Assembly: GCA_007126655.1 (NCBI GenBank)
Contig: SLAV01000154.1
Span: 1-50,995, forward strand
DNA from: Haloferula sp.
GTDB taxonomy: Bacteria; Verrucomicrobiota; Verrucomicrobiia; Verrucomicrobiales; Akkermansiaceae
Length of the DNA: 50,995 nucleotides
Direction: 5' to 3'
The notes below the pieces were generated by a model. The model had not been told where the DNA came from. It did not search any database and saw only the letters and a program-made list of their open reading frames with translations. Shown piece after piece: positions 1 to 50,995 of the stretch (position 1 is the stretch's first letter; every line of letters starts with the position of its first letter). A program made the translations under genes and the position numbers.

Positions 1-2
1 AA

Positions 3-524
3 AGCGAACCATCCTCTCAGGAACCCACTGCGGAAAAACCGGATCCACCCAAGCCGACCGCGCCCAAACCACCCGCACCCGCATCACCGCCGAAACCACC
101 GGTTGCCAGCGCCCCCGCAGCGACCACTCCGCCCAAGCCCGCGGCATCCGCTTCCACCGCCCCGGCTGCCAAAACCGCCAAGCCCGCACCGACCATCAAG
201 CTGGCGACTTCTTCCAAGCCGATTGGAACAGCCAGCAAACCCGGGCAATCCACGGCGGCTCTGCCCAAGGCAACCGTATCGTTGTCTCCGCCGACACAAC
301 CTCTCGGTGCCGGCACATCCGCCAGCAGTCCTTCACAAGCAGCCACTGTCGCGGTCGATGACGATGATGAGGAAACAACCGGCAACGGTCTCATCAACGG
401 CCTCGCGATCGTCGGATTTGTCGCGGCCAGTGCCCTGCTCGCCTTCCAATTGATGGTTGCGAACATCTGGATCAACGCCGAGGACAACGTGAGCACCAGA
501 GGTTGGATGCAGTTGCTTGAATAA
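3..524 (+). CDS. Pro/Ala-rich protein with C-terminal membrane segment, 5' end outside window
   Basis: The reading frame is open from the left edge, so the true start is missing. About 120 residues are low-complexity and rich in Pro, Ala, Lys and Thr (repeated PPKP and KPA motifs). They are followed by an acidic run (DDDDEE) and a hydrophobic helix, LAIVGFVAASALLAFQLMV, then about 20 polar residues to the stop. This looks like a disordered linker attached to a single membrane anchor. I do not recognise a family. The first in-frame ATG (base 282) lies inside the low-complexity part and is probably not the real start. Confidence 0.6.
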   Translation, partial: SEPSSQEPTAEKPDPPKPTAPKPPAPASPPKPPVASAPAATTPPKPAASASTAPAAKTAKPAPTIKLATSSKPIGTASKPGQSTAALPKATVSLSPPTQPLGAGTSASSPSQAATVAVDDDDEETTGNGLINGLAIVGFVAASALLAFQLMVANIWINAEDNVSTRGWMQLLE

Positions 525-573
525 GCATCCGGCCCGCATTTTCGAAATCGAATCCAGCAAACCAGCAGAAACC

Positions 574-663
574 ATGTCAATGTTCCTACCCATTCTCAAT
601 GTTGCTCTCGCCGTGGGAGTTGTAGTCATCGCCTACCTTGCGACCATTCTGGAGCAGGGCTGA
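574..663 (+). CDS. candidate 29-residue single-span membrane peptide
   Basis: ATG at 574, 49 bases after the preceding stop, encodes 29 residues. A hydrophobic core (LPILNVALAVGVVVIAYLA) spans nearly the whole peptide and a short polar tail LEQG ends it. The leader just before the start (CAGAAACC) resembles that of other genes here. Similar composition to the membrane segment of the upstream protein and the same strand suggest co-transcription. No family recognised; it could be a chance frame. Confidence 0.4.
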   Translation: MSMFLPILNVALAVGVVVIAYLATILEQG

Positions 664-770
664 GGCAGTGGCTCGCCTGTGCATCTCGAACCAGCCTTTC
701 ATCAAGGAGCCGCCCCGTGATTTCGCGGAGCGGCTCTTGACGTATCCGCATCGCCGGACATGATTGCGGC

Positions 771-1091
771 ATGGCAATTCAACTTAACGAAGACAACTTC
801 CAATCCGAGGTTCTCGACTCCGACGTCCCCGTTCTCGTCGATTTCTGGGCGGAATGGTGCGGTCCTTGCAAAATGATCGGTCCGGTCATCGACCAGCTCG
901 GTTCCGAACTGGAGGGCAAGGCCAAGGTGGGTAAAGTCAATGTCGATGACTGCCGCGACTTGGCCGTGAAATACAACGTGCGATCCATCCCATTGCTGTT
1001 GTTTTTCAAGGACGGAGAAGTCAAGGACCAGATCGTGGGAGCGAGCGCCGGAAAAGACCAGCTCAAGGCGAAGCTGGAGGCTCTCGTATGA
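771..1091 (+). CDS. trxA: thioredoxin
   Basis: A 106-residue thioredoxin, the usual length for the family. It has the active site WCGPC in the context FWAEWCGPCKM, the conserved Asp in VLVDFW, and the cis-proline in RSIPLLLFF. It reduces protein disulfides in the cytoplasm using electrons from thioredoxin reductase. Upstream is a 7-bp inverted repeat (707-713 with 730-736) and a TTGACG hexamer at 737; with CATGAT at 759 this could be a promoter, but the transcript would then be nearly leaderless. purN follows after 31 bases and may be co-transcribed. Confidence 0.96.
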   Translation: MAIQLNEDNFQSEVLDSDVPVLVDFWAEWCGPCKMIGPVIDQLGSELEGKAKVGKVNVDDCRDLAVKYNVRSIPLLLFFKDGEVKDQIVGASAGKDQLKAKLEALV

Positions 1092-1122
1092 ATCACCGGT
1101 CTTTTTGCCCGCGCAAAGACGC

Positions 1123-1707
1123 ATGAAACCGATCACCCTGGGAGTACTCGGCTCCGGCTCAGGAAGCAACTTCCAGGCACTGCTCGATGCGATTCGCGAT
1201 GACCGCCTGAATGCTACCGTGGCCATCGTCCTTTCGGACCAGCCGGATGCTGGAATACTGGATCGTGCGCGGCAACAGGGCGTTCCTCACGGAATCATTG
1301 ATTGCGCGGGGCACACCACGCGGTTTCCGGACAAGGAACAGATACGCGTGGCCTGTTTAATGAAAGAAGCGGGTGTCGATCTTGTCTGCCTTGCCGGATT
1401 CATGCGCCTTGTTAAAAAACCTCTGCTCGACGCGTTTCCAGGCAAAATCCTTAACATCCACCCATCGCTTCTACCTTCATTCCCAGGCCTGGAGGCATGG
1501 AGACAGGCACTGGAGGCCGGAGTCCGCGAAACCGGATGCACCGTGCACATCGTTGACGCGGGTGTGGACACCGGCCCAGTCGTGATGCAGGAGCGTGTCG
1601 TGATCGAACCAGGCGACACCCCGGCATCGCTGCACGCACGTATCCAGGAAGCTGAACACCGCCTCTACCCGGCGGCCGTCTCACTGCTGGCCCGCTCGCA
1701 CGAGTAA
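1123..1707 (+). CDS. purN: phosphoribosylglycinamide formyltransferase
   Basis: PurN transfers a formyl group from 10-formyl-tetrahydrofolate to GAR in purine synthesis. The N-terminal GVLGSGSGSNFQAL phosphate-binding loop, LAGFMRL, the catalytic-region motif ILNIHPSLLPSF (Asn and His) and HIVDAGVDTGPV (catalytic Asp) are all present. I chose the ATG at 1123, giving 194 residues, because the conserved fold begins just after it; a TTG at 1105 is in frame but adds only MPAQRR. A MoxR ATPase follows after 42 bases. Confidence 0.95.
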   Translation: MKPITLGVLGSGSGSNFQALLDAIRDDRLNATVAIVLSDQPDAGILDRARQQGVPHGIIDCAGHTTRFPDKEQIRVACLMKEAGVDLVCLAGFMRLVKKPLLDAFPGKILNIHPSLLPSFPGLEAWRQALEAGVRETGCTVHIVDAGVDTGPVVMQERVVIEPGDTPASLHARIQEAEHRLYPAAVSLLARSHE

Positions 1708-1749
1708 GTCGTTTCCAACCTGTTTGCCCCGCCCACCCGTAGTCTCGCC

Positions 1750-2676
1750 ATGTTCACCCCGATGCTCGAACCCCTGCGGCAACGCCTGGCTGCAACTGTG
1801 CTTGGAGCGGAAGAACCCGCCGGACTTGTCCTCACCGCCATGCTCGCGGGTGGTCATGTGCTGATCGAGGGTGCTCCCGGCATCGGCAAAACCACGCTCG
1901 CCCACACCCTCGCGGCATCGATCGGCGGGAGCTTCCAACGCATCCAGTTCACTCCCGACCTGATGCCGGGCGACCTCCTCGGTCATTCGCTCTACCGCAT
2001 GGACCGCGGCGGCTTTGAATTCATTCCCGGCCCCGTCTTCGCCAACTGCCTGCTCGCCGACGAAATCAACCGCACGCCGCCCCGAGTCCAGGCCGCCCTG
2101 CTCGAATGCATGAATGAGGGACAAGTGACGATCGATGGTGAGACGCGTGACCTGCCGGAACCGTTCTTCGTCATCGCCACACGCAACGACGTGCACGACG
2201 CCGGCACCTTCCCGCTGCCCGAACCACAGCTCGACCGGTTTCTCCTCTCCGTTTCCATGAACCTGCCCGACGAGGAAACGCAGAACAAAATCCTGCGCGC
2301 CCACGCCGACGGCAGTATTCCAGACATGGAAGCCACTGACACCCCGCTCCTGGAAACCGCCGATTTCCTCGCGCTGCGGAGCGAGGCAGCCGCGATTCCC
2401 GCCGCGGACGATCTCACCCGTTACATCACCGCCTTGTGCGGTGGCCTGCGCCGACGCGCAGGCGCGGATCATGCCGTTTCCATCCGCGCCTCGCTGGCCA
2501 TTCTCGGAGCCGCCCGCGCGCACGCCTGCTTGGAAGGCGACCCCGCCGTATATCCCGATCACATCAAGGCCGTCTTCGCGCCGGTCATGCGTCATCGAAT
2601 CCTCACCGACTCCACAACCACCGAGGACGCGCGCGAATGGATCGTCGAAACCCTGGCCGCAACGCCCATTCCCTGA
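1750..2676 (+). CDS. MoxR family AAA+ ATPase
   Basis: A 308-residue AAA+ ATPase of the MoxR group. Walker A is GAPGIGKTT near residue 41, Walker B is LLADEINRTPP, followed by the ALLECMNEGQVTIDG stretch typical of MoxR, and sensor 1 is IATRND. MoxR proteins act as chaperones that help mature partner proteins, usually encoded with a DUF58/VWA protein. No such partner follows here: the next gene is on the other strand. The 279 bases after it (2677-2955) contain no gene I can support. Confidence 0.9.
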   Translation: MFTPMLEPLRQRLAATVLGAEEPAGLVLTAMLAGGHVLIEGAPGIGKTTLAHTLAASIGGSFQRIQFTPDLMPGDLLGHSLYRMDRGGFEFIPGPVFANCLLADEINRTPPRVQAALLECMNEGQVTIDGETRDLPEPFFVIATRNDVHDAGTFPLPEPQLDRFLLSVSMNLPDEETQNKILRAHADGSIPDMEATDTPLLETADFLALRSEAAAIPAADDLTRYITALCGGLRRRAGADHAVSIRASLAILGAARAHACLEGDPAVYPDHIKAVFAPVMRHRILTDSTTTEDAREWIVETLAATPIP

Positions 2677-2955
2677 TACCGCCCCCGCCGTTCCGCGTCC
2701 ACCCAAGCCTGGGCAACAGTCATTTTTCTCGTGTAAAGTATTCCATCAAAACCCGATACGGGCGAACTTCGTCATCAGTTTTGAGCAGGGAGAGCGAGGC
2801 GCCTTGCATTCGCGCAAAAAAGCAAGTGGAGGCGAGGTTCTCTTCCTCTTGAGGCTGGCCTGCTGCGAATTGATGACGAGGAAACCTTCGCCTGCTTCAA
2901 TTCCTACGTCGCCCGTGGCCGTTTGGGCTTACACCCGCTGAAAGAGCCACCGGCT

Positions 2956-4245
2956 TCAGATGCGTGCGGTCCGCGCCACCAGCATGGACATGATTTCCGC
3001 CGGGGCGCGTTTTTTTTCCAACAGGTTCGCCATGATCCGCATATACGGGTCAATGTGACTGAAGAACCGCCGGTATCCGGCGCACAGATAATTGAGCCCC
3101 GGCTCGCCGTCCGGGCTCGTGAGGAATCGGTGTTTCGGGCACTCTCCGTTGCAGAACCGCAACATTTCGCAGTTTTTGCAGCAGGCGGGGAGCGCGTCGG
3201 TCTTGTCCATGCCGAAGCGCCGCTGCACCGGGGAATCCACCATGTCGCGGAGCTGGGTTTCCATCAGGTTGCCGAGCCGGTATTTTGGATAGACGAAGTG
3301 GTCGCAGGAAAAGACGTCGCCGTTGTGCTCGAGCGCCACCGCGTTGCCGCAGCGCTCGGAAAACACACAGAGCGAGGATCCATGCCCGGCCCAGAGCCCC
3401 AGCATCACATCGAAAATCTGGACATAGTAGCGCCCCACGTCGCCGCGCACCCATTCATCGAAAATCGTGCAGAGGAACGACCCGTAGTCAGTGGAACGCA
3501 CGCTCCAGGGCGTCACGACCGCGTCGTCATCCGCCCCGCCGTGGTCTGGCGGCGGAGCGAGTTGGTTCTCGAATCCACAATCCGGGCCCGCCCCGGCCCG
3601 TTCGACCAGCGGGATGAACTGCATGTAGCGCGAGCCGATTTCCTTGAGAAACCGGTAAACCCGCAGCGGCTCGCGGGCATTCCGCCGGTTCACTACGGTG
3701 AGTGTGTTGAATTCGACGCCATGCCGGATCAATGCGGCGAGCCCCTGCATCACCCGGGCGTGGGTGGGAGCCTGGTGACGGTCGCGCCGGTAACAGTCGT
3801 GAAGCGCGGCGGGACCATCGATGCTGATGCCGACGAGGAAATCATTCTCCGCGAGGAATTCGGCCCATTCGTCGTCGAGCAGGGTGCCGTTTGTCTGCAG
3901 CGCGTTGATCACCCGCCGGCCCTTGCCGTGGCGTTTCTGCAAAGCGAGCACCTTGCGGAAAAAATCGATGCCCATGAGCGTTGGTTCGCCACCCTGCCAG
4001 GCAAACGACACCTCGGGTGTTTTTTGTGAGGCGAAGGTCTGGCGGATGTAGGCTTCGAGCACCTCGTCGTTCATGCGCCATCCGTTCTTCTTCGGGAACA
4101 TTTTCTGCTTTTCGAGATAAAAGCAGTATTCGCAGTTCAGATTGCACATCGGCCCGGCCGGCTTCACCATCACGTGGAACGGTCGGCGGTTGGCGGCGCG
4201 CGCGGGCGATTTCTTCTGGGGGCGGGCAAGAGTTTTCTGCTTCAT
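2956..4245 (-). CDS. anaerobic sulfatase-maturating enzyme (radical SAM/SPASM)
   Basis: This radical SAM enzyme oxidises a Cys or Ser in the sulfatase active site to formylglycine. The SAM-binding cluster is CNLNCEYC (residues 34-41), followed by FAWQGGEPTLMG and LQTNGTLLDDEW. The C-terminal third carries the SPASM cysteines (CGNAVALEHNGDVFSCDHF, then CCKNCEMLRFCNGECPKHR) that bind auxiliary clusters. The ATG at 4245 gives 429 residues and a short basic N-terminus, so I prefer it to an in-frame start 60 bases upstream. No sulfatase lies in this window, so its substrates are encoded elsewhere. Confidence 0.92.
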   Translation of the reverse strand: MKQKTLARPQKKSPARAANRRPFHVMVKPAGPMCNLNCEYCFYLEKQKMFPKKNGWRMNDEVLEAYIRQTFASQKTPEVSFAWQGGEPTLMGIDFFRKVLALQKRHGKGRRVINALQTNGTLLDDEWAEFLAENDFLVGISIDGPAALHDCYRRDRHQAPTHARVMQGLAALIRHGVEFNTLTVVNRRNAREPLRVYRFLKEIGSRYMQFIPLVERAGAGPDCGFENQLAPPPDHGGADDDAVVTPWSVRSTDYGSFLCTIFDEWVRGDVGRYYVQIFDVMLGLWAGHGSSLCVFSERCGNAVALEHNGDVFSCDHFVYPKYRLGNLMETQLRDMVDSPVQRRFGMDKTDALPACCKNCEMLRFCNGECPKHRFLTSPDGEPGLNYLCAGYRRFFSHIDPYMRIMANLLEKKRAPAEIMSMLVARTARI

Positions 4246-4559
4246 CGGCACATGCGGGGCTTGGGTCCGGTGATCATGTTGGGACCATCCCGTTTCCCGC
4301 TGCAAGCGGTTCCGGGCACATCACAAGATGCGCGGGGGATTTGCAAAAATCCCGGCTTCCGCGAAGCTGTCGCAGGGAAGGCAGACCCGGGGGTTTTCGG
4401 GAACGCCGGAACTTCAGCGGATCCGGCCGCCACCGGCATGCGGGCCGGAAATCCGGCGAATTTGCATTTCCCATCACTGCCGCATTGACAAGCCGGCCGA
4501 TCCGGCTAGCCTGCGCCTCCCGCGCCTACCCGGGCGGGCACAAACCTTGAGGCACCGCC
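4246..4559. other. intergenic region between divergent anSME and rpmH
   Basis: About 314 bases with no supported gene. It separates the minus-strand sulfatase maturase from the plus-strand rpmH operon and must hold both promoters. The only clear signal is the rpmH promoter candidate at 4485-4512. The DNA is GC-rich with several CCGG-type short repeats. Confidence 0.5.
4485..4512 (+). promoter_or_regulatory. candidate sigma70-type promoter of rpmH-rnpA-yidD-yidC
   Basis: A perfect -35 hexamer TTGACA (4485-4490) is followed after 16 bases by TAGCCT (4507-4512), a weak -10. It lies 48 bases before the rpmH start, in the right orientation. Similar TTGAC(G) boxes precede grpE and the first malate dehydrogenase gene on the minus strand. 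Confidence 0.5.
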
Positions 4560-4745
4560 ATGAGCAAACGCACGTTCCAACCTTCCAAACGCACCCGCAA
4601 ACAGCAGCACGGATTCCGCGCGCGCATGGCCACCAAGGCCGGGCGCGACATCATCCGCGGCCGCCGCAGAAAAGGACGCAAGCGCCTGATTCCAAAAGGT
4701 GCGGAGCTTCACTTCAGCCGCCACACCGTGCAGCACGGCCGCTGA
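4560..4745 (+). CDS. rpmH: 50S ribosomal protein L34, C-terminally extended
   Basis: The basic N-terminus [19 protein letters not shown] and [20 protein letters not shown] are typical of L34. At 61 residues it is longer than the usual 44-47; the extra roughly 15 residues after KGRKRL (ending [11 protein letters not shown]) are basic and histidine-containing. It heads the conserved rpmH-rnpA-yidD-yidC order, with rnpA starting 17 bases after its stop. Confidence 0.95.
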
Positions 4746-4762
4746 GGGCGCGCCGCCACACC

Positions 4763-5119
4763 ATGAGGCTCCCGCGGACTTCCAGCATCACGCGCCGCGA
4801 GGATTTTGCCAGAATTCGGAAAACCGGACGGTCGAAGGCCGGCCGGTTTCTCATTCTGAGCACGCTCGAGGATCCGGCCCTCGACGACGGCCCGCGCGTC
4901 GCGTTCATCACCACCAGGCGCTGCGGCAAGGCGCACGAACGGGTGCGGCTGCGGCGGTTGTTCCGTGAATTCGTGCGTGCCGAGGTGCCGCAATTCACGG
5001 ACCCGCGCCGCTATCTCGTCACCATCGCCCTCAAGGACGCCCGGCACGCCGGATTCGACGAGCTGCGGGCCGACTGGCGTCGCCAGGCCGGCCGGCTTGG
5101 CCTCTACCCGAAGCCCTGA
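4763..5119 (+). CDS. rnpA: ribonuclease P protein component
   Basis: RnpA binds the RNase P RNA and helps mature tRNA 5' ends. The 118-residue product from ATG 4763 starts with the expected [17 protein letters not shown] segment and contains the basic helix [19 protein letters not shown]. In that helix the usual RNR signature is replaced by ERV, a mild divergence. The identification rests on this helix, the size and the position between rpmH and yidD. Confidence 0.9.
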
Positions 5120-5142
5120 TTCATTTCCCACTCCGCCTTCCC

Positions 5143-5445
5143 GTGCTGTCCCGCGCCGCCACATTCACGATCCGGATACTCATCCGGTTTTACCAGCGGG
5201 TGCTCAATCCGATGATCCGGTTCACCGCCGGTCCGGGCGCGGGATGCCGGTTTTCACCGACGTGTTCGCACTATTTTCTCGAGGCCGTCGAGACGCACGG
5301 TCCGCTGCGCGGATCGTGGCTCGGAATTCGCCGGATTTTCCGCTGTCATCCGTGGGGCGGGTGGGGTTATGACCCCGTCCCGACGCGCCGGGGCGCGGGG
5401 AAATCCGGTGGCCCGCCGCCTTCCGGCGGCCCGCCCGGCGCCTGA
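5143..5445 (+). CDS. yidD: membrane protein insertion efficiency factor YidD
   Basis: A 100-residue YidD family protein that assists YidC-dependent membrane insertion. It has the amphipathic N-terminus ([18 protein letters not shown]), the three conserved cysteines in CRFSPTCS and [17 protein letters not shown]. The start is a GTG at 5143. A Gly/Pro-rich tail after the conserved core is not part of the family. It sits between rnpA and yidC as usual. Confidence 0.93.
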
Positions 5446-5492
5446 CAGATCCACCCTCTTCCGCACATCCACCAACCTCTCCGAGACATCCA

Positions 5493-7361
5493 ATGTACGA
5501 CCGCACCACCTGGCTGGTTTTGCTCGTTTGTGGCGGGCTGCTCGCCCTGAATTTCCACTACTCCGCACAACGCGCCGAACAACAGCGCGAGCAACGGGAG
5601 CGGATGGCCGCCGAACAAGAAACAAGTGAACCCGCGGAGCCCGCCGCCACGCCGTCCGAGGGCCTCGCCGTCGAGACGCCGCCGCCGCCCGAAGAGGAGG
5701 AACTCATCGTCCTTGAGAACGACGAGGTCGCCTTCACCTTCACCACCTGGGGCGGGGGCATCAAATACGCCGAGTTCAAGAACGAGTTCGAGGTCGGCAG
5801 CGAAACGGTGAACGTGCGCGCCAACCGCCACGGCAGCGGGGCCATCGGGGCTTTCGTGGGCGAAGGCGACCGTCTGGAAAACACCGTTTACGCATACCGC
5901 GGGGATCTCTCCGAACCCGGTCGCAGCGCCGTCTTCATCGACCGCCTGCCGTCCGGCCTGATCGCGAAAAAATCCTACACCCTGGACGATACAGGCAAAC
6001 CCGGCTCGGATTACCTCGTCCACTTCGAATTGGCCGTGGAAAACGGCGGGGAAGCGCCGGTGAACCTCGGCGACATGAGTGTCTTCATGGGCGAGGCCGC
6101 GCCGCTCTACCAGCGCGAGTTCGCCAACATGTCCGGGTTCTTCTGGCGCGAGGACGGCGACTTCCGGTTCCGCCACGGCGGCAAATTCAGCGGCGGCTGG
6201 TTTTCATCCGCGCGGCCGGTGATCACCACGCCGGAGGACCACGTCATTGAATTCGCCGGCGTGGCCAACCAGTTCTTCGCCACCGTGCTGCGGCCGGACG
6301 AGCCCATGCCCGTTCGGGTGTGGGCGCGGCCGGAGCAGGTCTCCATTGAAGAGGGCGGTCGCGCCGTCACCTCGGTGCGCGCCGGCATGCGCCTGCCGGA
6401 CACCGTACTTGCGCCCGGCGAGGCCCCCGTCTCGCACGAGTACACGATTTTCATCGGCCCCAAGCACAACCCGATGCTGCGGCGCATGAACCATTACTGG
6501 GGTGATGGCTGGAGCGACATGATGCGCTACGGCTGGTTCAGCTTCGTCTCGCGCCCGCTCAACTGGCTGCTCAATTCCTACCACGGCCTGCTCGACGGCG
6601 TCGCCAAACAATGGTCGTGGGGCCTCGCCATCATCTTCCTCACGATCACCGTGCGCATCTTCATCTGGCCGCTGCACAACAAATCCACCCGCACCATGAA
6701 GCGGATGAGCAAGCTCCAGCCCGAGATGGCCAAGCTGAAGGAAAAATACGGTGACGACCCGCAGAAGCTCAACACCGAGATGATGGGCCTCTACCGCAAG
6801 TTCGGCATCAACCCGCTCGGCGGCTGCCTGCCGATGCTGCTCCAGCTGCCGATTTTCTTCGGCTTCTTCCGCATGCTGCAATACGCCGTCGAGCTGCGCG
6901 GCCAGAGCTTCCTCTGGGTCTCCGACCTTTCCCAGCCCGACACGCTCACCCACTTCCTCGGCATTCCCATCAACATCCTGCCCGTCGTCATGGGCATCAC
7001 CAGTTTCCTGCAGATCCTCATCACGCCGAAAACGGGCGACAAACTCCAGCAGCGCATCATCCTCTTCATGCCGCTGATCTTCTTCATCTTCTGCTACAAC
7101 TTCGCCTCCGCCCTCGCGCTTTACTGGACCGTCCAGAACATCTTCTCCATCGGCCAGACGTGGCTCATGAACAAAATGCCCGAGCCGGAATTGGTCGCCC
7201 GCAAGGACGGCGGGAAGAAATCCTGGGTCCAGCGCATGGCCGAGAAACAGGCCGAGCTGCAGAAACTCCAGCAGGAGCGCGCCCGCCAGTCCCGCTCCGG
7301 CGGCATGCGCGACGTGACCCCGGAATCCAAAAAGAAACGCCCGCCGCGCACCGGCGGGTGA
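5493..7361 (+). CDS. yidC: membrane protein insertase YidC
   Basis: A 622-residue insertase of the long, gram-negative type. An N-terminal membrane segment (residues 4-21) is followed by a charged Glu/Pro linker, a periplasmic beta domain (about residues 70-350), then the conserved insertase core with several membrane segments (GLAIIFLTITVRIFIWPL, NPLGGCLPMLLQLPIFFGF, ALALYWTVQNIFSIGQ). The cytoplasmic C-terminus is basic (SKKKRPPRTGG), consistent with ribosome binding. It inserts inner-membrane proteins alone or with SecYEG. Tandem hairpins follow at 7399-7441. Confidence 0.97.
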   Translation: MYDRTTWLVLLVCGGLLALNFHYSAQRAEQQREQRERMAAEQETSEPAEPAATPSEGLAVETPPPPEEEELIVLENDEVAFTFTTWGGGIKYAEFKNEFEVGSETVNVRANRHGSGAIGAFVGEGDRLENTVYAYRGDLSEPGRSAVFIDRLPSGLIAKKSYTLDDTGKPGSDYLVHFELAVENGGEAPVNLGDMSVFMGEAAPLYQREFANMSGFFWREDGDFRFRHGGKFSGGWFSSARPVITTPEDHVIEFAGVANQFFATVLRPDEPMPVRVWARPEQVSIEEGGRAVTSVRAGMRLPDTVLAPGEAPVSHEYTIFIGPKHNPMLRRMNHYWGDGWSDMMRYGWFSFVSRPLNWLLNSYHGLLDGVAKQWSWGLAIIFLTITVRIFIWPLHNKSTRTMKRMSKLQPEMAKLKEKYGDDPQKLNTEMMGLYRKFGINPLGGCLPMLLQLPIFFGFFRMLQYAVELRGQSFLWVSDLSQPDTLTHFLGIPINILPVVMGITSFLQILITPKTGDKLQQRIILFMPLIFFIFCYNFASALALYWTVQNIFSIGQTWLMNKMPEPELVARKDGGKKSWVQRMAEKQAELQKLQQERARQSRSGGMRDVTPESKKKRPPRTGG

Positions 7362-7398
7362 GCCACGGGCAGGCGGGGGGCCTGTCGCGACGGGGAGC

Positions 7399-7441
7399 GC
7401 ACGCGCCATCGCGTGCATCCTCCGGCGCCCCCGCCGGAGGA
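7399..7441 (+). terminator. two adjacent perfect GC hairpins downstream of yidC
   Basis: The first hairpin pairs 7399-7405 with 7410-7416 (7 bp, loop CCAT). The second pairs 7418-7427 with 7432-7441 (10 bp, loop CCCC). They lie 38-80 bases after the yidC stop. Neither is followed by a T-run, so termination would be atypical; mRNA 3'-end protection or a REP-like element are alternatives. Confidence 0.4.
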
Positions 7442-7600
7442 ATCCGCCTCAGTCGCGCGATGTGCGAGATCGGAACGGACGTCACATGGCCGGAACGCCG
7501 ACCCTCCTGCGGGGGCGCGGAAGGGAACACGCGGCGGCCCAGCCTTCGTTCACTACGGCGGGCAAGCTGCGTGTGGCCCCCTCTTTCCACCCGCCGCCGC

Positions 7601-8614
7601 TCAGCCGGCAAGCGGCCGGAGCATCGGCGTGGTCGTTCCGGGGTGGTCCATCGCCGCGCGATAGCCGTATTGGAGCCATCGGTAGGCGACAGTCCACGAA
7701 ATCATGACCACCGGGTAGGCGAAGAAGACCCCGATACAAAGCGCCAGGCAGCCAAGGAATACCACCGCGATGGAGATCAACATGATGAGCACCATGTTCC
7801 CACGGTTGCGTGTCGTCAGGCGCGAACTGGTCTCAAAAGCCTGCATGATCCCGCAATTCCGATCCACCAGTGCATAGATGTAGAGTCCATAACGGGCCAT
7901 CAGGTAGATGCCGGGGGCAATCAGCAAAAGCAAACCCACGCCGACCATGAGGCCGAACAATATCGATGCGCAGACACCCTTGAGAAACAGCCGGCCTTCG
8001 CCGAACAGCTGGGCCGGGCTTGCATCGCGTCCGCTGACAATGCTCAGTGTGAAGCGTGTCAGACCAAGCGCGAGGAATATCGAAAACAGGCTCGAGATGA
8101 TGCTGTTGGCCAAACTCGCGGTGGTCTGGACCGTGAACTCCTGGCCATCCCCGAAATCAATCACCTCCGGGCTGCCACCCCAGCCGAAAACATTGTCCAT
8201 GATGGTTAGGGCGACATTCATGGCGACGTACACCGCGATGTAAACCAACACCGTGAGCAGCACCGTGCCGAGGTGGCGGATGGCGAGGTCGAATCCGCGC
8301 TTGAAGCAGGCCATCGGATCGATGGATTCGCTGCCAGGTTCGATTTCCGGCAGTGCGATCGTTGCGTCCGCGGCGGCGGCGTCCGCCGCGGGCGCGATGC
8401 CGCTTTCGGGCGCGGCGTATGGATCGCTCACCGTACCGTCCGCCTCGCCGGCAAGGCCGGGGGCCTGTGCCGCCGGCAGCCAGTCGGCCATACCGGATTT
8501 CCAGACGAGCGATGTGTTCGGGTCGAGCGTGCCGTTTGCCAGCATGGCCTTGAGTTCGACCTCGGTTACCGGCCCGAGTTGGGCTCCGTCTTTTGAATAA
8601 TACCACTCGCTCAT
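7601..8614 (-). CDS. GYF_2 (DUF4339) domain membrane protein
   Basis: The N-terminal 55 residues form a GYF_2/DUF4339 domain (WYYSKDGAQLGPVTEVELKA, then a Trp in SGMADWLPAA), a putative protein-interaction module. An Ala/Pro-rich linker of about 50 residues leads to an integral membrane domain with five to six hydrophobic segments, for example TVLLTVLVYIAVYVAMNVAL and GVCASILFGLMVGVGLLLLI. This resembles the poorly characterised membrane region shared by DUF975-like proteins. The function is unknown. It is a single gene between yidC and a deaminase gene. Confidence 0.8.
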   Translation of the reverse strand: MSEWYYSKDGAQLGPVTEVELKAMLANGTLDPNTSLVWKSGMADWLPAAQAPGLAGEADGTVSDPYAAPESGIAPAADAAAADATIALPEIEPGSESIDPMACFKRGFDLAIRHLGTVLLTVLVYIAVYVAMNVALTIMDNVFGWGGSPEVIDFGDGQEFTVQTTASLANSIISSLFSIFLALGLTRFTLSIVSGRDASPAQLFGEGRLFLKGVCASILFGLMVGVGLLLLIAPGIYLMARYGLYIYALVDRNCGIMQAFETSSRLTTRNRGNMVLIMLISIAVVFLGCLALCIGVFFAYPVVMISWTVAYRWLQYGYRAAMDHPGTTTPMLRPLAG

Positions 8615-8957
8615 GCGTGGCCAATCTAGCGGGTGGATCCGCGGTGGGAAGCCGAATCACCGCGCGGCGGGAAAATCACGGCGCGATAATCTGGTTGATC
8701 GCGGTACTCGCCGGGGAATTTTCAGGTGGATAACCCCGGGTAAGATCGCGGTGTTCAGTGAATCCATGTCCTTTAACCGCCTTCACCGATTTGCATGCAT
8801 CGCTGTGATAGCAGCTACAAAGACAGCGCTTTGTAAGCACACTTGGATGTTCCGGCCCGAAAGATGCCAGCGGATCACCTCGTCGGTGACCGGCAGGAAC
8901 GCGATGCCGGGAACCACCAGAAAAAATTTCCGCGGACGATCAGCCCGCCCCCGGCCT
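8615..8957. other. intergenic region with a gene relic and a hairpin
   Basis: 343 bases without an intact gene. It contains a relic of a TOTE primase gene (8849-8902) and a perfect 7-bp inverted repeat TACAAAG/CTTTGTA (8816-8822 with 8829-8835, six-base loop). One near-DnaA-box sequence, GGTGGATAA, occurs around 8732, but it is alone. Base composition is less GC-rich than the flanking genes. Confidence 0.5.
8849..8902 (-). pseudogene. relic of a TOTE-type primase-helicase gene
   Basis: Read on the minus strand this stretch encodes AFLPVTDEVIRWHLSGR. The same 17 residues occur in the intact primase-helicase at 32091-34889. At DNA level, 50 of 54 bases match 32289-32342 by my hand alignment. 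Similarity stops abruptly on both sides. No start, stop or flanking domain is preserved, so this is a fragment, not a gene. Confidence 0.75.
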
Positions 8958-9416
8958 TCATTTCGGCATGTCGTGCCGGAACGCGGCCTCGAAGCGGGGG
9001 AAGTCCTCCACCTGTTCCAGCCGCACGCCGTAGAGCGCGGCGATCTCGGGGGCGTCGGAGACGTGATAGACCTCGTGGTAGTAGATCTCGCGGATGCCGT
9101 AGGCGCAGAGCGTCTGCATGCAGGCGGTGCAGGGCATCGTCGTGGTCGCCACCAGGCGGGCCTCGCCGCGGCGGAACAGAGAGCAGAGGTTCACCTCGGC
9201 GTGGAGCATGAATTTCTGCCGCGCCTCGCGGTCGGCCCAGAAGCCGGGCGGAGGATCGTAGCCGGGGGCCAGGCCGTTGTAGGCGGTGCCGATCACGCGG
9301 TTGTCGAAGTCGAGCGCGGCGGCCCCCACCTTGCGGTAGGGATCCTCGGAGCGCAGGCTGGCCACCTGGGCCAGCGCCATCGCGTAGCGCGGAATACTGA
9401 GTCGCTCGTTGGCCAT
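8958..9416 (-). CDS. deoxycytidylate deaminase family protein
   Basis: A zinc-dependent cytidine/deoxycytidylate deaminase fold of 152 residues. The zinc-binding and catalytic motif HAE is at residues 72-74 and the second motif PCTAC at 95-99 (two Cys ligands). The family converts dCMP to dUMP for thymidylate synthesis. The conserved early motif RKVGAAALDFDNRVIGTAYN is also present. It lies just downstream of the aldehyde dehydrogenase on the same strand (28 bases apart). A less specific member of the CMP/dCMP deaminase family is possible. Confidence 0.87.
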   Translation of the reverse strand: MANERLSIPRYAMALAQVASLRSEDPYRKVGAAALDFDNRVIGTAYNGLAPGYDPPPGFWADREARQKFMLHAEVNLCSLFRRGEARLVATTTMPCTACMQTLCAYGIREIYYHEVYHVSDAPEIAALYGVRLEQVEDFPRFEAAFRHDMPK

Positions 9417-9444
9417 CTCGGTGGTGGGGTTATCCGGGGAAAAA

Positions 9445-10977
9445 TCAGGCGTCGCGCAGGGCGGGCGGGAGCAGTTCGGCGGGGGCGTTCTGCCAGCAGA
9501 CCGGGCGGCAGAAACGGTGGATCGCCATGGTGCCCACCGACGTGCCGCGCCCGTCGGAAGTCGCCGGGAACGGGCCGCCGTGGACCATGCTGGAGCAGAC
9601 CTCCACCCCGGTCGGATAGCCGTTGAAGATCAGGCGGCCGCTGAGTTTGCGGAGGCGGCTGACGATGGCGGCCTCGGCGGCGATCGCGGCGGGGCTGCCG
9701 AAGATCGAGGCGGTGAGCTGGCCCTCGAGCGTGTCGAGCGCGAGCGCGGTGGCCGCCGAATCGCCGAGCACGATCAGGCAGGCCGGTCCGAACATTTCCC
9801 GCTGCATTTCGGGACGGGTGGCGAAATCGGCTGCGGACACCGTCATGGCCATCGGCGGCGCGGTGTTCGGCACCCCGGAATCCGCCGCGCGGGCCAGCAG
9901 GGAGACGCCCGGCTGCGCGGAGACGTCCGCGGTGGTCTCCTCGTAGGTCCCGGCGATGGTCGGGCTGAGCATCACGCCCGGCGTGGCGGTTTGGATCCGC
10001 GCGGCGAGCGCGTCCAGGAATTCCCCGCTGCCTTCGGCGGGCAGGAACAGGAGGCCGGGATTGGTGCAGAACTGGCCGCAACCGAGCGTCAGCGAGCCGA
10101 AGCAGGACTCGGCCAGCGATTCCGCGTCGCCGGCCAGCGCGTCGGGAAGAAAGACGACGGGATTCACCGCGCTCATTTCCGCATAAACGGGAATCGGCCG
10201 CGGGCGCATGGCGGCGATCTCCATCAGGGCCATGCCCCCGTCGCGGGAGCCGGTGAAACCGACGGCCTGGATCACGGGTGAGGCGACCACCGCCGTGCCG
10301 ACGTTGGGTCCGCCGCCGTAGAGCAGCGAAAACACGCCCTCGGGCATGCCGGTCGCCTGTGCCGCCCCGATCACCGCGGAGGCCACGATTTCCGCCGTGC
10401 CGGGGTGCGAGTGGTGCGCGATGACGACCACCGGGCACCCGGCGGCGAGGGCCGAGGCCGTGTCGCCACCGGCCACCGAAAATGCCAGCGGGAAATTGCC
10501 CGCGCAAAAAACCGCCACCGGGCCGAGCGGCACCTGCATCGAGCGGAGGTCCGGCTTCGGCATGGGTTGGCGGTCCGGTTCCGCGCGCTCGACGCGCGGG
10601 TCCGCCCAGGCGTCATCCTCGATCAATCCGGCGAACATCCGCAACTGCCCGATTGTGCGCCCCGCCTCGCCCCGCACCCGCGCTTCCGGCAGGGCCGTCT
10701 CCAGCGGCGTGCGGGCGACGAGATCCTCCACGCGGGCCTCGATCCCCGCCGCGATCGCACGCAGGAATTCCGCGCGCTTCGGACCTGGCAACGCGGAATA
10801 AATAGGGAAGGCCCGGTCGGCCAGCTCCAGCGCGCGCGCCACCTCCGCGGACGTGGCGGCCTGGTAAACGGGGTCCAGCTTTTCATTGTCAGCCGGATTC
10901 ACCGCCTGCCCGCAGGCGTCCCCGCCGCGTGCGCGTTGGTATCCGATGAATGATGTTCCGAGAAGTGATGTGTCCAT
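9445..10977 (-). CDS. aldehyde dehydrogenase, ketoglutarate-semialdehyde type (NADP+)
   Basis: A 510-residue ALDH superfamily enzyme from ATG 10977. FTGS (241-244), the general base Glu267 in YAEMSAVNP, and the nucleophile Cys304 in GCGQFCTNPGL are in place. The FCTNPGL version is characteristic of alpha-ketoglutarate semialdehyde dehydrogenases that finish oxidative pentose or hexarate pathways. An upstream in-frame extension of 85 residues runs into the intergenic DNA and is not credible. Its neighbour across DUF2721 is an SDR of sugar-acid type, which fits sugar-acid catabolism. Confidence 0.88.
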   Translation of the reverse strand: MDTSLLGTSFIGYQRARGGDACGQAVNPADNEKLDPVYQAATSAEVARALELADRAFPIYSALPGPKRAEFLRAIAAGIEARVEDLVARTPLETALPEARVRGEAGRTIGQLRMFAGLIEDDAWADPRVERAEPDRQPMPKPDLRSMQVPLGPVAVFCAGNFPLAFSVAGGDTASALAAGCPVVVIAHHSHPGTAEIVASAVIGAAQATGMPEGVFSLLYGGGPNVGTAVVASPVIQAVGFTGSRDGGMALMEIAAMRPRPIPVYAEMSAVNPVVFLPDALAGDAESLAESCFGSLTLGCGQFCTNPGLLFLPAEGSGEFLDALAARIQTATPGVMLSPTIAGTYEETTADVSAQPGVSLLARAADSGVPNTAPPMAMTVSAADFATRPEMQREMFGPACLIVLGDSAATALALDTLEGQLTASIFGSPAAIAAEAAIVSRLRKLSGRLIFNGYPTGVEVCSSMVHGGPFPATSDGRGTSVGTMAIHRFCRPVCWQNAPAELLPPALRDA

Positions 10978-11042
10978 GAATTGTCGCGCTCCTTCATCGC
11001 GTCCCGCACGGAAAATTGCAAACCATTCGCACTTCGTGTGCC

Positions 11043-11456
11043 CTAGCTTTGGCGTCCGCCTCGCTGACTGTCCTCCAGCGCGTTCAGCAATATTTTCAGC
11101 GCCCCACCCGAGATCCCGACTTCGATCATCAGGCAGGCAAGGGAACCGCCCTTCATCAACAGCGCGGCGGAAAAGGTCACCACCGCCGTCATCCGGAATT
11201 CCGCGATCACAGCCAGCATCGCCACCACACACAAAAACAAACTCACCGCACCCAGCATCTGCATCGCCCGGATCAGCGAAATCCGCCGCCTCAGGTTCTG
11301 GATCTGCACCATGAGGATTTCCTGATGATCCACCAGCCAGTCGCTGTGCAACTTACGGATCAGCGCCGAAAGATGCAAAAAACGGTTCGTGTAAGCCAAA
11401 AACAGCAGACTGATGGCGGGAAACAACAGCGCCGGAGTCGATACATCCAATGACAT
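11043..11456 (-). CDS. DUF2721 family membrane protein
   Basis: A 137-residue protein matching the DUF2721 pattern: an N-terminal membrane segment ([19 protein letters not shown]), a cytosolic helix rich in Arg, Leu and Ile ([16 protein letters not shown]), then two further hydrophobic segments. The function of the family is unknown. The ATG at 11456 is chosen because it opens directly into the first membrane segment; the longer frame would cross the palindrome at 11549. Confidence 0.8.
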
Positions 11457-11548
11457 GAGCCATGCTTTGCACAAACCGCGCCATTTGTCACCGCCTGCCC
11501 CGCGGCTGAGAGGTCGGTCCATGCGACCGCAAATCTTGCCCTGGCGGA

Positions 11549-11582
11549 GACAAATTTTGTCGCGATCGCGACAAAATTTGTC
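11549..11582. promoter_or_regulatory. 34-bp perfect palindrome between divergent genes
   Basis: The sequence is self-complementary over 34 bases. It is built from two 13-base near-palindromes, GACAAATTTTGTC and GACAAAATTTGTC, separated by GCGATCGC. A looser third half-element (GCGACGAAATTCG) follows at about 11588. It sits between the DUF2721 gene (minus) and the SDR gene (plus), about 100 bases from each start. A dimeric or tetrameric repressor operator is the likeliest reading. Confidence 0.6.
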
Positions 11583-11682
11583 CAGCCCGCGACGAAATTC
11601 GGAGCCGTCGCGCATGGATTGCCGCAAGCCACGGAAAAAATCCGGCTTGGCACGCCCGGACTCAAAAGCCACGCTGCCCGCC

Positions 11683-12471
11683 ATGCAAACCACCGCCTAC
11701 CTCAAGCAGCTTTTCGATCTCAGTGGGAAAACCGCCGTCGTCATTGGCGGCACCGGCGAACTTTGCGGCACCATGGCCGTCGGCCTGGCTCGCGCGGGCG
11801 CCAACGTCGTCCTCGCCGGGCGCATCAAGGAAAAGGCGGACAAGCGCATTGAGGAAATCGAATCCCACGGCGGTAAAGCGGCCTTCGCCCCGGTGGATGT
11901 GACGTCGCGTCAATCCCTTCAGGACTTGCTCAAGGCCTCGCTCGACACCTACGGTGGCGTGGACATCCTGATCAACGGCGCGGGCGTCAACTCGCCCTCG
12001 CCTTTCTTCGAGGTCACCGAGGAGGAGTTCCAGCGCATCCTCGACACCAACCTGACGGCCGTCTTCCGCGCCTGCCAGGTGTTCGGCAAATACTTCATCG
12101 ACGAAACCCGCCCGGCGTCGATCATCAACCTCGGCTCGATTTCCGGTCTCAACCCGCTCTCCCGCGTCTTCACCTATTCCGCCTCCAAGGCCGCCGTGCA
12201 CAACCTCAGCCGGAACCTCGCCCGCGAGTGGGCCGACAGCGACATCCGCGTGAACACGCTGGTCCCCGGCTTTTTCCCCGCCGAGCAGAACCGCAAGGTG
12301 CTCGACGAGTCGCGCGTGCTCGATATCCTCCGCCAGACGCCAGCCTCCCGCTTCGGCAACGCGGATGAGCTGATCGGCGCGACCCTGCTGCTGGCCTCGC
12401 CCAAGGCCGGCTCGTTCATCACCGGCATCGAAATGATCGTCGATGGCGGATTCCACGCCATGAGCATCTGA
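11683..12471 (+). CDS. SDR oxidoreductase, D-mannonate/sugar-acid type
   Basis: A 262-residue short-chain dehydrogenase. The cofactor loop is GGTGELCG (22-29), with the structural NGAGVNSP, catalytic Ser in NLGSISG and YSASK active-site motif. The stretch [17 protein letters not shown] is typical of the SDRs acting on mannonate, gluconate and related acids, so oxidation or reduction of a sugar acid is a reasonable guess. The ATG at 11683 follows GCCCGCC and places the cofactor loop at the usual distance. It diverges from DUF2721 around the palindrome. Confidence 0.88.
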
Positions 12472-12581
12472 GCCGCGCGCCCCGGCCGCGCGCCCGAAAT
12501 GACACCCCCGCGCTTGCAACCGCGCCCGGTGCCGTGTATGGCGTTCGTTCCGGCGGTATTTCCGCCCACCCATCGACACTC

Positions 12582-15500
12582 ATGATTCAGTGGATTATCC
12601 AGAAAATCGTCGGCAGCAAGAACCAGCGCGAAGTCCGTCGCACGCGGCCCACCGTCGCCCGCATCAATGAGATCGAGCAGGCGCTGCAGAACGAGCCGGT
12701 CGAGCGCCTGCGCGAGAAAACCGCCGCGTGGCAGGCCCACCTCGCCCGCTACCACACGCTCGACGCCCCGCCGAAACCCGAGATCGAGCGCATGGCCGAG
12801 CCGGAACTTGCAACGACAGCGGCCGACCTGGAGGAGCGCCTCGCCGGCCTGCGCGACGAATTTCCATCGATCCCCTCGACAATCCTGCCAACGCCCGAGT
12901 CCATCGAGGCCGCCAAGGCCGCGTTCCACGCGGTCGAGCCGGAGTTCCAGAAGGCCCGCGCCAAATACCTCGATTCGATCCTCCCCGAGGCATACGCCGT
13001 GGTGAAAAACGCCGCACGAAGGATGTGCGGCTCCACGCTCACCGTCAGCGACCAGCCGCTCGGCTGGGAGATGGTCCATTTCGACGTCCAGCTCATCGGC
13101 GGCATCGCGCTGCACCGCGGCATCATCGCCGAGATGATGACCGGCGAGGGAAAAACCCTCGTCGCCACCCTGCCCGTCTATCTCAACGCGCTGACCGGCC
13201 TCGGCGTCCACATCGTCACCGTCAACGACTACCTCGCCAAGCGCGACGCCGACTGGATGGGGGCCCTGTTCCGCTTCCTCGGCCTCACCGTCGGCTGCAT
13301 CCAGAACCAGATGCCCCCCTGGGAGCGCCGCGAACAATACGCCTGCGACATCACCTACGGCACCAACGCCGAATTCGGATTCGACTACCTGCGCGACAAC
13401 GGCATGGCCGCCACCCGCGAGGACCAGGTCCAGCGCGGCCATTACTTCGCCATCATCGACGAGGTGGACTCGATCCTCATCGACGAAGCCCGCACCCCAC
13501 TCATCATCTCCGGCCCCTCCCAACAGTCCTCTCACCAATACGACAAGTTCAAGCCGCTCGTCGAGCAGCTCTACAAACGGCAGACCCAGCTCTGCAACGA
13601 ACTCGCCACCGAGGCCCAGAAATTCCTCGAATCGCCCGACACCGAATACGAAGCCGGCCGTGCGCTCTTCAAGATCAAGCTCGGCCAGCCGCGCAACCGG
13701 AAGCTGCTGCGCTTCATGGAGGAGCCCGAGGTGCGCCGCCTCATCGAGAAAACCGAGCTTTCGTTCTACCAGGACGCGCGCAAGAAGGACCTCTACGACC
13801 TCAAGGAGGAGCTTTACTTCACCATCGACGAGAAAACCCGCGACGCCGACCTGATGGAACTCGGCCGCGAGTTCCTCTCGCCCGGCGAGCCGGAATCCTT
13901 CACCCTGCCCGACCTCGGCACGCTCTTCGCCGACATCGACACCAACTTCGACCTCACCGACGAGCAGAAGATCGAGGAAAAGGAGAAGGCCCAGCAGATG
14001 ATGGACGCGCAGGCCGAGAAGATCCACAGCGTCTCCCAGCTCCTCAAGGCATACTGCATTTTCGAAAAGGACGTTCAATATGTCGTCAAGGAGGGCCGCG
14101 TCGTCATCGTCGATGAAAACACCGGCCGGGAAATGCCCGGCCGCCGCTGGTCCGACGGACTTCACCAGGCCGTCGAGGCCAAGGAAAACGTCACCATTGA
14201 GCAGGAGACCCAGACGTTCGCCTCCATCACCATCCAGAACTACTTCCGCCTCTACGAGAAACTCGCCGGCATGACGGGCACCGCGGAGACCGAGGCCGCC
14301 GAGTTCCACGACATCTACAAGCTCGACGTCCTCCCCATTCCGACCAACGCGCCGAACATCCGCGTCGATGAGAACGACCAGGTCTTCAAGACCCGGCGCG
14401 AGAAATACAACGCCGTGGTCGATCGCATCAAGGAGTCGCACGCCAATGGCCAGCCCGTGCTCGTCGGCACCGCCTCGGTCGAATCCTCCGAGACGCTCGC
14501 GCGCATGCTCACCCGCGCGAAGATCCCACACTCCGTGCTCAACGCCAAATTCCACGCCCAGGAGGCCGAGATCATCTCGCGCGCCGGGCAGCGCGGCGGC
14601 GTCACCGTCTCCACCAACATGGCCGGGCGTGGCACCGACATCAAGCTTGGCGAGGGCGTCGCCGATGTCGGCGGTCTGTTCGTCATCGGCACCGAGCGCC
14701 ACGAATCCCGCCGCATCGACCGCCAGCTCCGCGGCCGCTGCGCCCGCCAGGGCGACCCCGGCCGCTCGCAGTTCTTCATCTCTTTTGAGGACGACCTGAT
14801 GCGCAACTTCGCCGCCGCCGACCGCATGACGAACATGATGGAGAAGTTCGGCATGCAGGAGGGCGAGGCGCTCGAACACTCGTGGCTGAACAAATCCGTC
14901 GAAACCGCTCAGAAACGCGTCGAACAGCGCAATTACACCAACCGCAAACGCGTGCTCGATTTCGACGATGTGATGAACCGCCAGCGGGAGGTCGTTTACG
15001 GCTACCGCAACGAGGTGCTCACCACCGAGAACCCGCGCGAACTCGTCGATGAGATCATCGGGGAAACCATCCCCGCCAAGGTCGCCGAATACCTTGAGGA
15101 CCGCGACGGCGCGGCCCACGACATCAACGAGTTGCTCCACTGGGTCAACGCCACCCTGCCCATCACCATCACCGCCGGGGATCTCGAAAACCTCGGGGCC
15201 GATGCCGACGCCATCTCCGGATTTCTTGTCGGCAAAGTCAAAGAGACCTACGAGACGCGCATCAGCAAGCTTCCTCCCGAAGTGCTCGACCAGGAGGAGC
15301 GCCGCATGGTCCTCGTCGCCATCGACAAACAGTGGCAGGCGCATCTCTACAACATGGATGCCCTGCGCGAGGGCGTCTTCCTCCGCGCCCAGGGCCAGAA
15401 GGATCCGCTCATCGAATACAAGAACGAGGCCTACAAACTGTTCGTCACCCTGATGGACACCATCAAGCAGGACGCCCTCACCAACTTGTTCCGCTCCGCC

Positions 15501-15770
15501 GCGAACCTGGAGGAATTCCTCAAGCAGCTCCACGGCCGTCCGCAGCGGTTCCAGTCGCCCGAATCGGCAGGCGGAGGTGCGAATTTCTCCAGTTCCGGCA
15601 GCTCCGGCAACCTCAACCCCGAACTCATGCCCTCCGAAGGGGGGGCAGGCCTCAAGCTCAACCTGCCCAAGCGCAAGCCGAGCTTCTCGATCGAGAGCAC
15701 CGGCCGCAACGCCCCGTGCCCGTGCGGCTCGGGCAAGAAGTTCAAACAATGCTGCGGCCGCCAGGCGTGA
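12582..15770 (+). CDS. secA: preprotein translocase ATPase SecA
   Basis: SecA drives Sec-dependent export through SecYEG by ATP hydrolysis. At 1062 residues from ATG 12582 it is longer than the typical 800-900. Walker A is MTGEGKTLVATLP, the DEAD-like motif is IIDEVDSILIDEARTPLI, and the second nucleotide-binding fold has TNMAGRGTDIKLG and QLRGRCARQGDPG. A charged insertion of roughly 150 residues (about 330-480) interrupts the first domain. The C-terminus has the zinc-binding SEC-C motif (CPCGSGKKFKQCC). Two tatA genes follow, grouping export functions. Confidence 0.98.
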   Translation: MIQWIIQKIVGSKNQREVRRTRPTVARINEIEQALQNEPVERLREKTAAWQAHLARYHTLDAPPKPEIERMAEPELATTAADLEERLAGLRDEFPSIPSTILPTPESIEAAKAAFHAVEPEFQKARAKYLDSILPEAYAVVKNAARRMCGSTLTVSDQPLGWEMVHFDVQLIGGIALHRGIIAEMMTGEGKTLVATLPVYLNALTGLGVHIVTVNDYLAKRDADWMGALFRFLGLTVGCIQNQMPPWERREQYACDITYGTNAEFGFDYLRDNGMAATREDQVQRGHYFAIIDEVDSILIDEARTPLIISGPSQQSSHQYDKFKPLVEQLYKRQTQLCNELATEAQKFLESPDTEYEAGRALFKIKLGQPRNRKLLRFMEEPEVRRLIEKTELSFYQDARKKDLYDLKEELYFTIDEKTRDADLMELGREFLSPGEPESFTLPDLGTLFADIDTNFDLTDEQKIEEKEKAQQMMDAQAEKIHSVSQLLKAYCIFEKDVQYVVKEGRVVIVDENTGREMPGRRWSDGLHQAVEAKENVTIEQETQTFASITIQNYFRLYEKLAGMTGTAETEAAEFHDIYKLDVLPIPTNAPNIRVDENDQVFKTRREKYNAVVDRIKESHANGQPVLVGTASVESSETLARMLTRAKIPHSVLNAKFHAQEAEIISRAGQRGGVTVSTNMAGRGTDIKLGEGVADVGGLFVIGTERHESRRIDRQLRGRCARQGDPGRSQFFISFEDDLMRNFAAADRMTNMMEKFGMQEGEALEHSWLNKSVETAQKRVEQRNYTNRKRVLDFDDVMNRQREVVYGYRNEVLTTENPRELVDEIIGETIPAKVAEYLEDRDGAAHDINELLHWVNATLPITITAGDLENLGADADAISGFLVGKVKETYETRISKLPPEVLDQEERRMVLVAIDKQWQAHLYNMDALREGVFLRAQGQKDPLIEYKNEAYKLFVTLMDTIKQDALTNLFRSAANLEEFLKQLHGRPQRFQSPESAGGGANFSSSGSSGNLNPELMPSEGGAGLKLNLPKRKPSFSIESTGRNAPCPCGSGKKFKQCCGRQA

Positions 15771-15872
15771 GCCTGCAAAGGCAAAGCGGAGCGCCGGATT
15801 CATCCAGCCGGTGCCCGGACACAGCCGGAAAAAAACTGAAACATCCCCGCCGCAACCCGCGTTTCCATCCAC

Positions 15873-16112
15873 ATGACCCAAACACTCTCTTTCATCGGCA
15901 CCGTCGGCGCGCAGGAAATGATGCTTATCTTCCTTGTCGTGCTGCTGCTTTTCGGGGCCAAGAAACTCCCCGAACTCGCTCGCGGCATCGGCAAGAGCAT
16001 GGGTGAGTTCAAAAAGGCCCGCGACGAGTTCGAGCACGAGATCACCCGCGCCGACGCATCCGTTTCCGGAGAGAAGGCCACCGCCACAAGCGGCAACCGG
16101 TCGAACGACTGA
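15873..16112 (+). CDS. tatA: twin-arginine translocase subunit TatA, copy 1
   Basis: A 79-residue TatA/E protein: short N-terminus, membrane helix (EMMLIFLVVLLLFG), the conserved hinge GAKKLPELARGIGKSMGEFKKA amphipathic helix (split across residues 27-48) and a polar tail. TatA oligomers form the pore for folded proteins. No tatC is in the window. It is nearly identical over its first 57 residues to the next gene, so the two are recent tandem duplicates. Confidence 0.93.
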   Translation: MTQTLSFIGTVGAQEMMLIFLVVLLLFGAKKLPELARGIGKSMGEFKKARDEFEHEITRADASVSGEKATATSGNRSND

Positions 16113-16205
16113 TCCCGCGACCGCGCGGCGGGGCTTCCCGATCGCGATCCACGCCTGTGGATATCGCTAGGCAAACCCGGTGGACCGGTTTAAAATAATC
16201 CAATC

Positions 16206-16484
16206 ATGAACGAGACATTCGCATTCATCGGCACCGTTGGCGCACAGGAAATGATGCTCATTTTCCTGGTCATCCTGCTTCTCTTCGGTGCCAAGAAACT
16301 TCCGGAACTCGCGCGCGGCATTGGCAAGAGCATGGGCGAGTTCAAGAAGGCCCGGGAGGAATTCGAACACGAAATCACCAACGCGGAAATCGAAGCCACC
16401 AAGCCGAAACCGAAACCCGCCCAAGGCAAGGAGACCGCCAAGGCCCGGGACTCCAAGGAAGAGGAAAAATCCGGAGACGCCTGA
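16206..16484 (+). CDS. tatA: twin-arginine translocase subunit TatA, copy 2
   Basis: A 92-residue second copy. The membrane helix and amphipathic helix match copy 1 almost residue for residue (LVVLLL versus LVILLL); the tails differ completely, this one being longer and Lys/Pro/Glu-rich (KPKPKPAQGKETAKA). It starts 93 bases after copy 1, following an AT-rich TTTAAAATAATCC stretch that may hold its own promoter. A strong hairpin follows at 16600. Confidence 0.93.
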   Translation: MNETFAFIGTVGAQEMMLIFLVILLLFGAKKLPELARGIGKSMGEFKKAREEFEHEITNAEIEATKPKPKPAQGKETAKARDSKEEEKSGDA

Positions 16485-16599
16485 CCCGTAGGAGGTGCCT
16501 CCGGCTCCTTCCTCCATCGGGAGCAAAGGCACCCGTCCTTGCCCGCCCGCCGCCCCGCATTCCCCGCCCGCCGCACATCCCGGACCACACCGGGCGAAT

Positions 16600-16634
16600 T
16601 TTCCTGATTGCCTGATAATCAGGAAATGTTTTGT
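16600..16634 (+). terminator. intrinsic terminator candidate after the tatA pair
   Basis: A perfect 10-bp inverted repeat TTTCCTGATT/AATCAGGAAA (16600-16609 with 16617-16626, seven-base loop) is followed by TGTTTTGT. It is AT-richer than the surroundings and lies between tatA copy 2 and murG. It could also be an operator for the murG-ftsZ cluster. Confidence 0.55.
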
Positions 16635-16738
16635 ATTTGTCCGGCATCGGTCGGAACACACGCATGGTCCGCGCGTCCGCGCGCCATCCGGCAACGGCCC
16701 GCGCCGTTGCCAGTTTCAATGTATTGATTTCCGAATCC

Positions 16739-17848
16739 GTGCCCGATGACTCCAAGAAAATCCTGATCGCCTGTGGCGGCACCGGCGGCCACCTGTTCCC
16801 TGGCATCGCCGTGGCGGAGTCCCTGCGCGAAGCCGGACACGACGCGCTCCTGCTCATTTCACGCAAGGAGATCGACGCGCGCGCCACCGCCGGCCACGAG
16901 CATCTCGCCTTCGAGACGGTGCCCGCCATCGCCAAGCCGCCCGTCTTCTCGCCGCGCACGCCGCTGTTCCTGTGGAAGCTCGCCTCATCGATCCGCCACG
17001 CCCGCCGGCTCATCCGCGCGAACCGGATCGACGTCGTCCTCGGCATGGGCGGCTTCACCTCCCTGCCGCCGGTGTATGCAGGCCACCGGCTCGGCCTGCC
17101 GACGTTCATCCACGATTCCAACGCCCGGCCCGGGCGCGCCAACATCCTGACCAGCCGCTTCTGTTCCCGCGTGCTCCTCGGGATGGACGCCGCGCGCGAG
17201 TGGTTCCCAAACGCCGCATGTGAAACCACCGGCACCCCGGTGCGCCCGGAAATCCTCGCCCCGCCGGCCCGCGCCGAGGCCGCCGCGAAATTCGGGCTCG
17301 ATCCCGCCAAAACCACCCTGCTCGTCACCGGCGGCAGCCAGGGCGCGCGCCGACTCAACGAAATCGCCGCCGAAGCCGCCAACCGCCTGCCCGAAACCAT
17401 CCAGATCCTCCACATCGCCGGCCCCGCCAACGAAGCCACCGTCAAGGCCGCCCTGGCCGGTCGCCCCGGGGCCGTCGCACTCGGGTTTTGCGACGCCATG
17501 GACACCGCTCTCGCCGCCGCGGACGCCGTCGTGGCCCGCTCCGGCGCGTCGTTTCTCACCGAGGCCGCCGCCGCCGGCCTGCCGTGCATCCTCGTCCCCT
17601 ACCCCCACGCCGCCGACGACCACCAGACGGCCAACGCCCGCGTCTTCGAGCGGGCCGGGGCCGCCGTCGTCGTCCCGGAACCCGAACTCGACGCGGAAAA
17701 ACTCGCCTCACTCGCCGTATCGATCCTCGGGGATCCGGATCGCCGCTCCGCCATGGCCGCCGCCGCGCGCGCCCTCGCCGTGCCCGATGCCGCCGCCCGT
17801 GTCCGCGACGCCGTCCTCACCGCCCTCACCCGCAAAGCCGCCGCATGA
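16739..17848 (+). CDS. murG: UDP-GlcNAc:undecaprenyl-PP-MurNAc-pentapeptide GlcNAc transferase
   Basis: MurG makes lipid II from lipid I on the inner face of the membrane. The donor-site loop GGTGGHLFPGIAVAE, the GMGGFTSLPPVYAG motif and the C-domain GGSQGARRLNE and SGASFLTEAAAAGLP motifs are present. I start at the GTG at 16739 (369 residues), which opens directly into DDSKKILIACGG; an ATG lies further upstream but would encode an unrelated leader. Its stop overlaps the murC start (ATGA), indicating translational coupling. Confidence 0.95.
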   Translation: MPDDSKKILIACGGTGGHLFPGIAVAESLREAGHDALLLISRKEIDARATAGHEHLAFETVPAIAKPPVFSPRTPLFLWKLASSIRHARRLIRANRIDVVLGMGGFTSLPPVYAGHRLGLPTFIHDSNARPGRANILTSRFCSRVLLGMDAAREWFPNAACETTGTPVRPEILAPPARAEAAAKFGLDPAKTTLLVTGGSQGARRLNEIAAEAANRLPETIQILHIAGPANEATVKAALAGRPGAVALGFCDAMDTALAAADAVVARSGASFLTEAAAAGLPCILVPYPHAADDHQTANARVFERAGAAVVVPEPELDAEKLASLAVSILGDPDRRSAMAAAARALAVPDAAARVRDAVLTALTRKAAA

Positions 17849-20145
17849 ACGACCTTTCCGCCCGCCTGCTCGGCGCCCAGCCACCGCTCCGCGTCCACCT
17901 CATCGGCGTCGCCGGATCGGGCATGAGCGGGCTCGCCCTGCTCCTGATGGGCATGGGCCACCGCGTCAGCGGGTGCGACCGCGTCACCACCGCCGAGACC
18001 GAGCGCATGACCTCGCTCGGCCTGCGATTCTCCTCCCCCCAGACCGCCGAATCCGTCGATGGGGCCGATCTCGTCGTCTTCTCGTCCGCCATCCGGCCGG
18101 ACAATCCGGCCTACGCCGCGGCCGCCGCCGCCGGCATCCCGATGTGGCGGCGCGCCGAATGCCTCGCCGCCATCCTCCACACCCGCAGGGGCGTCGTCGT
18201 CGCCGGCACCCACGGCAAGACCACCACCTCGTCGATGGCCGCCCACGCCCTCCGCGAGGCCGGCCTCGATCCCAGCCACTACGTCGGAGCCGAGATCCCC
18301 ATCCTCGGCGCCAACGCGAAATGGTCGCCCGGCGGCGAATACCTCGTCGCCGAGGGCGATGAAAGCGACGGCACGCTCTCGCTCTACCGACCCGAGCACA
18401 CCATCATCCTCAACATCGAGGCCGAGCACCTCGATCACTACCGTGACCTCGACGAAATCCGCTCCGTCTTCACCCGCCTCGCCGACCAGACGCAGGGCCG
18501 CATCATCTACTGCGCCGAGGATCCCGTCGCCGCCGAAGTCTGCGCCGGCCGCGAAAACGCCGTCTCCTACGGCTGGGAGGATGCCGGTTACACCACCAGC
18601 GACATCCGCGACCTCAAGGGATCGTCCGCCTTCACCGTGTTGAAAAACGGCGAACCCCTCGGCGACATCGAACTCGGCATCCCCGGCGCGCACAACATCC
18701 TCAACGCCCTCGCCGCCATCGCCCTGGCCGACGTTTGCGGAGCCGGGTTCCCCCACGTCGCCCGCGCCCTCTCCACCTTCGCCGGAGCCAGGCGGCGGTT
18801 CGAAACGAAATACCTCAGCGCCGACCACCGCATCGTGGACGACTACGGCCACCACCCCACCGAGATCGCCGCCACCCTGCAGACCGCGCGCTCGCTCAAG
18901 CCCTCGCGCGTTGTCGTCCTCTTCCAGCCCCACCGCTTCACCCGCACCCAGCTCCTCGCCGACGACTTCGGCCGCGTCCTCCAGGCCGCCGACCGCGTCT
19001 TCGTCACCGACGTTTATCCCGCCTCCGAACCGCCCATCGAGGGCATCAGCGGCCGGACCATCGTCGATGCCATGGCCGCCCATGGCGACGTGCCCGCCGA
19101 ATTCCTGCCCGACCTCGCCACCGCCCACCACGCCGTCGGCAACGCCCTGCAACCCGGCGACCTCCTCGTCACCCTCGGAGCCGGCAACGTCCACGAAGCC
19201 GGCGCACGCATCGCCGCCGACCTCAAGGTGCTCGGGGAAATGACCGCCCTCATGCCCGATGACGAGATCACCGGCCGCCTCTACGAGCCGATGCGCAAGC
19301 ACACCACCCTGCTCGTCGGCGGCCCCGCCCAATACTGGCTCGAACCCCGCGGCTTCTACGGCTTCGCGTTTCTCGTCGATTACTGCCGCCAGCGCGGCAT
19401 CCCCGTGCGCGTCGTCGGCCGCGGGTCCAACATCCTCGTCCGCGACGGCGGCATCCGCGGCGCGGTCATCCACCCGTCGGGCGGCGCGTTCTCCGAAGTC
19501 TCCGTCGATGCCCACAACCTCGTCACCGCCGGAGCCGGCGTGCGCCTGAAGAAGCTCGCCAGCGTCGCCGGCGCCCACGGCATCGGCGGCTTTGAGTGGA
19601 TGGAGGGCGTCCCCGGCAACGTCGGCGGCGCGCTGCGCATGAACGCCGGGGCCATGGGCATCGAAACATTCGACCAGGTCGTCCGCGTCACTTTCCTCGA
19701 CGAGGACGGCGTCATCCGCACCCGCGAGCGCGACGAGATCGCCTCCCGCTATCGCGACGTCCCCGAACTCCGCCGCAACTTCGCCCTCCAGGCCGTCTTC
19801 AAGGGCAAACGCGACACCCCCGAAAACATCAAGCAGCGCTGGAACGAATCCCGCGAAAAGCGCAAGGCCACGCAGCCCGTCGCCGCCTCCGCCGGATGCA
19901 CCTTCAAAAACCCGGAGCAAATCCCCGCCGGAAAACTCATCGAAACCCTCGGCCTCAAAAACGAGCGCCGCGGCAACGCCGCCGTCTCCGGCGTCCACGC
20001 CAACTTCCTCGTCAACGAAGGCCGCGCCACCGCCTCCGAAGTCCTCGCCCTCATCGACGCCATCCGCGCCAAGGCCCGCGACGAAAAAGGCATCACCCTC
20101 GAAACCGAAATCAAAATCCTCGGCGAGGAAGAATTCACCTTCTGA
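17845..20145 (+). CDS. murC/murB: MurC-MurB fusion protein
   Basis: One 766-residue polypeptide carries two consecutive enzymes of UDP-MurNAc-peptide synthesis. Residues 1 to about 460 are MurC (L-alanine ligase): GVAGSGMSG near 21, the ATP loop GTHGKTTT (121-128), DDYGHHPTEI and LGAGNVHEAG. From about 465 to the end is MurB (UDP-N-acetylenolpyruvoylglucosamine reductase): GRGSNILVRDGG FAD loop, GVPGNVGGALRMNAGA and SAGCTFKNP. In the last motif the proton-donor position is Cys685 where many MurBs have Ser. It overlaps murG by four bases; ddl follows. Confidence 0.95.
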   Translation: MNDLSARLLGAQPPLRVHLIGVAGSGMSGLALLLMGMGHRVSGCDRVTTAETERMTSLGLRFSSPQTAESVDGADLVVFSSAIRPDNPAYAAAAAAGIPMWRRAECLAAILHTRRGVVVAGTHGKTTTSSMAAHALREAGLDPSHYVGAEIPILGANAKWSPGGEYLVAEGDESDGTLSLYRPEHTIILNIEAEHLDHYRDLDEIRSVFTRLADQTQGRIIYCAEDPVAAEVCAGRENAVSYGWEDAGYTTSDIRDLKGSSAFTVLKNGEPLGDIELGIPGAHNILNALAAIALADVCGAGFPHVARALSTFAGARRRFETKYLSADHRIVDDYGHHPTEIAATLQTARSLKPSRVVVLFQPHRFTRTQLLADDFGRVLQAADRVFVTDVYPASEPPIEGISGRTIVDAMAAHGDVPAEFLPDLATAHHAVGNALQPGDLLVTLGAGNVHEAGARIAADLKVLGEMTALMPDDEITGRLYEPMRKHTTLLVGGPAQYWLEPRGFYGFAFLVDYCRQRGIPVRVVGRGSNILVRDGGIRGAVIHPSGGAFSEVSVDAHNLVTAGAGVRLKKLASVAGAHGIGGFEWMEGVPGNVGGALRMNAGAMGIETFDQVVRVTFLDEDGVIRTRERDEIASRYRDVPELRRNFALQAVFKGKRDTPENIKQRWNESREKRKATQPVAASAGCTFKNPEQIPAGKLIETLGLKNERRGNAAVSGVHANFLVNEGRATASEVLALIDAIRAKARDEKGITLETEIKILGEEEFTF

Positions 20146-20175
20146 AAATCCCAAATCCCAAATCTCAAATCCCCA

Positions 20176-21108
20176 ATGTCCCTTAACGAAGTGACCATCT
20201 CCGTCGTCATGGGCGGCCCCGGCTCCGAGCGCGAGGTCTCGCTCGCGTCCGGCCGCGCCGTCGCCGGGGCAATGCAATCCATCGGCCTGCGCGCCACCGC
20301 CGTCGATCTGCCCGCCGCCTCGCTCGACGGCCTGCCCGCCGGCACCGGCCTCGTCTTCAACACCATTCACGGCACCTTCGGCGAGGACGGCGGCATCCAG
20401 GAGTTCTTGGAGGCGCGCGGCATCCCCTACACCGGCGCGGGCTCCGCCACCAGCCGCACCGCCTTCGACAAACACCTCTCCAAAGCCGCCTTCCTCGCCG
20501 CCGGTGTGCCCACCCCGCGCTCCGAAACGCTCGATCTCTCGCAACACGGCGCGCGTCCCACCCTGCCTCTCCCACTCGTCATCAAGCCGCCGCGCGAAGG
20601 CTCCAGCGTCGGCGTCCACATCGTCAAAGAGGAATCCCAGCTCACCGCCGCCCTCGCCGACGTCGCCCGCTTCGGCAGCGACGCCCTCGTCGAGGAATAC
20701 ATTGAAGGTCTCGAACTCACCGTCGGCATCCTCAACGAACGCGCCCTGCCCATCGTCCACATCATCCCGCCCGAAGGCGTGTATGACATGGCCAGCAAAT
20801 ACCCGTGGCTCTCCGGCTCCCAGGGCAGCCAGTACATCTGCCCCGCCGATCTCGACGAGGCCACCACCGCCGTCGTACAGGAAGCCGCCCTCGCCGCCCA
20901 CCGTGCCCTCGGCATCGAGATCTACTCGCGCGTCGATATCCTCCTCGGCCCCGGCAACCGCCCGTTCGTCCTCGAAGCCAACACCATCCCCGGCATGACC
21001 GCCACCTCCCTCCTTCCCAAGGCGGCGGCCGCCGCCGGCATCGCTTTCCCTGAACTGTGCCGCCTCATCGCCGCGCGCTCGCTCGAAACCCCGCGTCACC
21101 GCAACTAG
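20176..21108 (+). CDS. ddl: D-alanine--D-alanine ligase
   Basis: An ATP-grasp ligase of 310 residues that makes the D-Ala-D-Ala end of the pentapeptide. Recognisable segments are GGPGSEREVSLASGR, HGTFGEDGGIQEFLEARGIP, IKPPREGSSVGV, EEYIEGLELTVGIL and the Mg-binding EANTIPGMTATSL. It is separated from murC/B by 30 bases made mostly of a CAAATCCCAAATC-type repeat that recurs in front of BMC genes. Confidence 0.96.
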   Translation: MSLNEVTISVVMGGPGSEREVSLASGRAVAGAMQSIGLRATAVDLPAASLDGLPAGTGLVFNTIHGTFGEDGGIQEFLEARGIPYTGAGSATSRTAFDKHLSKAAFLAAGVPTPRSETLDLSQHGARPTLPLPLVIKPPREGSSVGVHIVKEESQLTAALADVARFGSDALVEEYIEGLELTVGILNERALPIVHIIPPEGVYDMASKYPWLSGSQGSQYICPADLDEATTAVVQEAALAAHRALGIEIYSRVDILLGPGNRPFVLEANTIPGMTATSLLPKAAAAAGIAFPELCRLIAARSLETPRHRN

Positions 21109-21126
21109 AAAAACCCCGCCCGCGCC

Positions 21127-22125
21127 ATGCCCCGCAAACCCTCCAGCATCCTCGAAGTCCGCGTCAGTTCGCCGCGCCTGGTCTGGCTCGGCTTCTGCGG
21201 CATCCTCGCCCGCCTGGTGAAACTCGGTTTTCTCGCCGCAGTCCTCGCCGCCGTCTTCTGGGTCGGCCACCAGGGATACAAGCGCGTCATCCTCGACAAC
21301 CCGGACTTCCGCCTCCGCGTCATCGACCTCAACACCAACCCCGTGCTCGACGAGCGCGGACTCGTCGAGCACACCGGCCTCGACCTCACCAGCAACATCA
21401 CCCGCGTCGATATTGCCGCCATGCGCCGGGCTCTCGTCGACCATCCCGCCATCCTTGACGCCCGCATCGAGCGCCACCTGCCCGACACCCTCGTCGTCCG
21501 CATCGAGCACCGTGAACCCCGCGCCTGGGTCGCCGTCCCCGCCGCCGGCATGCCTGCCAACCGCGAACCCGGCGCACTTCTCATTGACACCGGCTCCGTC
21601 CCCTATCCCTGCCCCGCGCTCCAGTTCGACGAAGCCGCCGAACTTCCCGTTATCACCCTCCGCGAAGATGCCGCCCACCCCGTCGAGCCCGGTCGCAAGC
21701 TGCGCCACCCGCAGCTCCGCCAATGCATGCGCCTGCTCGACAGCGCCGCCGCCCATACCCCGGAGCTGATTGGGCGTATCGACACCCTCGAGCAGCCCAA
21801 CGATTGGTCCTTCCGCGCCGCAACTCGTTGCGGCACCGTGGCCACATTCGGGTTGCGCGAGCACTCCCGCCAGCTCGTGCGCCTCGCTGCTGCGATAAAC
21901 CATGCGCAGGACAGCGGGGACGCCATCGCCACCATCAACCTGATTCCCCGTGAGAATATTCCTGTAACTCTGGTATCCGACGTCCGCAATCCCGCCTCTG
22001 GATTCGCATCTCCCCCGCCTCGCGCCATTCCCGTCGAAATATATGCCGAGGAGCCCGATGGCGGACACACCGATCCGAGCGAACGCCGGGCCGAGGATTT
22101 GAATTCGCTTCTCAACCGCCGATAA
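21127..22125 (+). CDS. ftsQ: cell division protein FtsQ/DivIB
   Basis: A bitopic division protein of 332 residues: a cytoplasmic N-terminus, one membrane helix (LVKLGFLAAVLAAVFWVG), then a POTRA domain (ITRVDIAAMRRALVDHPAI, and ARIERHLPDTLVVRIEHREP) and a beta domain. The C-terminal 40 residues look disordered and acidic. It links FtsA/FtsZ to the late septal synthesis machinery. Position between ddl and ftsA supports the call; sequence conservation in this family is low. Confidence 0.85.
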   Translation: MPRKPSSILEVRVSSPRLVWLGFCGILARLVKLGFLAAVLAAVFWVGHQGYKRVILDNPDFRLRVIDLNTNPVLDERGLVEHTGLDLTSNITRVDIAAMRRALVDHPAILDARIERHLPDTLVVRIEHREPRAWVAVPAAGMPANREPGALLIDTGSVPYPCPALQFDEAAELPVITLREDAAHPVEPGRKLRHPQLRQCMRLLDSAAAHTPELIGRIDTLEQPNDWSFRAATRCGTVATFGLREHSRQLVRLAAAINHAQDSGDAIATINLIPRENIPVTLVSDVRNPASGFASPPPRAIPVEIYAEEPDGGHTDPSERRAEDLNSLLNRR

Positions 22126-22156
22126 GGTATCAGGCTTTCGCGCAATCCCAAGCACC

Positions 22157-23368
22157 ATGGCCAAAACGAAAATCCAGGTTGGACTCGAAATAGGAACCAG
22201 CAAGACATGCTTCATCGTCGGCGAGGTGCGACCGGACACCGCCGTCAAGATTCTCGGTATCGGCAGCACCCGCTCCGTCGGTGTTCGCAAAGGCGAGATC
22301 TACGACTATTCGCTCGCCGCGAGCTGCGTCAAAGACGCCCTGGCCCAGGCCGAGGACGTCAGCGAGGTCGAGATCGGCAGCGTCTTCCTCTCGGTGACCG
22401 GCGCGCATATCCAGGGCACCAACCACCGTGGCACCTTTCGTATCCCCGAGGGCGAGGAAACCGTCACCCCCGAGCACATCGAGGAGGCCCGAAACATCGC
22501 GCGGAACCCGCCCATGCCCGAGGGCAACGTCCAGATCCACCCGATCCTGCGCCACTACATGCTCGATGGGCTCGATCAGCCATCCCCCCCCGTGGGTCTC
22601 TTCGGCACCACCATCGAGGCGGATTTCCACGTCATCCACGGCATCGCCAACCGCATCCACAACAGCATCAAGCTCGTCCGCGAAATGCCGCTAGAAATCG
22701 ACGACGTCGTCTTCGCCCCGATCGCCGCCGCCCAAATGGCACTCGACCGTACCCACCGCAGCCAGGGCGCGCTCGTCATCGACATCGGAGCCGGCACCAC
22801 CGACTACGCGCTCTATCTCGACGGAGCCATCATCGCCTCCGGCTGCATCCCCGTCGGTGGCGAGCACGTTACCAACGACATCCACCTCGTCACCGGCCTG
22901 CCCTTCTCCAAGGCCGAGAAACTCAAGATCATGGAGGGCAACGCCTCGCCCGACCCAGCCCACTCCGTCGGCAAGGCCCGCCTTGTCGATGAAAACGGCT
23001 TCGCCGAAGTCGAGGTGAACCGCTCCATCCTTAATGAGGTGATCCGCCAGCGCCTTGAGGAAACACTGCGCCTCATCAACGCCCGGCTGCCCGAAGGAGC
23101 CATCCGCAAACTCGGGGCCGGCGTTTTCCTTACCGGCGGCACCAGCCAGATGCGCGGCTTCGACAGCCTCGCCGCGGAAACATTCGGCCGTTCCATCTTC
23201 CGTCCCGAGACCAGCGAGCTGAGCGGCAGCCAGGCCAGCTTCCGCGACCCCCAGTTCTCCACCGCCATAGGCCTCATCCGCTACGCGCAGATCATGGAGG
23301 CCGAGAAATCCCCGCCGCCTGGCGCACTCCGGCGTCTGGTCGGCAGCTTCTGGCCGTTCTCCCGATAA
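22157..23368 (+). CDS. ftsA: cell division protein FtsA
   Basis: An actin-fold protein of 403 residues that tethers FtsZ to the membrane. The phosphate-1 loop is GLEIGTSKTCFIVGE, the phosphate-2 loop VIDIGAGTTDYALY and the adenosine motif GVFLTGGTSQMRG. The last residues RRLVGSFWPFSR are compatible with the amphipathic membrane-targeting helix. It is 31 bases after ftsQ and 56 before ftsZ. Confidence 0.96.
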   Translation: MAKTKIQVGLEIGTSKTCFIVGEVRPDTAVKILGIGSTRSVGVRKGEIYDYSLAASCVKDALAQAEDVSEVEIGSVFLSVTGAHIQGTNHRGTFRIPEGEETVTPEHIEEARNIARNPPMPEGNVQIHPILRHYMLDGLDQPSPPVGLFGTTIEADFHVIHGIANRIHNSIKLVREMPLEIDDVVFAPIAAAQMALDRTHRSQGALVIDIGAGTTDYALYLDGAIIASGCIPVGGEHVTNDIHLVTGLPFSKAEKLKIMEGNASPDPAHSVGKARLVDENGFAEVEVNRSILNEVIRQRLEETLRLINARLPEGAIRKLGAGVFLTGGTSQMRGFDSLAAETFGRSIFRPETSELSGSQASFRDPQFSTAIGLIRYAQIMEAEKSPPPGALRRLVGSFWPFSR

Positions 23369-23424
23369 ATCAAACAAGCTCCTGCCCCGTCCCGAACAAC
23401 CCCAACCCCGGAACACCCGAAACC

Positions 23425-25137
23425 ATGATCCCTTACAACCGCGAAAATAAAACCCCGCTCTCCTCCTCCGCCGTCAAAATCATCGGCCTCGGGGGTGCCG
23501 GCACCAACATGCTCGAGCGCATCGCACTCGACGGCACCGACTCGGCCGAACTTCTCGCCCTCAACACCGACCTGCGCACGCTTGAAGCCAGCATTTCGCG
23601 TGAAAAAATCCAGCTCGGTAAAAACCTCACCAAGGGCCTCGGAGCGGGCGGCGACCCCGAACTCGGCCACAATGCCGTGATCGAATCCGAAAACGCCGTC
23701 CGCGAGGCCGTCCGCGGTCGCCGCATCATATTCCTCTGCACTGGCCTCGGCGGCGGCACCGGTTCGGGAGCCGCGCCCATCGTTACGCGCGTTGCCCGTG
23801 AGGAGGGTGCTTTCGTCGTCGTCTTCGCCACCATGCCGTTCGCATTCGAGGGACGCCGCCGTCGCGAACAGGCTGAGACCGCCCTCAACGAACTCGCCGT
23901 GCTCGCCAACGCCCTTGTCACCTTCGACAACAACCGCATGGGCGAACTCGTTCTTGCCAAGCAAGGCGTCCATGAGGCCTTCAACGCCGCTGACAAGATG
24001 ATCTGCGAGTCAATCAAGGCCGTCATCCGCCTCGTCGCCCGCCCCGGCCTCATCAATGTTGGCCTCGACGACCTCGTCACCGCCCTGCGTACCACCCGAT
24101 CGCGCTGCCTCTTCGGTTCCGGCATCGCCGACGGCAAGGACCGCGCCGCCCGCGCGCTGCGCAATGCCCTCGCCAGCCCTCTGCTCGACCAAGGATCGCT
24201 GCTCCACGAGGCACAGTCCGTCCTCGTCCATCTTTGCGGTGGTGAGAGTCTCACGCTTTACGAGATCGAGCTGCTCATGCAGCAGCTCCAGAAGCACGTC
24301 CCGGAAAAGGCCCATATTCTCTTCGGCGCGGCCATCGATCCCGCCATGGGCGATGAACTTTCCATCACCCTCATAAGCGCCCTGCCCGAGGACGCGCTCG
24401 CCAGCGCCCCCCGCGAATCCCTCACACGCGCCGGATCCGACGAATCCCCGTCGCTTGAACCCACCCAGGGCTTCACCGAACCGGAACAACCCGCCGCTAC
24501 CGGGCCGGAACCAGAACCAGCCACCCCTCCGGCGGCACCCGCCACGTCCGATAACAAGGACCAGCGGCCTTTCGCCGAGCCCAACCCCGCCGATTCCGGC
24601 CCTGCCGACACATCACTCCCACTACTCGACCCGGTGCCTGAAGCCGAGGGGGAATCCGAGCCGGAACCGAAGAGCAGCTCCGGGCAAAAAGCAGGCAGCG
24701 GGAAACTGCCGGTCACCCAGGCAGACGACAAACCAATCAAAAGCACCACCGCCATCTCCGTCAAACCACCCGCCAGCGATGCCGAATCCCACGGCGATCC
24801 GCAATCGTCGGACCAAAAACCATCCCCGCCCCGCAAGACCATCCTGCCACCGCGCCGCAAACCCGCGGCAAAATCCGACACTTCCCCAGAGGATGACGAT
24901 CTGGAGATTCCCGGAGATGAACCGCCCGATGACCCTGCCGTTACCAAGGATGGTGGCGAGGAGGACGAACCGGACACACCTGCGCCGCGACTTGCCCTTA
25001 ACCTCAAACCCGACAAATCGCAGAGCGAACTCACCTTTGAATCCGTTCCACGCGGTCGCTTCCAAGGCGAGGATCCCAATGTCGTCGATGGCGAGGATCT
25101 CGACCTGCCGCCCTTCCTGCGGAAAAAGAAAAGCTGA
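23425..25137 (+). CDS. ftsZ: cell division protein FtsZ with long linker and divergent T7 loop
   Basis: A tubulin-like GTPase that forms the division ring. The GTP signature GGGTGSG is at 109-115. The T7 loop, which completes the active site of the next subunit, reads N211-V-G-L-D-D216: the Asp usually found two residues after the Asn is Gly213, while the second conserved Asp (216) is kept. After about residue 330 comes a roughly 220-residue linker rich in Pro, Glu, Asp and Ser. The C-terminal peptide DLDLPPFLRKKK matches the FtsA-binding tail. It is 570 residues against a usual 350-400. Confidence 0.95.
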   Translation: MIPYNRENKTPLSSSAVKIIGLGGAGTNMLERIALDGTDSAELLALNTDLRTLEASISREKIQLGKNLTKGLGAGGDPELGHNAVIESENAVREAVRGRRIIFLCTGLGGGTGSGAAPIVTRVAREEGAFVVVFATMPFAFEGRRRREQAETALNELAVLANALVTFDNNRMGELVLAKQGVHEAFNAADKMICESIKAVIRLVARPGLINVGLDDLVTALRTTRSRCLFGSGIADGKDRAARALRNALASPLLDQGSLLHEAQSVLVHLCGGESLTLYEIELLMQQLQKHVPEKAHILFGAAIDPAMGDELSITLISALPEDALASAPRESLTRAGSDESPSLEPTQGFTEPEQPAATGPEPEPATPPAAPATSDNKDQRPFAEPNPADSGPADTSLPLLDPVPEAEGESEPEPKSSSGQKAGSGKLPVTQADDKPIKSTTAISVKPPASDAESHGDPQSSDQKPSPPRKTILPPRRKPAAKSDTSPEDDDLEIPGDEPPDDPAVTKDGGEEDEPDTPAPRLALNLKPDKSQSELTFESVPRGRFQGEDPNVVDGEDLDLPPFLRKKKS

Positions 25138-25158
25138 CCCACCCGCCGCTCCCGCACC

Positions 25159-25557
25159 ATGCCGCGACCCGCCTCCGTATGGATCATCGCCGCCGGCCTG
25201 CTCGTCGCAAGCACCGGTATCTTCGGCCTGCAAACACTCGGCGCGGTCCTGGGCTTCCCAGTCCTCCATGGCTGCCTCACCCTCGGCGGGGCATTGGTCA
25301 TCGTCGGCCTCTTTTCCATCCGCATGCCGTATCACGGCATCATCGGCGCCGGGGTCGTCGCCCTGCTCGGAGCCGCCCGCGGCCTCATGAACCTGCCCGA
25401 CGTCGCGCGCTTCATCTCCGGCGACCGCCCGCGTGCCCACACCCCCCTCATCGAACTGGCCATCACCATCGTCTGCCTCATCGTCCTCGTCCACACCTTC
25501 CGCTGGCTCATGCGCGAACGCGTCCGCCGAATGCTGGCCGACGATTCCCGGTCATAA
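25159..25557 (+). CDS. small four-span membrane protein, unknown
   Basis: A 132-residue protein with four hydrophobic segments (VWIIAAGLLVASTGIFGL, LHGCLTLGGALVIVGLF, GIIGAGVVALLGAARGL, LIELAITIVCLIVLVHTF) and a basic C-terminus RWLMRERVRRML. It begins 21 bases after ftsZ and is probably co-transcribed with it. I do not recognise the family. Confidence 0.7.
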   Translation: MPRPASVWIIAAGLLVASTGIFGLQTLGAVLGFPVLHGCLTLGGALVIVGLFSIRMPYHGIIGAGVVALLGAARGLMNLPDVARFISGDRPRAHTPLIELAITIVCLIVLVHTFRWLMRERVRRMLADDSRS

Positions 25558-25591
25558 CGCGGATGGAAAAACTGGTTGTCCGACACGCGAG

Positions 25592-26317
25592 TCAGCCATA
25601 TTCGACGCGCAGCGCCGAGAGACAAAACATCGCGGCGGTATCGACGCGCAGCACGATGTTGCCGAGGCTGACGGGAAGAAATCCGGCGGCCAGCGCCGAC
25701 TTGGTTTCCTCCGGCGAAAAATCGCCCTCCGGGCCGATGAGCAATTTGGCGGCGGCGGTGTCGGGATGCTTTCGCAGGATTTCGCGCATCGGCATGGCAC
25801 CCGGAGCGAGCGACGCGACGACGCGCAGCTCGCCGGGTTCCGGATTCCCAAGCCCCGCCAGCCAGCCGTCGAGCGATTGCGTTTCGGTGATCGCCGGCAG
25901 TGTGTCCTGGCCGCATTGCTTGCAGGCCTCGATTGCGGCGCGACGCCACTTTTCCGCCTTGCCGCCGCCCGGGATCGCCACGGTGTGGCGGGTTACGAGC
26001 GGATCGATGGCCGTCACACCCAGCTCGACCGACTTGCGGACCACCGCATCCATGGTCTTCCCCTTGGGCACCGCCTGGGCGAGGGTGATGCGGGGCCGCG
26101 GCGGCAAGGGCGATTCCACTTCGCCGAGGCGGAGCGCGACGCGCTCGCGCGAGACCGCCAGCACCCTGGCACCGGCCCGGCGGCCCCCGCCGTCGAATAC
26201 GACCACCTCGTCGCCCGCGCGCACGCGCAGCACTTGGGCAAGGTGCCGGGCTTCGTCGCCGGTGAGCGCCGGTTCCGGCGCTTGCCATTCGGCGGGCGGC
26301 AGCAGGAAGCGGGGCAT
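25592..26317 (-). CDS. rsmE: 16S rRNA (uracil-1498-N3)-methyltransferase
   Basis: A SPOUT-class methyltransferase of 241 residues. The N-terminal PUA-like part has HLAQVLRVRAGDEVVVFDG, and the knot region has QAVPKGKTMDAVVRKSVELGV (split here by position 90-110), KQCGQ, IGPEGDFSPEE and the SAM-binding LGNIVLRVDTAA. It modifies U1498 in the 30S decoding centre. It ends the minus-strand operon grpE-dnaJ-rsmE, 24 bases after dnaJ; rsmE often travels with heat-shock genes. A GTG one codon upstream is an alternative start. Confidence 0.93.
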   Translation of the reverse strand: MPRFLLPPAEWQAPEPALTGDEARHLAQVLRVRAGDEVVVFDGGGRRAGARVLAVSRERVALRLGEVESPLPPRPRITLAQAVPKGKTMDAVVRKSVELGVTAIDPLVTRHTVAIPGGGKAEKWRRAAIEACKQCGQDTLPAITETQSLDGWLAGLGNPEPGELRVVASLAPGAMPMREILRKHPDTAAAKLLIGPEGDFSPEETKSALAAGFLPVSLGNIVLRVDTAAMFCLSALRVEYG

Positions 26318-26341
26318 CACTCGCGGGCGGTGGTTGAGGGC

Positions 26342-27487
26342 TTACAGGTCGAAGAAGCGCTTGGCCTTCTGTAGGAATCCCTCCTGAATTGGCGAGTTGT
26401 GCTGGCCGATGGAGTCGGCGAATTCGCGCAGTTTCTCCTGCTGGTCGCTGTTGAGCTTGGTGGGCACCTCCACCTGCACCCGCACGTGCAGGTCTCCGGT
26501 TCCGCCGCCGCCCAGCGCAGGCATGCCCTTGCCGCGCAATCGGAATACGGTGCCGCCCTGGGTGCCGGGCGGGATTTTGATCGAGGATTTGCCGCCGAGT
26601 GTGGGAACCTTCAACTCGCCACCGAGAGCGGCGATCGAGAAGGGCAGGGGCGCATCGCACGCGAGGTCGGAGCCTTCGCGCTCGAAAATATCGTGGTCGC
26701 GGATGTGGATGAAGACGTAGAGATCACCTGCCGCCCCGCCGCGCACGCCTGCGTCGCCATTGCCCGTCGAGCGCAGGCGGTTGCCGGTGTCCACGCCGGG
26801 CGGGATCCGTAGCTTGATGCGGCTCTCGCGCTGCACCCGTCCGTCGCCGCGGCAGGCGTCGCACGGGTCGGCGATGGTCTCGCCGGTACCGCGGCACTGC
26901 GGGCAGGTCGATTGCTGGATGAAAATGCCAGCCTGGCGGGCGACCACGCCGCGGCCGCCGCACGTCTGGCACGCGTTCACCCCGCCCGCGCTCTTGCTGC
27001 CGGATGAATTGCACTTCGCACAGCCGGTGTAGCGTTCGATTTCGAGTTCCCTCTCCACCCCCTCGGCGGCCTCCTCCAGGGTGATGTCCAGATCGTAGCG
27101 CAGGTCGCTGCCGCGCTGTTTGCCGGACCGCCTTCCACGCCCCCCGCCGCCGCCGAAAAACTCCTCGAATCCGCCGCCGAACGCACCGCCGAACACCTGT
27201 GAGAACAGGTCCATCGGGTCGTGAAACCCACCGCCGCCGGAACCTCCACCGCCGGGACCGCTGAATGCGGCATGGCCAAAACGGTCGTAAGCCGCGCGTT
27301 TGTCGGGATCGCTAAGTGCCTCGTAGGCCTCGCCGAGTTCCTTGAAGCGCTCCTCCGCCTTGGGGTCGCCGGGGTTTTTGTCCGGGTGCCATTTTACCGC
27401 GAGCTTGCGATAGGCCTTCTTGATTTCCGCCGAGTCGGCGGATTTCGAGACGCCCAGGATCTCGTAGTAGTCGCGTTTACCAGCCAT
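26342..27487 (-). CDS. dnaJ: chaperone protein DnaJ
   Basis: Type I Hsp40 of 381 residues: J domain with HPD ([11 protein letters not shown]), Gly/Phe-rich linker (about 75-125), four CxxCxGxG-type zinc motifs ([32 protein letters not shown]) and the two C-terminal substrate domains. The first zinc motif is atypical, ending SSG. It stimulates DnaK ATPase. The start at 27487 is only four bases after the grpE stop, so the genes are coupled; no dnaK is present here. Confidence 0.97.
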
Positions 27488-27491
27488 GGAC

Positions 27492-28142
27492 TTATCCCTC
27501 GCCTCCTTCCTTGCCGCCGTCGTCGGCCGGCGCGGCGGACACCACCACGCTGGCGGGGCGCAGCAATCGGTCGCGCAGCATGTAGCCGCGGCGCGAAACG
27601 CGGAGGATCCGCCCTTCCTCACCCTCCGCCTCCTCCTGTGAAACAGCGTCGTGCATGTTCGGATCGAACGGGACGTTCGTTGGAATCTCGGTGACGCCCT
27701 GGCCGGCGAGGAATTCGTCGAGCTGGCGGCGCACCATGTCCATGCCGATGTAGATCATCGAGGATTTGTCCTGCGCGGCGGACTGCATGCCCATCTCGAA
27801 GTTGTCGATCACCGGCAGCAGCTCCTCGAGCAGCCGTGCGTTCGCGTAGCGTACGGCCTCCTCGCGCTCGCGGGAGGTGCGTTTGCGCAGGTTGTCCATC
27901 TCCGCCGCTGTGCGCAGCGCGACCTCGCGCCATTTCGCTGCCTCGGCCTCAAGCTGCTCCCAAGGGTCAAGCTCCGGGTCTTCACCAGCCGCCTCCGCGG
28001 CTTCGGCATGGTCAGCGTCCGTGGCTTCGCGGCCTGTCGGGGTGTTTTCCGCTTCGGGGGCGTCTTCGGCGGGCACATCCTGCGATTTTTCCGCGGTGCC
28101 GTCAGCCTCGGGATGCGTTTTGTTCTCATTGTTGCGCTGCAT
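27492..28142 (-). CDS. grpE: nucleotide exchange factor GrpE
   Basis: A 216-residue GrpE: a disordered acidic N-terminus (about 60 residues), a long helix ([20 protein letters not shown]), then the family signature [11 protein letters not shown] and the beta domain [18 protein letters not shown]. It releases ADP from DnaK. First gene of the minus-strand grpE-dnaJ-rsmE operon with a well-formed promoter just upstream. Confidence 0.95.
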
Positions 28143-28150
28143 GAGCGATG

Positions 28151-28178
28151 GGTATAGCCGGACCGCCCCTGCCGTCAA
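28151..28178 (-). promoter_or_regulatory. promoter candidate for grpE-dnaJ-rsmE
   Basis: On the minus strand TTGACG (28178-28173) is followed after 16 bases by TATACC (28156-28151), eight bases before the grpE start codon. The -35 is near consensus. The short distance implies a very short leader. I see no CIRCE inverted repeat. Confidence 0.5.
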
Positions 28179-28306
28179 CCCCCACGCGACAGGGAATTTC
28201 GTGTGGCATGTTCTGCAAAACCGGCTTCCGGCGGGAATTTGTGCTTGGTCATGCCATGGGGCGGGCGGTTATCATGGAATGCCAATCCAACATCCCGAAC
28301 AACACC

Positions 28307-29218
28307 ATGAAACGAATCGTCAGGCGCGTGCAATCGCTCAACGAGCGGGCCGCCGAACTCACCGCCGCCGCCGGGCAGCTGCCGGATCGCGTGACCGAAC
28401 TGCGCCAGGCGATGACCGCCACGTCCGGCGAACTCAAGAACCTCAAGAGCGGCATCGAGGTGAACATGACCGATCTCCAGACCAGCCGCGAGGACGAGCT
28501 TGGAGAAGCGCTTGCCGAGGTGGCCGCCCACGCGCCGGTGCTCGCGGAGGCCGGCTTCATCCTCGACGGACTCGATGTCGAGGTCTGCCCTGAGCAACGC
28601 GTCATCGTGCAACTGGTGCGTCACGACGATATCGAAACCCTCGAGATCCAGGCCCTAATCCAGAAATACCAGCAGCAGAAAGCCGTGCGCGCCATCCTCT
28701 CCGCGATTCTCAAGGCCCGTGCGATGGTGGAAACCATCGAGATCGACGGGCTCGACTATCACAAACTGACCGTCGGCATCGGGCGGGTCCCGACGATCCG
28801 CCTCTGCTGGCGCGACACCTCAACCGATGCGTCGGTCTCCGCGGGCGGCGACATGTTTGCGGAAAACACCGCCTCCGGCCCGCAATCCAACCGAAAGAAC
28901 ACGGCTTTCCCGCAGGAGTCCTTTTTCGGCGCCCCCCCCGCGCTCACGCAGTCGGCCGTATCGGCAGACGCGGCTGCGACCGCAACGAACGGCGGGGAAA
29001 TCCAAGCTGGTTCTGCTGCGGAGTCCGCGCCCGAGCCGGCGACCTTCGCCCCTCAACAGAAGACCCCGGTGGAGTCCGCCGGGAGACAGGCCGCAAGTCC
29101 GCCGCCGCTGCCGGCGAAAGGCGGACCGGAACCCGCACCATCGCCGCCGCCATTGCCCGCCGAAGATCCCCCAGACCCGCTGGCGAAGTTCAGGAAAATG
29201 CCGAACCTGAAACGCTGA
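28307..29218 (+). CDS. coiled-coil protein with disordered Pro-rich C-terminus, unknown
   Basis: The ATG at 28307 gives 303 residues; ATG 28274 would add eleven. The first 60 residues are helical and heptad-like (SLNERAAELTAAAGQLPDR). A compact middle (about 80-180) contains VEVCPEQRVIVQLVRHDDIE and a helix-rich KYQQQKAVRAILSAILKAR. From about 185 on the chain is Ala/Pro-rich and ends with PPPLPAE and a basic MPNLKR. No enzyme motif or signal peptide is visible, and I do not recognise the family. It diverges from grpE. Confidence 0.65.
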   Translation: MKRIVRRVQSLNERAAELTAAAGQLPDRVTELRQAMTATSGELKNLKSGIEVNMTDLQTSREDELGEALAEVAAHAPVLAEAGFILDGLDVEVCPEQRVIVQLVRHDDIETLEIQALIQKYQQQKAVRAILSAILKARAMVETIEIDGLDYHKLTVGIGRVPTIRLCWRDTSTDASVSAGGDMFAENTASGPQSNRKNTAFPQESFFGAPPALTQSAVSADAAATATNGGEIQAGSAAESAPEPATFAPQQKTPVESAGRQAASPPPLPAKGGPEPAPSPPPLPAEDPPDPLAKFRKMPNLKR

Positions 29219-29281
29219 TTGCCGCCAACCACTCAGTCCCTGCAAGCGGGACCCGGTCACAATCTGGAATCATGGCTCCGA

Positions 29282-29332
29282 ATCCTTCACCGTACCGCGC
29301 TCTTCCTTGAGTTCGGAGATGGTGACGTCGAT
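29282..29332 (-). pseudogene. relic of the 3' end of a malate dehydrogenase gene
   Basis: Minus-strand translation reads IDVTISELKEERGTVKD, against [17 protein letters not shown] at the C-terminus of the intact enzyme at 37102-38088. About 44 of 51 bases match that gene by hand alignment; it is closer to that copy than to the BMC copy at 48167. Nothing upstream in the gene is preserved. It sits immediately downstream of the SNF2 helicase gene. Confidence 0.75.
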
Positions 29333-29359
29333 CATGAGTTCTGATTTCGTGGGCGGATT

Positions 29360-32005
29360 TCATCCGCCACTGCCACGCGCTTCCCCGGTGGTTTCGATTT
29401 TTTCCGCCTGGGCGAGCGCTTTTTCGGCGGCTTTTTGGTGGGATTCGGCTTCCTCCGGGAGGTCGGCCTCGATGAGCAGGCCGGCGACTTTTTGCTTTTT
29501 GGCGGCGAAGGCGCGGAGTTCGGCGATGCGCTGCTTCTGCTCTTCGGTGAGGGCGGGCTTGGCCGGCGGGGGCGGGACGTCGCCGGCGAGGTGGCGGGTG
29601 GCGCGGGTATTGAGGGTGATGAGGCCGGCTTCGGCGAGTTGCCGGAGGTTGGCCCAGGTCGATTCGTCGAGCACCTGGAGCCTGGGCGGGGCGTCGCCCC
29701 AGCGGGTTTCCCGGAACAGGGCGAAGACGGCGGCGGCGCGGGATGGATCGCGCAGGACGGCGAGGACGACCGGGTTGTTGTCGCCGGGCAGCATGGCTTC
29801 CTGGCAGTGGACGAGCGACTGGCCGAGGGTGGCGGCGGTGCGTCGGGCGAAGGCCGCGGCGGGGTCGGATGCGGTGGGGTCGGATGCGGTGGGGTCGGAT
29901 GCGGCGGTGGCCTGGGCTTCGGGGGCCTTGCCGTCGGGGGTGTCCGCGAGGAATTGTTTGAGGCGGGTGAGGTTGGCGTCGGCCCCGCGCTTGAGCTTGG
30001 TTTGTTCGAGGGATTCGTCGGAGCCGTCGAGCACGCCCTGGGCGAGGCTGGATTTGAGGGCGAGGGTTTCGAGCATGGATTGCTCGATGGTGTCCTCCGC
30101 AACGAGGTTGATGACGGTGACGGGGCGCTTCTGGTTTTTGCGCCAGGCGCGGGCGATGCGCTGTTCGAGCTTGGCGGGGTTCCAAGGAAGGTCGCAGTTG
30201 ATGACGACGCTTGCGTTTTGCAAGTTCAGCCCGACGCCGCCGGAATCGGTTGAGAGGAAGAGGCGGCATCCGGGGTCTTCGCGGAAGGCGATGATCTCGC
30301 CCCGGCGCTTTTTCTGGGGCACGCTGCCGGTGTGCCAGGCGTGGCCGACGTCGTTGGCCTCGGCCCAGCCACGCACCTTGCGGAGCATGCCCTCCCATTC
30401 GGAGAAGATGATGATTTTGACGTCTGGATCCTGGAGCGCTTCGTCGAGGATTTTGGTGAGTTCGTCGAGCTTGGGGCAGTCCTCGCAGTCTTGGCCTTTG
30501 ACGATGGATGGCGAGTCGCAGATCATGCGCATGATGCCGAGGTAGATCATGAGGCGCTCGGACTCCTCTTTTTTGAGCGGGCGCTTGAGCGACTGTTGGA
30601 CGAGGCGGGAGACTCGGAGTTTGTATTCGTCGTATTCCATGCGCATGGCGCGGGTGAGTTTGACGAAGTGGTTGCGGTCGCTGCGGTCGGGGAGTTCGGT
30701 CTCGACGTGGTGCTTGCGGCGGCGGAGCAGCACGGGGCGCACGCGCTCGCGGAGGGCGGCGAGGTTCTTGTAATCCTCGGGGCGGCCCTTTTCGTTGAAT
30801 TGATAGAACTCGCGGTTGAAGCGGAACAGCGGACCCAGCAGCGACGGATCGAGGAAATCGACGATGGAGTAGAGTTCGTCGATGCGGTTCTCGATGGGGG
30901 TGCCGGTGAGGACGAAGGCGTAGCGGCTCTGCAGGCGCTTGACAGCGCGGGCGGTCTTGGTGGCCCAGTTCTTGATGCGCTGGGCCTCGTCGAGCACGAC
31001 GATGTCGGGCCGCAGGTGGGTGTTGATGTCGAGCGTGTCGGTGACGACCTGCTCGTAGTTGACGATGGTGAAGAACGGCGGGTTCGGATCGGCGTAGTGC
31101 TTGATGCGGGCGGTGCGCGGGCCGAAGACGATCTGCTGGGAAAGGGTGGTGAATTTCCCGATCTGCTCCTCCCACTCGGTCTTGAGCGAGGCGGGGGTGA
31201 CGACGAGGACGCGCCGCGCTTTTCCAAAGTGGTGCAGCAGGGCGCAGGCGGCGATGGCCTGGATGGTCTTGCCGAGGCCCATTTCGTCGGCGAGCAGGGC
31301 GCGCTCGCCGAAGGCGAGGTGCAGCATGCCCTCGCGCTGGTAGGGGTAGAGCGGGTGCAGGGTGACGTGCTCGGGATGGCGGCCGGTGACGACGCCGTTC
31401 TCATATTCGCGGCGCAGGCGGAGGCGCTCGGCGGCGCGGCGGCGGGATTCGAGGAAGGGTTCGACGTCCTGCGAGAGGCGGACTTTTTTCGACCGCCGGA
31501 GGCGCGGGAGGATTTCCTCCGGGTCGTGCTCGTCGAGCAGGAACCCGGCGGGATCGAAGTGCTTGCGCAGGGCGGGGCTGATCTGGTTGCGGTTGCGCTC
31601 GATGGCGAGGCGGTCGCCGACGGGGACGAGATCGACGCGCGGGGAGGCGGATTTTTCCGCGGCCCTGAACTCGGCCTTGCGGCGGCGCTTGAGCCAGATG
31701 AGCGTCGCTTCGACGTGCTTGCAGGTGCCGAGGCCGGCGGTGCGGAAGTCGGGACAGGTGCAGGAAAACGCGCGCGCGCCGAGGTCGCGGATCTCGGTCT
31801 GATAGGTCATGCCGCTGGGCGATTTGACGGCGAAGTTGGCGAAGACCGGGTGGATCTCGTCGAGCGGGGTGACGGAGTGTTTCTCGTCGCGGGCGCGCTG
31901 GACGCGGCGGAGGATCTCGTCCTCGTCGGTGGTGCGCCAGTCGCTTGCGGGTGGTAGCGGGATGCCTTTCGACTTTTTCTTTTTCGCGGATTTCCGGGCG
32001 GGCAT
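29360..32005 (-). CDS. SWIM zinc-finger SNF2-family helicase
   Basis: An 881-residue SF2 ATPase of the SNF2/RapA group. A SWIM zinc finger is at residues 82-97 (Cys82, Cys84, Cys95, His97). Motif I is LLADEMGLGKTIQ (238-249), motif II VLDEAQRIKN (338-347); helicase C motifs follow (DSGGVGLNLQNAS, and RAWRKNQKRPV typical of SNF2 proteins). The last 200 residues are Ala-rich and include a Ser-Asp-Pro repeat. Such proteins remodel RNA polymerase or nucleoprotein, and in bacteria occur in defence islands. The ATG at 32005 leaves 85 bases to the divergent primase-helicase gene. Confidence 0.92.
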   Translation of the reverse strand: MPARKSAKKKKSKGIPLPPASDWRTTDEDEILRRVQRARDEKHSVTPLDEIHPVFANFAVKSPSGMTYQTEIRDLGARAFSCTCPDFRTAGLGTCKHVEATLIWLKRRRKAEFRAAEKSASPRVDLVPVGDRLAIERNRNQISPALRKHFDPAGFLLDEHDPEEILPRLRRSKKVRLSQDVEPFLESRRRAAERLRLRREYENGVVTGRHPEHVTLHPLYPYQREGMLHLAFGERALLADEMGLGKTIQAIAACALLHHFGKARRVLVVTPASLKTEWEEQIGKFTTLSQQIVFGPRTARIKHYADPNPPFFTIVNYEQVVTDTLDINTHLRPDIVVLDEAQRIKNWATKTARAVKRLQSRYAFVLTGTPIENRIDELYSIVDFLDPSLLGPLFRFNREFYQFNEKGRPEDYKNLAALRERVRPVLLRRRKHHVETELPDRSDRNHFVKLTRAMRMEYDEYKLRVSRLVQQSLKRPLKKEESERLMIYLGIMRMICDSPSIVKGQDCEDCPKLDELTKILDEALQDPDVKIIIFSEWEGMLRKVRGWAEANDVGHAWHTGSVPQKKRRGEIIAFREDPGCRLFLSTDSGGVGLNLQNASVVINCDLPWNPAKLEQRIARAWRKNQKRPVTVINLVAEDTIEQSMLETLALKSSLAQGVLDGSDESLEQTKLKRGADANLTRLKQFLADTPDGKAPEAQATAASDPTASDPTASDPAAAFARRTAATLGQSLVHCQEAMLPGDNNPVVLAVLRDPSRAAAVFALFRETRWGDAPPRLQVLDESTWANLRQLAEAGLITLNTRATRHLAGDVPPPPAKPALTEEQKQRIAELRAFAAKKQKVAGLLIEADLPEEAESHQKAAEKALAQAEKIETTGEARGSGG
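29861..29905. repeat. three 15-base tandem repeats inside the SNF2 gene
   Basis: The unit GGGGTCGGATGCGGT occurs three times in a row (last base differs in copy 3). It keeps the frame and encodes the run ASDPTASDPTASDP. In-frame slippage would change the linker length without breaking the gene. Confidence 0.85.
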
Positions 32006-32090
32006 GACGCGTGGAGCATCGGGAACCGGCCAAGGCTTGGCAATTCGGAAGGCGGGTGGTTTTGACACGACCTGTAGGCTGGTGCAGTCC

Positions 32091-34889
32091 GTGATCCACC
32101 ATCGCAGTCCGTCCCACGAGAAGATCGCCCTTTTCCGCTCGCTGTTTCGCGGGCGGGAGGACGTGTATCCGCGCCGCTTCGAGAACCGGCGCACCGGGCG
32201 CGCGGGCTACGCTCCGGCGTGCGGCAACGAATGGGTGCGCGGGATTTGTGAGAAGCCGCGGATCAAGTGCGCGGACTGCCGGCACAAGGCGTTCCTGCCC
32301 GTCACCGACGAGGTGATCCGCTGGCATCTATCGGGCAGGGACAACCACGGCAGGGACTTCGTCGCGGGCGTTTATCCGATGCTTGCGGACGAGACGTGCT
32401 TTTTCCTCGCCATCGATTTCGACAAGGAGAACTGGCGCGACGACGTGCTCGCGGTGATGGCGGCCTGCCGCCGGTTGGAGATCCCCGCCGCGCTGGAGCG
32501 GTCGCGCTCGGGAAACGGCGGGCACGTCTGGTTTTTCTTCTCCCGGGCGGTCCCGGCATGCCAGGCCCGCAAGCTCGGCTCGGCGGTTCTGACGGAAACG
32601 ATGGAGCGGCGCCCGGAGATCGGCCTCGCCTCGTATGACCGGTTGTTCCCGAATCAGGACACGATGCCGAAGGGTGGCTTCGGCAACCTGATCGCGCTGC
32701 CGATGCAGAAGGCGGCGCGGGCCGGCGGCAACAGCCTGTTCGTCGATGACGAATTCCAACCCCTGCCGGACCAATGGGCGTTTCTATCAGGAGTCGGCCG
32801 TCTTTCGCCCGAACGCGTCGGGGAACTTGTGCGGGATATGGAGCGTCGCGGGCATGTGACGGGTGTGCGCTTCGCATTGGTGGAGGAGGATGCGGACGAG
32901 GAACCATGGAACTCCCCGCCCTCGCGCCGTCGGCGCGAGGCACCGCTCAAGGGCACACTGCCTGGGGAACTGCGGCTCGTGCTGGGGGACCAGATTTACC
33001 TGAGCAAGGAGGAAATGCCGCCCCAGCTCCGCAACCGCCTCATCCGGCTGGCGGCGTTCCAGAATCCCGAGTTCTACCGCGCCCAGGCGATGAGGCTCTC
33101 GACCTACAACAAGCCCCGCGTCATCGGCAGCGCCGAGGATCTGCCCGATCACATCGGCCTGCCGCGCGGATGCCTGGATGATTTACTTGCTTTTTTGAAG
33201 CAATCGAAAATCAAGCCCGTCATCCGCGACGAGCGCGTGCGCGGGGAGAAGCTGGATGTCCGCTTCGCCGGCACCCTGAGGCCCGAACAGGAAGCGGCGT
33301 CAGCCGCGATGCTGGCCCATGACACCGGCGTGCTTTCCGCCACCACCGCATTCGGCAAAACCGTGCTCGCCGCGCACCTGATCGCCGCGCGTGGCGTGAA
33401 CACGCTCGTCCTCGTGCACCGCCAGCAGTTGATGGACCAATGGGTCGGGCGGCTTGCCACCTTTCTCGATGTGCCGGAAAAATCGATCGGGCGGCTCGGC
33501 GGCGGGCGCAGGAAGCTCACCGGCGGCCTCGACGTCGCATTGATCCAGAGCCTCGTCCGCAAGGGGGTGGTGGACGACCGGGTGGCGGATTACGGCCATG
33601 TGATCATCGACGAATGCCACCACATGTCGGCCCGGAGTTTCGAACTCGTCGCCCGGCGGGCCAAGGCGCGCTATCTCTGCGGCCTTTCCGCCACGGTCAC
33701 GCGCAAGGACGGCCACCATCCGGTCATCTTCATGCAATGCGGCCCGGTGCGGCACCGGGTCGATGCGAAACAACAGGCGGAGGCCAGGCCATTCAATCAT
33801 CATGTGATCGTGCGTCCCACCGGGTTCCGCCCGGCGTCCGGACCGGATCCCGACCGGCGGATCGAATTCCAGAACCTCTGCGCCGAACTGGTCGGTTGCA
33901 CCCGCCGCAACGAAATGATCCGCGACGAAGTGCTCGCCGCGCTTCGCGAGGGCCGTGCGCCGCTGGTCCTCACCGAACGCACCGAACACGTCGAAGTCCT
34001 CGCGGATCTGCTCCGCCCGCATGTGGCGAATCTTGTGGTCCTGCAGGGCGGCATGGGCCGCAAGGCGCTGCGGGCCGCAATGGACGCGCTGGCCGATGGC
34101 CCGGAAAGCGGAAGCCGGGTGGTGATCGCCACGGGCAGGTTCGTCGGCGAGGGTTTTGACGATCCGCGTCTCGACACGCTGTTCCTCACCATGCCGGTCT
34201 CGTGGCGCGGCATCGTCGCTCAATACGCAGGCCGCCTCCACCGTCTGCACGATGGCAAGCGCGAGGTGCGCGTCCACGACTATGCCGACCTCGACGTGCC
34301 GATGCTCTCGCGCATGTTCGACAAGCGCTGCGCCGGTTACGAGGCCGTGGGCTACACGATCCTGCTGCCGGCGAGCGCCCTGCCCGGCTGGCCCGCCGAA
34401 GTCCCGCTGCCCATCGATTCCGCATGGAAAAACGACTACTCCGCGAGCATCCGCCGCCTCATCCGCGATGGCGTTGATGTGCCGCTGGCGGGCCTTTTCA
34501 TCACCGCCGCCGCGCCCGCGTCCGACGAGCAACGCGCCCGCAGCGCCGCCGAGGCGTTTCTTTTCAAACGCCTCGAATCACTCGCGGAGACATCAGGCCT
34601 TTTCCGACTCAACGCCAAGCTGCCCATCCCCTTCGACAACTGGAGCGAGATGGAGGTCGATCTTTATTGCGCCGAACTCCAGCTCGCCATCGAGATCGAC
34701 GGGCCGCAGCACCTCAACGACCCCGCCGCCTACCGCCGCGACCGCCGCAAGGACGCGCTGCTCCAGGAAAACGGCTGCCACGTCCTGCGCTTCCTCGCCG
34801 ACGACCTCTCCAAACACCTCGACGCCACGCTCGACGCGATCCTGAGAGCCGTCGCGCATCGGCGCGGGCGGAACGGGATCATCCTTTAA
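32091..34889 (+). CDS. TOTE-type archaeo-eukaryotic primase / SF2 helicase / DUF559-like nuclease
   Basis: A 932-residue, three-part protein. Residues 15-70 hold a Cys-rich segment (Cys44, Cys53, Cys60, Cys63). Residues 70-240 are an archaeo-eukaryotic primase domain of the TOTE conflict-system type: AIDFDKENW (107-115), SGNGGHVWFFF (140-150), FGNLIALPMQ (197-206). An SF2 helicase follows, with TTAFGKT (418-424), DECHH (507-511) and SAT (533-535). The C-terminus resembles a DUF559/Vsr-like PD-(D/E)XK nuclease (EVDLYCAELQLAIEIDGPQH). Such proteins are linked to defence against mobile DNA. No ATG fits; GTG 32091 (or 32082) is the likely start. It overlaps the PIN gene by 11 bases, tail to tail. 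Confidence 0.88.
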   Translation: MIHHRSPSHEKIALFRSLFRGREDVYPRRFENRRTGRAGYAPACGNEWVRGICEKPRIKCADCRHKAFLPVTDEVIRWHLSGRDNHGRDFVAGVYPMLADETCFFLAIDFDKENWRDDVLAVMAACRRLEIPAALERSRSGNGGHVWFFFSRAVPACQARKLGSAVLTETMERRPEIGLASYDRLFPNQDTMPKGGFGNLIALPMQKAARAGGNSLFVDDEFQPLPDQWAFLSGVGRLSPERVGELVRDMERRGHVTGVRFALVEEDADEEPWNSPPSRRRREAPLKGTLPGELRLVLGDQIYLSKEEMPPQLRNRLIRLAAFQNPEFYRAQAMRLSTYNKPRVIGSAEDLPDHIGLPRGCLDDLLAFLKQSKIKPVIRDERVRGEKLDVRFAGTLRPEQEAASAAMLAHDTGVLSATTAFGKTVLAAHLIAARGVNTLVLVHRQQLMDQWVGRLATFLDVPEKSIGRLGGGRRKLTGGLDVALIQSLVRKGVVDDRVADYGHVIIDECHHMSARSFELVARRAKARYLCGLSATVTRKDGHHPVIFMQCGPVRHRVDAKQQAEARPFNHHVIVRPTGFRPASGPDPDRRIEFQNLCAELVGCTRRNEMIRDEVLAALREGRAPLVLTERTEHVEVLADLLRPHVANLVVLQGGMGRKALRAAMDALADGPESGSRVVIATGRFVGEGFDDPRLDTLFLTMPVSWRGIVAQYAGRLHRLHDGKREVRVHDYADLDVPMLSRMFDKRCAGYEAVGYTILLPASALPGWPAEVPLPIDSAWKNDYSASIRRLIRDGVDVPLAGLFITAAAPASDEQRARSAAEAFLFKRLESLAETSGLFRLNAKLPIPFDNWSEMEVDLYCAELQLAIEIDGPQHLNDPAAYRRDRRKDALLQENGCHVLRFLADDLSKHLDATLDAILRAVAHRRGRNGIIL

Positions 34890-35313
34890 GATGCAGAAAC
34901 CGCAGTCCGTCGAACGTGGCGAAATCCGAATCGAACGACACCACCCGGGCGCTGGCGGCGTGGGCAACCGCCGCGATCCAGGCGTCGGTCCAGCGGGATG
35001 CGGTGAAACCGGGCTGTTGTGTCCAGTTGGCGAAGTGTTGCTCGGCAAGCAGGGATTCCTCAATAAAACGGACATCGGGCAAGGCGGCGTAGGCCGAATA
35101 GGCAGCCCATGCCTCCGCGACGGTGAACGGATTCCCGGACATCACTTTCGGATGCGTCAGCAATCGCAGCAGGCCCAACATCGTCACACGACAAAATGCG
35201 AAGCACGGAAGCGATTCTTGTTCCCAGTAGTGGCTGGCACGGATGTGGTGCTGGTGATCCGGATCGGTGAGCGCCAGCCAGACGTTCAGGTCGGGAACAT
35301 CAAGGTCTTTCAT
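34879..35313 (-). CDS. PIN-domain toxin (VapC-like)
   Basis: A 144-residue PIN-domain RNase. Acidic residues expected in the active site are visible in DVPDLNVWLALTD, the central SLLAEQHF region and near the end in TDAWIAAVAHAASARVVSFDSDFA. VapC-type toxins cleave RNA, often initiator tRNA. The ATG at 35313 overlaps the end of the upstream antitoxin-like gene by 14 bases. Tail-to-tail overlap with the primase-helicase gene places it in an accessory island. Confidence 0.85.
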   Translation of the reverse strand: MKDLDVPDLNVWLALTDPDHQHHIRASHYWEQESLPCFAFCRVTMLGLLRLLTHPKVMSGNPFTVAEAWAAYSAYAALPDVRFIEESLLAEQHFANWTQQPGFTASRWTDAWIAAVAHAASARVVSFDSDFATFDGLRFLHLKG

Positions 35314-35557
35314 GGATTTCCCCGGTCGTGAGTATGGAATCGATTTCCTGGTTGCCCAGTGCGGCATTCACATGGCCCGTGGCCTTGCGGATTCTCGGCA
35401 AGGGACTCCGGGAGCGAGGATGCGTCCCGCTTGACGGACTTTGCAAGCCGGCCTCAATCAGTTCCGCCACCAAGTCCTTCAGCTTCTGCCCACGCAGCGC
35501 GGACTCCGCTTTAAGGCGGCGGAAAATCGGATCGGGTAAATCCAGTGTGGTTCTCAT
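35300..35557 (-). CDS. ribbon-helix-helix type antitoxin
   Basis: An 85-residue protein beginning MRTTLDLPDPIFRRLKAESA, the pattern of an RHH DNA-binding antitoxin (strand, then helix). A central helix KLKDLVAELIEAGLQ follows, then a disordered toxin-binding tail. It is directly upstream of the PIN gene and overlaps it, the usual antitoxin-first order. A TTGCAA box and TAAAAG 16 bases later precede it on the minus strand and could be the autoregulated promoter. Confidence 0.78.
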   Translation of the reverse strand: MRTTLDLPDPIFRRLKAESALRGQKLKDLVAELIEAGLQSPSSGTHPRSRSPLPRIRKATGHVNAALGNQEIDSILTTGEIHERP

Positions 35558-35812
35558 AAAAATGCTTTTATGCGGTAAATCCGGGATTGCAAGACGGATT
35601 TTGGGTTTCACGAAGAGTTTTTCGAACACGGTTCACCTACAGTTATTTGTTGAAACCGGCTCAACGGCGCATACAGCTTGAGGAGGGTGGACTCACTTGC
35701 GGAGGGCATGGCTCAGGGATGTGCCTCCCGGAGTTCGTCCCACAGGGACCGGGAGTCGCTTATCCGCAGTCGGTTTTTGACATCCGGGCGGTGAGGGTCA
35801 CACTTGCCGCCC

Positions 35813-37039
35813 GTGAAGAGTGAGGCGCAAACGGAATTTGACATCAATCTTCCACCGGCACCGGCGGCGGCGAAGATGGATCTGACCATCAAGAGCGGGG
35901 ATTCGCAGGTGCTGACTCCGGCGCAGGAGGAGTTCAACAAGCGGATCAAGGCGCTGGAAAAGGCGCGCGCCTCATACGACCGCAAGCGGGCACGGCTGGA
36001 CAAGTATCTGGCGGTCTGCCGCAACGAGCTGATGCCATGGGTCGAGGCGCGCAACCGGCAGGAATGCGAAATGATCTTTCTCGTTGCGGACGCGCACCGG
36101 TCGATGAGGCTCACGGCGCGGCGGCGCACGGCGCTGGAAGGCCTGCTGCTGTGTAAAATCTCGGACCTGCGCGAGGATTCCGTCGGCCTCGGTGAGGAGG
36201 AAATGGCGAAACTGGACGCGCTCTGCCACGAGCTTGACCCGCCCGACGAATCCGATGGCCCGGAGCCGGACGACGAGGAATCCGAAGCCCGCGACCGCGA
36301 GGAATTCGAGAAATTGCGCGCCATGCTCGAAGACGCCGCCCGCCATTCCGGGGTGGACCTCGACCTCAGCGGGCTGAACCCGGACATGGACCCGGAGGAA
36401 TTCGAGCAAATCGTGATGGAGCGCATGCAGGCGGCTGTCAGGGAAGCGGATTCGGCGGCCGGAAACGCGCAACCCGGCCGCAAAACCCGCCGCAAACGCA
36501 AGCCAAGCAAAGCCGCGCTGGAGCGCGAACGCCTGAAACAGGAGGCCGAGGAGGCGAAGAAGCGGGACTTCAAATCACTCTACAAACAACTCGCCAAGGT
36601 GCTCCATCCCGACCTTGAGGCCGACGCCGGCCTGAAAGCGCAAAAGGAGGCCTGGATGAAACGGCTGACCACCGCCCGCAACAGCGGCGACCTGCGCGAG
36701 ATGCTCGCCATCGAGGTGGAATGGCTTGGCCGGGAGGCGGGCAATCTCACGCAGGCGGCGGACGACAAGCTCCGCGTCTATTCCATGGTGCTCAAGGAGC
36801 AGCTCGCGGAACTCAGGCAGCGCACCAGGATGCTCCCGCACGAGCCGGAATACATGCCGCTGCGCCGGTTCATCACGCCGGATGACGACCGGCTCAACGC
36901 CAACATAATCAAGCCGCGGTTGTTCGCGCGAATCGACGCGTTGAAGGAGATGACGGACATCCTCCGCGCCGGCGGCGCGGAGGCGCGGAAGCTGATCCAC
37001 GACAGCGCGGATCAGCACGCGCGGATTTTCGGGGTCTGA
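35813..37039 (+). CDS. J-domain-like coiled-coil protein
   Basis: A charged, helical protein of 408 residues. The middle segment DFKSLYKQLAKVLHPDLEADA carries the HPD tripeptide of J domains in the right helical context, but without a complete J domain around it. The N-terminal half is coiled coil (RIKALEKARASYDRKRARLD) with an acidic stretch (PDDEESEARDREEFEKL). A DnaK co-chaperone role is possible. I chose GTG 35813; a TTG three codons upstream is in frame. Unlike dnaJ there are no zinc or Gly/Phe regions. Confidence 0.6.
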   Translation: MKSEAQTEFDINLPPAPAAAKMDLTIKSGDSQVLTPAQEEFNKRIKALEKARASYDRKRARLDKYLAVCRNELMPWVEARNRQECEMIFLVADAHRSMRLTARRRTALEGLLLCKISDLREDSVGLGEEEMAKLDALCHELDPPDESDGPEPDDEESEARDREEFEKLRAMLEDAARHSGVDLDLSGLNPDMDPEEFEQIVMERMQAAVREADSAAGNAQPGRKTRRKRKPSKAALERERLKQEAEEAKKRDFKSLYKQLAKVLHPDLEADAGLKAQKEAWMKRLTTARNSGDLREMLAIEVEWLGREAGNLTQAADDKLRVYSMVLKEQLAELRQRTRMLPHEPEYMPLRRFITPDDDRLNANIIKPRLFARIDALKEMTDILRAGGAEARKLIHDSADQHARIFGV

Positions 37040-37101
37040 GTTGTCGAGCAAGGACGCTCCGCGGTTTGCTCATCCGCTTGCTTCATTCGCAATTCCGCCC
37101 G

Positions 37102-38088
37102 TCATGACAGCAGATCCTTCACCGCCTCGCGCTCTTCCTTGAGTTCGGCGATGGTGGCGTCGATTTTCTCCTGGCTGAAGGCGTCGATGGGCAGGCCCTG
37201 GACGACCTCCCAGGTACCGTCCGCTTTGGTGCGGATTGGCATGGAGGCGATGAGGCCGGGTTCGATGCCGTAGGAACCATCCGAACAGACGGCGACGGAA
37301 TGCCAGTCGCCGTCCGGAGTCGGGCTGATCAGGGCCTTCATGGTATCCAGTGCGGCGTTGGCGGCGCTGGCGGCGGAAGAGGCACCGCGGGCCTTGATGA
37401 TGGCCGCACCCCGCTGCTGCACGGTGGTGATGAACTCGCCCCTGAGCCACTCCTCGTCGCGGATGACTTCCGTGACCGGCTTGCCTTCGATTTTCGCGTT
37501 GGTGAAATCCGGATACTGCGTGGCGGAGTGGTTGCCCCAGATGCAGAGGTTGGTCACGTCGGAGGCATGGACGCCGGCTTTCGAGGCGAGCTGTGATTTG
37601 GCGCGGTTCTCGTCGAGGCGGGTCATCGCGAAGAAGCGGTCCTCGGGCACACCCGCCGCGTTGCGCATTGCGATCAAAGCGTTGGTGTTGCACGGATTGC
37701 CGACGACGAGCACGCGGACATCCTTGGCGGCGTTGCGTGCGATCGCCTTGCCCTGGCTGGTGAAGATCTTGCCGTTGATGCCGAGCAGGTCGCCGCGCTC
37801 CATGCCCGCCTTGCGCGGAACAGAGCCGACGAGCAACGCCCAGCTGGCCCCCGTAAACCCTTCGTCGAGGTCCGTCGTCGTGATGATGCTGTTGAGCAGC
37901 GGAAAGGCGCTGTCATCAAGCTCCATGACGACGCCGAGCAGCGCGGGCAGCGCGGGTTCGATCTCGATCAACCGGAGTCTGACCGGCTGGTCTTTGCCGA
38001 AAATTTCACCGGTGGCGATGCGGAAAAGGAGGGCGTAGCCGATTTGGCCGGCAGCGCCGGTAACGGAAACAGTGATGGGTGGCTTCAT
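37102..38088 (-). CDS. mdh: malate dehydrogenase, stand-alone copy
   Basis: A 328-residue NAD-dependent dehydrogenase of the cytosolic-type malate dehydrogenase group. The nucleotide loop is [13 protein letters not shown], the substrate arginine loop [15 protein letters not shown], with NPCNTNA, a second Arg in [12 protein letters not shown] and the catalytic His in [13 protein letters not shown]. It interconverts malate and oxaloacetate in the TCA cycle. A near-identical paralogue closes the BMC operon at 48167. A good promoter candidate precedes it; the ATG at 38088 matches the paralogue's start. Confidence 0.95.
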
Positions 38089-38125
38089 GTTGGATGGGTG
38101 GTTTCGTGTTCCTTGAAACACGGAC

Positions 38126-38155
38126 GGTGTAGCCGCGGACCGGGCCGGGCGTCAA
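38126..38155 (-). promoter_or_regulatory. promoter candidate for stand-alone malate dehydrogenase
   Basis: Minus-strand TTGACG (38155-38150) and TACACC (38131-38126), spacer 18. The leader then contains a perfect 6-bp hairpin, CGTGTT/AACACG, at 38122-38105, about 17 bases before the start codon. Confidence 0.4.
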
Positions 38156-38216
38156 CCGGCATCGGCCGCAATGGCGGAGGATGCGTGGAATTCCGCAAGC
38201 AAGGCGCAGCCGGCGG

Positions 38217-38849
38217 TCACGTGTTGAAGCGCCGGGCAATCCTGCGGAACGGATTTCCGTTGGCGGCGAACCACGCCTGCCCGGCATCGGTCTCCCGCAG
38301 GCCGGCGCGGGTGACATAGACTTCGGCGCCATGACCGACGCGGTTGTAGAGATCGATGACCTCCTCGCAGCACATGCGGATGCAGCCGAAGGAGACGGGT
38401 TTTCCGAGGTTCCGCCGCTCGGGGGTGCCGTGGATGTAGATGTAGCGGGGAAAGGCGTTCCGGTTCCACGGCTCGGTGCCGCGCAGCCAGAGGATGCGCG
38501 AGACGATCGGGTCGCGGCCGGGGGCGTTCGGCGGGAGCACCTCGCCGGTGGGCCGGCGGCTGCGGAACACCGCGCCCTGGGGCTGGCCTCCGCCGATCTT
38601 GCGGGCGACTTCCATGCGGCCCAGCGGTGTGCGGTAGCTGCCAGGCTGGTCGCCGAGACCGAACTTCGAGGTCGAGATGCGGTAGGTCTTCACCGGCTCG
38701 CCGTCGGTGACGAGGAGCATCCGCTGGTCCTTGACGCTGACGACCATCCTGTTGCGGTCATCCTTGGCGAGCGGGATCGACCCGCAGCTCGAAAACAACA
38801 CCGCCGATGCGATGCAGAAAGCCATCGTAACCAGGGATTTGAAGGGCAT
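38217..38849 (-). CDS. L,D-transpeptidase (YkuD), lipoprotein
   Basis: A 210-residue YkuD-fold enzyme that makes 3-3 crosslinks in peptidoglycan or attaches proteins to it. The N-terminus has a hydrophobic signal with lipobox LFSSC (Cys22), so it is probably membrane-anchored in the periplasm. The active site HGTPE (His140) and SFGCIRM (Cys156) is complete. The C-terminus ends just before the mdh leader. It lies 13 bases downstream of the glycosyltransferase gene on the same strand and is likely in its operon. Confidence 0.92.
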   Translation of the reverse strand: MPFKSLVTMAFCIASAVLFSSCGSIPLAKDDRNRMVVSVKDQRMLLVTDGEPVKTYRISTSKFGLGDQPGSYRTPLGRMEVARKIGGGQPQGAVFRSRRPTGEVLPPNAPGRDPIVSRILWLRGTEPWNRNAFPRYIYIHGTPERRNLGKPVSFGCIRMCCEEVIDLYNRVGHGAEVYVTRAGLRETDAGQAWFAANGNPFRRIARRFNT

Positions 38850-38862
38850 GGGGATTGGTGGT

Positions 38863-40377
38863 TCAGAAGGTTGTCTTGTCGGTCGCGACCACGGCGGCGC
38901 GGGATTCCCCGCCCGCCGACTGGATCATGCCTTGCAGCGAGGACAGCGAGGTGTAGAAAAAACCGATGGGAAACGGCATGAGCAGCACCGCTGACGGATA
39001 ACGCCCGTTCATCGCCGCGTCGATCACAATAAACAGGAAAAAGAACCCGAACATCAGCTCGACGAACGGGGTGAGCGTCTTCATCGCCCGGTAGGAGCTT
39101 TTTTTCCAATCCGCCCCGCGTTCACGGCCGATGCCGTATTTCGGGGTGCGGACGAAGCCGGTCTGGTGGTTGCAGAGCGCCTCGATCACGGCCTTTGCGT
39201 TGTTGACGGACATGCCGATGCCGAGTGCGAGCAGCAGCGGCAGATAGGGAATCTCGCGCCACCACTCGGACGGGCGCACTGCCTTCTGCGCGACCATGTA
39301 GAAAAGCAACACCGACACCGAGGCGAAGAAAAAGATCGGCACGTTGATGATGTAGTAGGTGAATGGCCCGAAATCCGGCTGCCACTGCTGGTTCGGATAT
39401 ATCAGGAAACACAGACAGATGAGCAGCAGGTAGGCGAAGTTCGAGGTGAGATGGGCGGTGGCCTCCAGCTTGCATGCCAGCGGGGCGTCGCTGCGCCAGA
39501 TCGCGGGCAGCACTTTTTTGCAGACCTGGATCGATCCCTTGGTCCAACGGTGCTGCTGGCTTTTGAAACCGTCCATGTCCACGGGCAGCTCGGCCGGAGT
39601 CTCGACGTCGTTGAGGAAAATGAAGCGCCATTTCCTGAGCTGGGCGCGGTAGCTGAGGTCCATGTCCTCGGTGAGGGTGTCGTGCTCCCAGCCGCCGGCG
39701 TCGGTGATGCATGACTTGCGCCAGATGCCGCCGGTGCCGTTGAAGGTGAAGAAGCGTCCGGAGCGGTTGCGGGCGGTCTGTTCGAGTTCGAGGTGCCCGT
39801 CGAGGAACATCGCCTGGAGGCGGGTGAGCACGTTGTAGGAGCGGTTCAGGTGGCCCCAGCGCGTCTGGATCATGCCGATGCCCGGATCGGTGAAGTAATG
39901 GATCGTTTTTTGCAGCAGATCGGGGTTGGGAACGAAGTCCGCGTCGAGAATGAGGAGGTATTCGCCCTTGGCGGAGCGGCTGCCGTTTTCCAGCGCGCCG
40001 GCCTTGAAGCCGGTGCGGTCGGTGCGGTGGATGTGCTCGGCGTCGAATCCGCGTTCCCGCAGCCGGTCGATGCCATCGCGGCAGATGCCCACTGTCTCGT
40101 CTGTCGAGTCGTCGAGCAGTTGGATCTGCATCCTGTCCCGCGGGTAATCGAGTTTGGAAACGGCCTCGAGCAGACGGTCCACAACGTGCATTTCATTGAA
40201 AACCGGAAGCTGAACGGTGACCACGGGCAGTTCCCGGAACCGCTCCATCGGCTCGGGCCGCTTGCGCGAATGGCGCAGGTAAAGGTAGATGATGGTCAGA
40301 CGGTGCGAACCATAGCCTGCCAAGCCCAGGAGCACTACGATGTACGAAGCATACCAGATCGGCGATGTACAGTCCAT
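38863..40377 (-). CDS. family 2 membrane glycosyltransferase (processive type)
   Basis: A 504-residue GT2 enzyme. An N-terminal membrane helix precedes the catalytic domain with VQLPVFNE, LDDSTDET, the metal-binding DAD (145-147), TED (236-238) and QQHRW (274-278), the D,D,D,QxxRW signature of processive polysaccharide synthases and ceramide-glucosyltransferase-like proteins. Four to five C-terminal membrane segments follow. It probably makes a surface polysaccharide or glycolipid; the product is unknown. A 14-base palindrome (ATGCGCATGCGCAT, 40461-40474) lies upstream. Confidence 0.9.
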   Translation of the reverse strand: MDCTSPIWYASYIVVLLGLAGYGSHRLTIIYLYLRHSRKRPEPMERFRELPVVTVQLPVFNEMHVVDRLLEAVSKLDYPRDRMQIQLLDDSTDETVGICRDGIDRLRERGFDAEHIHRTDRTGFKAGALENGSRSAKGEYLLILDADFVPNPDLLQKTIHYFTDPGIGMIQTRWGHLNRSYNVLTRLQAMFLDGHLELEQTARNRSGRFFTFNGTGGIWRKSCITDAGGWEHDTLTEDMDLSYRAQLRKWRFIFLNDVETPAELPVDMDGFKSQQHRWTKGSIQVCKKVLPAIWRSDAPLACKLEATAHLTSNFAYLLLICLCFLIYPNQQWQPDFGPFTYYIINVPIFFFASVSVLLFYMVAQKAVRPSEWWREIPYLPLLLALGIGMSVNNAKAVIEALCNHQTGFVRTPKYGIGRERGADWKKSSYRAMKTLTPFVELMFGFFFLFIVIDAAMNGRYPSAVLLMPFPIGFFYTSLSSLQGMIQSAGGESRAAVVATDKTTF

Positions 40378-40572
40378 GGGTGTCAGGTTCTAAAAGGAAG
40401 AAGTGCGGAAAATGTTCAGCTGGAAAGCCGGATACAAAAACGTGGGCGCATTACTATGCGATGCGCATGCGCATGGCGCGCGGAAATCACCACCTGTATG
40501 CCTGATTGTCAAGCTTGTGAAGGCAGGATCCGATGCCATGCGCACCTTCATTCGCACAGACCCTCCGGCCGG

Positions 40573-41334
40573 TCACCCGCCCACCTGCACCTCGCGCCCC
40601 AGCTCCCCCAGCTCCCGCAGCATCGTGGCCTCCGCACTCGCATCCGTAATCACGCAATGGATCTCCTTGAGATCCGCGAAGAAGAACGATGCTTTCCGCC
40701 CCAGTTTCGTGTGGTCCGCCAGAAACACCACCTCTTCGGACGTCGCGATCACCCGCTCCTTGAAGGCCGCCTGCCGCGCATTGCTTTCGCTCGCCCCGCG
40801 CGCGGAATCCAGTCCGCTGCCCGAGAGAAAGGCCCGGTGGATATTATAGCGCTGCAGCGACTTCTCCGCCGTAAGGCCCACGAACGAACGCGATTTCGCG
40901 TCAAACAAGCCACCGGTACTCATCAAATCCAGGTTCGGCCGGTCGGCCAGCGCCGTCAGCACGTTCAGCGCGTTCGTCAGGATCGTCAGCGGCAGGTCGG
41001 GCAGAAACTCCGCCAGCGTCAGCACCGTGGAACTCGCATCCAGGAAGATCGTCTCGTTCGCCCGGATCCGGCTCGCCGCCTGTTTCGCGATCGCCCGCTT
41101 TTCCGCCCGTTGGATTGCCTGCCGCTCGATGAATGCCAGCTCGCGCCTCACCCGCTCCGGCCGGCTCGCCCCGCCGTGCATCCTCACCAGCTCACCCCGC
41201 TTTTCCAGAACCTCGAAATCCTTCCGCACCGTCTCGTCCGACACCGCCAGTGCCGAGGAAACTTCCGTCGTCCGCAACGAACCAGCATGGCCGAGCAAAT
41301 CCAAAATCCTGCGGTGTCGTTCGATTGCGAGCAT
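40573..41334 (-). CDS. DeoR-family transcriptional regulator of the BMC operon
   Basis: A 253-residue DeoR regulator. The N-terminal winged helix-turn-helix is visible in HRRILDLLGHAGSLRTTEVS and VSDETVRKDFEVLEKRGEL. The C-terminal sugar-phosphate-binding domain has ANETIFLDASSTV, TNALNVLTAL, STGGLFD and FLADHTKLG. DeoR proteins usually repress sugar catabolic operons and respond to a phosphorylated sugar. It diverges from pduL across 90 bases, as in other PVC BMC loci. The ATG at 41334 puts the HTH at the extreme N-terminus. Confidence 0.93.
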   Translation of the reverse strand: MLAIERHRRILDLLGHAGSLRTTEVSSALAVSDETVRKDFEVLEKRGELVRMHGGASRPERVRRELAFIERQAIQRAEKRAIAKQAASRIRANETIFLDASSTVLTLAEFLPDLPLTILTNALNVLTALADRPNLDLMSTGGLFDAKSRSFVGLTAEKSLQRYNIHRAFLSGSGLDSARGASESNARQAAFKERVIATSEEVVFLADHTKLGRKASFFFADLKEIHCVITDASAEATMLRELGELGREVQVGG

Positions 41335-41424
41335 GAAGTTTTTGTAAAATTCTGCGTTTCTCTGGGAGATTTTGGTGTTTTTGATTGACTTGTCAACAAA
41401 ATCCAATAAAAACCAAATCCAGCC
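41335..41424. promoter_or_regulatory. divergent deoR-pduL promoter/operator region
   Basis: The AT-rich 90-base gap contains the inverted repeat TTGACTTGTCAA (41385-41396). Its left half is a -35-like TTGACT for pduL (with TAAAAA at 41407, spacer 16); its right half read on the minus strand is TTGACA for the regulator gene. Runs such as GATTTTGGTGTTTTTGATTG could be DeoR recognition repeats. Confidence 0.5.
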
Positions 41425-42105
41425 ATGGCAGCTACGCTTCCACCCAACACTCCCAGAGCCGTCGTCGAGCGCCTCGTGCGCGAGCAGATCTACGCCAGCC
41501 TCGGACTCCCACTGCCGGCCTCGGCGAGCGCGCCCAACGCCTTGCTCGTCAACATTTCGGCCCGCCACTGCCACCTCACCCAGGAAGCTGTCGAAGCCCT
41601 TTTCGGCTCTGGCCACCAACTTACCCCGATGAAAGGCCTCTACCAGGAAGGCCAATTCGCCGCCAAGGAAGCCGTCACCCTGATCGGTCCGCGCAGCCGG
41701 GTCATCTCCAACCTCCGCATCCTCGGCCCCTGCCGGTCGCTCAACCAGGTTGAGCTTGCCTATACCGACGCCATTTCCCTGGGTTTCGACATTCCCGTCA
41801 AAATGTCCGGCGACATTGATGGTACCCCCGGCTGCATGCTCATGGGGCCCAACGGTTACTTCGAACTGCCCCAGGGCGTGATCCGCGCCCAGCCCCACGT
41901 CCACATGCACCCGGACGACGCCGCCTTCTACGGCGTCAAGCATCTTGACGTCATGAAGCTGAAAATCCACGGCCCCCTCGCCATGACATTCGACAACCTC
42001 GTCGTCCGCGTCGATCCCTCTTTCAAACTCGAAGTCCACATCGACACCGACGAAGGCAACGCCTGCGGCCTCAAACCCGATACCTTCTGCGAACTCGTCA
42101 GATAA
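41425..42105 (+). CDS. pduL: PduL-type phosphotransacylase of the BMC
   Basis: PduL converts acyl-CoA and phosphate to acyl-phosphate and frees CoA inside the shell. The 226-residue protein has the zinc-binding histidines in SARHCHLT (His48, His50) and in QPHVHMHPDD (158-162), and the internal duplicated beta-barrel motifs GPRSRVISNLRILGP and RVDPSFKLEVHIDTDE. Residues 10-27 (RAVVERLVREQIYASLGL) form an amphipathic helix of the encapsulation-peptide kind. In this pathway the expected substrate is lactyl-CoA. First gene of the operon. Confidence 0.95.
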   Translation: MAATLPPNTPRAVVERLVREQIYASLGLPLPASASAPNALLVNISARHCHLTQEAVEALFGSGHQLTPMKGLYQEGQFAAKEAVTLIGPRSRVISNLRILGPCRSLNQVELAYTDAISLGFDIPVKMSGDIDGTPGCMLMGPNGYFELPQGVIRAQPHVHMHPDDAAFYGVKHLDVMKLKIHGPLAMTFDNLVVRVDPSFKLEVHIDTDEGNACGLKPDTFCELVR

Positions 42106-42165
42106 AAACAAAATCACCACCTCACCAAACGACCCCCGTCCATAACCCCAAAATACCAAACAGAC

Positions 42166-42435
42166 ATGAGTGCACTCGGCATGATAGAAACCAAAGGCTA
42201 CGTCGGCAGCGTCGAAGCCACAGATGCGATGGCGAAAGCCGCGAACGTCCAAATCATCGACCAGGTCCAGATCGGCGGCGGCTTCATCACCGTCATCGTC
42301 AAGGGCGACGTCGGCAGCGTCAAGGCCGCCATTGATTCCGGAGCCGCCGCCGCCGGCCGCGTTGGGGAACTCATCTCCTCCCACGTCATCGCCCGCCCCC
42401 ACCCCGAACTTCTGGGCCAATTCGGCATCGCGTGA
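42166..42435 (+). CDS. BMC-H hexameric shell protein 1
   Basis: An 89-residue single BMC domain (Pfam BMC type). It starts ALGMIETKGYVGSVEATDAM, has the edge motif KAANVQI and the pore loop QIGGGFITVIVKGDVGSVKAA, so the pore is lined by Gly-Gly-Gly rather than the common Gly-Ser-Gly. It ends with the conserved SHVIARPHPEL. Hexamers tile the shell facets and let small substrates through. The leader is AC-rich with no ribosome-binding consensus. Confidence 0.96.
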   Translation: MSALGMIETKGYVGSVEATDAMAKAANVQIIDQVQIGGGFITVIVKGDVGSVKAAIDSGAAAAGRVGELISSHVIARPHPELLGQFGIA

Positions 42436-42484
42436 ACTTTCCGGCGCTGAAAACTGAAAACCAAACTCTAGCAAACAGAAAACC

Positions 42485-42763
42485 ATGTCCAAACAAGCCA
42501 TCGGCATCCTCGAAACCAAAGGCCTCATCTCGCTTCTCGAAGCCTCCGACGCCGCCCTCAAAGCCGCCGACATCCACATGACAGGCTGGGAAAAAATCGG
42601 ATCCGGCCTCGTCACCGGATTCTTCTCCGGCGATGTCGCCGCCGTCAAGGCCGGCCTCGACGCCGCCGCCTCCGCCGCTTCCAACTTCGGCGAAGTCGCC
42701 TCCGTCCAGGTCATCCCCCGCCCCCACGACGACCTCGCCAAATTCGGCCCGTGGCTCGGCTGA
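42485..42763 (+). CDS. BMC-H hexameric shell protein 2
   Basis: A 92-residue BMC domain with MSKQAIGILETKGLISLLEA at its N-terminus and a canonical pore loop KIGSGLVTGFFSGDVAAVKA. The C-terminus VIPRPHDDLAKFGPWLG is typical. It probably forms mixed facets with the other two BMC-H proteins. A GC hairpin (42764-42778) and a repeat-type leader separate it from ackA. Confidence 0.96.
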   Translation: MSKQAIGILETKGLISLLEASDAALKAADIHMTGWEKIGSGLVTGFFSGDVAAVKAGLDAAASAASNFGEVASVQVIPRPHDDLAKFGPWLG

Positions 42764-42778
42764 GCCGCCTCCGGCGGC
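42764..42778 (+). terminator. GC hairpin between BMC-H2 and ackA
   Basis: GCCGCC/GGCGGC (6 bp, loop TCC) begins immediately after the BMC-H2 stop and is followed by GTTTGAAATTTC. There is no proper T-run. It may reduce read-through or protect the shell-protein mRNA 3' end, giving more shell than enzyme. Confidence 0.35.
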
Positions 42779-42780
42779 GT

Positions 42781-42810
42781 TTGAAATTTCAAATCTCAAA
42801 TTTCAAATCC
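42781..42810 (+). repeat. CAAATCTCAAATTTC-type leader repeat
   Basis: This AT-rich stretch of TTTCAAAT/CTCAAAT units lies directly before the ackA start. Related stretches sit in front of the second BMC-P gene (46487-46513), the third BMC-P gene (46768-46787) and, far away, ddl (20147-20173). TTTGAAATTTCAAA at its left end is palindromic. Confidence 0.7.
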
Positions 42811-42811
42811 A

Positions 42812-44074
42812 ATGCTTCTGCTCATCGCCAACCTCGGCTCCACCTCATTCAAATACCGCCTCTTCCGCATGACAGGAGAGGCGGCCGAGGTGCTTGCCCG
42901 GGGTGGCCATGAGCGAGTGACCGACCACGCCGTCGTCATCGACGAGGCCCTCGCCTCCCTTCAGCGCGACGGGATCATCCAATCCCCCGACGACATCCAG
43001 GCCGTCGGCTTCAAAACCGTCCTTGGCAAGGACCTGAGCGGCTGTGTCATCGCCGACCAAGCTGTCATTGATGCCCTTGAAGGTTTCGCCGAAGTCGCCC
43101 CCGCCCACAATCCGCCCTACGCCAACGGCATCCGCCAGTTCGCAAAAGCCCTGCCAAAAGCCAAGCTCGTCGCCCTCTTCGAGACCGCCTTCTACCAGTG
43201 GACCAGCCCCGCGTCCGCGCACTATGGCATCCCCAAGGCATGGCGCGACATCGGCATCCGCCGTTACGGCTTCCACGGAGCCAGCCACAAATTCATCGCC
43301 GAACGCTCCGCCGAACTTCTCGGACGCACCGACGTCGCCGAAGCCACGCGCCGCCTCTATCTTGACGGCCCGCAACCCATCGATGGCCCTCCCCTCCGCG
43401 TCATCTCCTGCCACCTCGGCGGCTCCAGCTCCGTCACCGGCATCCGCAACGGCGTCGCCATCGGCACCAGCATGGGCTTCTCCCCGCAGAGCGGCCTCCC
43501 GCAAAACAACCGCGTCGGCGACCTCGACTCCGGGGCCATTCCCTATGCCATCAAAAAACTCGGCATCTCCCTTGAAGAAGCCGGCCGCCAACTCACCAAA
43601 GAGTCCGGCCTGCTCGGTCTCTCCGGTGTCTCCAACGACATCCGCGACATCACCGCCGCAGCCAACAAAGGAAACGCCGACGCCCAACTCGCCATCGACG
43701 CCCTCGTTCACTCCATCCGCCACTGGATCGGTGCCTTCATGATCGAACTCGGCGGCATCGACGCCCTCGTCTTCACCGCCGGCATCGGCGAAAACAACCC
43801 CGCCATCCGCGCCGCCGTCTGCACCGCCCTCGAACCCTTCGGCCTCCACCTCGACTCCGAAAAAAACGCCGCCACCCGCGCCACCGAAGCCGACCTCAGC
43901 CAGGAAAAATCCCCCGCAAAAATCCTCCTCATCCCCGCCAACGAGGAACTCGTCCTCGCCCGCGAAGTCTCCCGCAAAATCACCGTAGCAGGCGCCTCCG
44001 GCTCCTGTCTTCAAAATGTAGCAGGAGTCTCTGACTCCTGTTCTCCACTCGTAACAGGCGCCTCCGGCTCCTGA
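42812..44074 (+). CDS. ackA: acetate/propionate-type kinase with repeat-derived tail
   Basis: Acetokinase family: it turns the acyl-phosphate made by PduL into the acid and ATP, here probably lactyl-phosphate to lactate. Motifs: LIANLGSTSFKYRLF, GFHGASHKFIAER, CHLGGSSSVTGIRNG, TSMGFSP, NRVGDLDSG and VFTAGIGENNPAIR. The family fold ends around NEELVLAREVSRK; the final 30 residues are encoded by three intergenic-type repeats (43985-44073) and are probably not functional. Total 420 residues. Confidence 0.95.
   Translation: MLLLIANLGSTSFKYRLFRMTGEAAEVLARGGHERVTDHAVVIDEALASLQRDGIIQSPDDIQAVGFKTVLGKDLSGCVIADQAVIDALEGFAEVAPAHNPPYANGIRQFAKALPKAKLVALFETAFYQWTSPASAHYGIPKAWRDIGIRRYGFHGASHKFIAERSAELLGRTDVAEATRRLYLDGPQPIDGPPLRVISCHLGGSSSVTGIRNGVAIGTSMGFSPQSGLPQNNRVGDLDSGAIPYAIKKLGISLEEAGRQLTKESGLLGLSGVSNDIRDITAAANKGNADAQLAIDALVHSIRHWIGAFMIELGGIDALVFTAGIGENNPAIRAAVCTALEPFGLHLDSEKNAATRATEADLSQEKSPAKILLIPANEELVLAREVSRKITVAGASGSCLQNVAGVSDSCSPLVTGASGS
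43985..44073. repeat. three interspersed 23-base palindromic repeats
   Basis: Copies at 43985-44007, 44018-44040 and 44051-44073 share GTARCAGG...CTCCTG; each can fold (AGGCGCCTCCGGCTCCTG-type or AGGAGTCTCTGACTCCT). A related sequence follows tatA copy 2 at 16488. Here they are read through by ackA and encode VAGASGSC, VAGVSDSC and VTGASGS. Confidence 0.8.
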
Positions 44075-44118
44075 TCTTCACACAGCACCAAGCACCAAGA
44101 CCAAACCAAAACACCATC

Positions 44119-44424
44119 ATGGCCAAACCAGCAGTAGGACTCATTGAAATCCGCGGACTCGCCGGACTCGTCGTCGGCGTGGACGCCATGCTCAAATCCG
44201 CCAACGTCGAGCTTGCCGGCCCGATGAAGCAAATCGGCAACGCCCTGTGCAACGCCGTCGTCACCGGCGATGTCGCGGCCGTCAAGGCCGCCATCGATTC
44301 CGGGGCATCCGCAGCCGCCGATGCCGGAGCCGAGGTCATCAGCGCCCACGTCATCGCCCGCCCCGACGAATCCATCGAAGCCGTCATCCCCAAAGCCCCC
44401 GCCGCCCGCTCCGCGAAAAAATAA
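44119..44424 (+). CDS. BMC-H hexameric shell protein 3, atypical pore
   Basis: A 101-residue BMC domain: AVGLIEIRGLAGLVVGVDAM, SANVEL, and VVTGDVAAVKAAIDSGASAA confirm the fold. The pore loop reads QIGNALCNAVVTG, so the usual Gly-Ser-Gly is Gly-Asn-Ala and a Cys follows two residues later. The C-terminus is extended and basic (APAARSAKK). The gene sits apart from the other two, after ackA. Different permeability or a metal/redox role are possible but unproven. Confidence 0.94.
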   Translation: MAKPAVGLIEIRGLAGLVVGVDAMLKSANVELAGPMKQIGNALCNAVVTGDVAAVKAAIDSGASAAADAGAEVISAHVIARPDESIEAVIPKAPAARSAKK

Positions 44425-44532
44425 GGCAGGGGAAACAGCCCATTGGTGAGAGCGGATGCCGGAGAACAAGCACTCCGACCGGCGCCTCCAGGCACAAAGG
44501 ACAAAGCACCAAGCACCAAGCACAAAGCACCC

Positions 44533-44841
44533 ATGTTCCTTGCCCAAGTCATCGGCCAGGTGGTCTCCACCAAAAAGGACGAGCAGATGGTCGGAAAGAA
44601 GCTGCTCCTGATCCGCCCCAAGCTCATCGACGACAAGGATCCGTCCAAATTCAAGGACGGCGCCAACACCATCGTCGCAATCGACACCGTCGGGGCCGGT
44701 GAGGGTGAGTTGGTCATGTTCTGCCAGGGCAGCTCCGCCCGCGCCGCCCGGGGACTCAAGCAGATCCCCGTCGATGCCGCCATCACCGCCATCATCGACC
44801 GCGTCGAAGTGCAGGGCAAAACCCTCTACAGCGGCGGCTGA
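44533..44841 (+). CDS. BMC-P pentameric vertex protein 1 (EutN/CcmL)
   Basis: A 102-residue EutN/CcmL-fold protein: MFLAQVIGQVVSTKKDEQMVGKK start, a lysine-rich LIDDKDPSKFKDG insertion, and the canonical IDTVGAGEGELVMFCQGSSAR. Pentamers cap shell vertices. The ATG at 44533 follows a CACCAAG-type microrepeat; a GTG at 44443 would add a repeat-encoded leader and is rejected. A long inverted repeat follows the stop. Confidence 0.95.
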   Translation: MFLAQVIGQVVSTKKDEQMVGKKLLLIRPKLIDDKDPSKFKDGANTIVAIDTVGAGEGELVMFCQGSSARAARGLKQIPVDAAITAIIDRVEVQGKTLYSGG

Positions 44842-44855
44842 AGAGCATTCGGCGA

Positions 44856-44975
44856 TTTTTTTTAACCACTGAAACACTGAAAACCACTGAGTTCACTGAA
44901 TTTTTAATGAATCAATAATCCAAATCTTTCTTCTCAGTTCCCTCAGTGGTTCTCAGTGCTTCAGTGGTTAAAAAA
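44856..44975. repeat. long imperfect inverted repeat between BMC-P1 and aldehyde dehydrogenase
   Basis: The left arm (44856-44900, AACCACTGAAACACTGAAAA) pairs with the right arm (about 44931-44975, CTCAGTGCTTCAGTGGTT) through roughly 28-35 bp with few mismatches; the loop is AT-rich (TTTTTAATGAATCAATAATC). Each arm is made of ACCACTGA/ACACTGA units. It fills most of the 166-base gap in the operon. Confidence 0.8.
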
Positions 44976-45007
44976 GCCTACTTCCCCAACCGACTCCCAA
45001 ACCAGGA

Positions 45008-46477
45008 ATGAACACCCTCGACCCCGCCACCATCCGCTCCGTCGTCGAATCCGTCGTCGCCAAGCTCTCCGAATCCCAGGCTCCGGCAGCCCACCCGGCC
45101 AAAAAAGAATCCTGCGGTTGCCACAGCACATCGACCTTTGCCGGCAAAAACGGTGTCTTCACCTGTGCCGACCAAGCCGCCCAAGCGGCCCACGACGCCC
45201 ACCTCCAACTCATCAAACTCGGCGTCGCCGGCCGCGCCAAAGTGATCGAGATCGTCAAACACCTCGCCGTCTCCAACGCCACCGAGTGGGGCACCTTCGA
45301 GATGAACGAGACCAAAATCGGCCGCCTCGACCACAAGATTGAAAAACTCCTCATCACCAAAAACGTCCCCGGCACCGAGTGGCTGCAACCCTACGCCCTC
45401 AGCGGCGACGGCGGCATCACCCTCGAGGAATACGCCCCCTTCGGAGCCATCGGCGCCATCCTGCCCGTCACCCACTCCGTGCCCACCCTCACCGGCAACG
45501 TCATCAACATGGTCGCCGCCGGCAATTCGATCGTCTTCAACCCGCATCCCGGCGGTGCCAGGAGCGCCGCGATGGCCGTGCGCGCCTACAACCAGGCCAT
45601 CCACCGCGAACTCGGAATCGACAACCTCATCACCACCATCGAGGAACCCACCCTCGATTCCTTCGACGCCATCTGCAAAAACCCCCACATCCCGCTCCTC
45701 GCCATCACCGGCGGCCCCGCCGTCGTCAAGGCCGCCATGAAGTCCGGCAAACGCGCCATCTGCGCCGGCCCCGGCAATCCCGTCGTCGTCGTCGATGAAT
45801 CCGCCGACCTCGCAAAAGCCGCCGAAAGCGTCATCGCCGGCGGTGCCTTCGACAACAATCTCCTCTGCATCGGCGAAAAAGTCGTCTTTGTCGTCGCCTC
45901 CGTCTTCAACCGCTTCTGCGAGGAACTCTCCAAAGCCGGGGCCGCCCGCCTCAACGCCGCCCAACTCGAAAAACTCACCGCCGCCGCATTCACCATCAAA
46001 CCCGGCGAGGGCGGCGGATGCGCGCAAGCCGTCCTCAACCGCGAACTCATCGGGGCCGACTCCGAAAAACTCGCCGCCCGTGCCGGAGCCACCATCCCGG
46101 GCGGCACCCAAATGCTCTTCGCCGAAACCGACGCCGACCATCCCTTCGTCCAGAAAGAGCAGATGATGCCCATGATGCCCGTCGTCTCCTGCCCCGACTT
46201 CGAGACCGCCGTCCGCGAAGCCAAACGCGCCGAACACGGCTACCGCCACTCCGCCATCATCCACACCCTCGACGTCAACCACATGACCCGGATGGCAAAG
46301 GAAATGGACACCACCATCTTCGTCAAGAACGGCGCGTCCGTCGCCGGCCTCGGCCTCGGCGGCGAAGGCTACCTCTCCTACTCCATCGCCACCACCACCG
46401 GCGAAGGCATCACCACCCCCAAAACCTTCACCCGCGTCCGCCGCTGCGTCCTCGTCGAAAACCTCCGCATCATCTGA
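45008..46477 (+). CDS. CoA-acylating aldehyde dehydrogenase of the BMC
   Basis: A 489-residue EutE/PduP-type enzyme that oxidises an aldehyde to acyl-CoA with NAD; lactaldehyde to lactyl-CoA is expected here. Residues 4-20 (LDPATIRSVVESVVAKL) form an amphipathic encapsulation helix. A Cys-rich segment KKESCGCHSTSTF separates it from the catalytic domain (GVFTCADQAAQAAHDAH). The nucleophile is Cys287 in NNLLCIGEK; VFNPHPGG and GPGNPVVVVDE are family motifs. No separate lactaldehyde enzyme is needed in this operon. Confidence 0.95.
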   Translation: MNTLDPATIRSVVESVVAKLSESQAPAAHPAKKESCGCHSTSTFAGKNGVFTCADQAAQAAHDAHLQLIKLGVAGRAKVIEIVKHLAVSNATEWGTFEMNETKIGRLDHKIEKLLITKNVPGTEWLQPYALSGDGGITLEEYAPFGAIGAILPVTHSVPTLTGNVINMVAAGNSIVFNPHPGGARSAAMAVRAYNQAIHRELGIDNLITTIEEPTLDSFDAICKNPHIPLLAITGGPAVVKAAMKSGKRAICAGPGNPVVVVDESADLAKAAESVIAGGAFDNNLLCIGEKVVFVVASVFNRFCEELSKAGAARLNAAQLEKLTAAAFTIKPGEGGGCAQAVLNRELIGADSEKLAARAGATIPGGTQMLFAETDADHPFVQKEQMMPMMPVVSCPDFETAVREAKRAEHGYRHSAIIHTLDVNHMTRMAKEMDTTIFVKNGASVAGLGLGGEGYLSYSIATTTGEGITTPKTFTRVRRCVLVENLRII

Positions 46478-46513
46478 AAAAACCTCAAATATGAAATTTC
46501 AAATCTCAAATCC

Positions 46514-46768
46514 ATGATCCCCGCCCTCGTCGTCGGCCATGCCACCAGCACCCACTGCCATCCATCCCTCAAGGGTCGCAGGATGCTGCTCTGCCAGCCG
46601 ACCGATCCGGAGGGCAACCTCACCGGCGCGCCCATGGTCGCCATCGACCTGTTCGGCGCCGGCCTCCACTCCAAAGTCTTCGTCTCCACCGACGGCATCG
46701 GCGCCCGCCACCTCGTCCACGACGCCACCTCCCCCATCCGCAACTTCATCCAGGGCGTCATTGATTGA
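46514..46768 (+). CDS. BMC-P pentameric vertex protein 2
   Basis: An 84-residue EutN/CcmL protein: ALVVGHATSTHCHPSLKGRR start, then MVAIDLFGAGLHSKVFVSTD, where the usual GAGxGE is GAGLHS. It ends with NFIQGVID. It has a CAAATC-type leader. Three BMC-P genes per locus are normal for the PVC class. Confidence 0.93.
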   Translation: MIPALVVGHATSTHCHPSLKGRRMLLCQPTDPEGNLTGAPMVAIDLFGAGLHSKVFVSTDGIGARHLVHDATSPIRNFIQGVID

Positions 46769-46789
46769 TTTCAAATTTCAAATCCAACA

Positions 46790-47095
46790 ATGCGCCTCTG
46801 CCAGGTCATCGGTCGTGTCACCCTCAACCTCCAGGATCCCTCCTACAAAGGCGGCCGCTGGTTGCTGGCCAGCCCGCTCGATCCCGCGCAACTCAACGAC
46901 GCCTGCCAGGCCATGCAGCCCGTCACCAAACAATTCACCCTCGTCACCTACGACAACCTCGGGGCCGGTGAAGGCGATATTGTCGGCGTCGTCGAAGGAG
47001 CCGAAGCCACCGCCCCGTTCGATCACGACATCCCCATCGACGCCATCACCGTCGCCATCTTCGACACCATCTCATACCAACCACCCATCTCATGA
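46790..47095 (+). CDS. BMC-P pentameric vertex protein 3
   Basis: A 101-residue EutN/CcmL protein: MRLCQVIGRVTLNLQDPSYK start and TYDNLGAGEGDIVGVVEGAEA, followed by DIPIDAITVAIFDTI. The stop overlaps the aldolase start (ATGA), so the two are translationally coupled. Confidence 0.93.
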   Translation: MRLCQVIGRVTLNLQDPSYKGGRWLLASPLDPAQLNDACQAMQPVTKQFTLVTYDNLGAGEGDIVGVVEGAEATAPFDHDIPIDAITVAIFDTISYQPPIS

Positions 47096-48162
47096 GCAAA
47101 AAAGTATTCACCGCCGCCGACATCGAAGCTCTGCTCAAATCCGGCAAGTCCGCCGCCGACATCCCCGCCGACGCCGTCCTCACCCCTTCCGCACGCGACG
47201 CACTCGCTGGCACGGGTTCCCGCATCGCTCGCACCGCCACGCCCACCCCGGTTGCCGAGCCCATTCTCCCCGACTACGAATACCACTGGACCCCCGGCTC
47301 GGATCCCAAAACCCCCGCCCAGATCGAGGCCTTCTTCCATTCCCCCGCCATCACCAGGCTCAAGGAGCGCATGGTCGAGATCGGCCAGCGCATGTGGAAC
47401 CGTGAATACACCGATGGCAACGGCGGCAACCTCACCATCCGCGTCGGCGACAACCTCGTCCTCTGCACCCCCACCCTCGTCTCCAAAGGCTTCATGACCG
47501 TCGAGCAAATGTGCCTGGTGGACATGGAGGGCGTGCAACTCGCCGGCAAATACAAGCGCACCTCCGAGTGCATGACGCACCTCGCCATCATGAAGCGCCA
47601 GCCCAAGGCCAAGGCCTGCTGCCACGCCCACCCGCCGCACGGCACCGCCTTCGCCGTCGCCGGCGTTCAGCCGCCCACCTGCATGATCCCCGAAGCCGAA
47701 GTCTTCCTCGGCCAGATCGGCATGTCCAAATACCAGACCCCCGGCACCCCCGCAAACGCCAAGGCCGTCGGCGAAGCCGCCGTCGATCACATGGCCGTCC
47801 TCATGGTCAACCACGGCGTCATCACCTGGGGCAAGGACATCGAGGATGCTTACTGGAAAATGGAAAACGTCGAGTCCTACTGCAAAACCATCTGGGTCGC
47901 CTCCCAGCTCAACGGCGGCAAACTCCTCACCATCACCGGCGGCCAGGCCAAGGAACTGATCGACCTCCGCAAAACCCTCGGCATGGACGACAAACGCGCC
48001 GGCTTCAAGGAATGCCAGCTCTGCGACAACGACGGCTTCTCCCCGGGCACCGTCTGCCACATCCCGGAACAACAAACCTCATCGAACAGCGCCTCGCCCG
48101 ACCCCGAAGCCGAAAAACTCGTCCAAGCCATCACCGAGCAAATCATGGCTTCGATGAAATAA
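47092..48162 (+). CDS. class II aldolase, fuculose/rhamnulose-1-phosphate type, BMC-targeted
   Basis: A 356-residue enzyme. The catalytic core (about 90-300) has GNGGNLTIR (110-117), SKG, TSE (157-159) and the zinc histidines in CCHAHPPH (178, 180) plus VNHGVITWG. The family splits L-fuculose- or L-rhamnulose-1-phosphate into DHAP and L-lactaldehyde. It is much longer than FucA (about 215) because of an N-terminal extension ([14 protein letters not shown], then DALAGTGSR linker) and a C-terminal helix ([17 protein letters not shown]); both look like encapsulation peptides. A Cys pair [10 protein letters not shown] lies near 310-320. Confidence 0.93.
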
Positions 48163-48166
48163 GCAT

Positions 48167-49153
48167 ATGAAAGCACCCATCACCGTCTCCATCACCGGCG
48201 CCGCTGGCCAGATCGGCTACGCGCTTTTGTTCCGCATCGCCACCGGTGAGATCTTCGGCAAGGACCAGCCCGTCAACCTCCGCCTCATCGAGATCGAGCC
48301 CGGCATGGCCGCGCTCAAGGGCGTCATGATGGAACTCGACGACTGCGCCTTCCCGCTCCTCAACGAAGTTGTGGGGACGTCCTGCCTCAACGAAGGATTC
48401 AAAGGGGCAAACTGGGCGCTGCTCGTCGGCTCCGTCCCGCGCAAGGCCGGGATGGAACGCGGCGACCTGCTCGGCATCAACGGCAAGATATTCATCAGCC
48501 AGGGCCAGGCCATCTCCCGCAACGCCGCGCGGGACGTCCGCGTGCTCGTCGTCGGCAACCCGTGCAACACCAATGCGCTCATCGCCATGAGGCACGCCGT
48601 GAGCATCCCGGACGACCGCTTCTTCGCGATGACCCGCCTCGACGAAAACCGCGCCAAATCCCAGCTTGCCCGAAAAGCCGCCGTCCACCCGTCCAAAGTC
48701 ACCAACCTCTGCATCTGGGGCAACCACTCCGCCACCCAATACCCCGACTTCACCAACGCCAAAATCAACAACCGCCCGTGTACCGACGTGATCTCCCATG
48801 TCGCCTGGCTCAAAGGTGAATTCATCACCACCGTTCAACAACGCGGAGCCGCCATCATCAAGGCCCGCGGAGCCTCCTCCGCCGCCAGCGCCGCCAACGC
48901 CGCGCTCGACACCGTCAAATCCCTCATCACCCCCACGCCCAAAGGCGACTGGCACTCCGTCGCCGTCTGTTCCGACGGTTCCTACGGCATCGAACCCGGC
49001 CTCATCGCCTCCATGCCCATCCGCACCAACGAAGAGGGCACCTGGGAAGTCGTCCAAGGCCTCCCCATCGACTCCTTCAGCCAGGAAAAAATCAACGCCA
49101 CCATCGCCGAACTCAAAGAAGAACGCGACGCCGTGAAGCACCTCCTGCCGTAA
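48167..49153 (+). CDS. malate/lactate dehydrogenase, BMC-operon copy
   Basis: A 328-residue paralogue of the enzyme at 37102-38088, with the same motifs ([38 protein letters not shown]) and identical length. By eye about four in five residues match. Differences cluster at residues 46-80 and 195-215. It has no N- or C-terminal encapsulation extension. It starts four bases after the aldolase stop. Recycling NADH formed by the aldehyde dehydrogenase, or acting on lactate, are the plausible roles; the conserved substrate arginines argue for malate/oxaloacetate. Confidence 0.92.
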
Positions 49154-49226
49154 AGCTCCGGAGTGGCTCCCTCCGGGTGCCATACCTCGCACGCGCGGCG
49201 TCCAAGCCGCGAAAGTCTTATCCAAA

Positions 49227-49580
49227 TCAGACATTCACTGGCTCAAATTCAAGCATCTGTGAAATGTAAATCTCAGGATCATCATACATGAAGGTGATGT
49301 GGTGTTCGAGGAAAGCCTGTGGGTTTCCCTTGTCGCTCCAATGTTCCAGGTCAGCGCGCCGGGTGGGTGAGATGATCCACGATTCCAATCTGACACTTGG
49401 ATCAATCAGCTCTTCCCGCTCAATTCGTTTGATCTCCTCATGGAACAGGATTTTCGCGTCTTGAAACGAGCGTGCATTGCGCAGGCCATGAGGATCCATG
49501 AAAGTGATATGCTGGTGCGCACCATCCACGATCCACAGGATAAAGTCTGGGTAGAAGCCACCATCCGCAAAAAATGAAAT
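49227..49580 (-). pseudogene. C-terminal fragment of a DEAD/DEAH helicase-nuclease (type III restriction-like)
   Basis: The minus-strand frame from 49580 to 49227 encodes FFADGGFYPDFILWIVDG, then ITFMDPHGLRNARSF and a helical C-terminus ending QMLEFEPVNV. This resembles the last ~110 residues of large type III restriction-like helicases, whose C-terminal nuclease domain carries FYPDF and a D/P-G motif. A stop codon (49583-49581) closes the frame upstream and no helicase motifs remain. Local DNA is AT-richer than the chromosome average here. Confidence 0.6.
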
Positions 49581-49819
49581 TCAATAGGCTGGCAGAGACT
49601 GCATGTGTGCAGGCTTTTTGACAATCCCCTTGCATGAGGAGTTTGTGAAAGTCGGAGTCCTGTCCGACTCGGTTTTTCTTGAGATCGATCTTTACAGAAT
49701 TTGAAAATATGACAATCGTTGTAAACGAAGTCAGCACTCGCCAAGGCTAAGCCGGACCACCGTCAAGCGGAGATTTTCCCTGCCACCGTGAACGGTTTTG
49801 CCACATTCCCAACCAACCC

Positions 49820-50977
49820 ATGACCATGAAAACCGCCACCCCATCGCCCGGGACCGATGAGATGCGATCCCGGATTAACGCGCCCACTCCGGCTGCCCGG
49901 ATGGGTGACCGCCTGCGCCGTGCCCGGCTGATGGCCGGGATGTCCCTGCGCGGACTTGCCAACGCGCTTGATGGCGAACCATCGCACACGCAGATCGCCA
50001 AGTTTGAGGCGGGCGATGCCTGCCCCGACAGCAAGCAGCTCGCCCGGTTTTCCCGCGTGCTCCGGGTGCGGCCGGATTATTTTTTCCAGAAAGACGGCTT
50101 GAAACTCGAAACCGTGGAATACCGGAGCCAGACCAAACTCGGCGTGAAGGGCCGCAAGCGTCTGGAGGAATTGGCTTACGAATTCTTTGAGCGGTATCTT
50201 GAAATCGAACGGATCCTCGGAATCCCTCCAGAGCCGCTACCCTGCGTGGATCTGACCCAAACCCCGGTGGAAGAGTTTCCGGTTGCCATCGAGCAAGCGG
50301 CAAAGAACCTCCGAGAGGCTTGGAAGCTCGGGATGAATCCGATCCCGAACGTCCATGTGATGTTGGAAACGCACGGCGTGAAGGTGAAGACACTGGCGCA
50401 TGAGGACGGCTTCGACGGGTTTTCCGCCTTCGCGGCAGATGGTGACCTGCGGGTGCCGGTGATCGCCCTGTCGAAACGCTGGCTGGAGAAGCCCGAAATG
50501 GACCTGCCGCGCTTCCGGTTCACCGCGATTCATGAGCTGGCCCACTTGGTCATGAAATTTCCCGAATCCCACAGCCACAAGGAGAAGGAAATCTGGTGCC
50601 ATCGATTCGCCGGTGCCTTCCTGATCCCGCGTGAACCGTTTGAGGAGCGCTTCGGGGTGAACCGGGTGAAGATCGCGCTCAACGAATTGATCGCAATCAA
50701 ACGGGAATGGGGAATGTCGCTGGCCGCCATCATGAAGCGGGCCAGCAATCTCAATCTGGTCACGTCCGGCCGTTACAAAACCTATTGCATCGTCGCCAAA
50801 AAGAACCGCTGGCACGTCAACGAACCCGGCACCTGGATCGGCGATGAAAAATCGAGCCGTTTCGAGCCGCTGGTGCTACGCGCATTGGCGCAGGAACTCG
50901 TTACGCCATCGAAAGCGGCGGGGCTGCTCGGAATTTCGCTACCGGAATTGGGAACCCGCTACACACCGCTCGATTGA
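49820..50977 (+). CDS. XRE-family regulator fused to ImmA/IrrE-type metallopeptidase
   Basis: A 385-residue protein. An XRE helix-turn-helix lies at about 30-85 (RLRRARLMAGMSLRGLANAL, then SHTQIAKFEAG). The second half is a COG2856-type peptidase with zinc motif HELAH (238-242) and a C-terminal winged-helix-like segment. Related proteins cleave repressors of mobile elements or act as antitoxin-like regulators with a following PIN-type gene. The ATG at 49820 is followed by another at 49826. A new start codon appears four bases after its stop. Confidence 0.9.
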   Translation: MTMKTATPSPGTDEMRSRINAPTPAARMGDRLRRARLMAGMSLRGLANALDGEPSHTQIAKFEAGDACPDSKQLARFSRVLRVRPDYFFQKDGLKLETVEYRSQTKLGVKGRKRLEELAYEFFERYLEIERILGIPPEPLPCVDLTQTPVEEFPVAIEQAAKNLREAWKLGMNPIPNVHVMLETHGVKVKTLAHEDGFDGFSAFAADGDLRVPVIALSKRWLEKPEMDLPRFRFTAIHELAHLVMKFPESHSHKEKEIWCHRFAGAFLIPREPFEERFGVNRVKIALNELIAIKREWGMSLAAIMKRASNLNLVTSGRYKTYCIVAKKNRWHVNEPGTWIGDEKSSRFEPLVLRALAQELVTPSKAAGLLGISLPELGTRYTPLD

Positions 50978-50980
50978 GAC

Positions 50981-50995
50981 ATGAAGATCGTGAAG
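50981..50995 (+). CDS. start of the next gene, truncated by window end
   Basis: ATG at 50981 opens a frame (MKIVK) that runs off the window. The four-base spacing from the XRE-ImmA stop suggests an operon partner. XRE-ImmA proteins are often followed by a PIN-like protein that begins in this style, but five residues cannot identify it. Confidence 0.4.

What the first reader, a model, noticed from the sequence alone, without database searches (positions are those of the whole stretch)
8849..8902. Relic of a TOTE primase-helicase gene far from the intact copy
A 54-base intergenic segment matches 50 bases of the intact gene at 32289-32342, and encodes the identical peptide AFLPVTDEVIRWHLSGR. Either a second copy of this defence-type gene decayed here, or a fragment was copied. 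Retention of just this segment, which is highly conserved in the domain, is odd.
Basis: partly seen in the sequence, partly recalled or inferred. Interest (0 to 1): 0.65.

Follow-up and report, generated by a model that had tools for sequence, protein, structure and literature searches.

The report
Short broken piece of defence gene
A 59-letter scrap between two ordinary bacterial genes is a leftover or stray copy of part of a defence-type gene whose whole copy lies 23,000 letters away; such scraps also occur in related bacteria, so this looks like ordinary gene turnover.

Summary
Window 8844-8902 (minus strand) matches 32289-32347, inside an intact 933-residue TOTE primase-helicase-nuclease gene, over 59 nt at 92% (E 2.8e-16 in the whole genome). 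The 17-residue peptide is identical. Nothing else in the 343-nt gap is recognisably TOTE: the flanks do not beat shuffles, and a profile of 13 TOTE genes gives one match, 8846-8918. The three differences inside the 17 codons are all synonymous, and each relic variant occurs in another species' intact gene. The piece therefore probably comes from a second TOTE allele, cut down by deletions or captured as a short fragment, rather than from slow decay of a copy of the resident gene. The same genome holds a second orphan, a C-terminal piece on contig C83 (81% DNA identity). 11 of 195 family genomes hold TOTE fragments, while none of 28 with a near-full-length gene has two. No convincing orphan copy of this block was found elsewhere, and no relative shares the site, so the event cannot be dated. 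I find no evidence of function. Verdict: real, an ordinary gene remnant, low interest.

The parts
8844..8902 (-). orphan fragment of a TOTE gene (corresponds to about residues 68-87 of the resident protein, numbered from 32088)
   Evidence: the repeat finder I3 and genome searches; homologue table
8903..8918 (-). possible short extension of the fragment; weak
   Evidence: profile match runs 8846-8918, but flank alignments do not beat shuffles
32088..34889 (+). intact resident TOTE gene (AEP primase, SF2 helicase, DUF559 nuclease-like domain), 933 aa as read from 32088; the start codon was not tested
   Evidence: Pfam PF22548 E 1.6e-98, PF04851, PF04480
32289..32347 (+). stretch of the intact gene matched by the fragment
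8958..9416 (-). flanking cytidine/dCMP deaminase gene
   Evidence: PF00383
7601..8614 (-). flanking GYF_2-domain gene
   Evidence: PF14237

Best explanation
The segment is a non-functional remnant of a second TOTE allele. TOTE genes are patchily present in this family. An additional allele, distinct from the resident one, once lay between the deaminase and GYF genes, and deletions removed nearly all of it, leaving about 59 nt. Shown: homology, orientation, sharp borders, synonymous-only differences in the 17 codons, other TOTE fragments in the same genome and in relatives. Inferred: that a whole gene once stood here, and that deletions removed it.
For: The match is real. It has the same strand as both neighbouring genes. 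The differences in the 17 codons are 3 of 3 synonymous; about 26% of single changes would be, P about 0.018. Each relic synonymous variant is found in another species' intact gene: the Pro codon CCG in L012, L013, L017 and L018, and CTT plus CGG in L015. A second orphan piece lies in the same genome at C83:3255-3432 (81% over 178 nt). TOTE fragments (at least 40% identity, under 520 residues covered) occur in 11 of 195 family genomes, the window's included; 28 of 195 have a near-full-length gene and none of these has two. Some fragments carry stops or an internal deletion: G009 joins residues up to about 65-71 to residues from about 616-638. Homologues as close as those of the genus sit in another genus (G162, 80%) and in another family of the order (L117, 79.7% over residues 1-587), so alleles may be exchanged between lineages.
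Against: No other TOTE piece survives in the gap, so nothing shows directly that a whole gene was here. Other very short relics lie at a gene end (N-terminal in G185, G162, G017; C-terminal in C83 and G183:C13), whereas this one is internal. No relative with the same deaminase-GYF junction was found. The synonymous test rests on three changes only and ignores transition bias. Just past the 17 codons two further differences change the residues.
Confidence: 0.5

Rival explanations
1. A short TOTE fragment was captured at this site (filler DNA or template switching during break repair, or a small ectopic copy); a whole second gene never stood here.
For: Sharp borders on both sides and no collinear TOTE sequence beyond about 59-73 nt; the fragment is internal to the gene.
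Against: A recent copy of the resident gene should be nearly identical or should differ at random codon positions; here 5 of 59 differ and the 3 inside the 17 codons are synonymous. A donor from another lineage would have to be assumed.
Confidence: 0.33
2. Assembly artefact: two unrelated contigs of the fragmented assembly were joined through a TOTE-derived stretch.
For: The assembly has 390 contigs. None of the 29 relatives' deaminase loci that I examined has the GYF gene within its flanks of at most 1.5 kb.
Against: The fragment lies inside a gap with 229 nt of unrelated sequence on one side and 55 on the other, and its allele differs from the resident one. In G039 and G020 the deaminase gene and a GYF homologue lie on one contig, about 12 and 16 kb apart.
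Confidence: 0.1
3. The segment is functional, as a trans-acting antisense RNA to the TOTE mRNA (plus strand) or as a recombination or attachment site matching the TOTE gene.
For: The plus strand is complementary to the resident mRNA at 54 of 59 positions. The adjoining minus-strand stretch 8760-8905 folds better than 200 of 200 shuffles (z -3.06).
Against: No promoter-like site on the plus strand in 8500-9100, no Rfam match, and the plus strand, which would be the antisense RNA, folds no better than shuffles (z -0.59). No convincing orphan copy among 73 genus, 260 family or 386 order genomes (overlapping sets): matches tested are in TOTE genes, apart from four weak ones of 23-50 nt; five more weak ones were not fetched. 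Of 30 window translations scanned (some overlap or repeat) none hit an integrase or transposase family in Pfam; not all ORFs were scanned.
Confidence: 0.04

Closest known systems
TOTE-type AEP primase-helicase-nuclease gene (Pfam AEP-TOTE, PF22548)
   Same: the fragment encodes 17 residues identical to the resident member and, except for the last (R to K), to those of L017 and L018
   Different: no start, no domain, under 20 codons; cannot make a TOTE protein
Bacterial gene remnants / pseudogene fragments in intergenic space (general knowledge)
   Same: short, orphan, homologous to a gene elsewhere in the genome, no copy at a conserved position in relatives
   Different: an internal block with sharp borders instead of a gene end or a long frame-shifted pseudogene

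Membership tests
AEP-TOTE gene (PF22548) | AEP primase domain of about 230 positions followed by SF2 helicase and nuclease domains | tested here: not met
   met by the resident gene 32088-34889; the fragment covers under 20 codons
Gene remnant (pseudogene fragment) | significant homology to a protein-coding gene, no intact frame | tested here: met
   E 2.8e-16 in the own genome; 59 nt, and the minus-strand frame stops 22 codons after the 17
Gene remnant (pseudogene fragment) | an intact gene at the same site in a relative | tested here: inconclusive
   no relative with the same junction was found; loci of 29 of the 57 relatives with a deaminase hit were examined, and the GYF protein was sought in 260 genomes and one collection scan
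Regulatory antisense RNA | promoter, stable fold or known RNA family, conservation across relatives | tested here: not met
Regulatory antisense RNA | transcription of the plus strand | not testable with these tools
   no expression data on hand

The most novel reading that the evidence does not exclude
The 59-nt block is kept because it acts against, or recombines with, the resident TOTE gene: a trans-acting antisense RNA to the defence-type mRNA, or an attachment-site-like landmark left by a mobile element that targets the TOTE gene.
Probability: 0.04. Interest if true: 0.5.

Novelty: new member of a known kind. Interest (0 to 1): 0.12.

Why it matters
Little on its own. It adds one datum to a pattern seen here: near-full-length TOTE genes are single-copy and patchy, while scraps of other TOTE alleles lie in some of the same genomes, as expected of a defence-type gene that is gained and lost often. 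Comparing fragments with intact genes could be used to estimate that turnover.

Tried and rejected
Extension of homology into the flanks: tblastn aligned residues 38-102 at 36% (E 1.9e-6), which looked like a longer relic. Anchored protein alignments of the flanks reached the observed score in 387 (upstream) and 1178 (downstream) of 5000 shuffles, and DNA alignments in 104 and 271 of 500. The profile with the core masked gave no match. The E-value is therefore carried by the core.

'Only the conserved block is still recognisable' was rejected: within the clade the flanks are nearly as alike as the block.

Same-site comparison: 29 relatives' deaminase loci, the GYF protein in 260 family genomes and one genome-contig scan (4 loci, all partial N-terminal matches at 32-41% identity) gave no shared junction.

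Plasmid and phage records gave no match. Rfam gave none. The neighbouring hairpin-like stretch 8745-8850 has no second copy in the genome (best other match 16 nt, E 0.38).

Literature: 'TOTE conflict system' gave 0 papers. A broader search found 32 papers and listed 20, none of the 20 holding the word TOTE; I saw only the listing with abstract beginnings. The search on decayed defence genes listed one paper on another subject. I opened no paper. That TOTE genes are proposed conflict systems comes from the Pfam description and recall.

Full report
Observation. The window is the whole of contig 306 of a 390-contig, 4.1-Mb assembly. Window 8844-8902 and 32289-32347 form an inverted pair, 54 of 59 bases alike. 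Against the whole assembly the match has E 3.4e-17 with the 343-nt query and 2.8e-16 with the TOTE gene as query. It is not chance. The target is an intact gene whose 933-residue product (read from 32088) carries AEP-TOTE (E 1.6e-98), ResIII/DEAD helicase and DUF559 nuclease-like matches. The fragment lies in a 343-nt gap between a deaminase gene and a GYF_2 gene, on the same strand as both.

Extent. In 12 homologues of the same clade the DNA around this block is nearly as alike as the block itself, so a relic with a 92% identical core should have recognisable flanks if they were still there. They are not recognisable. Blastn with words of 7 found only the core and up to about ten bases beyond it. 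Flank alignments reached the observed protein scores in 387 of 5000 (upstream) and 1178 of 5000 (downstream) shuffles, and the DNA scores in 104 and 271 of 500. A profile of 13 clade genes gave one match, 8846-8918, and nothing when the core was masked. The borders are therefore sharp on the downstream side and within about 16 nt on the upstream side.

Source. Inside the 17 codons the relic and the resident gene differ at three bases, all synonymous; at random about a quarter of changes would be (P about 0.018). This is three events only, with no correction for transition bias. Each of the relic's three variants is present in some other species' intact gene. Beyond the 17 codons, near the border, two more bases differ and change the residues. 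Among the genomes searched, the resident gene is the best match; the next are G188 and G185 (92% over 49 nt), of another genus. I read this as an allele of the same clade that diverged as a working gene before it was cut down. A copy of the resident gene followed by changes is less likely but not excluded.

Context of fragments. The genome holds a second orphan, C83:3255-3432, a C-terminal piece with 81% DNA identity, beside an unrelated gene near the end of a 3,578-nt contig. In the family sample (195 genomes, at most four candidates scored per genome) I counted by hand from the printed table. 28 of 195 genomes have a near-full-length TOTE gene (700 residues or more covered, at least 40% identity; one has a stop inside, G186, and one, G028, is in two pieces). 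None of the 28 has two. 11 of 195 have one or more fragments (at least 40% identity, under 520 residues covered): G081, G009, G200, G156, G183, G026, G000, G185, G120, G162, G017; five of these (G000, G026, G185, G162, G017) also have a near-full-length gene. G200's runs off a contig end and G162's ends 41 nt from one. Matches under 40% identity, mostly distant helicases, were left out of both counts. I ran no control gene, so I do not claim that TOTE leaves more fragments than other genes.

Orphan copies elsewhere. The fragment was searched in 73 genus genomes (9 with a match), 260 family genomes (13) and 386 order genomes (21); the sets overlap and include the window's own genome. Every match in another genome whose surroundings I tested is in a TOTE gene, except four weak ones (L113-L116; 23-50 nt) with no TOTE around them. 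Five weak order matches (G281, G303, G365, G308, G269) were not fetched. No convincing second orphan of this block was found.

Function. No Rfam match and no plus-strand promoter-like site in 8500-9100; the 343-nt gap has no match in phages or plasmids. The minus-strand stretch 8760-8905 folds better than all 200 shuffles (z -3.06), largely through a hairpin-like stretch outside the fragment, and terminator-like sites lie at 8948-8932 and 8840-8826 on that strand, so it may end the deaminase transcript (inference). The fragment with its upstream flank folds no better than shuffles (z -0.38).

Verdict. A real, small TOTE remnant. Loss of most of a second allele by deletion is my first choice (0.5), capture of a fragment second (0.33), assembly error third (0.1), function last (0.04). 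No relative found shares the site, so the choice between the first two cannot be made here.

Noticed in passing
G000 contig C83:3255-3432 (L042, L081): Second TOTE orphan in the same genome: C-terminal nuclease-domain piece, 81% DNA identity over 178 nt, near the contig end.
   Followed up: partly
window 8762-8848, minus strand: Imperfect palindrome beside the fragment; 8760-8905 minus folds better than 200 of 200 shuffles (z -3.06). No second copy in the genome. Possibly a transcription terminator.
   Followed up: partly
L086 (G009:C8:2267-3260): TOTE gene with an internal deletion joining about residue 65-71 to about residue 616-638.
   Followed up: no
window 37108-38088 and 48167-49147: Two inverted copies, 80-83% alike; the first is a malate/lactate dehydrogenase gene (PF02866, PF00056).
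   Followed up: no
window 29360-32194, minus: SNF2-type helicase gene pointing away from the TOTE gene, with matches to ZorD and DpdE models of PADLOC; a PIN-domain gene lies just behind TOTE.
   Followed up: no

Follow-up and report, generated by a model that had tools for sequence, protein, structure and literature searches.

A 51-bp remnant of a malate dehydrogenase gene end in a Haloferula genome, probably left by a small duplication and a deletion

The element e14 integrates at the 3' end of icd, supplies the gene with an end and leaves the displaced tail. Like elements at tRNA genes, it has a direct repeat of the gene 3' end on either side, and the same arrangement is found at 29282-29332 and 37114-37164 of the DNA analysed here, a stretch of 50,995 nucleotides from Haloferula sp. 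(contig SLAV01000154.1), hereafter the window. In this case, the repeated end is that of a malate dehydrogenase gene (mdh1), and the segment between the repeats holds SNF2-family helicase and TOTE genes. An earlier note had proposed that an island of these genes was inserted beside mdh, pushing it to 37102. Our analysis points to a real and ordinary relic that is only partly what was first described, namely a dead piece left behind by a small duplication long ago and a subsequent deletion. The relic does not demonstrate the insertion of a mobile island next to mdh, and the insertion account was not supported.

The 51-bp match of the minus strand to the mdh 3' end, on which that proposal was built, was confirmed. 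The relic at 29282-29332 (minus strand) aligns without gaps and on the same strand to positions 37114-37164 within mdh1 (37102-38088, minus strand), with 46 of 51 bases identical and an E-value of 3.6e-13 in a search of the whole assembly or 2.5e-12 in a self-comparison of the window. It thus matches part of a functional gene elsewhere in the genome. The match to a second malate dehydrogenase gene, mdh2 (48167-49153, plus strand), is weaker (39 of 48). Read in frame, the relic gives IDVTISELKEERGTVKD, with an in-frame ATG before it and SEP and a stop after it, while the mdh1 end compared with it in frame comprises 20 residues and then a stop. Both edges of the homology are sharp, as judged by extension against shuffled sequence (downstream p = 0.2, upstream no extension). 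The relic lies in a gap of 141 bp between the 3' ends of two convergent genes: g28274 (28274-29218, plus strand), a lineage-restricted gene with one homolog in 73 genomes, and the SNF2-family helicase gene (29360-32005, minus strand; PF00176 8.5e-45, PF00271 7.2e-20).

A closer look at the five differences between relic and mdh1 (9.8% divergence) shows them spread 2/2/1 over codon positions 1/2/3, and four of the five alter the amino acid. Towards mdh2 the differences are distributed 4/2/5 and towards a partial third mdh copy on contig C245 3/2/6, whereas mdh1 and mdh2 differ from each other 2/0/5 over the same region. Thus, the relic is closer kin to mdh1 than to the two other mdh copies of the genome. 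The even spread is as drift predicts for a non-functional gene scrap, and the comparison of the patterns therefore suggests descent from mdh1 or from a sequence closely resembling it, followed by drift of this truncated piece without conserved coding constraint; with 17 codons, the codon-position pattern is indicative rather than proof. The mdh tail of another genome of the genus, G014, is equally close to the relic (five differences). Judging from these sequence comparisons, the relic is probably a non-functional leftover of the mdh1 3' end or of a sequence much like it.

Extra mdh copies are common, and this genome has three. Both mdh1 and mdh2 are intact genes with the two lactate/malate dehydrogenase domains, while the third copy is partial and sits at a contig edge (L035, positions 1-265, contig C245) with 95% DNA identity to mdh2. 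The gene mdh1 groups with microcompartment-type mdh genes on a branch of 0.25, compared with a median end branch of 0.047, which suggests accelerated evolution after duplication. For its part, mdh2 is the last gene of a microcompartment-like operon (41476-49153) that also contains repeated proteins of roughly 100 amino acids and an aldolase-family gene; G001, G013, G016 and G032 have an operon with this gene order as well. Elsewhere in the window, two adjacent small related genes at 15867-16387 (79 and 92 amino acids, 83% DNA identity) represent a local tandem duplication.

The segment between the two mdh ends begins with the SNF2 gene and continues with a TOTE gene (32082-34889, plus strand; PF22548 1.9e-98) encoding an AEP primase, a helicase and a DUF559-type nuclease, a PIN-domain gene (34879-35313, minus strand) and g35876 (35876-37039, plus strand), which encodes a protein of 387 amino acids of unknown function. 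As the first two combine a TOTE-type AEP primase domain (PF22548) with an SNF2 domain and its C-terminal helicase domain, they belong to the TOTE/SNF2 pair type; from sequence-family matches, the pair is predicted to act as a conflict (defence) system. A limited search of the literature returned nothing on TOTE systems.

The TOTE gene has left a scrap of its own. The earlier note had mentioned a further relic at 8849; a relic is indeed present there, and it is a 59-bp piece of the TOTE gene rather than of mdh (8844-8902, minus strand), with 54 of 59 bases identical to 32289-32347 in inverted orientation. This scrap has five differences from the TOTE gene of its own genome and at least ten from that of every relative, and it was therefore copied within this genome. 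Its divergence of 8.5% is near that of the mdh relic. A further stretch of 178 bp, alone on a small contig of this genome (L129, contig C83, 3255-3432), has 81% identity to the 3' part of TOTE that encodes the nuclease domain; it may be one more remnant of TOTE or else a DUF559 gene in its own right. A 545-kb sample of the genome that includes the window holds a few further intergenic fragments of called genes, and since most of them belong to repeat families or contig ends, we do not claim that the scraps cluster.

We consider it probable that the 51 bp are what is left of an additional copy of the mdh1 3' end, which arose by duplication and was then almost completely deleted; we infer both the origin of the copy within this genome and its removal by deletion. 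A stretch with the mdh1 end would have been duplicated within this genome, nearly the whole copy would have been deleted later, and the remainder, lying in the short space that separates the two convergent genes, would have drifted to a divergence of about 10%. More speculatively, a single event may have given rise to both the mdh relic and the similarly diverged TOTE scrap. Reversing a hypothetical inversion of 8844-29281 on paper makes the TOTE and mdh scraps neighbours in the parental TOTE-mdh order and orientation, as would be expected if they were what is left at either end of a second, collapsed TOTE-to-mdh block. The relic also adjoins position 29333, and a tandem duplication of 29333-37164 would have its junction there. 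This scheme of inversion and tandem duplication for both scraps is consistent with the data but unproven. An inverted segment at 8.8-29.3 kb was not clearly visible in the GC skew, and no relative was seen to carry a longer second copy at the relic site, which would be the intermediate state. As a possible link to the inversion we considered the deaminase gene (8958-9416) that neighbours the TOTE scrap and, in G018, lies 5.7 kb from mdh; it was rejected, since a genus-wide search placed it near mdh in that genome only, which fits chance. With regard to the donor, 51 bp is too short to set mdh1 apart from other candidates such as the G014 tail.

Gene order in relatives bears directly on the proposed island. 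Among 73 genomes of the same genus, which formed our comparison set, SNF2, TOTE, g35876, grpE-dnaJ-rsmE and mdh mostly occupy separate loci, with the homologs of g35876 lying away from TOTE; in G045 and G058, decayed or divergent TOTE copies are found near SNF2. In each of the four genomes that consist of a single contig (G004, G039, G063 and G070), the distance between grpE and mdh exceeds 1 Mb, and the sole homolog of g28274 is on a different contig from the mdh of its genome. Hardly any gene order around mdh, grpE, TOTE and SNF2 is common to the relatives, and none keeps the order at the relic site. In a scan of public genomes, SNF2 was widespread in Verrucomicrobiota and had TOTE nearby at 11 of 80 loci (L219, L225, L232, L240, L241, L243, L247, L253, L275, L293 and L295), mostly in Verrucomicrobiota and in all relative orientations, a co-occurrence that suggests a functional pair. 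None of the flanks examined at the 80 loci, including the 11 with TOTE, contained mdh or an mdh tail, and no second tail was present at about 38 other mdh loci, each of which has one. SNF2-TOTE pairs thus occur elsewhere without an adjoining mdh tail, an outcome that the earlier note had itself listed as refuting its proposal. What remains of the earlier note's reading of the relics is that some rearrangement took place; an island inserted beside mdh was not borne out.

The same observations weigh on a more specific scheme, in which 29333-37113 would be a mobile segment that used the mdh 3' end as its attachment site, supplied a replacement end and displaced the original tail to its far border. 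Its geometry fits, with sharp-edged direct repeats of the 3' end of a gene at the two borders, and the joint presence of SNF2 and TOTE at public loci may mean that the pair travels together. Since the repeat geometry alone would fit, we retain this scheme, at a low probability. However, the stretch between the repeats (29.3-37.1 kb) yielded no recombinase domain and contains only the SNF2, TOTE, PIN and 387-aa genes, and neither movement of the segment as a unit nor reuse of the site was seen in the relatives, at the SNF2 loci or at the other mdh loci. The mdh1 tail is not discordant with the body of its own gene, and nothing in it points to an origin from an incoming element; a foreign replacement of the tail was rejected on this ground. 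Moreover, integration would leave the TOTE scrap at 8844 unexplained. That SNF2, TOTE, PIN and g35876 entered together as an integrating unit at the mdh 3' end and have since lost their recombinase is, with the evidence speaking against it, very improbable.

Somewhat less improbable, although still unlikely, is that an independent, complete mdh gene, or an operon ending in mdh, once stood at this site and was deleted except for the relic. Several genomes of the genus have two mdh genes, and G011 shows such a loss for the microcompartment operon (see below). Against this, the relic is closest to mdh1 and not to mdh2 or the C245 copy; the lost gene would therefore be a recent mdh1 duplicate, and the explanation merges with the duplication and deletion that we prefer. 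Least credible of all is that the similarity arose by chance or that the site encodes a short functional peptide. Chance is excluded by an E-value of about 1e-12. The reading frame MIDVTISELKEERGTVKDSEP starts with an ATG of its own immediately ahead of the match and stays open to a TGA, but most of its differences from mdh1 change amino acids, and no promoter-like site was found in 28900-29700.

Taken together, duplication followed by deletion probably accounts for a relic that by itself changes nothing about function. It illustrates that small scars of this kind are readable in the rapidly reshuffling genomes of Verrucomicrobiota, and it serves as a warning that a repeated gene end need not be the border of a mobile island. 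Unlike e14 and the elements at tRNA genes, the segment has no integrase that we could find, does not recur at mdh and consists of genes that are mostly unlinked in relatives. Precedents exist within the genus. At G011:C1:5491-5820, a decayed mdh tail interrupted by a stop lies between families F9 and F13. As these families border the microcompartment operon in G001 and G013, the tail is the mdh end that stayed when G011 lost the operon. In G059:C33, two TOTE ends of 98 and 71 bp are fused, and TOTE or SNF2 fragments are kept in G047, G045, G083, G075 and G065; deletion scars of the size of the relic are therefore common in the genus. The G011 remnant differs in being about 330 bp long and in having flanks that identify the lost operon, whereas the lost copy at 29282-29332 is deduced. 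Like the relic, however, the G011:C1 mdh tail and the G059:C33 TOTE scar are short, abruptly ending and drifting intergenic pieces of the same genes in the same genus.
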